DNA from: Tetraselmis striata
Lineage: Eukaryota; Chlorophyta; Chlorodendrophyceae; Chlorodendrales; Chlorodendraceae
DNA length: 64,000 nucleotides
Direction: 5' to 3'
Assembly: GCA_006384855.1 (NCBI GenBank)
Contig: VCJN01003207.1
Span: forward strand, 62,001-126,000
Made by a program: the position numbers and the translations under genes. Positions within the stretch are counted from its first letter, which is position 1. Each line of letters opens with the position of its first letter. A model generated the notes under the pieces. That model was not told where the DNA came from. It worked only from the letters and a program-made list of their open reading frames with translations, and searched no databases. Positions 1-64,000 of the stretch are shown here, piece by piece.

Positions 1-296
1 CAGGTGATGGCTGTGCGTGGGGGAGGGGCGGGGGGGGGGGGGGGGCTGTCCCCGGTGAGGGATCTCCGGGCTGTTGTTATGGCGGATTGGGCGGAGGCGT
101 GGGTGCGCCACCAGCCCTCAGCTCAGATCAGTCAGGGGGTGGGAGAGTACCACTCTGGTCTGGGGTACGGAGGGGTTCCAGGCAGGTGGCATGGTGGCGG
201 CCCTTAGCAACCCCCCCCCCCCCCCCCCGCTCCCTTCTGCCCCTTACCCCCCCCCCCCCCTTCTCTCCCTGCCCGGTGGTGGGCCGGGGGGCGCAG

Positions 297-2646
297 GCGC
301 GACACGGCGGACTCTCCAAGGCGCGGCGGCTGTACAGCCAGGCCCTGGAGCTGGAGCCGGGGCGGGTGGAGTCCCTGCTGGGCCTGGGCGCCCTGGAGGT
401 CGGCGCCACCCCGCAGCCCCTCCCGCAAGTGCCTTCCATATCCTGCCTAGGGCGCTATCACAAGGATCTAGTGCTGGTTGTTGTGGAGGTTGCTGCGGTG
501 GTCTCATTTGATCCCGTGTATTATCCGCTTGCGATTGTGTCATCCCGGGGCGGCAGGCGCGTGCCGGGAACGTTCCCAAGGCGGTCGCGCTGTACGAGAA
601 GGCGCTGGAGACGGAGCCGTGCAACGTGAAGGTATGGGGGGAACCCTCGTGCCTCCTCCGCCCCTTCCTCCTTGACTCCTCGCGCTACTTTGTTTGGGGC
701 TGCTCCTGGTAGCTACTTCAGCCCAAGTGTGGGACATAGCATGGCTGACAGCGCAAGCTTTCCCTGCAGGTGCGGCACACGCTGGCGCAGCTCCATGTGC
801 AGCTGGGAGACGATGAGGTGCGCCCCGCCCCCCCCCCCGCCCCCCCCCCCCCCCAGTGCGGCCGACATGACCGGGAAGTGGATGTGTGGGTTCAGAAAAG
901 GCTGGGTGTCTTGAGCTTCGGAAGAACTCTGCTCAGCGTCCTGTGGTTGAGCGCTCACGCGGGAGGCAACTTCGCGGCAACGGCACGCTCATCACGATGG
1001 GTGGCGAGTGCGGGAGGGATGCATACTATGCGATGGCGTGATGGCGTGTGGTTGAGCGGGTGAGGGCGCGGTTGGCGGGGATGCATGCGCAGAGTGCGAG
1101 GCGGATTCTGGAGGAGCTGCTGGCCGGGGCGCCCGGGAACGCGCGCGTGCGGCGCAGCGCGGGCGAGCTGGCGCAGGGGCGCGGGGAGTTTAAGGCCGCC
1201 GCGGCGCACTACCAGGCGGGGATGGACAGCCCGGGTGCCCCCCCCCCCCCCCCCCCTTGGCCTCTGTCGCTGTCACGCCGCACCAGCCACCGTCATCAAG
1301 GGGCAGCTGGAAGGTTGCGTGGCACCTGTCTCCACGCAACCTTCCAGCCCCCCCTTCTGCCCTCCCACGCTGACTCTGCCTCCCCCCCCACCCCCCAACC
1401 ACCCCCCGCCGCGCCTTGGCGTGCACTGCATGCGGCAGGCATGGACGCTCTGCTGTGCTTTGAGGCCTATGCCGGCCTACAGGAATTCTTAGGTGCCGGC
1501 GCCCGCTCCCTGGCTCGTGTTCCTCGCACCCCCTCCCTCCCTCTGTCACCATCCACGTGCTCAGTCCTATCATTGGCCTGGCCAGGGCAGTCCTGTGCCG
1601 CCGTTCAAAGGCACCCGCAGCGCTTCACTATGTCGCAACAGCACCGCTGGAGCTGACGCAGCATGCGGCATCCCCCCTCCCCCCCCCCCCCCCCCCCCCC
1701 CACCCCCTCCCTGTCCTTCGGCGCTTTCCTGGGCGGCCAGGTGAGATCGACGAGGCGAAGGCCGTGTTCCGGGCGGGCGAGGCCCGGCTGCCAGGCGGCC
1801 GGCGGGGCGCCCCCAGCCAGCGTGGCTGCCACGCCACGGGCCGCTTCCTGCGCATGTGGGCCCTCTTTGAGCGCCGCCGCGGCAGCTTCCAGGTGCCCCC
1901 CCCCCCCCCCCCCCCCCTTACCTTCCCCCCATGAAGCTGTCCTCAGCTGCCGTGAGGCTGTCCCTCTTTCCCAGCAGTCCCGTTGGAAAGACGGTGCGCT
2001 AGGGGGGGATGGCGCAAATATCTGAGCTCATGAATGCAATCCACGGAATTGTGCAAGGTCTTGCCTCCTCACCCAATCGTTCAGTGACGGCATGCAGCCG
2101 GCTTGTGCTCAACGGCGCTGCCCTCAATGCACCTTGAATACTACGGGTCGCTCCCTCTCTCTCCCTCTAGTGCGAATCAAGTGTGGCCAGGGAAGCCTGC
2201 GTATTGGAGGCAGCGGCGGGGGAGTCACCCCCCATGGGCCCGGAGCGAGCAAGAGAGAGGGAGAGGGAGAGGGAGAGAGAGAGAGAGAGAGAGAGCGCGT
2301 ATGTGTGTGTGTGTGTGTGTGTGTGACTGTGTGTGTGGTGCCATCCGCGCCAGTGTGGCGCGTGCGTGGACTGACTGTGCGGTCGGCTGCGGCAGGCGGC
2401 GCGTGAACTCTTCGCCGAGGCGACCGCCGCGGCGCCGCGGGACGAGCGCACTTGGCTGCAGTGGGGGCTGCTGGAGCGCAAGCTGAGCGCATGGGACGAG
2501 GCGCGCCGCGTCTTCCAGAGGGGCGTCAAGGTGCTGGGTCCCACGCCTCCCCGCCTGCCCTACCTGACACCGCTGACAGTGCCCACAGCCTGCCCGCTTT
2601 CACGAAAGCCGATGTTGCCTTGGGGGGGAGGCGCAGCAGCCCCCAA

Positions 2647-2696
<50 letters not shown>

Positions 2697-4063
2697 AAGT
2701 AGCCGCCTAACACATCCTGATGCCCTTCCTGCGTGGCGCAGGTGGCGCCCTCGAATGCATACATGTGGCAATCGTATGCGGTGTCCGAGGTCCCCCCCCC
2801 CCCCCCCCCCCTCCGGGCCTGCCAGGATTCCCCCACGGCCCCGGTGCTGTCTGGCCCGTGTCCGCAGATTTCTTGCCCTGTCGCTCACCCTCCGCGCATG
2901 ACGGGGTGTGCGCCAGGCCTGGGCGGGGCACATGGACGCGGCGCGCTCCCTCTTTGAGCGCGGCATTGCCAACTGCCCGAAGAATGCGGCGCTGCGGATG
3001 GAATTCGCCCTGATGGAGGTCCCAGCCTCACCCCCTCCCCCCCCCCCCCCCGCCATCCTCGCTGGTGCCGACTAAAAGGCGGAAAGCCCTCGACCGTAAG
3101 TGTGCTTGACATTGGTTGGATGCTCGGGGTGGGATGCTGTGGGTGCGCCACAGCGCACTGCTTGCCAATCGCTCTGCTAATGCACGATCGGCCTCCATGC
3201 GTTGGTCACCGGCAGTACTTATCCGCTCGCGGTACGCACTGCATACCACCAAGGACTACGCATGCGCTGACTCAGCTGATAGCTATGCCACAGCTGAGCA
3301 TGCTACCCATTCCCGAGCCGCTGGCCACGCAGGCATGCACCGCTGCGTGCAGTGTATCGTTGTCCCCTGGTGGATTCGCTACTGTTGTCCTCGCTGCTGA
3401 GGGCCACGCGGCCCTGACGGCCTGCGGGCCAGCCTGGCCGCGCTGGCGCTGCTGATGGCGGGGCGACTGACGGGATTGGCGCTGTCGGTGCGTGCGGCTG
3501 CGCGCTCAGGGCGAGGCGGGCAACTTCGAGGAGGCGCGCGTGATCTTCCGGCGCGCCGTGGACGAGGCCGCGCCGCACCCGCCGCTCTACTCCTCCTGGG
3601 CGCACATCGAGCAGCTGGCGGGCCGGGATAGCCGCGCCGCGGAGCTGCAGGCCAAGTACAGGTGCGGCGGCCGCGACCCTGTTGCGCCTGGCGCAATTGA
3701 ATGTGTGCAGCGGCACGGCTACTTGAAGCCCCCGCACTATAAATCCACAACATCCTTGTGCCCGCCGTTGGGCCGGTCAGCTCACCTGATGCCGTTGTGT
3801 GCATCCAAGTGCAGTTGCCATGTGGCGCTGTTCAGTATTGAGTTGCTCTGCGCCGCTTTTGGTGTGTGTGTGTGTGCGTGTGTGTGCGTGTGTGCGTATT
3901 GGGGGGTGGTGGAGCAAACTCCCTCGGCGGCCGATTGCGCGCCTGACATCCCGCGCTCGTGCGCTCGTCGCGCTGCAGGGAGCAAATGGAGCAGCAGCAG
4001 CAGCGGCACCGGCAGCAGCGACAGGGCGCGCGCGGCCGCGGGGAACTCCGTCCGGAAGCTTGA
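297..4063 (+). CDS. HAT/TPR-repeat protein, 3' portion (Mbb1/HCF107-like)
   Basis: Eleven exons join in phase: 297-398, 557-631, 770-817, 1093-1234, 1439-1492, 1741-1892, 2396-2530, 2742-2789, 2917-3018, 3510-3661 and 3979-4063 (TGA at 4061). They give 364 residues; the 5' part lies before the window, and the first three bases (cag before gtgatg) may end an earlier exon. The protein is a chain of roughly 34-residue helical pairs with HAT/TPR spacing, for example ARRLYSQALELEP, ARRVFQRGVKVAPSNAYMW, ARSLFERGIANCPKN and ARVIFRRAVDEAAPHPPLY. The last exon is a basic, Gln-rich tail (REQMEQQQQRHRQQR). HAT repeats are known in RNA-processing proteins; tandem HAT arrays ending this way recall chloroplast HCF107/Mbb1, which stabilise psbB/psbH mRNAs. 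That assignment is inference, and another HAT protein (Crooked-neck/CstF type) is possible. Several introns carry long poly-C runs just after the donor. Confidence 0.75.
2251..2339. repeat. (GA)n-(GT)n microsatellite in intron
   Basis: A GA/GGGAGA tract (2251-2295) runs into a GT tract (2301-2339) inside the intron between the exons ending at 1892 and starting at 2396. Confidence 0.95.
2651..2694. repeat. (CA)22 microsatellite in intron
   Basis: A pure CA dinucleotide run in the intron between exons 2396-2530 and 2742-2789 of the HAT gene. A GT/GC-GT run of similar kind lies at 3860-3895 in the last intron. Confidence 0.95.
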
Positions 4064-4597
4064 CACATGGCCCGCTGCGCTGCAAGCACTGACTTTATTG
4101 TGTTGAATTATCGTGGCGACGGGTAGCCCGCATGCTATAGCGCCAATTATGTCAGCAAGCTTGACATCTGTCGTGTGGCTGCTGCTTTGACCATTCACTG
4201 GAACCGCACTTGCTCCACAATCCTTGCCCCCCCCCCCTCCTCCTCCTCCTCCATCCCCTCCTCCTGCTCCACTTCCGGGCCGTCTGTCGCCCTGGTTTGC
4301 CCCTGCAACATCACTGCCGGCGGAGAGGGAGAGTCCGCCACCTGCCCGGAGGTGCCGATCGCGCTGCGCTGCAGTCGCTGGCTGCCGTTTGTCCGCCTAC
4401 TACCGTCGCTGCGAATCCCCGTCCAGCAGCGCATACAGGTGTAGGCGTGCCAGTTGGGGCGCCCGCAGAGAAATGAGTCAATCAACACCGTCATCGCGCA
4501 GCACTAGAGCCCCGCCGCTCAACCGGTACTCGTACGAGCATTTTCGCCCCCTGGACAGTAGAACTAGCGGCACAAATGGAGTTTGATATTCGAAATG

Positions 4598-4712
4598 TTT
4601 TACAACTTTGTTCCTGCATAGTCTTTGAGACTAAACTTCTAAGGCCAGCTGTCTACAGCACGGCACGAACCCGCATAGGGTCCACCAATGCGGGAAGCCC
4701 TCGGAAGGCCAG
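4598..4712 (+). repeat. Dispersed repeat family B, copy 1
   Basis: Shares with 34841-34970 (+) and 41436-41525 (-) an order of blocks: ACAACTTTGT, TTAGTCTTTGA, GGCCAGCTGTCT, CGAACCCGCATAGGGTCCAC, then a block ending GCCCTCxGAAGGCCAG. No coding capacity or clear ends seen. It abuts a copy of dispersed repeat family A at 4715. Confidence 0.7.
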
Positions 4713-4714
4713 GG

Positions 4715-4970
4715 GACCAGTGAAACCCTTTCAGCGTCTCTACGTCTCTGCCACGGCCTTTGCGGCAGCAATCCAGATACGGAAAGCCCTGCGCATGCGT
4801 GGCGATCCGTGATTATAGTCATCGAGCAAATTGTCGCGAGGCAGTCCGCAAGTTTAATTGGAGGCCAGTGATGGAATCTCCCCGCCCGTTCTGGGATCGC
4901 CGTCATCTTAAACACTGACTGCATTAAAAATATCCGTCACTGACCTGGAAGGTCTGCCCTACCTGTCCGC
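4715..4970 (+). repeat. Dispersed repeat family A, long copy
   Basis: Begins with the family core CCAGTGAAACCC and continues for about 250 bp with blocks shared with 14997-15236: CAGCGTCTCTACG, GGAAAGCCCTG, ATCGAGCAAATTG, GGAGGCCAGTGATGGAAT, and GGTCTGCCCTACC. Other copies of the core lie at 11038-11100 (-), 12549-12599 (+), 14745-14868 (-), 14993-15109 (+), 30890-30950 (+) and 50185-50245 (+). The family is non-coding and probably a mobile element end or non-autonomous element. Confidence 0.7.
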
Positions 4971-5117
4971 CGTGCGACCAGTAGTATTTGAAACGGCACC
5001 TAGAATAAGACTGCGAGAAGTATGTGTCGCAGGCTCTATGGCAGCGACCGCGTAGAATGTATATTGGTTGCTATTATACTCATATGGTGATCGGCGGCAT
5101 GATGTTGCTGTACATCC

Positions 5118-5368
5118 CTTGTCCCCTCGGTTGAGCGGTCGTCTCGTATGCGAGAGGTCCCGGGATCGATTCCTGGCCGATGCATTTCGGCAATATCGTC
5201 CCGGCGTGTCCTGGGTTTGCCCGGTTGATGCATGAGCCCTTTGGGGATCGAATGAGGCAATGGTCTACGGGCTATGCCAGACCTACGACTGCAGTTGGCG
5301 CAAGAGGTCAAGTGCTGGGGCGGCTTCGTCCGGTGTCCCTGGGCGAACTATTATTTTACTTTTATGAT
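5118..5368 (+). mobile_element. tRNA-derived SINE
   Basis: The head has a pol III A box (CGGTTGAGCGG, 5128-5138) and a B box (GGATCGATTCC, 5163-5173, one mismatch to the consensus) 35 bp apart. The T arm can still fold (CCGGG / CCTGG around a 7-nt loop) and the anticodon stem reads TCTCG / CGAGA with a shortened loop. A non-tRNA body follows and ends near 5348 with an AT-rich tail. The body's last 69 bp recur at 50601-50669 in the opposite orientation, again followed by an A/T tail. Head, body and tail make this a SINE and not a tRNA gene. No target duplication was found. Confidence 0.7.
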
Positions 5369-7200
5369 GTCGTTGCTAAATTGTGGGCCAGTATACTTTG
5401 TAACGGCGGGCAAGCGCACGCGTGCTGCGGCACTACGACTACTATTTATATACTTGCGCGACGGCCTACAGCAGCAAATCATACGCGCCGCTGATGGGGG
5501 GCAGGTGCGCGCGCTGCCACGGGAGCACGCGGTAAGCCGGCAAAGCACTTGCAGCATGTCGCCCTCTCCTGCTGCGCTGCTTCTCCGCCTCACTCGCAGT
5601 TGCAGCAGGCACAGTGGCGGCGTTTGACATTTATTGGCTTTGATATCTGTGTTTTCTTCCTGCCTCCCGCCGTTGCTAATGGCTCGACATGTGTAAAGTC
5701 GTATATACGCTACATGTTGTATATACCGACTCGCGCATATATAAGTGTAGTACTGGATGTATTTACTTTTGAAATAAGCACATGCCGCAACAACGCCCCC
5801 TCCCCTATGTTCTTATTGCGTTCATAACTTCATTTTCTTTACAACTTCAATCCATTCTCAGATTAATTATTCTCAGCGTTATTTCAACAAATGTCTATGC
5901 CCTGGTTGCCACTACTGCTGTGCTCCAATCAGCAATCGTTCAACATCCAGACGGCTCCGTATGTCCATGTCATGCTGGGGTGGCATCACAGCGATAAGAA
6001 AATGACGATACAGATTGATGGCAGCAACAACTACAGTCCAATCACTACAATTGCAAACGGGTGTACAGGTCAACTTCTTATGCGCGGATAAACACCTCAT
6101 GTTACATGCTTTGCAGCACAGCTAAATATACACATAGAGCATAGGGGAAGACGGAAGAGAGATTCGCATGCTCATTAGATGCAAACATGAAATACATGCT
6201 GTAGCCACACTTTTGATTCCCGGCAGAGGATAGGGTAGAGGAGGAAGAAGGTTTAAGATATCCGCTAGCGCGCGAGTGTAGGATCGCATCGAACAACGTT
6301 AACGTGTCTGTGCTGAGGGCGCACACCTGCCTGCTGTTTATTGCTACTTTCGATATCACGTTTTTGCAGTCTGGTTTGTCACGGTACTCGACCAAACATC
6401 ACCATGCCAGCATGCCAGCACGGGAGCAGCATGGTTGATGGCCACAGCACCAACTGCCCGTAACTGCAAAGGACAAGGTTGCAACATCGTGGTGGGCAGA
6501 AGCTCCCCCTACAAAGGCGTGAATCCGTGTAATGTAGGTTTACCAGACATCCTACTGATTCCGTGACCATTATATGGTCAAAAAGTCTGGCGTGTCGCAC
6601 ATTCGGTATGAGTAGCAGCCAACGTCCATGAAAACCGCCGCTCGGTACTATCGACCGCATCGCTGGCATTCAGTGGTTTAGGAGTGGTCCAGGATCTGCA
6701 AACAGATGTGCGCCCATCAGCTACGTTATACCGAATCGTAAGAGAGTGGCAGGCCCTGCGGCTTTCTATTGCATGGCTCTTCCTCCATGTTGTTGCTATT
6801 CAGTGGCAGCGCAGACGGCGGACGTCAGGCACGCCATATACTGTATCATTTCCAGGATGTTCTGAAACCAACTGTCAGCGTCACGCTGATGCATGCAACT
6901 CACAATCGCATCTGCGCCACGGTCGCCATTTGAGGCGATGGTAGAGTACACAGCGCACCTCAGAAGCTCACTCAAGTAGCTACTTGCTTGACTGCTTCCA
7001 TCTGGGTTGCAATGTTACCATATGAAATGTAAATGGACGAAAGGGTGATTGTCTTCGCTGACAATGCACATTTTGCGGCCATAGGCATTGGACGCTGCCT
7101 ATTTATTGCGCCACCCACAAGCTGCGAGTGATTCAGGAATGTGAAGGCCTGGAGCAATCGAGGCCCTTGAAACTATCTTGAGGCACTAAAAGTATCAAGC
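5369..7200. other. Intergenic, nothing recognised
   Basis: AT-richer sequence with only short unrelated open frames; 5690-5780 contains several TATATA-type motifs. I see no gene, RNA or complete mobile element here. Confidence 0.5.
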
Positions 7201-7746
7201 CTACTCCTCCTGACTACTATAGTTCAGGCTGATGACTGTCATCGCCTGAAGGCCTTGTGGCTTGTACACCACCGCGTCCCCGCTCCCCACGCCGGGCACC
7301 GAAGCCTCGACATAGTAGTTGAGCCCACCCACGAACGCCGGCACCTGCGTGCAGGCGGCCGTCACCTGGATCGTCTGGTCGGGAAGCCCCAGCTTGCTAA
7401 GCACAAACTTTACCGCGCCCTGCACGTCGGCATCGGAGTCGGGGTCCGTCTGTTGCGTCCAGATGCCGTTCAGCCCAGTCTGTTCGGGACACACACTGTC
7501 GGCGGTGGAGTTTACATCAGGGGAGGTCGCCACGGGTTCCGTGTCGTCGCCAGTAGCGTTAAACGGCGGCAGAGCCGGGCTTGGGCCCATCCACGGAAGG
7601 CTCGACGGCTCAGTGGGTACGTCCGTGACTGCTGTCGCCGTCGACTCTGTCGTCGACCCCGTCAGTATGCGCCCGTTTGCCAAACCTGTGAGGGACAGTA
7701 GGATGGCCAGAGCGACTGGGGCGCCACGGAGGTACTTGCGGTCCAT
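7201..7746 (-). CDS. Secreted cystatin-like protein
   Basis: A single open frame of 181 residues with no intron needed. The start at 7746 gives a signal peptide (basic MDRKYLRG, hydrophobic core ALAILLSLTGLA, small residues at the cut). A Ser/Thr/Pro-rich linker to about residue 90 is followed by a domain with cystatin features: GIWTQQTDPDSDADVQGAVKF resembles the GGW...D..VQ.A..F start of cystatins, and QVPAFVGGLNYYVEA occupies the place of the QxVxG hairpin loop. Cystatins inhibit papain-type cysteine proteases; the QxVxG motif is stretched here (Q...FVGG), so inhibitory activity is uncertain. It stands alone; a 24-nt G run lies about 280 bp upstream (C run on the sense strand). Alternative: another cystatin-fold secreted protein. 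Confidence 0.6.
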   Translation of the reverse strand: MDRKYLRGAPVALAILLSLTGLANGRILTGSTTESTATAVTDVPTEPSSLPWMGPSPALPPFNATGDDTEPVATSPDVNSTADSVCPEQTGLNGIWTQQTDPDSDADVQGAVKFVLSKLGLPDQTIQVTAACTQVPAFVGGLNYYVEASVPGVGSGDAVVYKPQGLQAMTVISLNYSSQEE

Positions 7747-9635
7747 GATGTATGGTTTGCGAGTACCCGGCGGTGAAAGCGGTCCGAGTGTGCTGATAGA
7801 TTGGTAGTTGGTTTATCCTGCGGTGCGTCGCTCAGGGTCTTTTGGAGGCTGAAAATGTGCTGAGGGCAAGAGTGGGCTTGTTGCTGCGTGAGTCGCGACC
7901 TTTATGCAAACCCCTCGTGCCTCCGATTCCTCTCGGATGCACTTCCGGCCAGCGCAGAGCGGGATCTATCGAAGCCACGCTTGTCGACCGCTTCTGGCCC
8001 TCCGTGTCTGATTTGGCTCGATTGGGGGGGGGGGGGGGGGGGGGGGGCTGGGCGGAAACTGTGCCACAGCAACGACGCAGGGCGCGGTATTGCCGCGAGC
8101 GCGCGCAGCATGCGCACGCTACGAGTACAAGTCCGCCGTCGGATGATACTCGCACCAGTACCTACATGGTACTTACAGAGTACAGGGTAGCAGTAATACT
8201 CCTATATATGTGCCTGCTGATAGTGTACACTTTGCCACAAAACCTTAGCTCTACGCGAATCTGCATGGGGGCGCATCGCTGCGCACTAGCATATAGCCAA
8301 ACCATATACAGTCTTACTTATACCGAAGCTTAGCTTCCATGACCCTGTTGCAGCGCACCCTCCGAAACGTCGCACTTATGAATCGTTTTCTGTAGTGCTC
8401 TATTTCCGCTCACAGTGAAAAATGTCGCTTTTTAACAGAAATTTGCACAATGCGATTGCACGCGTTTCAGCTCCAGGGGTTGCGCATGCCCCCAAGCTTT
8501 TACGCACGGATATTATGATAGTAATTGAATACATTGTGGAAGTGTCGTGCCATTTGGGTTATGTTGTGGCATCGCACCCGTGCACGCACAACTACCATTA
8601 CAATTAATTGTCTCTGCTTGAACGGGCCTACTAAATCGTAGTCCAATGGTAGCATAACACGCGACGCGCTATATGGCCCATGTGGATAGCCCATATCAGT
8701 CCTTCCGATGCGCTACTACCACGACGCAGCGTGGGATGTGCGGGAAGAAAGATAGGCATTGTGCCAAAGCGCCGATCACTGCGAAATCGCAGCAATTTCT
8801 AGTCAGCAATTTCTAGTCATTTCTAGTTGCGAGCACAAAATTCTGCTGATTTGGGGAAATGCAATAATGAAGAGTTTTTGTCTACTTGAGACCTATAGTG
8901 TGCTCGAGCCTGAAGGACCGTGGATTGCACCTAGGTGCCCGTTACGGGGCCTAACATTGGGCTCCAAATTTCGAAAACATGTTATTGGGCTCGTAGACCC
9001 CTTAAACGTTAGCAAGTGGCAATTCCGAGCGTGAAAATCCTCGCGTTATAAGTAGTTACCCTGATAGACGTATGTACGAAGTTTAGAAGTATACGAAGTA
9101 AAGACGTATGATAAAGAAGGCGGGGGCCTTATCACTTTATACGGTTCATCGATGCGCATATATTGTTGTATACCAGCAGTCGTATTTCATTTTTACATCA
9201 ATGCTTTAACATATGCGCACTACAAACAGAACTAAAAGCAACTATGAAAGGTTGCCAGCAAAAGAGAGACATAAGCCTGAAACCAAGGTCAAGCAGGAGG
9301 CCAAGGAGCCAAGAACCAAGGAAGATCCAAGGGAACCGCGAAGTCGCCAAGCTGCCAGGAACTAAAGGGTCATGGGAAACACTAAAGCCAAGGAACGACC
9401 AGAAAGACCGAAAGGGGAATATGAAACCAATGGGGACCACCGCCCCGGGGCAGGCCATCAGCCGCGGCGAGAAGGCTTGCAGCCAATGACCCGGGTCATA
9501 GCAACACATGCCGACGAGCGACGCCACGCAGGCGCAGGAGCACCATCACGTGCCGCGCGCGCCGCCGCGACCCCGCCAAGAACGTTGTCTGCATGTGCCA
9601 TGTTGATGAGTAGGCAGCAAGGAGAAATGGCGGCG
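7747..9635. other. Intergenic with a 24-nt poly-G run
   Basis: Contains an uninterrupted G run at 8024-8047 upstream of the cystatin-like gene. The remainder (8100-9635) is AT-richer, with a small GA/AAG-rich stretch at 9240-9480. No gene recognised. Confidence 0.6.
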
Positions 9636-10766
9636 CTACGCATTCAAGACCTTGCCGATTTTCTGGCCAGTGTGTGTGTGGCTAGCTTTCGCGAGCTCCA
9701 CCAAGAAGGTCTCAGCGTGCGGGGCCAGCGAGCCGAACTCGGAGACGGCGAAAGGAACAAAGCGAAGCATGCCGGCGGCGTTTCGGACACCCTCGCCATA
9801 CTCTTGGATTTTTAGGCGCTCTGCGGCCCGCAATGCAGTCGTTGGATCCAAGCTTGACACGCCGAGGATAGGGGCAATGATGGTATCGACAGCAACCGTG
9901 TTCCCGCGGATACCACCATAATTACCCAAAAAGCCCAACATCGACCGGCCGGCCGTCGCTGCCCTTCGGAAGAAAAACAAGCACCGACGGATCCGTGAGG
10001 ATCTGGACACCCACGCCCATGGCGGACTTCACGTCGTGGCAAACGTCGAAAAGGCCATGTGTCGCCCACTCGTGTGCGGCGTGACTGGAGTCGCCCCTAG
10101 AGCAACGTGCCACGTGATCAGCGTACGCGACCTCCCAAGCTGAAGGAGTGAATTCCTCGCCAGCATCCTCAAAACGGGCCAGCATGCCTTGTACCGAGAA
10201 GGAGCAGAAAGCACAAGGGCATGGCTCGCCAAGGGAGAGGACAGGAACCGGCGGAAGGCCAAATAGGCGGCAGGCGGCAACGCGGAACATGGAATCGTAG
10301 TACTCAGGGGAACGCTCACGGACTTCACCAAGGCGACCCTCACTTGGAGGATCAGTTCCCAGGAACGTTGTCGCAGCGCGAAGGAGGCGGCCCCGGAAGC
10401 GGTTATCGTCAGGGCCGCTTGTAGGCATACGCGCATCAAGCTTTGCGAAGCGGACCGTGTGGATACGGTGGCTCAGGGTTTCATGGACTTTCCGCACGAG
10501 TGCAAGGGGAAGTCCGAGTAATGCGGGATAGCTTGGAGGTCGGCCGCCGAGCGCATCGCATACGCCGGCTCAGCCCCAGCGGCCGAGCAGCCGGCAAGGG
10601 CAACGGGAGAGCGCTTGGAGGGGAGCAACTTTAGGGCATAGGCCAGCGGCCCCGCTAGATCCTCGAGCACCGCGTCTCCACACTCGTCAACGACACGGGT
10701 ATGAGCAGCGCGAAGCTCGACAGCCCACATCAGCGCCGACACGTTGGCGCCGGCATCGGACGCCAA
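9636..10766 (-). mobile_element. Retroelement reverse-transcriptase C-terminal fragment, decayed
   Basis: Minus-strand frames contain a stretch like the end of non-LTR-type reverse-transcriptase polyproteins: a CPCAFC...HVARC zinc-knuckle-like segment, a VDVGxxG...VAVDTIIAPILG segment, an Ala-rich AAERLKIQEYGE helix and FVPFAVSEFGSLAPHAETF. This order (zinc ligands, then DVT-like strand, then Ala/Lys helix, then F.PFA...G..G) is known from many LINE-like elements. The upstream RT core is not in the window. The fragment is broken into several frames and is old. The exact clade cannot be set by eye. Confidence 0.55.
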
Positions 10767-12548
10767 CGCTGGGTGGCCAAAGGCTGCTAAATCGAGGACG
10801 CCCCAACATGGTAGAGGCTATGGGGGATGGATACGCCTGACGGCTCGGAAAGGAACGCGCCGGCGTCGCTCAAGGTGGCGTGTTGAGCAAGGAGGAAAGT
10901 CACAGCTAGTCGTATATAGATTTGGTATACAAATTTCGTACACGGATCGTTTGGCCGCGTTAGTTTCAGTTTGAGTCGTAAACGCAATTACTCGTACGGG
11001 TACCCGGTGCTGATTTACGGCTGCGGCTCGAGAGCACTCACAAATGCTACAAGGGTTTCACTGGTGCCGGTCCCGTCCCGGGGCGGGGAAGAAAGGAGGA
11101 TCAAAATTATTACGGTACGCGATTGTGCATTTATATATATCCACGGTAATAGCGCTTGCCCACGACACTCGGTTAATAAAGCTGAGACACGCCTATTGCC
11201 ATGTCCCCGAGTCTCTTGAGATACTCTTACACCCTACTGTTATTAGGATTTACCCTCTCGACTCAACTATAATCGAGCTTTTCGGGCATTTCTGCCCCTC
11301 CGTGCCCGACCCGAGCTACTGCTAGCCGTGGTCAGCCCTTTTATAGGGTTACAACGATATAGTACCGTGGGGTAGTGCCACCACGTGTAGCGTGGTAGGG
11401 GACGATGCATCGATGACGCCCCCCTTTCCTATTACTACGCGTTCCCCGGCTACTGAAGCCTCAAAAACTATTTAGAGCCCCCGTATGCGGGACTACTCTA
11501 TCTGTCCGAAGCGAACCAAGGCGTACACACACACGATGAGCACACGCTATGCATGCGACTCCTGCACCTACATGCAACGGGTCGACTCACCCGCGACACT
11601 CCGACAGTGTGCGGCCGAGAGAAGTTACTTGCCGGCTGCCAGTGGAAAAAATGCGAAGACCTCTCTCTGTACCGCACAGTATTTATTTTTGTCCATACAC
11701 CCGCACATACCCCACTGTCCAATACGATTGTCACGTGTTTTCAACATGTACTTTGCCTAGTGACACATAAATCATGAAACCGAGGCTGTGTCGCCCGGAC
11801 CTGAGCGAGCAGGCAGGCACCCCCGCTCTCGATTTCGTACATGAATCGCTACAGAACCTGATACTTATCGACGGAATTCCACGCGGGTCGACCCTTATTT
11901 GCATTTCAGGTTTGTCCGCTCCGGATTCCGGTACTTGGAACACAGGTCGCACCGGTGTCGAATTTCGGCCACTCCAACTGAAAGGGATAAGGGAACAAGC
12001 TCTTCTGCCATGCGCTTTCCAACGCGACCTCGCACGCCCCAACCCGACACCGTTTCACGAAGAAATGCCTCCCAAAACTGCAATTGCAGCAGTTTCCAAC
12101 CTTGGCGGCGCTGAGATTCATGTACCCTCTCGTGTGGAGACTCATTTCGATTCAATAAAAAAACACGGAGTTGTCGCATAACACCACTATGTCCGCGAGT
12201 TTGGAAGAAGTCGCATCTATACTTGCCAAAAACCCTTACTTTTTTGCTCCGAACTCGCTTACAATGCTAAAAATGGGGCACTGTTGCGGCTGTTCTACCA
12301 CTTTATCACACGCTTCTCCGTGCCAAAATAACACATTTACCAATTTAAGACAATGCACTCAGTGGCTATTGAAAGCACCTGCGGTTGGTTGAATGGCAGT
12401 AAGTAATATTGCCGTATACCTGCGCAACAATGAGTTCCCGCGTGTTGTGGGATTTAGGGGGGGGGGGGGGTGTATTTATGCTGACGACATGCGTGCGCTG
12501 ATGCATAAACTACTCCGGAGATTTTTTCGTCTACGGGACATACAGAGC
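10767..12548. other. Spacer with a family A repeat copy and unrecognised open frames
   Basis: The core of dispersed repeat A occurs on the minus strand at about 11038-11100. A 135-codon open frame at 11774-12181 (+, starting MKPRLCRPDLSEQAG) overlaps two minus-strand frames and matches nothing I recognise; its coding status is doubtful. G run at 12460-12471. Confidence 0.45.
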
Positions 12549-12599
12549 TGGCAACAGTGAAACCCTTGCAGCGTTTCTACAACGGCCGGAGGTATCGAC
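12549..12599 (+). repeat. Dispersed repeat family A, copy split by the hAT element
   Basis: The core GGCAACAGTGAAACCCTTGC and downstream TCTAC block are present, interrupted at 12600 by the hAT insertion; the repeat seems to resume at 13603. Confidence 0.6.
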
Positions 12600-12607
12600 G
12601 TATCGAC

Positions 12608-13594
12608 CAGGGTTGGGCATAAGTGCCGCAAGGGGTACTTATGACATAACATGATTAAGTTAAGTTATGAAATAAGGCATAAAAACTTAGTTATAATTGG
12701 TCATAATCATAAGTGCATTAGTGTCAGTATTAAAAAATAACTACATAAGTACTTGCGGCATAAGCATGAGTGTTTATCATGGCATAATGTTTATATAGGG
12801 CAAACAATGAACATATACAACTGCAAGAACTGATGCAGAATATTCCATAGAACCAAATATGCGAAGAGGATCGACACATAATGTCCGCCGTCTATTGTGT
12901 TCCAGCATCAAAGGATTTAAATAGTTGCTATATGCGCATGTGTTAGCCAACCGTAGTTAGTACACCCGGCATTATTGGTGTGTTATCGATCATCACATTG
13001 CGACTATCTGCTCACAACCTTCTTATTCAATACTTGCAGAAATTATGCGCTGCTCTGTTGCACGCATTGAAGCCATTGATTATGCCGATTCGCCACCCAT
13101 GACCTCTTGCATAACATTGCGCTCCGTTGCACTTTCGCTGACGTCAGGAAACTCCTCGCCGTGTATCTTGTAGCAGTTACCATCGGTGTAATAGGTGCCC
13201 AACAGTTCGGCGACGTATCCCCAATATCCTTTGAGGACTACGGGGGAGCGACAAGCTAGCGTGTTTTTGCGACAGATGCGGGCGCGTACGCGGCTCTGCA
13301 GCTCGCCGGCCTTGCGCCCTCGGTGATTGCCCGCCCCATCAAGGGTACGAGTAGCAGTACCATACACATAGCGACCGAAGCTGGGCGGCGAGGGCGCCGA
13401 CATCTCCAAGAGTTGTCGACGTGGTTCACGGCTGAGATACTATTTCAATGAGGAACTTATTGTGCCACTTGTGCTGCTTATGCGTTGCTTATGCCGTGTC
13501 GGCGGCCGGACATATGCTATAACACAAGTGCTTATGTTATGCACTCATGTTAGGCCGGCAGCATATATAAGTCCATCACTTATGCCCGACCCTG
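12608..13594. mobile_element. Non-autonomous hAT transposon, 987 bp
   Basis: Ends are imperfect inverted repeats: CAGGGTTGGGCATAAGTG at the left and, reading inwards from the right, CAGGGTCGGGCATAAGTG. Perfect 8-bp target duplications GTATCGAC lie at 12600-12607 and 13595-13602. The CAGGG start and 8-bp duplications are diagnostic of hAT. Within about 180 bp of each end the hexamers CATAAG/CTTATG recur many times, as expected of transposase-binding subterminal repeats. The only sizeable frame inside (13080-13409, minus, 109 codons, Ser/Arg-rich) does not resemble a transposase, so the element needed one in trans. The intact duplications suggest a fairly recent insertion. Confidence 0.9.
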
Positions 13595-13602
13595 GTATCG
13601 AC

Positions 13603-14744
13603 GGTCTATTTCGCCGACTTTGGAGCTGTGGTGATAGTAGTGGCGGCGAAATGATCTTTTTTGGAAGGCGCGGCACGGCCGCACGCGTCTCACGCTCTCC
13701 GCTTAGCAAAGCGTTTCGAATACTTTAAGGGCCGATCTAATCATTCCACGCCTATTGACGGCTACTGCGACAGTTGAACCAGCCGAAGAAGCGTTGCCCG
13801 CCATTTGGTAACAACCGGAGGAGCAACGGAAGAGGAAGATCAAGCGACACGAGCAGGTTAAGGTGAACTGGGTCGCGGGGATCGTAGGAAACGCGGCTAT
13901 CCTACTTCAAATAGTTATGAGATCTGCAAGATCCGGGTCAGTTCCGGCTTTTCAGTCGTTGAGATATCGACATGACTCCCGTCTCGCCTCTATCTGCTAT
14001 TGCAATCACCACCCCTGCTCGACCGTATGATGGCCCCCAGCCCGAGTCGCCCGAAATGGGCTGAGGGGGTCGCTCACCTTGATTGGAAACCCAGAAGCGC
14101 TGGTGGCCGAGCTGCGCCGTTTGGGGAAACTCCGCGATCGATTGGCTGCGCCACTTGCTAAGCGTGGCAGAAGTGCACAAGCACCTTTCATGGGCAACAA
14201 GGACGACGGCAGCGTAGAGCTGACAATGCTGGCTTGCCATCTCGCGCGCCGAGAGTAGTTGGTAGCGTTGTACTCAGCCGACCATAATCGTTACATATGA
14301 TGCGGCGTTGTATGACCGCCTTTTGGTGCGTATTTCGGGCAACGGCCTGTGAAACCGTCTCCGCCTTGGAGACACAAAGACAAAGGTGGCGTGTAATGGT
14401 GGTGCAAAATAAGACGAGAGGCATCAGTGTTCTCATAATACAAATATTGGTTACAAGGTTGCCACCACCCGCTGCTGTACATGTTATTGTTGGCGTCAGC
14501 ACTAGTCGTAAGGCTAGGCCGACCAATAGCAACACACTCACTGCAAAGACCGTGACCGTGGAGAGTCGAACAGAAGGCAAAACGTCTGCCTCGTTATTGT
14601 ATGGCAATGCATAGTATATGTGATACTGACAAGTACCGAGTAGACTGTTGAGTTATAGCAGCTAGCTAGCTACAACCGCGCGCGCAGCGCAGTAGTACCA
14701 TGTACCGGTAGCGGTAGACCAGCATCCACGACGAGCAGCAGCAG
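13603..14744. other. Spacer, nothing recognised
   Basis: Begins with the continuation of the split family A repeat, then mixed-composition DNA. A 139-codon minus-strand frame at 14188-14607 contains a hydrophobic segment (VFAVSVLLLVGLALRL) but shows no other support for being a gene. Confidence 0.4.
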
Positions 14745-15236
14745 GCAATTTGCTTGTCGACTATAACGTGGCGTCGCCTACCCAGGGCTCTCCATAACTG
14801 GATCGCTGCCTAAACGGCCGTCGTAGACGCTGCAAGGGTTTCACTGGTGCCGGTCATGTCCCGGGGACAAAAAGAAACCAGTAGCATGTAATCCTTCATC
14901 CTTAGTCAGCCCTGAATCAGCTTGTATTGCTGCGATCATCCGCAATAAACAAAACGACATTCACCGACAATCCTTTTGTTTTGTTCGCCCCCGTGACAGG
15001 ACTGGCACCAGTGAAACCCTTGCCGTGTCTCTACGACGGCCGTTTAGGCAGCGATATAGTAGTTACGGAAAGTCCTGGGTAGGCGACGCTCCGTCATCAA
15101 GCAAATTGCCGAAACATTCTGGAAGACTAACTAGAGGCCAATGACGGAATTTCCAACACTGTTGGATCATCGTCTAAAACACTGCCATGAAAATACCCGG
15201 CATTGACCACGAAAGGTCCGCCCTACCCGTTTGGGC
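14745..15236. repeat. Inverted pair of family A repeats (hairpin element)
   Basis: Left arm 14745-14868 is the reverse complement of right arm 14993-15109, roughly 85% identical by eye, around a spacer of about 125 bp. Shared blocks on the plus strand of the right arm: GGCACCAGTGAAACCCTTGC, ACGACGGCCGTTTAGGCAGC, CCTGGGTAGGCGACG and AAGCAAATTGC. The right arm continues to 15236 in the long form seen at 4715-4970. The arrangement could be two insertions or a fold-back element; an RNA copy would form a long hairpin. Confidence 0.75.
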
Positions 15237-16159
15237 GTCGGCCCATTCGAGTAATGCGAGTTGGGGCAAGCCCCATCCCGCGGAGGTTTTAGCATTCCGG
15301 GAATGCGATACCTGTGCAACAAAAAAAGGCAATGTGAGGGAGGGCCCGACGCCATAGCTGAAAAATTTCCCCATTCCCAGTAAATCTAACGCAATGCTTA
15401 CTCGTGCTGATGCCAACTTAAGTCGCTACTACGAGTACGGGCCGTGTACGGGTATCGTGTTGCTTTTAGGCGGCTTGCTGTCTTGATTTTCTAATTCTGG
15501 GGAACTCTGCCCTTTTTGTAATTCACACCAGATGGGTATCGGGACGAGTATCTGCACCCTCTAAATCCTCATATTCCGCAGCTAATTTGTGAATGTTTTT
15601 CAAATACTTCTGAGGATGATGTCATACGCGAAATACGAACCTTGTAAAGATTACAGACTGGTACGAGCACTCGTACGATGAGTATTTTCGAGGAATCACG
15701 AATAAGGGCAATTATTGATATTGCTCTTACCATTATTTTGTACCTGTATCACCGGTACGAGTACCGATAATACCGAGGTATGGTAGGGTGGCAGCACGAC
15801 CCTCGGTGACTGTGAGTGTACGGGCGGCAGGGTGGAGGAACGACCCTGACATGCTGGGCCCCCATGACAATGCTGCTGAAGAGCTTGCCTAAATAAATGT
15901 ATACATGCATACATATACAGATGCAGATACATGTACATGTATGTATGTATGTAGATACATGACTTGTATATATATGTGTATGTATGTAGATACATGTATA
16001 TGTATGTATGTATGTAGATACGCGTATATGTATGTATGTAGATACTTGTATATGTGCATGTAGATACGCGTATATGTATGCATGTATGTATGCATATATA
16101 CATACATACACACATATATACATGTATTCATATTTACGCGTCATCCATATTGCATGTAG
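15237..16159. repeat. Spacer with ATACAT/TATG tandem repeat
   Basis: 15895-16125 is a variant short tandem repeat built of GTATGTAT, GTAGATAC and TATATGT units. The preceding 650 bp hold nothing recognisable. Confidence 0.85.
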
Positions 16160-16530
16160 TACTATTGTCAGTATACAAGGATAGACAGTACTGAGGAAGG
16201 AGAAAGCCTACATTTGATAGCAGACAAAGCTGGAGCCAGAGCATGGGGCCTGACTAAGACACTAAGAGGCAGAGTGGCTACCTGGTGATTCGCGACGACC
16301 AACAGCTGCTCTGTGTACAAAACTTCCATAATCGGCAAAATTACTTTTTCCATTACCAGCATCGACATGGCTAGCGTCACATGATATATGCAGACAACCA
16401 CCTAGACTATATCGATAAAATTGGATATGATGCACCAGGCACGGGCAGTGGAACAATCTGTCCTTGGCTCTGTGAAATCTAGCATCCGGTATGCTTTTGT
16501 CTCCAAAGTGCTGTGTTAACACCAACGAAG
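16160..16530 (-). mobile_element. Ty1/copia RNase H fossil
   Basis: A minus-strand stretch contains an ISCDASHVDAGNGKSNF segment followed by FVHRAAV, similar in order to the copia RNase H core (Asp-containing DA, then a Gly/Ser loop, then the hydrophobic strand). It is a short, broken and old relic with no terminal repeats found nearby. Confidence 0.4.
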
Positions 16531-17591
16531 GAAGGATTTTGCCCTGGCGGAGGATATCACTCTGCTGGTGAGGGATAGTGTCTCAGCTTTCGTGCTGGGG
16601 TCAGGTCGGTGACGTATGGCTGCGTAGAGGGGTGTCAATCCTTTCTGAGCCAATAGAAAGAACGCGCACGCCCGCCCGTTGCAGTACCGCATTGCCAATT
16701 CCGTGCAACTTACCTACAACCCACCGCAATCTTTTACTGTTAGCAGCCGCTTGCCAGAGTCACGCAAACTTCAGCATGGAGGGAGCAGTCGGTGGTGGCG
16801 CCTCGTTTTTGGCGGATGAGCGTTGTTAGCTTATTACGATTTATGATTGCTGCGGCATGCATAATACTGTCCCATGTGAATCCGCCCGTGATTGTATCCG
16901 ATGTCCACGTACCCGCGACTTTGCCTTGGATCTACTATGTATTATTGCTTTTGACTCCCCCCCCTCCTGGCCTTCTTCGAGAACAGACAAACTTATTCAT
17001 CTGGAGAGTATTCATCATAATGCACCACAAGTGTAGCACGGAATATCCGGCTCTATGGTGGATGACATTTCACTATTCTTCGTGTGACCCGCAAGCTCAA
17101 TTAGGAGTGAATGATGTATTTATACCGTATGTACCGCGCTGCTTCAGTATGTTGGCTTGGGCTTGAAGGGTCATGCGCAGATGAGGACGCCTCCAGTCAT
17201 GCACATCCAAGAGCGCAACGATGTGTGGAGATGAAATGGTGGAGCATTCTCACAGGACGGCACACCAACGTGGAGGTTGCCATCACAGACGTGGCCAGGT
17301 GAATGTAGGAGCTAAGAGGTGCGGGACTAGGGTGCTCCTCAGGAGGCTATGCGCAGTGACAGCATTCCAGGCATTCCGTCCGGCCTTCACGCCGCCCCAT
17401 GCGGTTCATGGGCCGAGCGGTGCTGCGCCGCGATGCGCCGCCGCAGTCCCGGGGGACGCTACGTCAGTGCCGCCTGGACGCCGTGCAAACACAGGGGCGA
17501 CGCAGGCCCGCCGATGATAAGACATGCGCGCAACATGCCGCCATGGCGGCGCAGTCGCGATGGGACATGGGCAGCCAGAGGGGTGCGCGCC
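16531..17591. other. Spacer, nothing recognised
   Basis: Only short overlapping frames; those at 17221-17591 (+) are antisense-like GC-rich sequence beside the bestrophin gene's 3' end. Confidence 0.4.
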
Positions 17592-19059
17592 TCACAGACG
17601 CTTGAGCGGCGCGAATTCGGCGCTCACAGCTGCGGGCGGCGTGCCCTTCGCGGTCAGCTGCAGCACCCGCAGGCTCTCCTGCCAGAGACTGTCCAGGTCG
17701 GTGCCGAGATCGTAGTCAGTGCTGTCCTCCCCAAAGGGGTCCGACAGGCAAACCGCCACCCTGCGCCACGGCCGCCACGCCGTCGTCAGAACGCCATCTG
17801 CATGGGCGCCCGCAAGCAAGCTGCGGGAGCCCCTCAGTCCGCGCACGACGCAGACAGGCGGGAAGCGGCGGGCAAAAGGCGCACCTGTAGAGGCCAAAGA
17901 CCACGACGATGGTGAACCAGCTCCACACGATCGCGATGGCGCCAGTCCACAGGCACGGGTTCCTGTCATCGTCCAAGTTGCTCGCCACGTCACACTGTCC
18001 GCGCATGGCGGCGTTCCAGTTGTTGCCGGCGCGCCAGATGCAGGTCACGAGGAAGAGCTGAATGCAGAGCCACATGACGTGGTGGTACGGCTTGGGGACC
18101 TGCAGCCGCGCGTGGCCGATCTGCTTGGCGGTGAGCCCGCGCACCGTGGCCAGATACCTGCGCAGCGTTGCACTCACAGCTGTCAGTGCCTCACACCTCA
18201 GCGGCTCGCACATTAACCAGCGCACGTGCATGATTGGCTAACCATGAGATATTCACACGCGATGTCATCTCTATTACCAGATGGGAAATAAGCGACACTA
18301 AGGGGGAAACGGCAGGGTCATGGGCCTGCAGCTGCGGTGTGGATAGCGCGATCGAGGGGGCTCACGCGACCATGTCCATGTCCACTAGCAGGCCGACCTC
18401 CACCGCGCCACGCACAATCTCCACCGCCCAGCTGAGCAAAATGGTGCTGTAGTTGCCACCGGCCTGCTGCAGCATCACTATCTCTTCCTTATCAAGCAGC
18501 GACCGGTCCTGCATCCGCGCCCACTTGATGTCTGTCATGGGGCCCTCCATCAGGCTGTAGTTGATGAATATCATGCTGTTGGCGTAGCGCAGCAGCGCAT
18601 ACGCCTTGTCATAGTTGCTGTGCACCATGCGGTAGCAGAGCGCCGACACAGCCGTCATCGCCCCGTTGAGCTTGAAGATCTCGTTGTAGCGCTGGCGGTA
18701 CAGGCCGTACACGCTGGCATTGTAAAATGTGACAGTGAAGACGGAAATGTTGAGCAGCGTGGTGGTGATCCATGGCTCCAGCTGCATGAGCTTGATATAC
18801 GTGGTGTCGTACCAGATGCTGTTGGCCGCCAGCACGAGCGCATAAACGACCATGTAGAGCCAGAACATCCAGCGGCTGAACACCGTCTGCATCGTATACC
18901 GGCGACCGAATGTTTTAGTGGCGCGCGACGGCGCTATAACTTGCTTCCGAGAGGGCCTGCCGTGGTGGTCAGGTAACAGCGGCCGCAGGCGCACACACCT
19001 CCCAGATTGTCCCCGCGTAGGTTAGCGCCGCCTCCGCATAGCTATCGTAGTCGTACTGC
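17592..19059 (-). CDS. Bestrophin-family channel protein (5' end incomplete)
   Basis: Minus-strand exons joining in phase: 18999-19059, 18366-18886, 17885-18157 and 17592-17760 (stop at 17592). They give about 340 residues; at least one upstream exon is needed, possibly ending at 19162. Residues read DSYAEAALTYAGTIWETVF at the start, then several membrane segments (WMFWLYMVVYALVLAA; TTLLNISVFTVTF; VMWLCIQLFLVTCIW; AIAIVWSWFTIVVVFGLY), an LLSWAVEIVRG helix, and VPKPYHHV, like the conserved VPFPYxHL of bestrophins. Near the C-terminus is SDPFGEDSTDYDL, matching the acidic NPFGEDDDDFE signature that forms the calcium clasp in bestrophins. Bestrophins are pentameric anion channels; green-algal members carry bicarbonate or chloride across thylakoid or plasma membranes. 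This one is divergent elsewhere, so transported ion and membrane are unknown. Confidence 0.75.
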
Positions 19060-20859
19060 CTGCAGGTCAGTGGACATGCATGCCGCGTCACACCTGCGGC
19101 GCTGCCCTCGCCGCGCAACCTATAGTTCGACGTCGTCGAGCGCCCGCAGTCGGCGACTCACCTGTGACCCGGTACGCCCACGCGCTTGCCAGGCGGGGCT
19201 CGGAGCAGGCGCAGCTCCCGCGTAGCTGTCCGATGAAACGGGGTGAACTGCAAGATCGCAGACGTCGGTCACAACATGCGTCGGTGTGGCTGGTACGTGA
19301 GCAGTCACCGGGTAGGACAGGGGCGAACAGCGACTCCGGATGTGAACAGTTTAATTATAATTCGGGCGCGGCGGCAGCTAGGGGAAGGCCGGTATTACAA
19401 CGCGAGTTCGGGTTGGGTCGCATAGCGCGACCCGCCGGGCCGCACCGGGTATTGATGGTCCCATCGTGGCACGTCCTCAGGTCGCGGGGCCACGGCGGGG
19501 AGTCCTGGGCGGTGAAACCCTGCCGCTGCGGCGGCGCCTTCGGGAGCAACGCGCGCGCCCGACATTCCCATCGCTGGCCCGAGTGGTGTTTCCGGACGTA
19601 ATATACAGGGCGGCAGAGCGCGGGAAAGCAGCACAGGCGGTGGGCTAAGCCACTAACAAGCTTTTGCGTGTCGCCGTGTAGCTGGCGGATGACGACTTTC
19701 GGTGCCTGGATCGGTGTAGGATTAGCTATCGAGGGCTGGTGTCACAGCTGTGCGCGCGTTTTGAGGGGGGTCGCCAACGCGGAGTAGCGACTAGTTTATC
19801 GGGCGAAAGCCCCTATGGTGCAGTGGGCATGTCGTTCAGCCGGTGTGCCGCTTAGCGCGCCACGCGCGCACTGCTGCATCAACACCGCCCCGCGGGGAAC
19901 AGGGTACCTGTATGTACTTCTGTTTACATCCGGCATTCGCATACGCGTGCTGTACAGCAGATAAGATGAAAATATGAACTGACAGCTGAAAGATAGGGAG
20001 GCGAAGGGGATACGAATCGGCCGGCAGCCTGCTGGTGAGTCGGCAGGAGTTGAGAGGGGTCGAGGGACCTCGACGACCACGTCAGGAAGCCGGGGTTAAA
20101 ATTGGTCGAGCGTAGCTCAGAATAACAGGGAGCCCCAGCACAGGGAGGACTGCTCGACGGGCGGTGAAGCCCGTCGGGAATAAAGAATACGGGTTCAGAA
20201 CTGGGGGTTAGTGCTTGATGGCATGGCCGGTCAGGGGGGCATTTATTACATAACCACATCAACACAGCCTGAATAAGCCTTGTCGTCCATGCGCACGATG
20301 CTAATGCCTAATCTCCTGCTTGCGGTGCCATCCAAGAGCCGACGTTGCTCACGCCAGGATGCCGTGGCTGCTCTAATGGCAATTCAGACTTATTCCTGCA
20401 CGATTTATTGGCAATCGTCTTAGCTGCTCGTCCTACTGCTTACTCTGGACCAGCACTGCAGGCTGAGCGCCAGTAATACATATCTGCATGCTCATTATTC
20501 ATGGACCTGCAAAACAGTAACGACGATAATGAATTTTCATAAATTTCTTAAATGCATCAGAATTCCAATGTTCAGTAGTTTAAGTTTATGTCTGTTTTTG
20601 CTTTAGTTTAGTTTTTAGCACGAGTTTACGTTCGGTTATCTAAATTTATGTATTTAAGACAGTAGGTCGTAGCCACTGGCAGTCTAAATGACTACCATCG
20701 CGGCATTCTAGTGACTAGAACTAATGTAAAACAGCCAGGTGAACTTTGCTAGTGTGGGCATGCGCAGGAAAATTGATCGACCATGTCCACCTCAGTCGGC
20801 TATAGTCCAAGGATTGTACAGCGCGCTACGACGTCGCATTCCTTGGGGTGCCTCATTAT
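19060..20859. other. Probable 5' exon of the bestrophin gene, then spacer
   Basis: A strong minus-strand donor (CACAG/GTGAGTC) at 19161 could end an upstream bestrophin exon: the reading frame ...KRVGVPGHR fits the next exon's phase. Its start was not found. From 19300 to 20859 no gene is evident; 20480-20760 is AT-rich. Confidence 0.4.
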
Positions 20860-23800
20860 TCACTCGTCGCTGTCGGAGCTGCTGCTGTTGAGGGAGAGCC
20901 GACCCGGTCGATGCGGGGCATGGCTGCTGCCACCCCCGCAGCGGGCCATTGCCGAGCCCAATGAGCGTCGGAGTGATCCGTCACGTGCGGCAGATCCTGG
21001 CGTCGCCAGCCCGCGTTGAAGTCGCTCCACTGTGCGCGACAGGCGGCGCAGCTGGTGCGGCTTGCCGCCGAAGGCGCTGCCCGCCTGCACGCGCCGCAGT
21101 GCCGCGGCCAGTCCGCTGCTCGTCTCCGCTGCATCGCCGGCATCGCTCACCGTCGCCGATTGTCTGGCATTGCCGTCCCGCGCGGGATGGGAGAAGGGGG
21201 GCGGCAATCGTCGTGATGACTGGACATCGTGATTGTCGCTCGGAGCGAGTGATGCACCGAGGTCGCCCTCGGCCTCGGTCTGGACTCGAACAAGATGTCT
21301 GTCGACGAGTCGGAAAGAAAAGTCGCCCCCGCCGTCGTCGTCGCGGGAGGGTGCCAAAAGCGATGGCGCCGAGGGCGGAACAAACTCTGTAGTATCGGCC
21401 TCGTCGCCTGCCGCTAGCAGCTGCGCCGCCTGCTCGCGTAGGCCGGCGATCCTAGCGTGCACAGCGCGCACGGCTAGTCGTGCAGCCGCCAACCTCGCGC
21501 CCGCCGCGGCAGCGGCAGCCTCCGCATCCGCGGCCCGGCGAATTAGTTCGTCGATTTCCGCCAATACAGCGCCCGCGCGGTCTCGGAGGCGCGACCCGCG
21601 TGCCAGCAACTGTCTCGCCCCGGCCGTTGTTGAGCCACTGGCATCGCTGCGCTGAGTCGAAAGCTCTGCCTGCAATCGTTGAGTCGGAAGCTCTGCCTGC
21701 AATCGAATATCGCGCATGGTTTTGACGACTTCACGTCAGGCTGCTGTGCGATGAGCATCAGGCGGCGGTAAAATTGCGCTTGCTTGTGCTTTCGAGACGT
21801 ACTGGGGTAGCATCAATAATAAACTCGCTTGTGCTCACTTGGTTTCGGAGCAGCAGGGCCTTCGGATCGCGAACGGCGAACAGCGACGGGGCATTTTATT
21901 TCAGAAAATTGCTCATGGTTTCGGATCAGTTCCATTACTTGTAGTGTCGTCATTTATTACTCGGCGACGACGAAAAATATGGTACGTATAATCATGATTT
22001 CGGAGCGACATGGGCAGTGGTGCTGGGATGAGGTACCCGGGGCGGTCATACTAGGAGTTTTCATTTGTGGAAAGTGTAGAAAGCTGATAGCTGCGGACGA
22101 CATAATGTCGCTGTGTGCTATATAATATATAAGCGGAATAAGTAGGCTGCGTTAAGTCTACGCATGGATATTGATACGGATAGTAGGAGCGCATGCGGCG
22201 CGGCGGCGCGGCCGGGGGAGGGGGGGCAGCAGCGGCATCCTCGCCCAACATCTTCAGCCGCGCACCTCATGTCGCCACCGGGCGAGGTCCAGCTCCAGCA
22301 CGCCCGCTTCTCGGCGTAGCGCGTCCACCTCGCGTTCCGCAGCCCTCGCGCTCGCCTGCACACGAGAAGTGCGCTCCCTTCGCTCGAGGGCCTCTCGCTC
22401 CGCGCGCGCCGCCTCGTCGGCTAACGCTGCGGCTTCCGACTCGGCTGTGCTGCACTCGCGCAGGAGGGACGCCCATCCCGGTGCAGGCCAGCCGCCGACC
22501 GAGCGCCGCAGCCGTGCGTACGCGAGTGCCTCCACGTCCTCTCGCACCTGCGAGGCCTCGGATGCCACCACTACGACCTCGCGCCCATCGACACGTCCAG
22601 CTGCTATCTCCTCGTGGCGGTCGATACGGTCGCGAAGCGCCGAGGAGCGCGACTCCGCAACCAGCAGCGCCCCGCTTGCGGCGTGTAGCTCCCGACGCGC
22701 GCCCTCGATTAAGTTCTCGTCCGCGCGGACCTCTGCGCCATGACATGAAAGCGCGGGAACATACCGTCACGGTACCAATTGAATGTCGTTACTATCATTA
22801 TTGTTATCAATTCACGAAAGCATTGGCAGGTTCGTCCATGATGAAGCGCATACCCAGCGGCCTCGCACCCATATGGTAGGTATGGCAGAGTCTAGCAGAC
22901 ATCCCGACAGTGGCAAGTCCCATTATACCAGGCATGTTCAGATCAAAGTCTCACCATGAACAGCGCTCCATGAGCTATAGCAGTGTCCATGATCAGTGTA
23001 CTCTCCACAGAGCATTTTGCAACCAGAACACGCCGATTCCGTTGGATACCACACCAGTAATTGTCGGTATTTTGGTTGTGCCTAGAATGATCGATCCAAA
23101 GCTATCACATATACTAAAGACGCTTGAAGGTACACGGTATAACCCATGCAGTATTGCCCGTAGTGGAATGGCGCATCACTGTGGATCGACCGGAATGTGT
23201 GGTGGCAGCATGAGGCTGATCCCCCTGGAGGAGTTGAATCCCAGTGATGATGCGACAGGTCCAACTCAAAACCTCACGCCTGGTCGCGCGAAATTGGGGC
23301 TCCATCTGATAATGAACAGCGGGTGTGCTTCAAGCAAGGCAGGAGGGTGAGGACCTACCTGGCTGCGCTGGATGTTGCAAGTGAGCGGCTTTTTTGTGCA
23401 GAGTCCAAGGCGGATTCCAGACAGGCAGCGGAGGCGTATGTAGGTTGTCCGCCACACTGTCCGAGGGCGGATGTACTAGGTTGCCTGGAGGCTGCGCGGT
23501 GTCTGCAGTCATGAAAGGCTGCACCCGCAGCGGCAACGTCACCGCTGGCAGGGGTGGCTGGAACTCTTCGCGTGGCGCGTGCGTGGTGATGCGTCGGTAC
23601 GGTTGCGGAAGGCTCGACAGCGGGCGGGCAGGGCTGCTGGTGGCGGCCACCGCGGCAAGAGATTTATGTGAAGTCGCCTCTGCCGCAGCTCCAGTGACAC
23701 TGGGCCCGGCGCCCGGCCGCATGGATTCTTGGGACTGGAGCGCCATCCAGCTTCCCCGCCCTGGCGCATTCCCCCTGCTGGGTGCTTGGCGGGGATCATT

Positions 23801-26800
23801 CTGGTCGCGGAGCCCCTCTAGCAGCGATTCCTCGCCACCCACCACTTCGCCGCGGCTGCCATTGCCGTGAACGCTGTCAGCCGACTCAGCGTCGCGGCGC
23901 TGTGCAGCGGTCAGCCGTGACAGGCACTCTTGCAGCGCCGCTACGCGGGCCCCGAACGCCGTGGCCTCCTCGGCCAGCTGAGCCAACTGCTCCGCCGCGT
24001 CGGGGGAGCCGACTTCCGGACTGGCGGCCACGAAACTCGGGGACGGAACCGCTGGCGCAAGGCTGCCTGAGATCGCTACCTCCATGGGAACGCCGGTTGC
24101 ATCCAACTCCTGCCCCTCCGCTCCATCACGCGCAGCTTCATGACCCTCATTGGTCTGGTCCAGGGCAATGGGATGGGAGTCCACCGGGGAGCGTCGCAGC
24201 TCCCTGTGGATATCCCACACCAGGCTAGGTGCCCTGGGCATGGCGTTGGTCCCCTCTTGTGGGGGAGCCTCTCGCGGCAGCGGCACCGGCGCATTTGCTG
24301 CGCCATTCGCAGGAGATGACTGCTGCCAGTGGTGCTCCCGAGGCGGTGCTCCCTGTGGGCTGAAACCCAGTGACTCGGACAGCTCCAGGATATCCTGCGC
24401 GGCGGGCGTCATGTCACGGGAGTCAGGCGGCAGTGTCTGGAGTCTTTCACCATATGGCAGGAACTACGCGGACAGCAGCAAGTGGCCACCTAGATGGGAA
24501 CGCGGGGCTCGGCATAACACAAATCTGAACCAAACTATACCGTAGAATTACATACGGTCCGCGAGAGGCGCTGCTGAGCAAGCTCGATGATGTGGACTTT
24601 CTCAAGGTGTGCGACAAACTGCAGTAGCCTGACAGGATGGAAAGCAGGCTGCAGGGAGGAGGGGGGGGGGGGGGGGGGGGGGGTTCCGGCCACTGCACAG
24701 CGCTGACTGCCACCTAAAGTACCACTTGTGCTGCCCATCTCGGCCCACTTGCAGACCATCAAGCAGGTGCTGCCGACGCTGCTCTGCAAGGTGCGAGAGG
24801 GGCCTGAAGGCCAGCGCCGCCTTCCCTCCCCCTTTCTCAACCTCAGGCCAATTGTTTCACTGTTGTATCAATTGTTTTGCACCTTCGCGTCGGAGTATTG
24901 GTTCGTGGAGTATTTGGAGTATCTATTTCTTCTCTTTGATAGTTTTTCCCTCGCGGCGGGGGGGGGGGGGGGGGGGGGGTCGAAAGCGTCATTTATCCGC
25001 AGACCGTTTGTGATTGTACGGTAGTGCTATGGTATTATTTTCTGGACGATGCGGCTGAGGAATATCATCATACAATGCGTTTCCTGTTCCTTGGGAGTTA
25101 CAATACGTAGCCCCTGCCCCGAATGACACTATTATACCGGTGCCTGCAGTATTTCTAAATGAGGCGGAAACCGTTTCAGTCAGCTATTCCCTGAAAGCGC
25201 CGCCTGTGCGACACACTCACTTGTCATATGTTTATGGGATAGGCATGAGGCCGCGCAGTCACCTGCAGCCGGTCACCTCCGGGGGTAGCCCAGCGCTCAG
25301 CATATGAAGCAACCGACGCTTCCATTTCTGCCAGCGCCGCAATAAGCCGCGGCGACCCGGCTGCTGTGCGCGCGGGCGATGATGGTGCCGTCAGGTGCGG
25401 CCACCCTGACAGGGGCTCGTACATTGGCGTGGCCTCGCTGGCGCCTACTAGGGGACTGGACGAGCTCTGGGCGGCCTCAGGCCAGCCCCGGCCGTCCCAG
25501 CCTGGCAACGGCATGCTCTGTGGCGGCGAGCTGGCGGCCAAGGAAGCAGTGGGGGAGCCAAAGCCGTCAAGCATGCGCAAGCTGGGCGAGCTCAGCTCGG
25601 CTGGCCCTGCTGCTGCCGCCGGGCTGTGCTCCTCTGGGCCCCATGTCGGCGGGCTGCGCTCCAGTGACGGTGGTGCTGATGGACTGGCTGCCCCCCTTTC
25701 AAAAGGAGGTGAGTTCCTGTGCAGGTAAGTGCACATCAGGGCTTGCAATATAAATGGCGAGATGGCGGCACGATGAGTGAGGAGAGTGCGGGAGTGAGCA
25801 GTCAATGGTGTGCGGGATCGGCATGGTCGCACTGCGTTCACCGCTGAATTAGGCAGATGTGTCACGCGGGAGGACAAGTGTGAGAAGGAGAAGGGTGAAA
25901 CCGGAAAGCAACATCGCTCACCCTGGAGACAGTTCACCACCCGATTGGACGCCCTCCTCAGTAGCAGCGGCAGCCATCGCAGCCATGGTGGCACTGCCCG
26001 TGCGACCCAGCTGCGCCATCAAAACGGTCTCAAGGGCGCGCAGCCGGCCAGCAAGGCGAGCCGCGGCGGCGGCAGCACCCGGAGACACACCGGCGGCCCC
26101 CTCCGCACCGCCTCCCGCTTGTGCGCGCGCCAATAGCCCCTCCAGCAGCTCCAGCCGCTGCCGCACCTCCAACAGCAGGCCGCCCGGGCCGTCTCCCCCC
26201 CAGCTGGGGCTAGCCGCCGACGCAGCAAAGTCCAGCTGACGGGCTGCCCCCGAGGACGCGCGAGGTGGCGGCCGGCGGGGACGGGGCGCTGACTGCCGCA
26301 GGTGACGCAATCGCTGCAGTGCTTCTGCACGGCTGCTGCGCTGCGTCGGGCCGCTGCTGCCCAGCGCTGGCTCTCCCCGCCTCGCCGCAGCTGGGGCGGG
26401 ATAACAAAGGGATGAAACAAACGCGAGGTCCGGCGTCAGCCATTGCAGTTGTGGCAGCTTCCGGCCTCCAGCAGCGTCACGATATATCCAGACATGCGCC
26501 CAAGTGTTTGAAATAAAGACAGGCAGCTTGGTCCCCACTGATTGCCGGCACTGTTGGCAGCATCATACAGCGGCGGTACGAGTACGGTCGACGTTGTGAT
26601 GTTATTGGAATACACACGTGCGGAGAGGTGGCGCAGCTTGCCGCAATCGAGAATGATATTGCCATCTCTTCTTTTCGTGATCATGCAAGGGCAGGGCAGC
26701 GCATTGGCCATGCATGCATGCGCTCACCCGTGGCGGCCGGGGAGGGCGCCATCTTCCCTGCCGGCTGATGGTCCCCGTGTCGGTCAGGCGTGCCTGTCAT

Positions 26801-27763
26801 GCTGCCAGCCCTTGATGTCCCCGGGGTCTGGGAATGTCGCTCGCCCACGGACGCTTGCAGCTGCTCCAGCTCCCGCTGCACCCCCGCCAGCACGCCCTCC
26901 AGCGACCCCATCTTGGCCAGCACCGCCTGTAGCTGGTCGCGCTCCGGCGAGCCAGCGGTGTGTCCATCAATGTCGCCCCGCGAGCCCCCCTCGTCTCCCA
27001 GCGGCACCCATGCCACGCTGGCCTCCAGGCTGCCTCCGCCATGATCGCCCTGAAAGCCATCCTCCCCCGACGAGACGCGCTGCTCGCCAACTGCACCAGC
27101 GCGCAGCGCAGCAAAGCCATCCACCGCGGCCTGCAATCCCTCGGCTGCAGCTTTCGCCGCTGCAAGGCCATCGACTGGCGGCAACCCCGGCTGAGCGGAC
27201 GCCGCTGCGGCTGAGGCCAGTGCCGCCTCGGTCGCGCTGCATGCCGCTGCCAACAGCGAGGCCACCTCCGACTCCACGGCCGGAGGCAGTGTCTGCGGCT
27301 CCGACCGCTCCGTCGGCGACGCTAACACTGGGCGATGCTGATAGCGCCGCCCGCGCAGCGGATGCGACCCCACCAGGTCGTAATAAAATTGTGCAAAGGC
27401 AGGACACGAGGAGGAGGAGGAGGAGGAGGAGGAGGAGGAGGAGGAGGGGGAGGGGGAGGGAGAAAAGGACGGCTCTGCGGTGGAAGCCGCCCTGTCCATG
27501 GGGCTCGCGTCTTGCCTCTGGCCCTGCTCCGCTTCAAGCAGCGGCCCGTTTGACGGCGAGGCGGCGCGAACGGGGCTCGGCGAGGGGCTGGCTGGGAAAC
27601 TCGCCCAATCAGCCCCGGACGCTTCCCCTTCGCGGGATAGATGATGTTCATGCACTTCCTCTTGCGATTCCGCCCGCTGCTCGGGCAGCATATCGCCCGA
27701 AGAGCGCCTGCCGCCATCTCTCTCCGGATGGTCATCGCTCCCTGCGACGGTGGGCATATCCAT
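20860..27763 (-). CDS. Large Ala/Ser-rich coiled-coil protein, unknown function
   Basis: Six exons join in phase on the minus strand: 26728-27763, 25922-26390, 25263-25716, 23359-24394, 22266-22732 and 20860-21696, giving 1432 residues from the ATG at 27763 (an earlier start is possible). A low-complexity N-terminal third includes a Ser run encoded by an AGG/TCC triplet array (27416-27446). Coiled-coil segments follow in different exons: LEGVLAGVQRELEQLQ, LLLEVRQRLELLEGLLARAQ, AEQLAQLAEEATAFGARVAAL, a long Glu/Arg/Ala helix in exon 5 (ALADEAARAEREALERRERT) and another in exon 6. Linkers are Pro/Ser-rich, and the C-terminus is an Ser/Asp/Glu cluster (SLNSSSSDSDE). No catalytic motif is visible. 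The pattern suits a cytoskeletal, basal-body or scaffold protein, but that is a guess. Intron 3 may hold a further in-frame exon. Confidence 0.7.
24556..24618 (-). CDS. Candidate 63-nt cassette exon of the coiled-coil gene
   Basis: Inside the intron between exons 3 and 4, a stretch bounded by a good acceptor (ctactgcag) and donor (gtatgt) on the minus strand is exactly 21 codons with no stop and phase 0 at both ends, matching its neighbours. It reads FVAHLEKVHIIELAQQRLSR plus Thr, amphipathic like the rest of the protein. Exons 3 and 4 also join in phase without it, so it may be optional. A 24-nt C run (sense strand) lies about 40 bp upstream of it. Confidence 0.45.
27418..27446. repeat. (AGG)n trinucleotide run coding poly-Ser
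   Basis: Lies in exon 1 of the coiled-coil gene; on the minus strand it reads TCC repeats and gives a run of about 14 serines. Length variation would change the protein without shifting the frame. Confidence 0.9.
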
Positions 27764-28777
27764 GCGCGCCTGACTCCGGCGGCCAGGCCAGCCACAAGGT
27801 CACGCTAGACCTCTGCTGGCAGTCTCGCGCTGCCGCCCTGGGAGACGGCCATCTCGCGAGCCCCTGACGGGGGCCCGCGGGTGCTGTAGTCTGAATTCCC
27901 TGATCGCAGAGGGGGAGATGGACGTCAGCAGGGACTTGTAGCGGTTGAAAGCGACGGAGTTCGTGGGATTGCTGGGATCAGAAGGCGTCTACCTATTCAC
28001 CTCACATCGGCGCGGATTGGGGTGGTGTTATGTGTGTGTGTGTGTGGGGGGGGGGGGGGAAGGGGGGGGGGCGTGCATTGTTACCCTTCGCTACTCCATG
28101 TCATCCCCCCTGCTTCCTATTATTGAAATGAAAATTGACTATGCAAGCCTCGCCACATGGGAGCGACCTATTCCCCTGGCTCTTGAAGTAGTGAATGCCA
28201 GGCCTCGACCTGGAACCAGCCGAAACAAAATATGCCTTTTCCGCCCTCACACCGCGCAGCCCCCCGATAAGGTTCGGCCGCGCCACTACGCCGATGAGCT
28301 GGTCAACCGATGAGCGCAGCCCCTTCGCCCCCGCCTCGCGGCCCCAGCTTCAGCGCCGAGCCACCTGTCACCCCCACCACTCCGCTCCGCACATCAATGA
28401 GGACCGTGCCGGCGTGCATTCCGAACCTGACCTGCCCGCGCGTCGACCCCAAGCAGCAGCGGGCGGTCAACTCCTGGGGGATGTGCTCCTCCGCGCCTTT
28501 TGGGTCCCGATGACCCCCTTCCTCACGCGCCTGCCTCGCCTCGGCAGCCCGCCGCGCTCGACCTCCAGCCACTGCCTCGAAAGCCACAACGGCTGGTAAA
28601 AAGATCGAGTCTTCTCTCCAACGGCGTTGTGACGAGCGACGGCGGTATGCTTTCGTGGCGAACGCCCTGGCGGTTGTGTATGAACCACGAACGAAGTCGC
28701 GGGAGTCGCACAGCTTATTTGGCGAATTTACTTTATTTTTAAACTAATCCTTATCTCCATGTATTAATTAACAATAA
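27764..28777. other. Spacer with G runs
   Basis: GT/G tract at 28027-28070. GC-rich 28300-28600 has a 94-codon minus frame (AGTVLIDVRSGVVGVTGG) and competing plus frames; I cannot say that any is a gene. Confidence 0.4.
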
Positions 28778-30861
28778 GGCCAGTGAGATTTAATTGTCGG
28801 TTTTAGGTCCCCCCCCCCTCTGATTTGCGCCCTCCCTCCAGAGATTCTGTAGCTGGGTGATGTTCTATTTTAAAGTACTGTGCACCCTACTGCCAACACG
28901 CAAACTGCGTTGTAAGCGCCGGTTTGTTCAGTAGCAACCTACATTTGCGTAAGACTGTGCATGTACACTCATGGGAACAACATTAAGAGCTGAAACCACA
29001 TAATTACAGTGGTTTATGGCTACAATACAAAGGCATTGCTCAGCACATCTAGTTGTCCGCTACTCTGCCGGCGGTGGCTCAGGTTTTTGCCCCGCGCCTT
29101 CTTTCCAGTTCTAGTGCACGAAGCAGTTGCTTGCCATTTGATAGCCCCTAGCATAATACTTCTCATTGTTATTTAGGCATGTCTGGCAAATACACCGTGG
29201 CGTGGTGAATACCGCTGCTAGCTTGTCATCAATGAAGGCGCCGTCTGGATCCATTGACATGCCAGCACACAGTGCACATAGCATTGACTCGACAATGACA
29301 TCGGCGTCCCCATCATAGGTCTTGCGGCGCTTGTTGCCAATGCTGTAGAATGTGAGCTCCACCACTTGTAAGTTGGCTGTCACACACAAACACATTGTGC
29401 AAGGGGTGATCTTGGTCCAATGGCTGCGTAACACCGACATATGCGTCGGAAGCCATGACACCATGCAATGCTTGAGTAGCTAGCACCCTGCACCAAATGG
29501 CAAAGAACTCAGTCAAGGGATATATTAACATGCAAAATTGCAAAGTAAGAAAAAATAATCTGCAACAGGCAGGCAAATGGGCACATGACCAGCACCTGCA
29601 TGCAGACTCCTCGTGCGCAGTGAATCGCGCAGCATGCTGCATGGTGGAAGGCGCCTTGTGCGAGTAGATGCACCTTTGCTTCCTGGATTTCGGCTTGTTG
29701 CATAGAACCAATCCCCTGATGTTGGCAGCTTTGCCAATGCTGAAATCCTTCTTGTTGGGAATGATGTGAATCATGGATTCCAGCGTCTCAATGGGTGCCG
29801 CTTCTGCAGTTGCTTCTTGTGCATGCTGGGTAGCAGCAGCAGTAGCATGCCGCCACGGCCGCGAGCAACACTACCCCGTCCGGCCTGGCCACGGCCACGG
29901 CCATAGCCACGGCCGTTCCCGCTGCCTGTAGCACTGTGCGTTGCTTGACGCCGGGCCTTTGCACGCGCAATCAGGGACGGCTGGTGCTCACCTGTGAATG
30001 GCCTCCTCATTGACTCCGTGAGGGGCAGATATTGGATTTTGTCTTTCCTGTCCTCCTTATGACCTGTAGGGCGACCTCGAATTGGAAGTGCCTAGTGGGC
30101 ACATCCTCCATGACATCGTGTACGTTCACGTGCAGCAAACGGTTGGCGGTGACGCTGGCTGAGGGCCGCCGTCGCTTTCGCCCGGAGCCAGTGACTATGT
30201 CCTCGTGCTCCACGCACACCATCGTCACTTGCTCCACGAGGTCAAAGGACAACTCCGGGTCTATGTCCTTCGCCACATGCTGCATCAGCTGGTAGCAAGT
30301 GTGTGCTTGTAGCCAGTGCTCGTCAAAGACTTGCAGCGGTGCCCGCCCACCGCGTAGCCTGCCATCCCAGGTCGCGGCCACTTTCACAGTGCAGTTGGCG
30401 TTGCGTGCCATCGCGCCGTTGGTATTAGCTCGACGACGCGGCCGCTTACGGACCCTACCTCCGGCGCTAGACACTGGCTGGCACAGGTTGGTTTAATGGT
30501 GTTTGCTGCTCAGGGCATCCATTGCGCACCGGCCGGTATGCGTGCAGATGCATGCAGCGGCGCGGCGGTGGCGGAGCGTACATACCTACACTACGGGTAC
30601 CGGGTACTTACTCTGCGTGATAATCTTCCGATATCGCCTTTTTCACCTAGCTCATGTAAGTATACTTACCCTGGGTACGCTGCGTTCGTGCGCGACAATA
30701 CTAGTTGGCCCGGTTGCAGTACGGTTGGGAAGTACTGCCAATGTACTGGCTACACAATTATCGGGATTATACTGAATAAATCCCCCCCCCCCCCCCCCCC
30801 CCCCCCCCTCTGATTTCGGCCAGAAAAGGACCCTAAAACCGACAATTAAATCTCACTGGCC
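28778..30861. mobile_element. PIF/Harbinger-like DNA transposon, 2.08 kb
   Basis: Inverted ends of about 33 bp: GGCCAGTGAGATTTAATTGT followed by CGGTTTTAGG at the left, mirrored at 30832-30861. TAA lies directly outside both ends (28775-28777 and 30862-30864), a 3-bp target duplication typical of PIF/Harbinger. Each end is followed inwards by a poly-C/poly-G run and the shared block TCTGATTT. The element carries a minus-strand spliced gene (29111-30474) but no DDE transposase that I can see, so it is probably non-autonomous or its class differs. The nearly identical ends suggest a recent insertion. Confidence 0.7.
29111..30474 (-). CDS. Unknown protein carried by the TAA-flanked transposon
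   Basis: Exon-like frames on the minus strand: 30474 downwards (SAGGRVRKRPRRRANTNG, a basic start, then a folded-looking segment with DIDPELSFDLVEQVTM), a consensus donor CACAG/GTGAGC near 29993, a second segment containing PIETLESMIHIIPNKKDF and NIRGLVLCNKPKSRKQRC, and a last segment reaching the stop at 29111 with a Cys cluster (CALCAGM ... CICQTC) and YYARGYQMASNC. The frame between the first and second segments must shift by one base around 30050, so the gene may be mutated or hold an intron I did not place. No known domain recognised; the basic start and Cys cluster would suit DNA binding, such as a transposon accessory protein. Confidence 0.4.
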
Positions 30862-30864
30862 TAA

Positions 30865-31547
30865 TCCTTTTTTGTTTTTTCGTCCCCGGCCCCGGACAGG
30901 ACTGGCAACAGTGAAACCCTTCTCTCGCAGCGTCTCTACGATCCTTTATTACGATCCTTTCCGTGATTCTCATCAACGAATCATTTATAGTAGACAACAG
31001 TTTAGCATAAATACAGCTCGCGATAATACAATATGCGACTGTTATCTCCGGAGATACATATGGGATATTAACTACTAACTACTGTAAAACTTTGAAGCAG
31101 AATAATCGCCCCCCCGCCCCCCCCGCCCCGCCCCCCTCCCCCGCTGACACCCGGCCGGTGGGACGCGACGACGACGGTACAGGGTATCGCATCATGTGTG
31201 AGGGCGTCGTCAGGATCGCTTTTACTCTCGGCGCTCGCCTTCCCAACAGCCGGCCTACACTGATGTAGCCACCGTCCTTGTGATCATCGTCTCAGCATCA
31301 AGCAGACAGAGCCCCGATCCCCTGACACACCCCTCGCCGAGCAGCCACTTTTCACCATAGCAAACTGTACAGAGCGCGTCATCACCTTGAATGGTCTTTT
31401 TGCGCGTGTCGGAAACAAGCTAGGCGAGACGACTACGACAATCTCCCCCCCCCCCCCCCCCCCCCCCCCCCGCCTTCCCCCTTTGCTCGACCGTCCGCCG
31501 AGTTATTCGTCCCTTAGTAGCAGCCTAAAACAAACGTGACAGTAACG
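30865..31547. other. Family A repeat copy and upstream region of the FAD oxidase gene
   Basis: 30890-30950 carries the family A core (GGCAACAGTGAAACCC). From 31100 to 31500 the sequence is C-rich, with a 26-nt C run at about 31445-31471 roughly 80 bp before the ATG. This is presumably promoter and 5' UTR; no TATA box was identified with confidence. Confidence 0.5.
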
Positions 31548-32162
31548 ATGCGGCGTGTCTCGGCAACAGCGTTTCCGGCCAGAACGCCGCCGCGAGCCCT
31601 CCTGCTGCTGGCCTTCCTGTTTGCGTCGCTGGCCACGGCGGCTGCGCTCCCGGTGGAGCCCGTGCTGGCCGTGAGTGTGCGAACTGTCAGCCGCTCGGAC
31701 AACTCCGGCAAGCGCGGCCCCTGCGAGCAGCTAGCCGACCGCGGCGGCGTCGGCGTGGTGTTGATGCCCTTCAGCGAGGAGTACCGCGCGGCGCTGTCGG
31801 GGAGCTGGAGCCCCAACGCGCAGGAGCGGCGCCCGCTGTGCGTCGTGCGGCCCTCGACCGCGGCGCACGTGGCAGCGCTGCTGCGCCAGGCCACGGAGGC
31901 GGGGTTCAGCGTGACGCCGCGCGGGGGAGGCCACACCCTCAGGTAGCCGTCACAGCACCGCACAACATGGCGTGGCGGCGGCGGCCTGTCTGCCTGTCCC
32001 CAGCGCTTGCCTGTGATATGAGCTGCCCTGGCCTTCCGGAACCCGCTTCCGCGCTCACTATGCCGGTCTGCAATCACCAGGAGCGCCGACAGCACCTCGG
32101 TGATGCTCGACCTGTCTGAACTCAAGGTGGGCACCGAAATACGCGGTGGGAGAGCAGGACGT

Positions 32163-32195
<33 letters not shown>

Positions 32196-33232
32196 CGAGC
32201 AGGCCGGAGGGGTCGACCGGAATGGCGGATGCAACGATGAAGTGATGATTGCGCCACCCAATGCAAGAGCAGCTGATGTGCTCCAACCGCTCTCGATGCT
32301 CGCAGGAGATCCGCTATCGCGAGGACGCGGAGGGGCGTATGGTGGCCAGCGTGCAGGGTGGCGCGCACATGGGCGCGCTTGTCCAGGCAGGCGAGGGCAA
32401 CGGGTGGGGGGTACCCGTGGGCACGCATCCTGCCCCCGGGTTTGGCCTCCTGACGCAGGCATGCCCCGTTGCCCGCATCCACCACGCCTGAGCTCCGGTC
32501 ATTTGCCTCTCCCCGGCGCCATGGAGCATGGCGGGGCGCGCAGCCTTGCCTTCGTTACCCATCGACACCGCACACACCCATCTGAATCCGGGGTGGCGAT
32601 GAGTGCAGGGCGGGGTGGGCTACCTCTCGCGCCAGGAGGGGCTCACACTGGACCACATCCTGTCGATCGAGGTGGCCGTTCCGTCTGGAGAGGTGAGAGC
32701 GCCTGCACAGCCCTGGCCACGGCAGTGCATGACGAGGAACGTGGAGGATCTGGGAGACGCTGACAGAGGGGAGGGAGCAGGAAGGGGCGGTGTGGAGTGT
32801 TTGTTTCATTGGCTCGGGTACCAGTGGCAAGGCGTGCTGAGCCTGTGTTTGTGCGCGCGTGTCGGCCTGCACCAGGTGTTGACCCTCTCGGAGGAAAGCA
32901 CGGGCAGGGAGGCGGACCTCTGGTGGGCAGTCAGGTGCCCCCCCCCCCTTCCCCACCTTTGTCCTCTTGCATACGAGTCCAAGTGACTCCTAGCCGTTGG
33001 CCAGCACAGCATAGCATGGCGACGGTCAAGGGCGCGCTGAGGGCATACTGCTGGCGCATCACAGGGGCGCTGCGCCCTTCTTCGGGGTCGTCACTGGCGC
33101 CGAGCTGCAGGCGGTGAACATCTCGGCAGGTGCGCCGCCGCCGCCGCTGCCCCATCATTCAGGCCGTGGACGTGCACCGCGGCGCTGTGGCGCTTGTGGG
33201 GGTGCCGTTGCATGCGCGCGTGTGTGCGTGTG

Positions 33233-33295
<63 letters not shown>

Positions 33296-36200
33296 GGGGG
33301 GGGGGGGGGGGGGGCACATAGATGGCTGGGCGCCATGCTGGAGGGGTGTTGATCGACCTGGCACGCGGTGGCCGGCAGGGATATACGTGCACGCAGCGGC
33401 GTACGAGCTCACGGAGGCTCGGCTTGCCACCTACCTTTCCGCCTCCCCCAAGCTGCCCCGCGGCGTCAGCGTCCACTGTCTCGTCGGCCGCGCCGAGGCG
33501 CGCGACGCGGAGATCACGCTGTACGCCACCGTGTGGCCGCCCGGCGAAGACGCGGCCGAGGTGGCGGCGGCGGCCCTTGCCCCGTACGGAGAGCCCTTCT
33601 TCGTAGGCTACGACGGAGTGTACCCATACAGCCAGGTACCCCCCCCCCCCCCCCCCCCGCGCTCTCCTCCCCTTCACCGCTTCACCTCCAGGGACGGCCG
33701 CTGCGCCCGCCCAGCCCACCAGATCCACCCAGCCGTCAGCGAGCCCCTGGCTTGCCAGGTGTTGTCTTTTATCATAGCACAGCTTCATCCCCCCTGGGCA
33801 CTGGCATGATCTGGCACACCCCCTCTCCCGCTGCCTCCTAAGCGACGAAGCAACAGCGGCAGCGAGCAGCAGCACCGGTGCGGACATGCATGGCGAGGCT
33901 CTCTCCACGCACAGGCACACAGCGGAATGACAGCCGATGTCCCTGCCGGCACCCTCACCCGCCCCCACCTTCGAATGGCCCATGTTTTTGGTTGTTGCTT
34001 CTAGCGGACACACCTCTGGCAAAGCTGATCCCGCGCCCAAGTCGCCTGATCAGCTGGGTGCGCCCTCGGTGTTGGTGGCAGACTCCGCCGCTGGCGCCGC
34101 TGGTGCAGCCGGCACCGCGGGGGGGCGCCCCCGCGCGCGGCCACCTGCACAGCGGGCGCTGCCTGGACCGCCTTGGCGAGACCCGCGTGTTTGGCGGCAC
34201 CAGCGGCCTGTTCATGCGGCCGGTGAGCGACGCAACGGCGGCGGCGGCGGCGCTGCTGGGCGTGTTCCAGTGGTGCCCCTCCCGGATGTGCGGCATCGAC
34301 TTCCAGCAGGCGGGCGGGGCCGTGGGTACTGTGCCCCTCCCCCCCCCCCCCCCCCCCCCCCCTCTTCCTTTGGCACCGACCTGCTGCCTGCACTGCCTTG
34401 AGATGTATAGTGTTGTTCCAGAGTGAGTCCTCGTAATGCGTAGCGCACAGCTCAAAGCTCAGTTCTGCTCAGGGTTTGCGCGCGCGAGGTGACACAAAAA
34501 TCTAGTTTACGCGGGGAAGAGCTGGCTCAAAGATATTCACCGCGTCAATTAGGCCACGGGCCACAATTTGGGCCAGTAGGGGAAAAATCATCCGCGGTTT
34601 TCATTCCTGAAACAACTCTATAGAGTGACCTCTAGTGCAGGGAGGCCGCCGCACCAAGAGGTGTGACCGAGGCATGTACGTGCGGGGCAGCTCACACCTT
34701 GGGTACATCGCCCGAATCCTTCGCATGTACCGGCAAACAGGAGCTTATGTACATCCATCCGGGGAGCAGCACCTGCCTGCATTCCAGCGATCCAGCGATC
34801 ATTCAAATCCACATTATTGAGATCCGTTGTTTTGTGCGATTTGTTGCAACTTTGTCCCCGCTTAGTCTTTGATGCTAAGCAGGCCAGCTGTCTTACGGCC
34901 TGGCGACGCGAACCTGCATAGAGTCCACTATTGGAAGCGCGCAGCGGGCAGCCCTCTGAAGGCCAGTGAATCCACATAGTTTCCCACAATGACGGCAGAG
35001 CTCGTGTCGCTTGTGCTGGGGAGGTGGGGGGGGGGGGGGGGTGCGTGCTCGTGCGTTGTGCGGTGCCAAGCAGGCTGCGGGGGCGCATGACGTCCGTTTG
35101 CATTGCTTTGAACATGCGGTGACTGCTCGCGGCAGAGCAGCCACTGCGCGGGTGTGGGGTAAGGTATCGGCGTTCCCACTCTCCTCAGCGACGCTGCGGT
35201 TGCGGCTGTGCTGAGGCTACCCGCCTATAGTCTCTTTGGCGGGCAAGGGGCAGCCTAGGCAGCCCCTGAACTCAATTCCGTCTCCTGTATGGCAAACGGT
35301 GCACCAAGTCTGCCGATGAGCGTGGGAGAGGGCCTGTTCCCGAAATTGAAATTGCACGGGGGTACAACATGCTATTTTGCGGCTCTCTGCCGCCCAGACT
35401 GAGTTGCTCTTAGGGCCTGCTATCTCTAACTCCGACGGGAAACACAATGTGGTATTACAGCCCAAGCTACCGGCCTGCCCCCTGTGGTGCCCAGCCCCCC
35501 CTCCGTCCTGCTGGGGCAGTTCCTCCTGGAACGGCAACATCCCCGGGAACAGCGATGTTGAGCCTTCGCAAGGGGGGGGGGGGCAGTGCATGGCGGGCAG
35601 GCTGTTTCCTTCCGGCCCATCTTGACTCTAGATGACCCGCCGTGCTCCCAACCCCTGGCTGTGCTCCGTTGGCAGGCGACGTGCCGCCGTCCGAGATGGC
35701 GTTTGGGCAGCGCAGCTGGGAGTGGAACGTAAGTCACGCCCGGCCTCGTCCCTCTCCGCCTGCGCGCCATCACGCCCGCATGCGGTGTCTGCCGTGCTGT
35801 GCAGCGTGTGATGGGATGCCGCATGTTTGCATGTGTGTGTGTGGGGGGTGGGGTGGGGGGGGGGGCAGGTGGTGTTCCACGGCAACTGGCTGGAGGGCAC
35901 CAGCGACGGCAGTTTGGAAAGCGAATGGATCCGGCGGGCGGCGCGGGCTGCCATCGCTGTCCCGGGCTTGGTGAGCGGCTACTACGCGGTGGACATCGTG
36001 AGAGCCCCCTCCACTCCCTTCCCGGCCTTCTCTCCATTTGTCACCACAGTGGTCACGCATGCGCCCCGGGTCCATCACAGCAAAGCGTCGCGGTTCCCAT
36101 GACTTCACCGGCCGCCACCGGCAGCCGTGGATTCCGCCGACCAATCGCCGCCGCGCGGGCATCCCCTCCCGGATGGCGCCTGGTGATGGCGGCGGCGGTT

Positions 36201-36556
36201 AAGCTCAGCTCTGCTTGCGCAGGGTAACAACGGACCGGAGGGCGCGCCTGGTCTGTACTCGGAGTTTGCTCGGTGCGTGGTCCCGAATACGCCCAGCAGG
36301 CCCACGGTGCAGCTGGCGACAGTATCCATGTTGCCCCAAGTTGTTTGGATGCACACTGTTGACTACCTGGAGCTTGAGTGTGTCCTTGTGTGCTTGGTCC
36401 TGTACGCCACAAGGGGGGGGCTTGCTTTGATTGCGAGTTTAAAATGTGTGGGCACATGTGGCAACTTGGCTTTATATAACAAAACTGTAATTCTGACATA
36501 TTAATTAGTCAAAAAATACATTTGTATATGTGTTTATTTACAGAAATGAATATATG

Positions 36557-36596
<40 letters not shown>

Positions 36597-36987
36597 TAGA
36601 GAGAGAGAGCGAGAGAGAGGGATGGGGTCGCGGTATCACTGCGACTCATCTGAAATCCAGCTCGAGCCTTGCGGGGATGTGATAAGCACCTCAAACTTCA
36701 TCCGCATACGTTTGCCGCGGTAGCACGTCATGCCATCGACGCTTTGATGCACGGCAGGACTGCGGGGTCGCTCCCCCCAGCTTCTCCACGGCGTTGTTTA
36801 TGAGGCATTGCCCGCTAGCGTGCAAGACTTGCTGAGGGTGCGCATGTGTCTGCGTCACAGGGCCTACGGCGAGAGCGGAGGGGCGCCGCACGTCGCACGC
36901 CTGTGCCGGCTGAAGAAGCAGGTCGACCCGGAGAACGTGCTCGCCAGGCACTTTCCGCTCTGCCCGCCTGTCCGCACACCAGCATGA
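31548..36987 (+). CDS. Secreted berberine-bridge-type FAD-linked oxidase
   Basis: Twelve exons join in phase to 553 residues: 31548-31942, 32081-32126, 32306-32458, 32609-32692, 32876-32934, 33065-33129, 33379-33635, 34082-34325, 35676-35728, 35869-35997, 36223-36272, 36861-36987. The N-terminus is a signal peptide (ALLLLAFLFASLATAAA). The FAD-binding PCMH domain shows RRPLCVVRPSTAAHVAALLR, RGGGHTLR, VPVGTHPAPGFGLLTQ/GGVGYLSRQEGLTLDHI and LWWAVRGAAPFFGVVT. The C-terminal BBE segment is AYGESGGAPHVARLCRLKKQ followed by VDPENVLARHF. Such flavoenzymes oxidise alcohols, sugars or alkaloids with O2 and release H2O2, here probably at the cell wall. I do not see the Cys that would give bicovalent FAD, while the His of GGGHTLR is the likely single attachment site. 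Intron 3 appears to have a GC donor. Intron 8 to exon 9 (34326-35675) is long and holds repeats. Confidence 0.85.
33220..33314. repeat. (GT)n followed by a 20-nt G run in intron
   Basis: A long GT tract (33220-33292) and an uninterrupted G run (33295-33314) in the intron before exon 33379 of the FAD oxidase gene; the 3' splice site lies about 64 bp downstream. Confidence 0.95.
34841..34970 (+). repeat. Dispersed repeat family B, copy 2
   Basis: Inside intron 8 of the FAD oxidase gene. Shares the ordered blocks of the copy at 4598-4712, including GGCCAGCTGTCTTACGGCC and GAACCTGCATAGAGTCCACTA. Confidence 0.7.
36561..36620. repeat. (TA)n-(GA)n microsatellite in intron
   Basis: TA dinucleotide run followed by a GA run in the last intron of the FAD oxidase gene. 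Confidence 0.9.
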
Positions 36988-39900
36988 CCGCGCCCGCGGT
37001 GAAGGTAGCGTCACATCGCATGTTCTAACCGGAGTATCTGATAGTGCGACATGCAAAGCGGCTACTCGGCACCGCCCAAGCCACGTCTCTCTTTGTTTGG
37101 GTCGGCATCTAGCTTCCACTTGTGACTCGCCCTCGGCGGCCATCAACCAATCGAACGCCCTCCCCCCCCCCCTCGCCCCCCCTCGCCCCCGCCCCCCGGC
37201 GGCCGGGTCTCAACTGCTGCGCACTCCACTGCTGCTGCTGCTGTAATGTGTAGGGGGAAAAGTATGTCGCTTAATTCTGTGGCGAGTCTTTGTCTGAGCG
37301 GCAGAGTTCTCAGCGCAATGATATTCCAATTCTGCAATAGCTATTCACCGAGTGGTCGCCCCGCAAAAAACAATTACACTGACCAAGGAAGCCACCCGGA
37401 ATTTGTGTGGGCTGCTGTATGCGGTGTGAACCCAGTAGCGACACCACATCCCGCGCCGCTTTGCATGCGCGCTGCAGCGGGCGCCGCACCGCCACTTATT
37501 CTTATGGTGGCTGTATCTCGTCACCACTGACCGCTGCCGTGCGGTAGTGGCTGGGCGAGCATCAACAGTTTGCCTCTAGCCACCGCTGAGCTTGAGACAC
37601 GGTCCGCACAGTTCTATCCAATTTCACATTCACATAGATATTATTATTGTGTGATAGCTTTGTTGTAACATGTTGTTGTTTGCGCTAACTTGTGTATATG
37701 ACATTATGATGTTGTTTATATGACGTTTGTGTCATGTAGTTGTCATGAGTATAAGCAACAACTACTGCTATTTCGACTATTCGGCTGTTTTGGCTATCAT
37801 TTCACTACATTTCCTAGTAGGACGTTGTACTACCGCGTAGTAATAATCGAAACAACATTACTCCGATATCAAAATGTCATTCAGCTTATTACCGCCTTCA
37901 AGTGCGCTGTCATGTCAGCAGCGCATCGCACAGTCACGTTGTGTCACTGTGACCATAAGTGCTACTCACCGACATATCTATCGTACGCATAAAACCTGGT
38001 CCACGTCCCTCCCCACCATCCACAGCACCCCTAAACCCTTATTATATCTACGAGGAGCCGTATGCATATCTGCGCTGTGGGATGGCTGGCACATCGTGAT
38101 GCCCGGCCATGCCTGTTCCATGTCGAGAGAGGTAGATAGGTTGTCGTCGCTCGTGCGGCTTGCAACCCACCCCGGCTCGAGATGGATGCGCCCCGTCTCG
38201 ATCAATTGCCTGTCGCGGTAACGGGTGAACTTCCTAGGGACGCCGTCGTACCATGCGGGCAGCTGGTTGGCCATACCGGGCGAGGCGAGGAACCGTGGAT
38301 GGTGCGTAACGCTGGTTGCAGGTGGCGGGTGGGCGCTGGTTGAGTACATGGGTTTGGGTTCGGTAGCTGGGAGAAGCCGACACCTTTTGCGGCACCGACA
38401 AGCCCATCATCGCGCGACTGAGCACGGAGTAGCTCACAACCAGGCCTTCCTCATTTGCACTCACATGCCGAGTAGCGAAATTGTGTACAAACAGCACACG
38501 CTGCTGAGTGAGGTTTATAGCTTGCTTAATTATTATCACATACTTAGTGGGGGCGACGTACTGGATAATGCCACCAGAGCGCGCGGACGGCATCAGTATT
38601 CAGGGCGCCGCCGCCCCAGGCTTTACGGGTGGGCTAAAGTTCAGCACCTTTCAGGTTCAGCGCCATGAGGGTGCTGTGGCAGCTGCGCTTCCCTTCCGCT
38701 GAGAACATTGGCCATGCTAGGATGTGGATGTTATTTTCTTATCTGTGGGGCGACAGTGGCTCCCATGTGTGGCGACAAGAAGGATGAGACGAACTACTGC
38801 TGATGATGCCTCGTGTCGGATGGGTACGCGAAATCTATGTGAGCAGAGGCCTTACCAACCCGTCCTGTGCGGGTCCCGGCGCAAGCTGAGGAGTGAGGGA
38901 GGGAGCGTGAAGCACGGAGAGTGGCTGGTGCCATGCCCCGGGGCGCCGCCGCACGCCAATAGGCAGCCACAGCGGCGCACGCTGTGCTAGTGCGCACCGT
39001 CAATGAGGTTTGATATCTGATAAGGTACTAAGGCCAACTCTACCTACTATCTTGTAGTACTACACATACAGTAGTGTACTGGCACTGATGACAACACAAT
39101 CGTTTTCATAAGCACGGCGTCACGTCGGCTTGCCGCCCACCACCCGTTCGTTCCTGTTGTTGGTTTTGGAGCGGCTTAAGCGACGGGTTTATCAATTCTC
39201 TCTGCCTGTATCCGATAGATGAAGAGTAGTCGAGCAGTAATGGTACAAGGTAGAAAGATGGCGCGTTGCTGCGTCCTCATCACCTCGGGATCTAGCGACT
39301 AGTCGCTGGCTGCGACGTCACTGCTCCGAAACCATGACAAAATCATAAGCGCACATGCATGAATAGAGATAGAGAGGGGGGAGAAGCCTTACATGGAGTT
39401 TGAGGGCATCACGCCAACCCAGTTGGGTAAACAACTAAGCCCTCTGATTATATATCTATACGATCTACCTAATATTCATCCGATTGTGTAGTCACAAAAA
39501 ATATACACATATATAAATATATATATATAAATAAACATATAAATATATAGATATCTATATCTATATCTATATGTATCTGATGATTTATGGCCAGCCGAGT
39601 CAGCCTGACTGCTAGCTCATCCTGCTCCCTTGGGCGACTGTGCATTACGCACGGAAACACATGATGACATACGCGGGGTGGGAAGCTCGTGGTAGGGCGG
39701 TAGTGCTTGCTATTCAGGCCGGCGGCAGCACTGCCGAGCAGCATCAAGCCAGCATTTACTACACCACTGCGGTAGCTGCTATTTGGCCCCGCAAGAGGAA
39801 ATTGGCGTGCGCGCATCAGGATAGCTGGAATATTTCAAGTCGCCGTACCTACATCTCGAAAACTCAAATGTATACAGAAGTCGGATATCACCGAGCTCGC

Positions 39901-40204
39901 ACAGCGGGATGATGCATACATGCGACACGGCAAAAAAGTTCAGCCACCACAGGCGGAAGGACTGGTGCAGCCCCCTATGCCTTCGGGCTGATTTCTGCAA
40001 TCAGGAGAGGGCGTCATTACAGCGTTTTTTTCAAAAGACACACAAACGGTTTCAATTTCGAGCGCAGGTAACATTCCACCTGATAAGCGGGCCTCAATTT
40101 CTTCTTTATATCTTGGGAGTTGAGCGCGTGTAAAAATACAAATGTGCAGAAACGGATCAGAGTCGCGAGGCGCACAGGCGGGCTGACTGCTGTCATTTGG
40201 GAAG
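36988..40204. other. Intergenic, 3.2 kb, no gene recognised
   Basis: C-rich at 37160-37200; AT-rich at 37620-37900 and at 39480-39580 (TATA-type repeat with TATATC units). A 123-codon minus frame at 37978-38349 and a plus frame ending near 38701 show no known motifs. I see no RNA gene. Confidence 0.45.
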
Positions 40205-42780
40205 TCAGCTCAAGTGGTGCTCTAGTCCAGCTTTTGGGTGCCCATCCCTGTGCTCAACCGCTGTCGAGAGCCCGGCCTCACCGAGTCGCTCCTCGCCGGC
40301 CCCATCGTCGCCATCCGCTGCGTTGCCCCAGCCGGCCTTGGCAGCATCGGCGGCGCCCTCGGCGCCTTGGGCCTTGGGGGTCTCGCAGTCTCCATGCAGG
40401 CACGGGTGGAGGTTGGTCTTGGGCTCCGTGATGCCGGCTACCCGGCAGAGGTCTTCCAGCGCCTGGGGAAACTCCTCGCTGCTGCGGACGTGCCTGTGGC
40501 CACACGCCACGGCGGCGGTTATGGACCGTGCCGTGCTTGGAGCACATAGATCGAGCCGCGTCGCAGTTCATGTGCGGGCCCATCCCACCACGGCACCGAC
40601 CACTCATCTGGGCGATGTGCGGCGTGATGCAAGGTGTTTCCGTCGTCCGATAAATGCCTGCTCATATGCGTGGGCTCATATGCGCGTTCCCTTGGCGCGC
40701 TCTGTGACGGCTCCGGGGTTGGCCGTGCCGTGCATGGGCCACGTAGGTATGGCCGCTATGCGGAGGCCTCATGACCAGGGACATGGCCCTGGAGCCCACG
40801 GGAACGGGTCTGAGCACTCACCAGCAGAAGAAGGAGTAGATGGACCACAGCGCGTCGCGCCGGTCCCACGAGCGGTAGACGCGGCCGGCCTCGTGCATGA
40901 GGTACGTCCGCAGCCAGGCGACGGTGACGTCCTCCGTCACGCAGCGGCTCCGCCAGCTGCCCACCGCCTGCACAAACAGGCCGCCCACCTCGCGGACGAT
41001 GCCCTCCGACACCATGTGGGAGCCCGTCTCCCGCATGAGGCGCAGCGCCTCGAGGCTCGAGCGCGCCGCCTCCGGCTCAAACAGCTTATTCCAGTAAAAG
41101 TCGACCATGTAGTGGTCCGCGTCCTCCTCGCCGCAGCGCGGGTCCGAGCTAGCCCACGCCGCGTCCAGCGTCATGCCTATCCAGATGTCCAGCGGCATCC
41201 AGTGCTGCAGGCGCTCCTGCCGGCTGTGGCGCGACATGCGCTCCGCCAGAGTCCTGCCGCCGGCCGCCATGGCAGCCTCAGAGCGACTCGGCAGCTGGTG
41301 GTGAGTTGCCTCCGACACAATGGCCGAGGCTTATCACCTAGATAGCCCAGGCTACAAATACCGAGTGCTCTGTTAGAGTTATATACGAAAATTCCGCCCG
41401 GCCCTCTGAGTGCTGCACGCTATGCGCTTGAGTAAGTTGACCTTATGCGGATTCGTGCCGCCCGGCCGTAAGACTGCTGGCCTGCTTAGCCTCAAAACCC
41501 CAGCAGGGACCAAGTTGTAAGAAGTTTCAGATTTCAAATCTCAGTTTATACGAAACTTCCATTTGCGGGAATTTATCAGCCCAGTGGGTGCCATCAAAGC
41601 AGCAAAACGCTCGAGCCAGTTCACACCCAATGGCGTTTCGAACAAACACGCATGCGCTTCTAGCATAGAAACACGGCCGGCTCCACTGCACTATGCCCCC
41701 CAGCCACGGCCCCTACGCGCCGCCCCGGCAGCCGGCCGCACGTACCACACGCGCCCAAAGTACTCGCGGCCGTAAAGGACCTGCGCGTCGCGGAGCTTCC
41801 TGAGGGAGAAGGCCGCCAGCTCGGCGTCAGGCTGGGGCAGGAAGGAGGGGTCGGCCGCCAGCGCGCGGATGATGTTGGACATGACGACGCGGATGGCGCC
41901 GTCCGGGAGGGGGAGCGCGCCGGGGATGATCATCATGGTGCGGGCGCGGGCGTAGTACAGCTTGCTCCGCGCGATTTCAGGCATCGGGGAGGCGGAGTAC
42001 TGCGGGGCAATGTCATTCGCATGGCGGCGCTCAGCGTGTCACATCGAGCGTCGGGGCCTACTCGCGGACTGACCGCGTGCCTGCCCCGGTGCTGCTTTGT
42101 CATCATCTCCCCGACAGCGACTCCGGGACACGTCAGGGGCGCGCATGCAGGAGGTGGGAGGTTGCCGTGTTGGCGGCATTGGCGTGGGCAGATGATCGGT
42201 GAGGTTGTACCTGGGGGACGCAGGACCAGTCCACCCAAACAAACTGGATGCCTTCGTGCGCGCTGCCGAGGCTCTCCCGGAGTTGCCGCAGCTGGAGCCG
42301 CGACATCGGGCAGAAGCCCGGCTCGGCGGCCGGCATCGGTTTGGGGCGGCTCCAGCGCCAGGAGACCACCGCGGTGGCATCCCAGACCGCATCAATGGCC
42401 TTGTGGTAGGGCACGTCCAGGTGGGTGTCGGCTCCCAGCTCCGATACCTCTTCGTAGCTGGGAAGGTACGCCGCGCTGCATACGTAAGCCCGCCGCAGCA
42501 GGCGCAGCGGCATCGTCTTGTACCGATCGGGCATGCCCTCGTGGAGACCGTGGATGGACTGCGACATCTCGTGGAAACCCTGGTTGGGCAGGTAGGACTG
42601 GCTCGCCTGGCATGGCAGCATGGGGCTCCCCTTGGGGATGGCCGGCACCTCCGCAGCACGGGTGATCTGGCTGAGCGTCTTCGATATGCCCCTGGAGTCG
42701 GGCCTCGTGCTCCCGGCGGGAATGCCAAGCGCAATGCCCGCCTCCGCACAACAGTCTGAATCTGCACCAACAGGGCACTG
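40205..42780 (-). CDS. HET-like WRW/WVDWSCVPQ-domain protein
   Basis: Four minus-strand exons join in phase: from about 42780 to 42211 (start not fixed; the frame is open from 42780 but no good ATG was chosen), 41746-41999, 40822-41253 and 40205-40493 (stop). About 510 residues. Exon 1 has AVVSWRWSRPKPMP followed 30 residues later by IQFVWVDWSCVPQ, joined at the splice to YSASPMPEIARSKLYYARA and, in exon 2, REYFGRVW completed by WTLAERMSRH in exon 3. The order (beta strand with SWRW, then WVDWSCVPQ, then a basic YYARA helix, then R.W.LAER) resembles the core of fungal HET and related HET/TIR-like domains, in which an R.W..QE-type motif closes the fold. I recall similar hypothetical proteins in other green algae, but no function is established. 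The C-terminal exon is Ala/Gly/Asp-rich. Confidence 0.6.
41436..41525 (-). repeat. Dispersed repeat family B, copy 3
   Basis: Reverse orientation copy inside the intron 41254-41745 of the HET-like gene; read on the minus strand it has ACAACTTGGTCCCTGC, CTAAGCAGGCCAGCAGTCTT, GAATCCGCATAAGGTCAAC in the family order. Confidence 0.65.
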
Positions 42781-42806
42781 CCATCAATGCCCCTCATTCA
42801 CCCCCG

Positions 42807-42895
42807 ATTGAAGGGTTTTAGGTTAATTAGGTTTTGGGAAAGTTAAAGCCCCAAACCCTACGATCATAAAGCCCAAGACCCTAAGCCCTAAAAAT
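42807..42895. repeat. Degenerate telomere-like motifs, head to head
   Basis: A cluster of TTTAGG/GGGTTTTAGG-like words on the left half and CCCTAA/CCCAAACCCTA-like words on the right half, between the LRR gene's stop and the next gene. The plant/green-algal telomere unit is TTTAGGG; the copies here are imperfect and few. Confidence 0.45.
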
Positions 42896-45800
42896 CAAAA
42901 CATGCACGCCTTGTGCCGGTAGCTGTCCCAGAGGCTGCTCACCCTCCGCTCCATACTTGCGCCCTCTGTGCCTCTTGACTGCCATGAAGACGAACACAGC
43001 CAGCACGCCGGCCGCCAGCACAGCCGCCACCGCTGCTATCCAGGCGATGGTGGACGGACTGGTCCTGGGCGGCGGCTCAGATGTCGGCGCAGTCTCAGCC
43101 TGCGGCTCCGGCTGCTGCCCAGGCCGGGGAGGGAGGCTCCTGTGATCACCACAGTGGGCATTGGGGAGCGCGATGCACGGGCAGGCAGAGGTGAAGGATG
43201 CACACCTCGCATCATGAGACACAGAGGTACAGGCGCCGATGCAGTGATAAACAAGTATATGATGAATCCGAGCTCGCACAGCCTGTAAAAAGGTCAACAC
43301 TAGGGCGGAGTCGAGTTGTCCCTTATCAAGTTGTCAAGTGCTATCAAATTATATAAGGGGTCATATCAAATGTCCCCTACCAAGTTATCACGTTGTCCCT
43401 TATCAAGTTGTCAAGTGTATCAAGTTATATAAGGGTCACATCAAATGTTCCCTATCAAGTTATGAAGTGTATCAAGTTCTATAAGGAATTATATCAAGTT
43501 GTCCCTTAGAAAGTTTCAATTTACCCCTTATCAAGTCTTCAAGTATACATCAAGTCACATAAGGGTTGTATCAACTGTCCCTATCTGTAGGGCGCGCGCA
43601 CATCAAACATCAGCGCCACATCACAATATGCCAATATGGGTCTCATCGGTGCGTCGGCACCCGTACGCCAACAGAGTGCCGCGCTGTAGCCGGTCTCGAA
43701 TAACGGCCCACTGCGCTAACAATGGGACGGTTTATACCGACCTTTGGGATATCTCGGGGCCAAGCAGTGGCAGTGGGATTGCGCTTTACTTTGTGCCAGG
43801 GGGGGGGGGGGGGGGATACCATGACGCAGGGGGCGCTGAATTCTCCAGCCGCAGGCTGGTCTCCGTGGCGTCCCTGGACAAAAAGCCACATGCGTCCGCA
43901 TTTCAGTGCCGTGCGGGGGCCGAACGCTCCACGAGCGGCCACGTAGGCATGCGGAGTCTGGTTGGGGCTGTGCCGGGACGTACAGAGACAACGATGGAAA
44001 CTTGAGGAAGCTGGCTGGGATGTCTCCGGTCAGGTTGTTCCCGCTCAAGGTCCTGCACATCCGCGCGACCCGGGAGCTTACTGCCCACAGCACAAACCCA
44101 AGCTGCCAAGCCATGGTGTGCGCGGGATTGAGTAGGGAGTAGGCGAGAGGATGCTGCGTGGCACGGAGGCATGCGGCCTGGGGCTGGGGGCAGGCATGGC
44201 ACAGAATTGGGCGAGGGGCTACATACAGCGAGCGCAGGGAAATCATGGCGCTCCACTCGGTAGGGATTGTGCCCGTCAGGTTGTTGTCGCCCAGATTGCT
44301 GTGCAAAGGGAGAAGCATGCGGCGGGCGGTGGCAGTGAGAGACACGACAGGGCGCTGCGCCAGACAGACAGAGTAGGTAGTGGTGCGGATATGGGAGACG
44401 CTCAAAAATATGGCGGCTCACATCCGCTGCAGGCGCGTCAGAGCTGCCCACGCATGTCCCGGCAGGGTGCCGTTGAAATGGTTGGCATCCAGGCTGACCT
44501 CAGTCAGCGTTGAGATATTGCCGAGCGCCACCGGCAGCGCTCCGGATAAGGCGTTCATGCTCAGATCCCTGCGCCAACAGCACACAAGCAGCTCATATGC
44601 CTGCGCATCCGTGGAGACAGGGGTGCAGATACGAACACGAGCATCGGCACAGCATGGCCGCGGTCACGCACAGCTCCCGCAGCCGTGGCATGAGCCCCCA
44701 TGCGGGAGGTACTTGACCGGCAATCCGGTTTCCGCGCAGGTTCCTGCAGCGCCACAGCTGGGTGTGAATGCCGTGCAGTGTTGTGGGAGGATTGCGGCAC
44801 TTTTCATTTGCGAGTCCAAAGGAGGCAGCGTGCGTCACGGGGGGAGGGGGGGGGGGGGGGGGGGGGGGCTGGGAGCTGAGTATCGTGCTTGTCAAGGGTG
44901 ATGCAAGGGCGGTGTGCGCACAGCTGCTCCAGCATACTCAGCAGCCCCCATTCAGGGGGCAGCGGGCCAGTCAGCTGGTTCTCGCGCAGCTGCAGGCGCT
45001 CCACGTTGCGCATGCCGGCCCAACTGGCAGGCATGGTCCCGGTCAGGTTGTTGGAGTCCATGCGGAGCTGCTCCATTGCTAGGAGTGCCGACCATGACGC
45101 GGGAAGGGCGCCTGAGAGCTCGTTGCTATGCAGGTCGACATACTTGAGGCCTGCATTGGCGCCCCACTGTGAGGGGATGGGCCCGCTGAAGCTGTTGTCA
45201 CTCAAGTCCCTGTGGGCGACAGGCAGCGAATCTCTCACCACTGTGTCAGTTGAGCAGGACAGTGGCAGTGTCGTATCCGTTGGCTGTCAAGGTGGTGTGG
45301 AGGGTCCTCCAAGAGGGACCTCACAAGTCAATGCTGTCCTGATGGATGCCAAGGATGGACCATGATACCGGCAATGTGCCGGTCATGCGGTTCCGCTGAA
45401 GATACAGGTCTGCCATGTAGTCCAGCTTGGAGAATGCCTCTGGCAGGGGCCCTGTCAGATTCATGTAGGCCAAGTCCCTGCAGGGTCGGCGGCATGTAAG
45501 TCAGCAGGGTCTCAGACGCCAGGCATGCGGCTCCAGCCGCTAGAGGTGGGTACGGGGGGGTGTAAACTCACAGAAGCTCCTGACACGCCAGGGTAGGCGA
45601 ATATCGTACTGGTCACCAAGCACATGACGGCGTGATTATGGTGATACACGGCATCATGATACACGGCATCATGAGCGCTAGGGCTATGCCACGCCGTTCG
45701 CAATGACACGCTGTTTGCAAGAGCCTCTGGCAGCCAAGTTCCCCGGAGGCTCGACTTGCATCCCTGCATAGGTGCCTTGTAAGGTGATGCCGACTTCCGG

Positions 45801-46026
45801 TAAGAGCGCGGGCGGACGGACCCCAACGGAGCGAGTTCAAACCACAACATGTCCCCCTTTCCCCGTCTATCAATAAACCTTCCTGCTTTATCAATATCAG
45901 GACCCACCAATGCTGCAGAAGGCATGGAACAGTAACGTTGTCGTCATGTCCGCCACAGTGGATGAACGCAATCGAAGCCTTTTTCAATCGAGGCGTTTTG
46001 TAAGTGTTGTAGCAGATATACATAAT

Positions 46027-46064
<38 letters not shown>

Positions 46065-46801
46065 CTATTTGTATATTCAACAGGCCTAACACCAACGGGA
46101 GAGAGTGCTCACTATATGTATACATGTTTTCTGTGGAACTGGGCAGGTCTGGAGTATCTGAGACTAAGGGTGGGACGGTCCCGGAACTACAGGTGTGTGC
46201 GGCCAGAACATCATCAGTCCTCTTGTCGAGTACCTGTATCGCATCCCAAGAACACGGAATCAATAGGGAATGAGCGGAGCCGGGCGATGCACGACGCGGA
46301 AGAGCAATGCGTACTGCGCGATGCCTGAACCCCGGACGAGCGAAGAATATTCTATACATCGACCACCGTTTTGCCACCCTGATCCAGCACAGACTCTGCG
46401 AGACGAGACAAGGCCACGAGGGGGGACGGCGCGCACAGTTTCTTGACTTGCTGCTCCTCGCCCCGGCAACGGAGGACGCCGCGCTCCGCATACCCATCCC
46501 CGTCAGTGTGCACCCAGGCGTTCCAGCCGCATATGTCGTTGTCGGCGGTCCAGTTTCCAAACAGAGGGCCGTCCGAGCAGCCGAGGCAGCCGCCGAAAGG
46601 CAGGCCGGCCACCCACGATAGCAACACCTCGCGGTCCGCCTTAGGCCTCGTCGTCAGTGAATACGCGGCAGCATCCGGGTCCGGCGGCGAGGCAAATTCC
46701 AGAGCCTGGGCTTCAGCTGCAGGAACCAGGTTCGCCAGCAGCAGCATCGAGAGCAGTACTTGCAGCAGGAGCGGGGATGCGCTCCGCCGAGGCCGCGCCA
46801 T
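42881..46801 (-). CDS. Single-pass leucine-rich repeat membrane protein (receptor-like)
   Basis: Eight minus-strand exons join in phase to 474 residues: 46437-46801, 45325-45477, 44922-45209, 44672-44743, 44422-44568, 44227-44298, 43984-44052, 42881-43139. The ATG at 46801 is chosen because it starts a signal peptide (SPLLLQVLLSMLLLANLVPA); an in-frame ATG at 46888 would bury it. An N-cap follows (DREVLLSWVAGLPFGG ... NWTADNDICGW). About 11 plant-type 24-residue LRRs have the NxLxGxxP pattern (SDNSFSGPIPSQW, SNELSGALPASW, ENQLTGPLPPEW). A Pro/Thr-rich stalk, one membrane segment (IAAVAAVLAAGVLAVFVFMA) and a basic KRHRGRK stop-transfer precede a tail of about 25 residues without a kinase. It is probably a cell-surface binding or adhesion protein that signals through partners. 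All internal introns are phase 2, cutting the same Leu codon of the repeat. Confidence 0.85.
43317..43590. repeat. AT-rich minisatellite with CCTTAT/ATAAGG units
   Basis: About five imperfect units of 53-76 bp in the last intron of the LRR gene. Each carries TTGTCCCTTATCAAGTTGTC-like sequence and, downstream, an ATATAAGGG motif, so each unit can form a small stem. Confidence 0.85.
46030..46062. repeat. (GT)n microsatellite in LRR gene intron 1
   Basis: A GT run in the intron between exons 46437-46801 and 45325-45477. Confidence 0.95.
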
Positions 46802-47956
46802 CGTCGCTGGCGACGCGTCGCGTCGGGAGCGATGCGAGGGCTCGCAGCCGGACGGCCTCGACGCGCCTACTTTATAGCAATGCTTCACAGAGAGGGAGTG
46901 TACAGCCCTCCGGTCGCTGGTCTACGGGGACTCCGTGATTCTCTGGGCGAAGCAACTTGTTTCCTTACCCCTTGGCTGCTGATTGCTGAAGCGCTTTCGC
47001 AGGAGGGTAATGGGAGGTCAGTGGGAGCGTCCACCGGTCGCCCCCTCCCGCCCGGCGCGGGGGTACAAGTACGGTACCAGGTACTCGTATTACTGCGCGC
47101 CCGGCGGGACGAATCGACACGCCCACCAACCCGCCGCCAGCCATGGACGCCATGCAGCGAGAAAATGCCCTAATTTTCGATAAGCTCAGTTTTCACTGTG
47201 TATCTTCGTCGGACGGGGTCCCATGCCGGCCAACAATGGCACATTTTGTTCGTCTTATCGAGGGCTATCCGGCGTATATCGGCATAACCCTAGCATGCCG
47301 TCCCCGTTAGTTGCCCGCAGGCGGCGCGGACCGGTTGCATACAGCATGCGCAGTCAAAACGCGCGCTGCAAGTATCTACACCTCCCCCTGCTGCCACAAC
47401 GCGGCTGTACGAAGGGCCTGCGGGCCAGCGGGGGCTCGATGTTCCAACCCTCACCTAGGAAGAAAGAAATACGGAGGTAGGGTGGAGGTTAGGGTGGTGT
47501 CATGGCGTCGATGGCGGCGATCGGCGAGTGTGATCAAGGTGCGGTTATCGCAACCTACCTACGGGCGACGAATATTTACGACAGGGCGCCGGCGCCAGCA
47601 TACGCGCAACCACCCGGACCCGCATAAAGACGGCAGCGTCCTCCGTGCGACCCCAGTGGTGGCCGCACGGAGGCTCCCCTGCACCTTAGTTCTGGGCTAC
47701 GCAGCCGGGCTGGCAAGGCCGCTGCCGTTGGATGGCGTGCCGGTACATGGTAGACGCGCAGCGAGCGTATGCGCGCGAGAACGACTCTTTCCGCGGCCCT
47801 TTCCGCGGCGGGCCTCAAAGCCTTTATTTCAAAGCCTCTAAGCCCGTGGGTACGTAAGAGAGTTGGGTAGACTCTCTGACGCAACGTGGGGGCTCCTAGT
47901 GGCTTAGTTCGGTGATCAGGTGCGAGAATGGCGCTGAGCTGAGTTGGCCGTAACTT
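46802..47956. other. Intergenic, nothing recognised
   Basis: Upstream region of the LRR gene. Frames at 47311-47841 and 47576-47998 are antisense to each other and show no motifs. Confidence 0.4.
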
Positions 47957-48031
47957 GTAACCTGTTAATTCTATGGCCAGGTTTATGTGTTTAAACACAT
48001 GTTAATTCATGTTTTAACACCAACCCATGCA
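47957..48031 (+). repeat. Direct repeat flanking the hAT gene, left copy
   Basis: Shares TGTTAATTCTAT, GTTTATGTGTT(T/A)AAACACA and CCAACCCATG in the same order and orientation with 49767-49845. The central block is palindromic. Confidence 0.65.
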
Positions 48032-48365
48032 TGGCAGCGCAGGAGCGCCCCCCCCCCCCCCCCCCCCCCCCCTCCCATAGCGCCGCAGAGGCCGGATCAT
48101 GGTCAAATATTGCATAAGTTTACATGGCAAAATCAGCGAAGTTTCTAGGCCGGCGAATCCGCCTCCCCAGCCAGCTTGGTTGTAAGAGGCGCCCCGCCTC
48201 CTCGGGCTGCTCCCGGGGAGGGGTGGATGGGTCAACTTCCTCTACAGAAGGAGGGTAGGGGAGTGGCGCGCTGCCGCAGCGGCTAGCTTAGCCGCGCTGC
48301 CTGCAGCATGTGCGATGAGAGCCTCCTTGGCAGCCTCACACTTCTGCTCTGCCTCCTTGGAAGCC

Positions 48366-49627
48366 TCAAGTCATATCGCCCCAAGCATCGCCCCAGCCCA
48401 CCTCCATGGAATCATCATGCTCCTCGTCCCACAGGTACCAGGCCAATGGCTCCTCTCGAAAGCCCAGCCGCTTCCTCCTCTCAAGCTGCATGATATTGTG
48501 CCTGGTGTAGATGAGCTTCTCAGTCATGGGGATGGTCAGCCGATTGCGGACCTTGCTCTTGATGAAATTCATCTCCTTGTGGCCACGCTCAGCTCCACAT
48601 GCTCTAGCAATCTGTGCCAAGCACCGCACCGCCACCAGCTGCATATCTGGCACATGGCCGCCATACTGATGCCACCATTCTGCAGCAGCCATCTTCTTGG
48701 CGTTGGCCTGGGTTGTGGCACGCCCGAAGACGCCTTCATGCTTCAGGTAGGACTGTACTTGCTGCTCCACTTCCTCACGGTGAGCGCACTGCGCACCATA
48801 CTCCTCAAGGTATGCAGCACGCTCCGGATGTGAGCACAACTCAGGAGGTCTGTACAAGAAACTCGCACAAAGTATGTAATCAAAAGATCCTATAGCTATA
48901 TATACAATAGCCAACGTGCACTTGGATGGCATGAGGGGGGGGGGGGGGGGGGGGGGGCGTACTCTGTTGGCAGAGGGTACGTCTTCTCCACCATTGTCAT
49001 GAAGCCGTCATTGACCGTCATTGACCGATGATGTGCTCGTGCCTGGGCCAGTACTCAGGGTCCAAAAGGTACCTCGTGGCATGCACAGGTAGGGCATAAG
49101 CCGCATGCCCAGCGCGCAAGATGGATGTCCACCGCCTTCGCATGACATACCTTGCCTGCGTCCTTGTCCAGGAATGGCAGCTCCAGCTTTCCCAGCTGCT
49201 CCTGCACATGAAAGTCAACACACGCACATGAAAGTCAACACATGAGTTGCGCAAATGAAAGTCAACACACGTGCCACCGATTTATCCTATGTGTACATGA
49301 ACCATGACAATAGAACATAATACCTGGACAATAGAGTAACGGCATGTATGCCTGGATATCACATATTGATTGTAGTACACCTTGGAAGCGCATGGCGTAT
49401 CAGAGTCTGTGAGCCGGAGAAGGGGGGTCACTGGCGCAAAGAGATCGACAGCGCCCTGGACAGTCTGCCAATACTTGTTTGTCATTGTTGACCAGAGCCT
49501 TCAACTCATCAGTGAACCGGTCCAGGAGGGTCTCGCTAGCCTCATTCTTGGTGATTTTGTTTCTGTCCACAAACTCCTTGACAACCGTATTAAAGTACAT
49601 GTGTAAGGTAGTTGTGTGCCTGGCCAA
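48366..49627 (-). mobile_element. hAT transposase gene or relic
   Basis: The minus-strand last exon (about 48856-48366, acceptor cttgtacag, stop at 48366) encodes a hAT C-terminal domain: KKMAAAEWWHQYGGHVPDMQ, then LAQIARACGAERGHKEMNFI and KSKVRNRL, corresponding to the WW..G......A...L......S..ER...F...H...R.RL signature of hAT dimerisation regions. Upstream exon-like pieces read ALPVHATRYLLDPEYWPRHE (49018-49254), typical of the hAT lead-in, and MYFNTVVKEFVDRNKITK ... LLDRFTDELKALVNND (49400-49627). Downstream of the EHI segment a 10-bp tandem duplication (gtcaatgacg) disturbs the frame. Complete ends were not found; a CAGGGGCACGGGG-like sequence near 49742 (minus) could be one. A G run sits at 48937-48957. 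It could be the trans source for elements such as 12608-13594, but their ends cannot be compared. Confidence 0.65.
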
Positions 49628-49766
49628 TCAGAGCAGATGCTTTTGTTCCCAAGGGGATCATGGGGGCACCTTAGAACAAAATTATACTTTACACAATCAA
49701 CACCAGGCCTTGGCGTGGGCGCGCTGCGCGCCCCGTGCCCCTGGGCGTTTTACTCAGGTGCTACCA

Positions 49767-49845
49767 TAACATGTTAATTCTATATCACCGTTTATGTGTT
49801 AAAACACAGGTTTATTTACACTTTTCTTGTTAGGGCCAACCCATG
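49767..49845 (+). repeat. Direct repeat flanking the hAT gene, right copy
   Basis: Partner of 47957-48031, 1.8 kb away; the hAT gene lies between them. Confidence 0.65.
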
Positions 49846-50184
49846 CGGTGAGCGGGACTGGCCAACGCCCGTGTCGAAACCTAAGGGCACCCTGCATTAA
49901 TAAATACGAACACTCCCACCCCCACCGCTGTGGTGGGAGTAATCCGAATGTCCCCGGTGGTAATCCGAATGACCCAGACGAATATGACCGCCGTTGACCC
50001 CAAACGCGCCGGCCAGACCTATATATGGTCCTTGCCTGGGATGAGTGGGGACTGTGCCGGATGTGTCGCGCCGTGACGATGCATGGTTGGTATGCGTGGT
50101 GCTCGAATGTCTCGAAACCAGGGAACGCTAAATATATTATTCATGTACACAGTACATATGTAATTTTCCGCCCCCGGCCGGCCC
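49846..50184. other. Spacer, nothing recognised
   Basis: No gene or repeat recognised. Confidence 0.4.
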
Positions 50185-50245
50185 GGGAGAGGACTGGCAA
50201 CAGTGAAAGAGTGAAACCCTTGCAGCGTCTACGATATCGACTACG
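50185..50245 (+). repeat. Dispersed repeat family A, core copy
   Basis: GGACTGGCAACAGTGAAAGA then GTGAAACCCTTGCAGCGTCT; the GTGAAA unit is duplicated in this copy. Confidence 0.7.
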
Positions 50246-50587
50246 TAGATTGACGTAGACGTAAAAAAATCAAATTTATAAATTAGAATTAAAAAAATGA
50301 ATTATACATAGGTACCCGTAGAAGTAAAAGTAAAAGTATTATTCCACACTGGGTTGTGTGCCCCCTTCCTGTTGAGTCGGTATAGTTCCACTGTAAGGCG
50401 GATCAACATCCGCGAGAAATATAGCCGAACACTGTTAGATGTTCCAATAATCCAGTGTGTGTGTGTCAATCCGGTACGTCGTCAATTATCAACAGTAGAT
50501 AGATGGGGGGTCAAAGCAATATACTACCTATGCGTGAACCCGCATAGTGCTTATGGTGTGGAACATGACCCCTGGACTAGCAGTTAA

Positions 50588-50697
50588 TCAAAAATAAAAA
50601 AGTTCGCCCCGGGACATCGGCCGAAGCCGCCCCAGCACTTGACCTCATGCGCCAACTGCAGTCGTAGGTCCGGCACTCGGTCGATGGGGCACCCGAA
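50588..50697 (-). mobile_element. tRNA-derived SINE, 3' fragment
   Basis: The reverse complement of 50601-50669 matches 5280-5348 of the full SINE closely, followed by an A/T-rich tail (50588-50600). The tRNA head is missing, as expected of a 5'-truncated retrocopy. Confidence 0.7.
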
Positions 50698-53600
50698 ACC
50701 TAATAATATGGGTAATTTAACCGGTTGAAATCAGAAGCAGACCGTATACAATTATACACTAGGACTGTATATATGGATTGCACTAGGACAGTTAACATTG
50801 GTGGGAGACCACATAAACGTGTTTCGAACGAATTGACGGATATATATAGAGTAGTTCAAATAAGACTAGGAAATATCGGATGAATCGTGTCTCACGTTTA
50901 TAGGCCGGCATTTGTTGCAGGGCAAACAGTATAGCATGCGCATAATTGCACCAACTAGTTTTTTTGGCATAGTACACGCGCGCAAACTTCGAGCAAAACT
51001 AAGCGTTTGGCTATGCGCTACTCTTTACGAGGACCAATTTTCCTAGCTTGCTTGGTACTACTATATATATATAGCGACTAGCAAGTACCCGTAGGGTCGC
51101 TACTATTGTAGTCTAGATTTTCTTGCAGTGTCACCCTACCAGGAGCAGGTAAGTAGAATAAACAAACCCCGTTTTTATACGGCGCCACATCTATCGACTT
51201 TTTGGCCAAAGCTCATGGAACTTTACTGGAACTACTCATGACGGGTGCCTAAATTTAGCATGTCCGCCATATGTATGTTCGTCATCATGGGTCCCTGAAT
51301 GTCCGAACGGGGCCCCAAACCATCCGTCCTTAGGTCCGACCGGCACGCCCGCCGTCGATGGCGGACGGACTTCAAAGTTGAGTCAGGTTTTGCCAAAAAG
51401 TCGCGGAAGCTATTTTTACACTGACAAGATCACAAGAGCCAAAATTGTCATAGAGTTTCAGTGAAGGCGTGGAGGGAAAACGAGATTTGGGGGGGGGGGG
51501 GGGGGCTGTTTGGAACACAACGAAACTGGAAGATGGCAAGCTTAGCTATTACGGCTGCTTTTATGTTTGCTCGTGCGGCACACGAAGGGGCATGTCGACG
51601 GGTTCACAATTAAACATGTATATATACCGCTCAAGCAACTCATGCAGCTAGACTAAAGCGCTTAGGAAAGGAGGAAACTCCCTAAACTAGTTTTGAACAT
51701 ACCCGCCCGGTACCGGTAGGGTACGTGTAATTCAATCACGCTCGTAATAATTGCTGCGGGTACGAGTACCTTTAGGATGCCCGAGGCGGTACCGTCGGGT
51801 GTAGAAGGTAGCGACGAGCGTACACAGTATAGCGATACTTATTTAGTATTTCAAGGGTTTTTCCCTATGATGCAATCTTTTGGCGACATCTTCCCGCGAA
51901 AACCGCATAATTTTTCAGTTCATTCGTACTCGATACTATTCTATACCGGGCGACATCAGCGCGGGCCCGGCGCGATTCGAGAAATTTCTCTCGCAACACC
52001 CTCATGTCGGCATGCAGCATCTCAAGGCAACTCGACAGCAGATTCGCGCAGAGTGTGATCGACTTGGGCGGGGCAAACTCTCACCCCCCGGCCGCCTTAG
52101 GCCTTCGTGAGTAGCACCACCTTGACCATCGTGATGGCGTGCGATGCCGACACGCGTGCGCTGGCGTGATGTACGTGGTATGTGTCGAACACTGTATGTA
52201 CGTTTTTTGTTGCACATTAGAAAAAACGCCCTTGATAATGCGACGACTCGCTCGTTTGTCTTGAGAACCCGCTACATCGACCGAGTTTGTTACAGTTGTA
52301 AGTCAATTTGCTCAAGTACTTGACATGCAATGTGAGGGTGGGATTAATATTAACTCTCTGCTTCAGATTAATGCCGGATCAAACGGTTTCCATGCTACTT
52401 TTGTCGAGTATTCGCATGAGTTTGACGACATATTATCAAAATCTCGGTAGGTCTTGACGAACGAGCTGAAGTGGATCAAGTTCTCGGAGGGCCTCAGTAG
52501 TTCCAAGGTGAAGAATTCTGCGCATCGCTTTCTGACCGCGGAGAAGCGCACGTCGTTTGTCGACGTGACTCTCGACACAATGGTCGACCACTATAATACT
52601 CTGATAAGTGGCAACCGATCTTGCAACGAGAAGTGAAAGTCCCAGAACATCCGTACTCATGACGACACCGACAAGTCCCGACATGTCATGACGACGGGGC
52701 TTCTGGGAGCGGGGGTCGCAAGAAGTGCAAGTCCAAGAATGGGAAGAAGCGTTAGGCGGAGGAGGAGCGCCGCCGGCATCAAGACCAAGACCAACAAGGG
52801 CAAGCCGACCAATGATAAAGACGACAAGCCGCTTATTGGCGGCAAGGTGCTCAAACGTAAGCACGAGTACGACGAGATGGCCGGTACAGTAAATTAACCT
52901 ATTTTGCGCCGAAGCACGCGGTGCATTGTGTTTAGGGATGAATTATGGTATAGGGTCAGCAACGGGATTGATAGTTAATCTTAATGCCGGTTGGTTCATT
53001 TGTGCGAAGTCGGGATAGAAATTCCGTCCAAGCAGGCACAAAACGTAATAAGACTTTTAGAGGAAAGGAATTATTACAAATATTGGCTTGCTGAGAAGTG
53101 CTAATTTTGTGCCGTCGGCGGGGGCTGAAATTCCGTCTAATTGGGAACAAAATATACGAGCGGCTCAATAAGGCTGATTATGAGAAGTGTATTAGAGAAT
53201 ATCTTCGTTCATGGTGGACATGATGTTCCCCTCGGCGCTCTGCCGCCTCATCAAGTCTCCTCCTCTCCGCCGTGGCAAAGTCTTCTCGCTCCTCTTCCAC
53301 AATCGTTGGTAGGTATAGACCCGTCCACTTCTCGAAGTCATATGGACGCAGTCTTTGAGTCTCGTCCCATGGCTTCTCTTTCAATCATGACTTCATCCTT
53401 GATTTCATCCCATCGACTTGCGTCTTCTGGTTGTCAATTAGGACCGTCTTCGCGTCCATGTGTTTGTCGAACCAGTGGCTCGGATGCATTAATCTCGTCC
53501 CACAACATACAGAGGGCGGCCGCAACGACCTGAACTAGATCGCACGAGAAGCTGCGTCCAACACCACCGCGCGATTTACCTTCGGCCGAATACCGCGCGC

Positions 53601-54169
53601 CGACCACGCGTGGCGCCGCTACAGGTACACGTACGGGACTTGTGTACGGGAGCCTGTGACACCCTGCATGTTGTGACGAGCACGTGTGCCCGGACGTGGC
53701 CGTTCAAACGGCCGTCATGTCGCCATCTTGACCCCTATCTACCCTCTACGGTCGCGTCACATGCCCTCCCCACCCCACATCGCCCGCCCACCACGCACCA
53801 TAGTCAAGCCGGAAGATAACCCGATACACTGTGCATGGCAGCGCGTTGCCGCGACCGTGAGGCAAGTGCTGGCACAGCCGGGCACCCGGGCAGATGCGTC
53901 GGTCAAAGTTTGCGGGTGTCGCTTCCCTTGACCGAGCATCCACGCGTGAAGCCTCGCCCAGAACCGGTACCTTGTAGCTAGGCTAAAATGTGTGATAATA
54001 AAAGTCGGAAGGAATAATAAATGGGGAAACATTTTGCTTTGTGTGCCGGTGATGTTGGGCGGGATCGCCTGCCGGGATGCGGCCGTCCGAGGCCGGCACA
54101 TGCCAGGCCGGGGCACGTGGTCGGCACGCCGACACTGTCGCGTGGTCGGACGGTTTATAGAACGAAACC
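50698..54169. other. Repeat-rich spacer, one possible retroelement relic
   Basis: AT-rich with a G run at 51489-51506. Around 52000-52900 (+) short frames contain ELKWIKFSEGL ... FLTAEKRTSF and a Lys-rich stretch, weakly like a gag region of an LTR retroelement; broken and old if so. No terminal repeats were found. Nothing else recognised. Confidence 0.3.
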
Positions 54170-54500
54170 ATGGTTGGACTGCAGTATCTACTGCACTGCA
54201 GACTGCAGAAACTGCAGCCTGCAACTCAGCTACTGCACTGCATCCTGCAGTACTTCCCGAAAGGGGGATGCAGTGGAGTTACCCAAAGTTCCCCAAATAT
54301 ATGCCCTTCACTGTCCCGCCGCCCTTCCCTATAATCAACATTTTTAGTGCTACTACAGCTTGCACTGCAGCCTGCAGTACTGCAGCCTGTTGACTGCAGT
54401 CTGCACTGCAGCCTGCACTGCAGCCTGCAGGCAGCCTGTTGTACTGCAGGCTGCAGTACAGCAACCTGCACTGCAGCCTGCAGTACTGGAAAGTGGATTG
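54170..54500. repeat. CTGCAG-rich short repeat array
   Basis: Two clusters (54175-54255 and 54355-54490) built from CTGCAGCCTGCAGTACTGCA-like words. The unit is palindromic and irregular in spacing. It is non-coding and has no spacers or fixed repeat length. Confidence 0.85.
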
Positions 54501-55348
54501 CAGCCCAACCCTGGACGAAACGTTTGCGTGGCTGCATCACGTACCATATTTACGTACCACCAACCCCGGTAACGGTTGCGGTAATAAATCGCGTGGTATA
54601 AGACGACTCCCAAAACCCTAAACTCGCTACTGATAATGATAGCGCACGTTTTCCTCGCGCACATCAAGCTCTAGTGTATCATACTCGCTATGTATCAGAC
54701 GCTCACATCGAGGTCCATTGTATGATACATCGCACATTTTCCGCAATACCAATGAAATTACCGTTTGGATAGCGACTACCTGTATTTGTCGTTGCCATCA
54801 TGACCCATCCCATGACGCCACGTGGATCCCGCGCGCAGGCGGGAAGATCGACACGTTCCATGTCCGCTCGCCTGCCCTGCTGGTGACGAAGTTGCAAATT
54901 GCGTTACTGCCCCGCCCCTGTAGAGGAATTAATCCGCCGTATGCTTCACAGCTGTTCCAAATTGTATGCTACAGTCCGTTGGACGAGCTCAAGCCGCAGT
55001 CAGGGCTGCGTCCTGTCGGCCATCCCCATCGCCTTCGCCACTGCCTCGACTCCGCCCTCCTCGCTGTACGCAACGCACCGGACAGCGGACGGCGAGCAGG
55101 TACGTCCAGCGGGTATCGCACCTACCGCCTCAACCTGCTCGTCAGCATTGAGGATCCAACTTCCAGTCGCTCCTAATCATGAAGGCGCATCCTGCTGGGA
55201 CTCTTCATCCCGCGCGCGCGCCCCTAGCCTGTGGCTATTCCTGCTAGGACTGGAACACACAATTCCGCGGTGGTGAACCCGTGTGTCTGACCAGCCCCAC
55301 CTTGCCCATGGGTGACACCGTGACAGGTGTGCCATCATGAGCCGCGGT
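54501..55348. other. Upstream region of the zinc-finger gene; possible minus-strand exon
   Basis: A minus-strand frame at about 55165-55005 reads LNADEQVEAVGAIPAG ... YSEEGGVEAVAKAMGMADRT and looks protein-like, but competing plus frames exist and no splice model was built. It may be an exon of a divergent gene. Confidence 0.3.
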
Positions 55349-56598
55349 ATGGCTTGTAGCATGGGAGCGTCGCGGTGTGGCAGCCCGCTGCAGATTGGTG
55401 TGAGCGCAGGGCCTGGATGGAGTGGCAAGGTGGGTTGCCAGGCAGACAGCTAGGAACTCGTGAAACCTCCTGCCACGCTACTCCGATTTCAACGATGGGT
55501 TGGGGGGGGGGGGGGGGGGGGAGGTGGCGCAGCGCAGCAGTGTGGCGGTGGCCCAGGAGAGTGGGGGTTAGGCTGACCGCTGCTCCTTGACGTGCCGCCC
55601 AGGTTGGACCTGCTTTGCCGCTGCGCAGCAAGACCGGAACAGCCTACAGACCTTGTCCTCTCAATCCTAATGGAAGCAGGTATGTGTGTGTGCTCTCCTC
55701 TCCCTTGTTTTGGGTTCGCAGCCTGCAACAGGGTCACATGCCGTGAGCACATGCACTGTGACTATGATCTAATTGAGAGATGACGCTTCCTCTGTCACGG
55801 CTGCAGGGGGCTGGTGTGCACGAGAGCCGCACCCGAAATCGTGAATGTGACCGGGACCGACACCTCATACCAGAATCTGATTGTGTTTGGCAGTGTCGCA
55901 GCTGCGATTGTTGTTTCGCTTGCGGCTGCATTCAAGGTATGGCAGTCCTGCGGCACGATGTGTTGGATGTATCCATGTGGCCTGCTCACAACCCGCTGGT
56001 GGGAATTGACAGAGTGCCGGAATGTGTTCTGTGCTAGGGAGAGCCGGGGCTGTGTGAAGGCTGTGAAGGAACAGGTAGGCCACATAAGGCAGCATGCCCA
56101 CCCTGACGGCATGGCTGTATGCACTGCATCATTTCGCTGTCCGCTGAGCCGCCCCGGTGGCTTTGCTGTAGGTGGTGCCAAGTGCTTTGGCTGTGAGGGT
56201 ACTGGCCGGCTGGAGACGGCACGCGATACAGGCGAGGTATTCGGCTCTGTCCTGCCTGTCTGGCGCATGTAAGGGGCTTCAGGCTGTCTCTGATGTTAAT
56301 TGCTGTGGCAGGGGAAGCGGGACGTTGTCGGCAGGACTGTGGACAGATACAAATGCAATGTGTGCGGCGGCTCAGGTGGCTGCCGTTGCCTGTTGATTGC
56401 ACATTGCTATTAGTATCCTCCTCACCTGCCGCTCCCGCGCTCCCGTGCTCTTGCCCTGACATTGCTGTCCCTGTACACCGATGAGCAAGCCCAGCCAGGT
56501 GTGCAATTGTCTGATGCTGCGGCCAATGTGCTGTTGTGTGTCCAGGCCTGCTGGCCTGCAAGCGATGCAACGGCTCTGGCCTTTCGAACACCATGTGA
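55349..56598 (+). CDS. Plastid DnaJ-type zinc-finger membrane protein (LQY1-like)
   Basis: Seven exons join in phase to 168 residues: 55349-55429, 55603-55679, 55807-55936, 56038-56074, 56172-56236, 56312-56375, 56546-56598. The first 60 residues are a basic/Ser-rich transit-peptide-like region (SKTGTAYRPCPLNPNGS). One membrane segment follows (LIVFGSVAAAIVVSLAAAF), then four CxxCxGxG motifs: CEGCEGTG, CFGCEGTG, CNVCGGSG and CKRCNGSG. A lone DnaJ Cys-rich domain with one membrane helix and no J domain is the architecture of plant LQY1, a thylakoid disulfide-isomerase-type protein of about 150 residues that helps repair photosystem II; BSD2-type chaperones share the zinc finger but lack the helix. 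The 37-nt exon 4, which encodes the first motif, is easy to miss. The start could lie further upstream. Intron 1 has a 21-nt G run. Confidence 0.8.
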
Positions 56599-57507
56599 GC
56601 GCCATAGCTGGCAGCTCAACAGCTCTCATATAGCAGGGATACAGTTGACATATGGGCACGTCCTCAGGCGCTCAGCACAGCTGCGCCTGAATATAATCAT
56701 GTCTGTGTTTTGGCTTGAGTCTGCCAGAAACGCACCACGATATAACATGATGATGTTTTGGAAATTTGAGATCTTTCAAGGGAGCATGAGGCAGCCCAGA
56801 CAACGGCACCTATGTAATTCATCCACAATCGAATCAGTTTTCCATTAACATAACTCGAAATGTGTCTCAAGTTCGAGCGTTTATGTGGTGGTATGTGTGC
56901 TAGCCCATCATACACCAAGGATTGCAATTCATCTCCGTCATGGATTAATTCCTGTAACTACAGTATTTATGAGAAGGCACTGCCTGCTGCGATGGGAAGG
57001 ACCTGAAACCGCCGCGGATGACATGTGAGGAATGGATTACAGGTAGCGCTATTATAGCGACGACTGGTCTCTATTATAGCGATGACTAAAACGACGGAAT
57101 AATCCAAGGATGCAGCACCCCGGCCGCTTCTGTTTTCTAGTCATCTGCGTTTCATCTGCGCCCCACTCCAGCAGCGCGCGCAGCCACCCGTCGGTCGCTA
57201 AATTGCATTCCTAATTTACTACTACCAGGAGTAAGTTCTACTCCTGCTACTACTCCTGCCACTACTGGTACCAGTGCTGACATGATGACTTCAGTCATCA
57301 CTTCACGGTGATGACTCCGCATGCGCGCCGCCCGCAGTGGTATGGGTTGCAACGCCAACTCCGCAAGACTCATGACAGGTAGTAGATGGAGTAGACGCTC
57401 ATTCCCTCGTGTGCTACCAGGGGTTACCCCTGGTGCTACAGGCAGCTTCACTTGATTTGCCCGTAATGTTGTACCTAGCGGTAGTCGCTAGTTGGTACAG
57501 GTAGTTG
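56599..57507. other. Intergenic, nothing recognised
   Basis: 3' flank of the zinc-finger gene and 5' flank of the copia element. 57220-57290 has repeated CTACTACTCCTG-like words. No gene recognised. Confidence 0.5.
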
Positions 57508-57701
57508 TGTTATAGTACAGTAGTACTAGCGCAGCGATAGCAGTATCCTGGGCGCCCGCCAGGTGCGCGCGCCGCTACATGGCGGCGCGGGCGCTGCGTG
57601 CGCCACTCACTTCCTTTAACCTCACCGCATCCTCCTGCCCCTCCCACTCGGCTGCCCCTCGTCAGGGGCCTACGCCCGTGCCCTGCACCAGGGCTATAAG
57701 A
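57508..57701 (+). repeat. Left LTR of the copia element
   Basis: 194 bp, identical by eye to 59014-59207. Confidence 0.9.
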
Positions 57702-58119
57702 GGTTATGATGCCCTCCTAGCCTCACAGCGTCGCTTCCCGCTGTGTGCTCCGTCTCGATGCGCCGCGCCCGCCTGCACGGCGCGCTCTCCTGGCCATGTC
57801 GCCCGGTTTCTCCGTGAGCGTTTGTATGTCCAACCTCATGCCTGCCCCGCCGCCGCCAGGCGCCGGCGGATCCTCCGACCAATGGCCCGCACTTGGCCAA
57901 CCCTTTGGCCCCCTATCCCCTGCCTCCTGGGGACAAGTCAGCTCTGCAGCGGTCCAACACGCCGTGCAAATGCAGCAAGCTGCCTCAGCCGAACTGAAGT
58001 CTCAGCTGCTCGCGCTGATGCGAGACATCGCGCACGATGCTGCCACGGCCGCCGCCCGCGCGGTTATGCAGGCACATGACCTGCCCCGGCTCTCTCTCCA
58101 GCACCAAACGGCGCAGCCG

Positions 58120-58510
58120 GAGCCCGCGCCTCCGCCGCCTGCCGCCCCCGTGCAGCCGGAGCCAGTGCCTCTGCCGCCTGCCGCCCCCGTGCAGCCGGAG
58201 CCCGTGCCTCCGCCGCCTGCCGCCCCCGCGCAGCCGGAGCCCGTGCCTCCGCCGCCGCCGCCGCCCGCGCAGTCGGAGCCCGTACTTGCCGCCCCCACCT
58301 CAGCGCCCGCCGCTATCCGGCACGCCGGCATCCGCGCAGCCAGAGCCCGTGCCTCTGCCGCCTGCCGCCCCCGTGCAGCCGGAGCCCGTGCCTCCGCCGC
58401 CTGCCGCCCCCGCGCAGCCGGAGCTCGTGCCTCCGCCGCCTGCCGCCCCCGTGCAGCCGGAGCCCGTGCCTCCGCCGCCTGCCGCCCCCGCGCATCCGGA
58501 GCCCGTATCT
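58120..58510 (+). repeat. 36-42-bp coding minisatellite inside the copia element
   Basis: About nine units reading CAGCCGGAGCCCGTGCCTCC then GCCGCCTGCCGCCCCCG, encoding QPEPVPPPPAAP-type repeats. Confidence 0.9.
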
Positions 58511-59013
58511 GCCGCCACCACCTCAGCACTTGCCGCTATCCAGCACCCAGCCATCCCTTCAATCGCCGCCATCTCGCCAGCGCCAGCGCCACCGACAAGG
58601 CCCCGCTCTCCCGAGAGGACTATGAACCGTATCGGTGCTGGTTCCCTGGGCTCTGTCAACTTCGTCACGATGTGCACCGGACTAGACCTCGCCTTCGCTA
58701 TCAGCGTGCTCAGAAGGTTTCAGTCTGCCCCGCAGAACACCCTGCCACCTCATGCGTGCTCTGCCATCTCGAAGGCACCCCTGGCATGGGCATCACCTAC
58801 GGGGCCACTGAACCGGGGGGGGCTCGCCTCGTAGTCTACTCAGACTACGACTGAGCAACTGACACCATCAACCGGCGCTCTCATTCCGGTGACATCAGCA
58901 TGCTCAATGGTGCCCATCATCATCAAAGCCATGCCAGAACCTGCTCACACCCTGCTGCTTAGACAAGCATGGGCACTGGTCAACTGTATGACCGGCCTAT
59001 GCTTGAGAGGGGC

Positions 59014-59207
59014 TGTTATAGTACAGTAGTACTAGCGCAGCGATAGCAGTATCCTGGGCGCCCGCCAGGTGCGCGCGCCGCTACATGGCGGCGCGGGCGC
59101 TGCGTGCGCCACTCACTTCCTTTAACCTCACCGCATCCTCCTGCCCCTCCCACTCGGCTGCCCCTCGTCAGGGGCCTACGCCCGTGCCCTGCACCAGGGC
59201 TATAAGA
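59014..59207 (+). repeat. Right LTR of the copia element
   Basis: 194 bp, followed by the target duplication AGTTG. Confidence 0.9.
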
Positions 59208-59212
59208 AGTTG

Positions 59213-59724
59213 CGCTTTGGTAATCCAAACCAGTGCCGACGTACCGACTCGTCGGTACACGCACGTATTATTATCCAAATTATGTGTGGATAAAAATACA
59301 TCCAACTAAGTATGTGAATAAACATTTTCCTATGAACTGCGGTGAGTCTTGTTGCATTCGCGGTGCGAGCGCAGTTGCTGCGTCAATATTTAGTCGCTAT
59401 TTATTAGTTCATGATACCCGCAGCTACAAGATGATAATCCTGCCTGGGTCGGTCGCGATCGCTGTCACGCGGTCGTTGCCCGCTCGTCGCTGCGCGATCG
59501 TCATGATTACTGTATGATGTTCCGCCGCTTATGGTTTTCTGCTTGCGCCGCGTCTTGGTGCTGACGTGGGCACGCACGCGACCCGGCACCCGGCGAAGAG
59601 AGGACACGACACCTAGCGACTACTTGTATCGCTGTTGCGAAGGTCACCAACACGACAGACCGGCCTCCGCCCCCGCTACCGGTTCCACAAATCTCCCTCC
59701 GCGAGTCACCACCAGCCTGTCACC
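59213..59724. other. Upstream region of the IF1-like gene
   Basis: No gene; presumably promoter and 5' UTR, into which the copia element inserted about 515 bp upstream of the start codon. Confidence 0.5.
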
Positions 59725-60927
59725 ATGCTTGCCGCCCTCGCACGGAGCACGGCGGCCGCCAGCGGCCTGCGGGCGCTGGTGCCCGCGGCGGGCGTGTCCT
59801 CCGCGCGGATGATGTCCGGCTTCGGCGACCGAGCTCTGCAAGGCATCAAGGGTATATCAGAGAAGGAGATGGCCGTGGAGGTGCGACTCACCCCGCCACG
59901 CGCGACTCACGAAGGCCAAATAAGGCTGGACGGAGGTTCTTACGGCGGGACACAGGGCTTTCCGGATGCCTCTTGGCCTGCACAGCCCCAGCCCATGTTC
60001 CCAGAAAATAGGGTTAGAACCGTCGCCCGCGCCGCGCCCGCCAATGTTCGGGCATCCGCCAGTCCCCCGATCTGGCTGCGCTGCCGCAGTCCCGGATCCA
60101 TGTGCAACCATCGCCGCCCTCCCGCTCTCCTGGACCCTGATTCCCGCTTCCGTTTCGCCGACCATGGCTAACCTTTTGTGGCGAGGGTGGGGCTATCTCG
60201 TGGGGTGGGGCGAGGATGCCTGCTTATGTGTGTAAATATCTGCTGGTGGCTTGTGGGCGCGGTGTGGGTGGCCAAAGCGCGTGAATGCCCCCCCCATCCG
60301 GATCTCGTGCTGCCTACTAGCTGTTCCTGCTGCGGTGCTCCGGCCTTGCGCGGTGACTCGTTGGTTCGCCTGATCCATTTGCAAGGCAATGTTACAAATC
60401 TGAGCCCCCCCCCCCCCCCCCCCCCCATCCTTACCACAATTTCTGCTATGGCCAGAACGCCTACTTCAACAAGGAGGACGAGAGGCTTCTGCGCAAGATT
60501 CTGAAGAAAGTGAAGACTGTGTCGGACGTGACGGACGAGCATGCCGCGGTGGGCATCGCCGCCCAGGAGATGTCTTCTCTGAAGGTGCTCGCGCTGCCAC
60601 TCTCTGCGCCACAGCCCTGCATGCCGTACCCATCCTCCCCACTGCCCCTCGCCTCTCTGTATCCTATGCCCAGAACGATGTTCGCAAAGTCTCACTTTCT
60701 TTGCTACATGGGGTCACGCAGGCGATCGTCGACAAGTACAACGTGTCCCAGGAGGACCTCAATGGTGCGCGCCTCCCCCAAGCTTCGACCGTCCCTGCTG
60801 CTGCTGCTGTCGCTGCTTGCAACCCTCTCCCCGCTCTCCTTGCCCCCCATTCGCATTTGCCTGACCTGTGGCTGCTCCTCCCTGTGCCACAGCCCTCATT
60901 GAGTGGAGGCACCACCACGAGCACTAG
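59725..60927 (+). CDS. Small mitochondrial IF1-like protein
   Basis: Four exons join in phase to 120 residues: 59725-59880, 60456-60584, 60722-60764, 60893-60927 (TAG at 60925). The N-terminus is a typical mitochondrial presequence (MLAALARSTAAASGLRALVP, no acidic residues, Arg spaced on a helix, ending near SSARMMSG). The mature part is helical and charged: GISEKEMAVENAYFNKEDER then LLRKILKKVKTV, and the C-terminus is AIVDKYNVSQEDLNALIEWR followed by HHHEH. The SEKEMAVEN...F.K.....L.K segment resembles plant IF1-like proteins (LSEEERAAENVF.K...), which inhibit mitochondrial F1-ATPase hydrolysis. The C-terminal half does not match IF1 as I know it, so this may be another small respiratory-complex protein. 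Intron 1 contains a 20-nt C run near its 3' end. Confidence 0.65.
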
Positions 60928-61353
60928 AGGCAGAAGCCCCCCTCCCCCCCTTTGCCCGCCTGCCCAGCCGCCGCAAACGTAGGAGCGTAGCTGCCACAGG
61001 CAGGGGCCGTAGGCGGCCCCCACTCCGTCCGTCCATCCATCCCTCCCTCCCCCCTTTATTCTCCCGCTCTGCTGCTTTTTAGAGTCAGCTGGAGCCAGAT
61101 GTCCTGCAGAGCACCGCTGCGAAGGAGACGCCTGTAAGATGTGCAGGCTCTCTGCTGCAACGTTGGACTCCGATGTGGATGTGGAGATTATTTGCTTTGG
61201 GGGAGGGGGGTGGGGCGGGGGGTTGGGGGGTGGGGCGGGGGGGTTGGCAGGATGCGCCCTCGTTGGCCCCTACTGGGGGCATCTGACCCGGCAGGCATGC
61301 CGCCAGAAAGGGCAGAAATAGGGCGAGCGGCACCGGCCGTATCCAAACTTGTT
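60928..61353. other. 3' flank of the IF1-like gene with G-rich tract
   Basis: GGGGCGGGG/GGGTTGGGG-type G clusters at 61200-61245 could form quadruplexes. No gene recognised. Confidence 0.5.
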
Positions 61354-62216
61354 TTAAATTACATTCACGTGCGACTCAGACGAGGCCATGAGGCGCCGTA
61401 GACTAGAAGGAGTATCACTTGCGCCGTTTATCCAGCAATTCCCCTCCGCGGAAGACGCCCCTGTTTCCCGGAGCTTGCCGTCAAACTGCTTCACCCCCCT
61501 CGCCGCGGCCTGTCGCTTTTTGACAAGCCGCTCGTGGTCCGCGCGCATAATTTTGCCCATCCCCTTGTTCATGAAGCGTTTCTTCTTACCCATGCCGGGC
61601 CCTCGCCTTGGAATCTGTGTACCTGGAGAGGGAGTTGCTACGTCGGTCGTACCCCCCCCCCCCTGCTCCTCCTCGTCCTCCTCCCGTACTGTCATGTCCG
61701 GGCGCCGCAAGGCACGGGAGACACCGGCCAACGATGGTCCGCTGGCAGCGGACAGCGATGATGGCGCTGCCGACCCGAAGTTGCTCTTGAAGTCCCCTGG
61801 GTTGAAATCTGAGCAGAAGGCGTCCAGCTCTGAGTCGACAACAACCCAGAAGCTTCGGCGCGGAGACGCCGGGGGACACAGATGTGCAGGGCACACTCCG
61901 GGTTTGCCATGACACACTCAGCCGGGCAGGGCACCATCCTGGCACCGCCATGGCACACTCAGCCGCATCAGCAGCAGGCGCGAGCAAGGAAATGACAGTG
62001 GACTCCATGCACGATGGTGCTGGCAAGGGGGCTGTCCCGGCGGGGGACGGGCATGTGGGCCTTGATGGCCTCACTGATGAGGAAGCGGCCGCGGATGGCC
62101 TTGTCCTCGGTCGACTGCTTGATGGGCCGGCTCTGCCTTTGTTCTGGGTGCACATCTAATATAACCCAGGAGAGCCCTGTCACCGAGCAAATCCTCAAGT
62201 CAACGCTGAACTTCAT
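61354..62216 (-). CDS. Unrecognised minus-strand gene, last exon(s)
   Basis: A 187-codon minus frame ends at 61354. Its C-terminal part is basic and conserved-looking (GMGKKKRFMNKGMGKIMRAD then HERLVKKRQAAARG), like nuclear or ribosome-assembly proteins. An acceptor (cctctccag) near 61620 could start the exon there, the upstream acidic stretch (REEDEEEQGGGG) then being intronic or a separate exon. A frame at 61968-62216 (HPEQRQSRPIKQSTEDKAIR ... RFLISEAIKAH) may be an upstream exon, and another candidate (GRMSELISMVDKGLVLTWVM) lies near 62640-62570. I could not build one consistent model or name a family. Confidence 0.35.
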
Positions 62217-63434
62217 CGTTGAGCTTTTTTGTTTTTGTACGGCGCTCGAGGGAGGGGGGGGGGGGGGAGGGGCAGGGGATCCGCATCAAGGGTGACGGTT
62301 GAAGATCAAGAATCCCGAGCAAGTGAACGCGCCATCCCATCAGGATCCCGATCCGCGCTGATTTGCCTGATGGCTGGATGAAGCAATCGAGGGCGACCAT
62401 TGGATGCATCAGCCGGATAGAGCAAATCAAATCGATCAATCGCCGACCCAAATCTCGACGACCTAATCATCGATGCATCGGGATCCAGGCGATGCGTCTG
62501 ATCTTGACAACATATCGGCTCTCGATGGGGGTGCATACGGGGGTGTGGCCCGGGCGCATCACGGCTGAACCACGTGGCTGTATGGCGCGGTCATGACCCA
62601 GGTCAGCACCAAGCCCTTGTCGACCATGGAGATGAGCTCCGACATGCGGCCCTGCCGGTAAAGAACAGCTGTGCAGACCGCAGCAGCTCATCCAGCACAA
62701 CCTGCAGGCCTCACCAAGCCCCGCACGCCCGAGTCATCGCCGCTGCGCTCCCACACCCATCTCCCCCCCCCCCCGCCACCACAGCTGCCCCAATACCCGA
62801 TTGGTCGGCCGCAATGAGTGCTACTGCATTGGTCGTCAAAGCCTGGAGTAATGAGGCAACCCAAATCCCATCTACTCATCGTCGGATACATATATTTCAC
62901 GCATGGCATAGCATGGCATATGGGCGCTCTACAAGCACTGAACAAAAAATGCAATGGCAAATAGAGCACATTATTAGTGGAAACTACCAGGAAATACTAA
63001 GTGTACACCACTACCAGTATCACGCATAAAGAACAACCGCTTGTCTATGCATCAGTCTGCCGCCTGGGGATCGCCTGCATCCGAGGGGCAGCAAGTATTG
63101 GTACAGCACTATAAATGGGCTGGAATCCAGTGCGCAAGCGGTGGCCGTACTCATGCAGCCTCTCGTGGCTGGCACAGGTTACGGGGTCTAGTAGCCCGCT
63201 TATATAGTCTATTCACTTACGTACACAAGGATTAAGTGCGAAGCGTGACCTGCGCATTCACAATGACTGTTATACCGCAGGAACTGTTATATTGACACTC
63301 AACCGGGGTGCAAATGTAAATACTCGCACTTTTGCCCGGGAAGGCTCTTCCGCGCGCTGGCGCTTTGCAGATAAATAGGTAATAGTCGATGATGAACGAG
63401 TTTTGCTGGACGACATGTTGTAGAAAACCTTGAC
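62217..63434. other. Spacer, possible upstream exons of the minus-strand gene
   Basis: G run at 62253-62267 and C run at 62763-62775. Apart from the candidate exon near 62570-62640 nothing is recognised. Confidence 0.35.
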
Positions 63435-63660
63435 GTAGCTGCGCTGGCTGTACTACGATTAGCAGGGCGAGTCGTCCGTCAGGATGTCTTTCGTCATCCC
63501 GAAAACTCGGTGAAGTTGCGCTGGCTGTAGTACGATTAGCAGGGCGAGTCGTCCGTCAGGATGTCTTTCGTCATCCCGAAAAACTCGGTGTAGCTGCGCT
63601 GGCTGTAGTACGAACCGCAGGGCGAATCCTCTGCCAGGATGTCTGGTTAACTCATCCAGC
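63435..63660. repeat. 77-78-bp tandem repeat, three copies
   Basis: Units start near 63435, 63512 and 63590 with GCGCTGGCTGTA. The first two are nearly identical (shared CAGGGCGAGTCGTCCGTCAG and GATGTCTTTCGTCATCCCGA); the third is shortened and diverged. Confidence 0.95.
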
Positions 63661-64000
63661 TGGTCAATTGACCAGCCCGAAACGCAGCAGGGCGCTCTCC
63701 GCGTTGGACTCTGCTGCCTGCTGTCTCCCGCTGCTCCAGTGGCCAACTGGCCGGAGCAATGGCATTTCGGGACGACCCGCGAGACGCCGCCCTCTCGCGA
63801 TACCCTGCATCCCACGGCAGCGCATTCGATTTCCGATTGTTCCCCCGTTTTGCGCTATGGATGGGTACATGCTAAGACGTCATCAGACAACGCGTACTCG
63901 TTAAGGTGATGTTACCCTTATCCTACCATTAATAATATTGTGATACAAAGGCAGATGGTCCCTTCTGCCAAGCATTATTCTAATTTCTTCGCCAGTACTG
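63661..64000. other. End of window, nothing recognised
   Basis: A 78-codon plus frame (63668-63904) and minus frames overlap; no motif recognised. Confidence 0.4.

What the first reader, a model, noticed from the sequence alone, without database searches (positions are those of the whole stretch)
818..3060. Long poly-C runs placed directly behind 5' splice sites
Seen: in the HAT gene, introns starting at 818, 1235, 1893, 2790 and 3019 carry runs of 10-22 C beginning 2-22 nt after the predicted donor (gtg/gtc then C run). The FAD oxidase gene shows the same at 32935, 33636 and 34326. In minus-strand genes (LRR, coiled-coil) the runs are also C on the sense strand, though further inside the intron. 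Exceptions: G runs on the sense strand in the introns starting at 4, 32127 and 55430, C runs near acceptors at 1673 and 60406, and no runs in the bestrophin and HET-like genes. Inference: the runs may be a splicing signal, an R-loop or i-motif element, or the track of an insertion process aimed at donors.
Basis: partly seen in the sequence, partly recalled or inferred. Interest (0 to 1): 0.75.

Follow-up and report, generated by a model that had tools for sequence, protein, structure and literature searches.

The report
Poly-C tracts clustered behind splice donors
In a green-alga genome packed with about 100,000 long runs of C or G, the runs inside introns are mostly C on the coding strand and pile up just after the start of introns, apparently because intron starts are C-rich and short C runs grow there; whether they affect splicing is still open.

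Summary
All five donors named in the HAT gene (818, 1235, 1893, 2790, 3019) fit a ten-exon model open in one frame, with C tracts starting at +3 to +19. Intronic tracts were sense-C 65-71 versus sense-G 21 over six runs; within 10 nt of a donor 9-10 versus 0. Repositioning tracts within their introns gives 1.35 expected against 11 observed. The other contig alone gives 17 C versus 2 G within 45 nt.

Two layers explain most of it. The genome holds 100,602 C/G tracts of 12 or more; in the sample their lengths peak near 20 and they are rare in exons; 17 of 21 tract-less paralogous copies carry a C run of 5-8. And introns, also those without tracts, are C-rich and G-poor at +7 to +50, so seeds there are mostly C. 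C tracts per seed are also about twofold higher there (p=0.02).

Insertion aimed at donors is not supported. A splicing-enhancer role is possible but untested. New variant of a known kind: stranded intronic repeats plus dense G/C tracts.

The parts
818..1092 (+). HAT-gene intron; sense C11 (828-838) and C15 (840-854), first tract at +11
1235..1740 (+). HAT-gene intron; sense C19 at +4 (1238-1256), C23 (1679-1701) on the acceptor side
1893..2395 (+). HAT-gene intron; sense C22 at +4 (1896-1917); a TPR_14 match runs across this junction
2790..2916 (+). HAT-gene intron; sense C20 at +3 (2792-2811)
3019..3509 (+). HAT-gene intron; sense C15 at +19 (3037-3051)
32938..32948 (+). C11 right behind a proposed AGGTG donor (32935) of the FAD-like gene; donor not called by my gene finder
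33636..34081 (+). intron of the FAD-like gene; sense C20 at +4 (33639-33658)
34322..35868 (+). predicted intron (donor 34322 or 34326 uncertain); sense C24 at 34339-34362; three sense-G tracts deeper inside
43140..44421 (-). intron of the same minus-strand gene; sense C17 deep inside
59881..60455 (+). predicted intron with a sense C22 (60405-60426) close to the acceptor
33130..33378 (+). counter-example: predicted intron with a sense G20 tract (33295-33314)
55100..56799 (+). counter-example: predicted intron with a sense G20 tract at 55502

Best explanation
Two layers. (1) Mutation: short C/G runs of about 5-8 expand in place, most simply by replication slippage, towards tracts near 20 nt. They persist in introns and between genes and are removed from exons. 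(2) Seed bias: introns have a sense-strand C-rich, G-poor zone at +7 to +50, also when they carry no tract there. Seeds in that zone are therefore mostly C and tracts accumulate close behind donors, with about a twofold further excess per seed. SHOWN: the genome-wide tract count; in a 264 kb sample the length mode, exon depletion, blind strand and position bias, the C-rich zone in tract-less introns, and short C runs in paralogous copies. INFERRED: slippage as the expansion step, the direction of growth, and that the C-rich zone itself is kept because it helps the donor be recognised (pyrimidine-binding factors or a G-poor setting), so that C tracts are tolerated or mildly favoured there.
For: Density: 100,602 C/G tracts of 12 or more in 224 Mb. 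In 264 kb there are 166 C/G runs of 8 or more and 12 A/T runs; C/G lengths are bimodal with a second mode at about 18-24, maximum 31. Exons: 3 tracts against 172 seeds of 5-7 nt. Strand and position, tracts hidden, six runs: introns C 65-71 versus G 21; within 45 nt of a donor 19-20 versus 3; within 10 nt 9-10 versus 0. Contig C40 alone: 51 versus 15 in introns, 17 versus 2 within 45 nt, 8 versus 0 within 10 nt. AGGT[GA][ACG] words: C tract within 60 nt at 12 of 49 predicted donors and 6 of 390 intergenic copies; G tract at 2 of 49 and 8 of 390. Zone: 69 introns with no tract in their first 120 nt have C 39.6% and G 24.5% at +7..+50, falling to 31.6% and 27.0% at +51..+100. Seeds: donor zone 37 C versus 11 G, mid-intron 109 versus 60, intergenic 122 versus 149. 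Tracts per seed mid-intron are alike for C and G (36/109, 17/60). Homology: of five tract-bearing VPS35 introns, the alignment to PDB 7bln_A has no gap at four junctions, two of them with a two-residue gap close by, and is ragged at the fifth. Expansion: 17 of 21 tract-less paralogous copies have a C run of 5-8, e.g. a C14 tract against C5 in 9 of 12 copies of one repeat.
Against: The same AGGT words lying inside sense introns but not called as donors also have a C tract within 60 nt at 10 of 63 (G at 2), not far below the 12 of 49 at donors; some may be missed donors, but part of the signal is intron-wide. The per-seed excess in the donor zone (21/37 against 125/440, p=0.02) shows composition alone does not explain everything; the acceptor zone (12/22) is p=0.09. 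Paralogues can equally be read as tract decay; 4 of 21 copies lack a run of 5, and in one more the C5 is displaced. Native tracts do not significantly free the donor in folding (0.394 unpaired against 0.352 with random filler, p=0.06; 0.345 with a G swap, p=0.19), which weakens the 'G-poor setting' version. Donors with a C tract are not weaker than others (p=0.78), against simple compensation. All intron counts rest on predicted genes from one unannotated assembly; no RNA-seq and no related genome were available.
Confidence: 0.6

Rival explanations
1. The tracts are functional splicing enhancers: poly-C just behind the donor recruits a poly-C or pyrimidine binding protein that stabilises U1, a C version of U-rich elements downstream of donors, and selection favours long tracts.
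For: Positional peak within 10 nt (11 against 1.35 expected); twofold more C tracts per seed in the donor zone (p=0.02); in 87 introns without a tract in their first 60 nt weaker donors have more downstream C (rho -0.31, p=0.0035) and less G (rho +0.36 with strength, p=0.0006); C-rich motifs act as intronic enhancers in human minigenes, and hnRNP K is cited there as acting on a C-rich motif near a chicken donor (PMC2481429, passages).
Against: Most predicted introns have no tract in the zone (19 of 109 have a C tract in the first 60 nt); donors with C tracts are not weaker (p=0.78); the correlation may be shaped by how the gene finder trades donor score against sequence and was one of several tests; about half of the donor-zone excess follows from the number of short seeds.
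Confidence: 0.22
2. Transcription-linked asymmetric slippage: expansion is more likely when C is on the non-template strand, so any transcribed non-coding DNA gains sense-C tracts.
For: Mid-intron tracts are also biased, 36 C versus 17 G.
Against: Tracts per seed mid-intron are alike for the two strands (36/109, 17/60), so the bias sits in the seeds; tracts within 600 nt of predicted genes show only 32 C versus 23 G (a tract between two genes counts twice); it predicts no peak at donors.
Confidence: 0.1
3. The tracts mark intron gain or an insertion process aimed at donors (introner-like).
For: Tracts begin at +3 to +5 in several introns (W 1235, 1893, 2790, 33636; C40 4259, 4934), as a terminal feature of an element might.
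Against: All-against-all comparison of the predicted introns found two pairs sharing repeat fragments and no family; tracts are also common deep in introns and between genes; 17 of 21 tract-less paralogous copies carry a C run of 5-8.
Confidence: 0.04
4. Assembly or gene-model artefact.
For: The gene models are predictions without RNA evidence, and my finder missed three short HAT exons; homopolymers are error-prone in sequencing.
Against: Errors would not avoid exons (3 tracts against 172 seeds) or prefer one strand; the HAT and VPS35 junctions are supported by homology; the gene finder could not see tract identity. Exact tract lengths may still be wrong.
Confidence: 0.04

Closest known systems
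G/C tracts of Caenorhabditis guarded by DOG-1 (PMC2211496; abstract, Results part 1 of 2 and Discussion read)
   Same: Homopolymer C/G tracts of 18-32 nt, over-represented, mostly intronic or intergenic, little position conservation between species
   Different: 396 tracts of 18 or more in about 100 Mb there, against 100,602 of 12 or more in 224 Mb here (different length cut-offs); that paper reports no distinct orientation pattern along chromosomes; no donor clustering in the parts read
Stranded simple repeats in introns, e.g. Daphnia pulex (PMC3152781; passages read)
   Same: Pyrimidine repeats on the sense strand of introns exceed their reverse complements (poly-T, CT, CTT)
   Different: There the motifs are T-rich; here poly-C, peaking close behind donors
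C-rich intronic splicing enhancers, hnRNP K / alpha-CP (PMC2481429; passages read)
   Same: C-rich motifs in introns that promote splicing, one cited case near a donor
   Different: Short motifs in individual vertebrate introns; here long tracts in many predicted introns with no functional test
U-rich elements downstream of donors bound by TIA-1/Nam8 (recalled, no call)
   Same: Pyrimidine-rich zone right behind the donor
   Different: U instead of C, and no homopolymer expansion
Introner elements (PMC3879977 and PMC9860276; search listings with start of abstract only)
   Same: Recurrent sequence character at many introns, known in green algae
   Different: No shared intron sequence family found in this sample

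Membership tests
Dense genomic G/C tracts (Caenorhabditis type) | C/G homopolymers far above chance, mostly outside coding sequence | tested here: met
   100,602 tracts of 12 or more; in the sample 3 exonic tracts against 172 exonic seeds
Dense genomic G/C tracts (Caenorhabditis type) | Protected by a DOG-1/FANCJ helicase | not tested
   no search made for the helicase; needs a mutant
Stranded intronic simple repeats | One strand of a repeat exceeds its reverse complement in introns but not between genes | tested here: met
   introns 65-71 C versus 21 G over six runs; intergenic 36 and 36
C-rich intronic splicing enhancer | Position near splice sites | tested here: met
   donor side p=5e-5; acceptor side not significant, p=0.10
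C-rich intronic splicing enhancer | Mutation of the motif lowers splicing | not testable with these tools
   needs reporter introns
C-rich intronic splicing enhancer | Associated with weak splice sites | tested here: inconclusive
   tract-bearing donors not weaker (p=0.78), but introns without a tract show more C behind weaker donors (rho -0.31)
Introner elements | Introns with a shared sequence at many unrelated places | tested here: not met
   all-against-all of predicted introns in 264 kb: two pairs with repeat fragments, no family; a family rare in this sample could be missed

The most novel reading that the evidence does not exclude
Thousands of introns in this alga carry a length-variable poly-C enhancer right behind the donor: a C-based counterpart of the U-rich downstream element, whose slippage makes splicing efficiency a fast-mutating, tunable trait across the genome.
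Probability: 0.2. Interest if true: 0.8.

Novelty: new variant of a known kind. Interest (0 to 1): 0.5.

Why it matters
It gives a natural experiment with many replicates: C homopolymers, expected to be unstable, sit within a few bases of splice donors in many genes, in one orientation. If they matter for splicing, slippage would keep changing intron retention genome-wide and would link mutation rate to gene regulation directly. If they do not matter, they show that a donor can work with C at +4 to +6 and little but C behind it, which limits what the donor consensus must contain. Either way, gene finders trained on other algae are likely to mishandle such introns.

Tried and rejected
Direct counts of donor-like words beside tracts mislead if taken raw. 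GGTSC12 has 3,511 matches (reversed word 1,075), but GGTSG12 has 8,462 (reversed word 4,031), which taken alone goes against the claim. A hand calculation from the flank frequencies gives about 1,570 expected for GGTSC12 (2.2-fold excess), 8,660 for GGTSG12 (no excess), 980 for the reversed C word and 6,740 for the reversed G word; the last is 1.7 times what was seen, so the method is rough. I therefore lean on up/down asymmetry. Variable-gap patterns are counted once per sliding start on one strand, so only the strand anchored at the short motif was used.

Acceptors by pattern: TGCAGG downstream of C12 599, reversed word 147; but TGCAGG upstream of C12 is 1,067, probably because exon ends before donors also read TGCAGG. 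The test is confounded and not used. The matching G12 search did not complete.

U1: two loci over the cut-off, both with an ordinary 5' end, so no poly-G partner for the tracts there. Donor accessibility by folding: small, not significant. Blind test on 29 of the 30 GGTSC12 loci (L016 was dropped by the script, which did not find the match where expected; L024 and L025 overlap): 7 were donors in most of five runs, 8 lay mostly inside a sense intron, 12 mostly in no gene, 2 were split, none was mostly antisense. In one search two of the 25 rows pair L024 with L025, which overlap in the genome, so they are one site; I dropped them, and counted one reciprocal pair once.
Full report
WHAT WAS CHECKED. 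The window is G000:C2591:62001-126000 of a 224.1 Mb, 2,903-contig assembly. On another contig a VPS35 protein, a relative of flagellar protein FAP107 (PDB 6u42) and an LCIB-type protein fit a chlorophyte alga; the species is not known to me. The named runs are present at the stated places. In the HAT gene they start +3, +4, +4, +11 and +19 from the named donors. The ten-exon model with all five donors is open in one frame and matches TPR/HAT families far better than the model my gene finder made by skipping three short exons (TPR_14 97.2 versus 59.6 bits; Suppressor of forked 108.5 versus 51.9 bits).

A BLIND TEST. I wrote a two-strand hidden Markov gene finder with GT-AG introns, trained without supervision on the window plus 200 kb of contig C40, with homopolymer runs of 8 or more masked. 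It converged on 114 complete introns, median 301 bp, donor AG|GTG[AC]GC and acceptor GCAG|G. For the test each C or G run of 8 or more was replaced by random filler, so the finder could not know which base it was (six runs). Intronic tracts came out sense-C 65-71 and sense-G 21; within 10 nt of a donor 9-10 versus 0; within 45 nt 19-20 versus 3; within 50 nt of an acceptor 11-12 versus 1; exons held 3-10 in all and intergenic DNA 70-73. Repositioning each tract at random in its own intron (labels of the first run, where tracts that begin before the donor are also counted) gives 7.35 expected against 21 observed C tracts within 45 nt and 1.35 against 11 within 10 nt (both p=5e-5, the floor of 20,000 shuffles). 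For G tracts it is 2.04 against 3 and 0.38 against 0. The acceptor side is not significant (8.2 against 12, p=0.10). The finder missed the HAT donors at 818, 2790 and 3019, so their tracts count as deep ones here.

A WORD CONTROL. AGGT[GA][ACG] words with a C tract within 60 nt downstream: predicted donors 12 of 49 (G 2), intergenic 6 of 390 (G 8), exon but not donor 0 of 135 (G 0), antisense of genes 1 of 248 (G 16), sense intron but not donor 10 of 63 (G 2). The contrast with intergenic and exonic words is strong; the contrast with other words in sense introns is weak, so part of the effect is intron-wide or those words include missed donors.

WHOLE-GENOME COUNTS. C/G tracts of 12 or more number 100,602. 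Matches anchored at the motif, one strand each: AGGTGMG within 30 nt upstream of C12 997, downstream 104; upstream of G12 506, downstream 280. The same letters reversed (GMGTGGA): upstream of C12 667 (control), downstream 347 (control), upstream of G12 409 (control), downstream 252 (control). The up/down ratio is 9.6 for the donor word at C tracts and 1.6 to 1.9 for the other three. Against the claim: the C/G ratio upstream is only 2.0 for the donor word and 1.6 for the reversed word, and raw counts of GGTSG12 (8,462) exceed GGTSC12 (3,511), which flank composition can explain by a rough hand calculation.

HOMOLOGY AT THE JUNCTIONS. In VPS35 (C40 236-5670, minus strand) I compared five tract-bearing introns with the alignment to PDB 7bln_A. 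It reads through 4259-4638 (C19 at +5) and 3868-4072 (C21 by the acceptor) without a nearby gap; through 2201-2654 (C15 at +10) and 1465-1614 (C18 at +17) without a gap at the junction but with a two-residue gap a few residues upstream; at 4934-5241 (C tracts at both ends, acceptor AAG) the alignment is ragged. In the FAP107 relative the junction at 183811-184030 (C28 at +35) is read through.

WHERE THE BIAS COMES FROM. With tracts left out, the sense strand at +7..+50 is C 39.0%, G 25.2%. In 69 introns with no tract in the first 120 nt it is C 39.6%, G 24.5%, and at +51..+100 C 31.6%, G 27.0%. Short runs of 5-7 follow: donor zone 37 C and 11 G, mid-intron 109 and 60, intergenic 122 and 149. 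Tracts per seed: mid-intron 36/109 and 17/60, intergenic 36/122 and 36/149, donor zone C 21/37 and G 3/11. The strand bias is therefore largely present in the seeds; a further twofold excess of C tracts per seed in the donor zone has p=0.02, and in the acceptor zone (12/22) p=0.09. Exons have 172 seeds and 3 tracts. Sense-G tracts in introns are not scarcer than between genes (21 in 55 kb of introns, against 36 per orientation in 136 kb), so the bias is a gain of C rather than a purge of G.

HOW TRACTS ARISE. Flanks of tracts were compared with all held sequence (25 rows). After removing two rows that are one site seen in overlapping loci, one pair of copies has tracts in both (C23 and C22) and seven tract sites have 21 tract-less copies. 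The longest C run at the site is 5-8 in 17 of the 21 (in one of them displaced within other sequence), 4 in two, 3 in one and 2 in one. One repeat family supplies 12 of the 21: its C14 site reads C5 in 9 copies. This fits growth in place from seeds, or decay back to them; it does not fit insertion of a ready-made tract into an empty site. Among predicted introns, all-against-all comparison found two pairs sharing repeat fragments and no family.

DOES IT DO ANYTHING. Not shown. Among 87 introns without a tract in their first 60 nt, weaker donors have more C (rho -0.31, p=0.0035) and less G (rho +0.36 with strength, p=0.0006) behind them; but the gene finder's own trade-offs could contribute, several tests were made, and tract-bearing donors are not weaker (19 against 87, p=0.78). 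Folding of 22 donors gives 0.394 unpaired with the native tract, 0.345 with a G tract (p=0.19), 0.352 with random sequence (p=0.06), 0.399 with T, 0.425 with A, and 0.357 in 92 donors without tracts. U1 has a standard 5' end in both loci found.

KNOWN OR NEW. Ten answered literature searches (one search failed) listed no paper whose title or abstract start concerns poly-C behind donors in an alga. Only the top rows were shown (2 to 15 of up to 1,014 papers; one search found none), and the library holds only open-licence papers. In a review of microalgal splicing (PMC12702839) none of six terms tried, including C-rich and poly-C, occurs. A Chlamydomonas intron study (PMC7419008, passages) reports no significant motif among its enhancing introns. 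A survey of short repeats around gene bodies (PMC11686069, passages) does not contain 'splice' or 'poly-C'. The nearest precedents are Caenorhabditis G/C tracts (PMC2211496), stranded intronic repeats in Daphnia (PMC3152781, passages) and vertebrate C-rich intronic enhancers (PMC2481429, passages). Each covers one part; the combination of very dense C/G tracts, sense-C orientation and a peak directly behind donors is the new variant.

Noticed in passing
whole genome G000: 100,602 C/G homopolymers of 12 or more (one per about 2.2 kb), while A/T runs of 8 or more are nearly absent in the sample (12 in 264 kb, none in the window).
   Followed up: partly
window, about 2260-2335, 2648-2693 and 33230-33293: Long AG, GT and CA dinucleotide repeats in or near the same introns as the C tracts.
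   Followed up: no
contig C40, about 34490-44800 (L034-L035): A dispersed repeat family in which one copy (tract at 44052, minus strand) has C14 where 9 of 12 others have C5; a good place to study tract birth.
   Followed up: partly
contig C40, 165549-166520 and 168234-169205 (L047-L048): Two predicted proteins of about 323 aa with the same start that look like a transposase with a helix-turn-helix (impression from sequence, no family search).
   Followed up: no
window 57598-57705 and 59104-59211: 108 bp at 99% identity, a recent local duplication.
   Followed up: no
contig C40, 49406-58414 and 58579-68582: Two adjacent predicted proteins of about 3,000 aa each with 0 and 4 predicted introns.
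   Followed up: no
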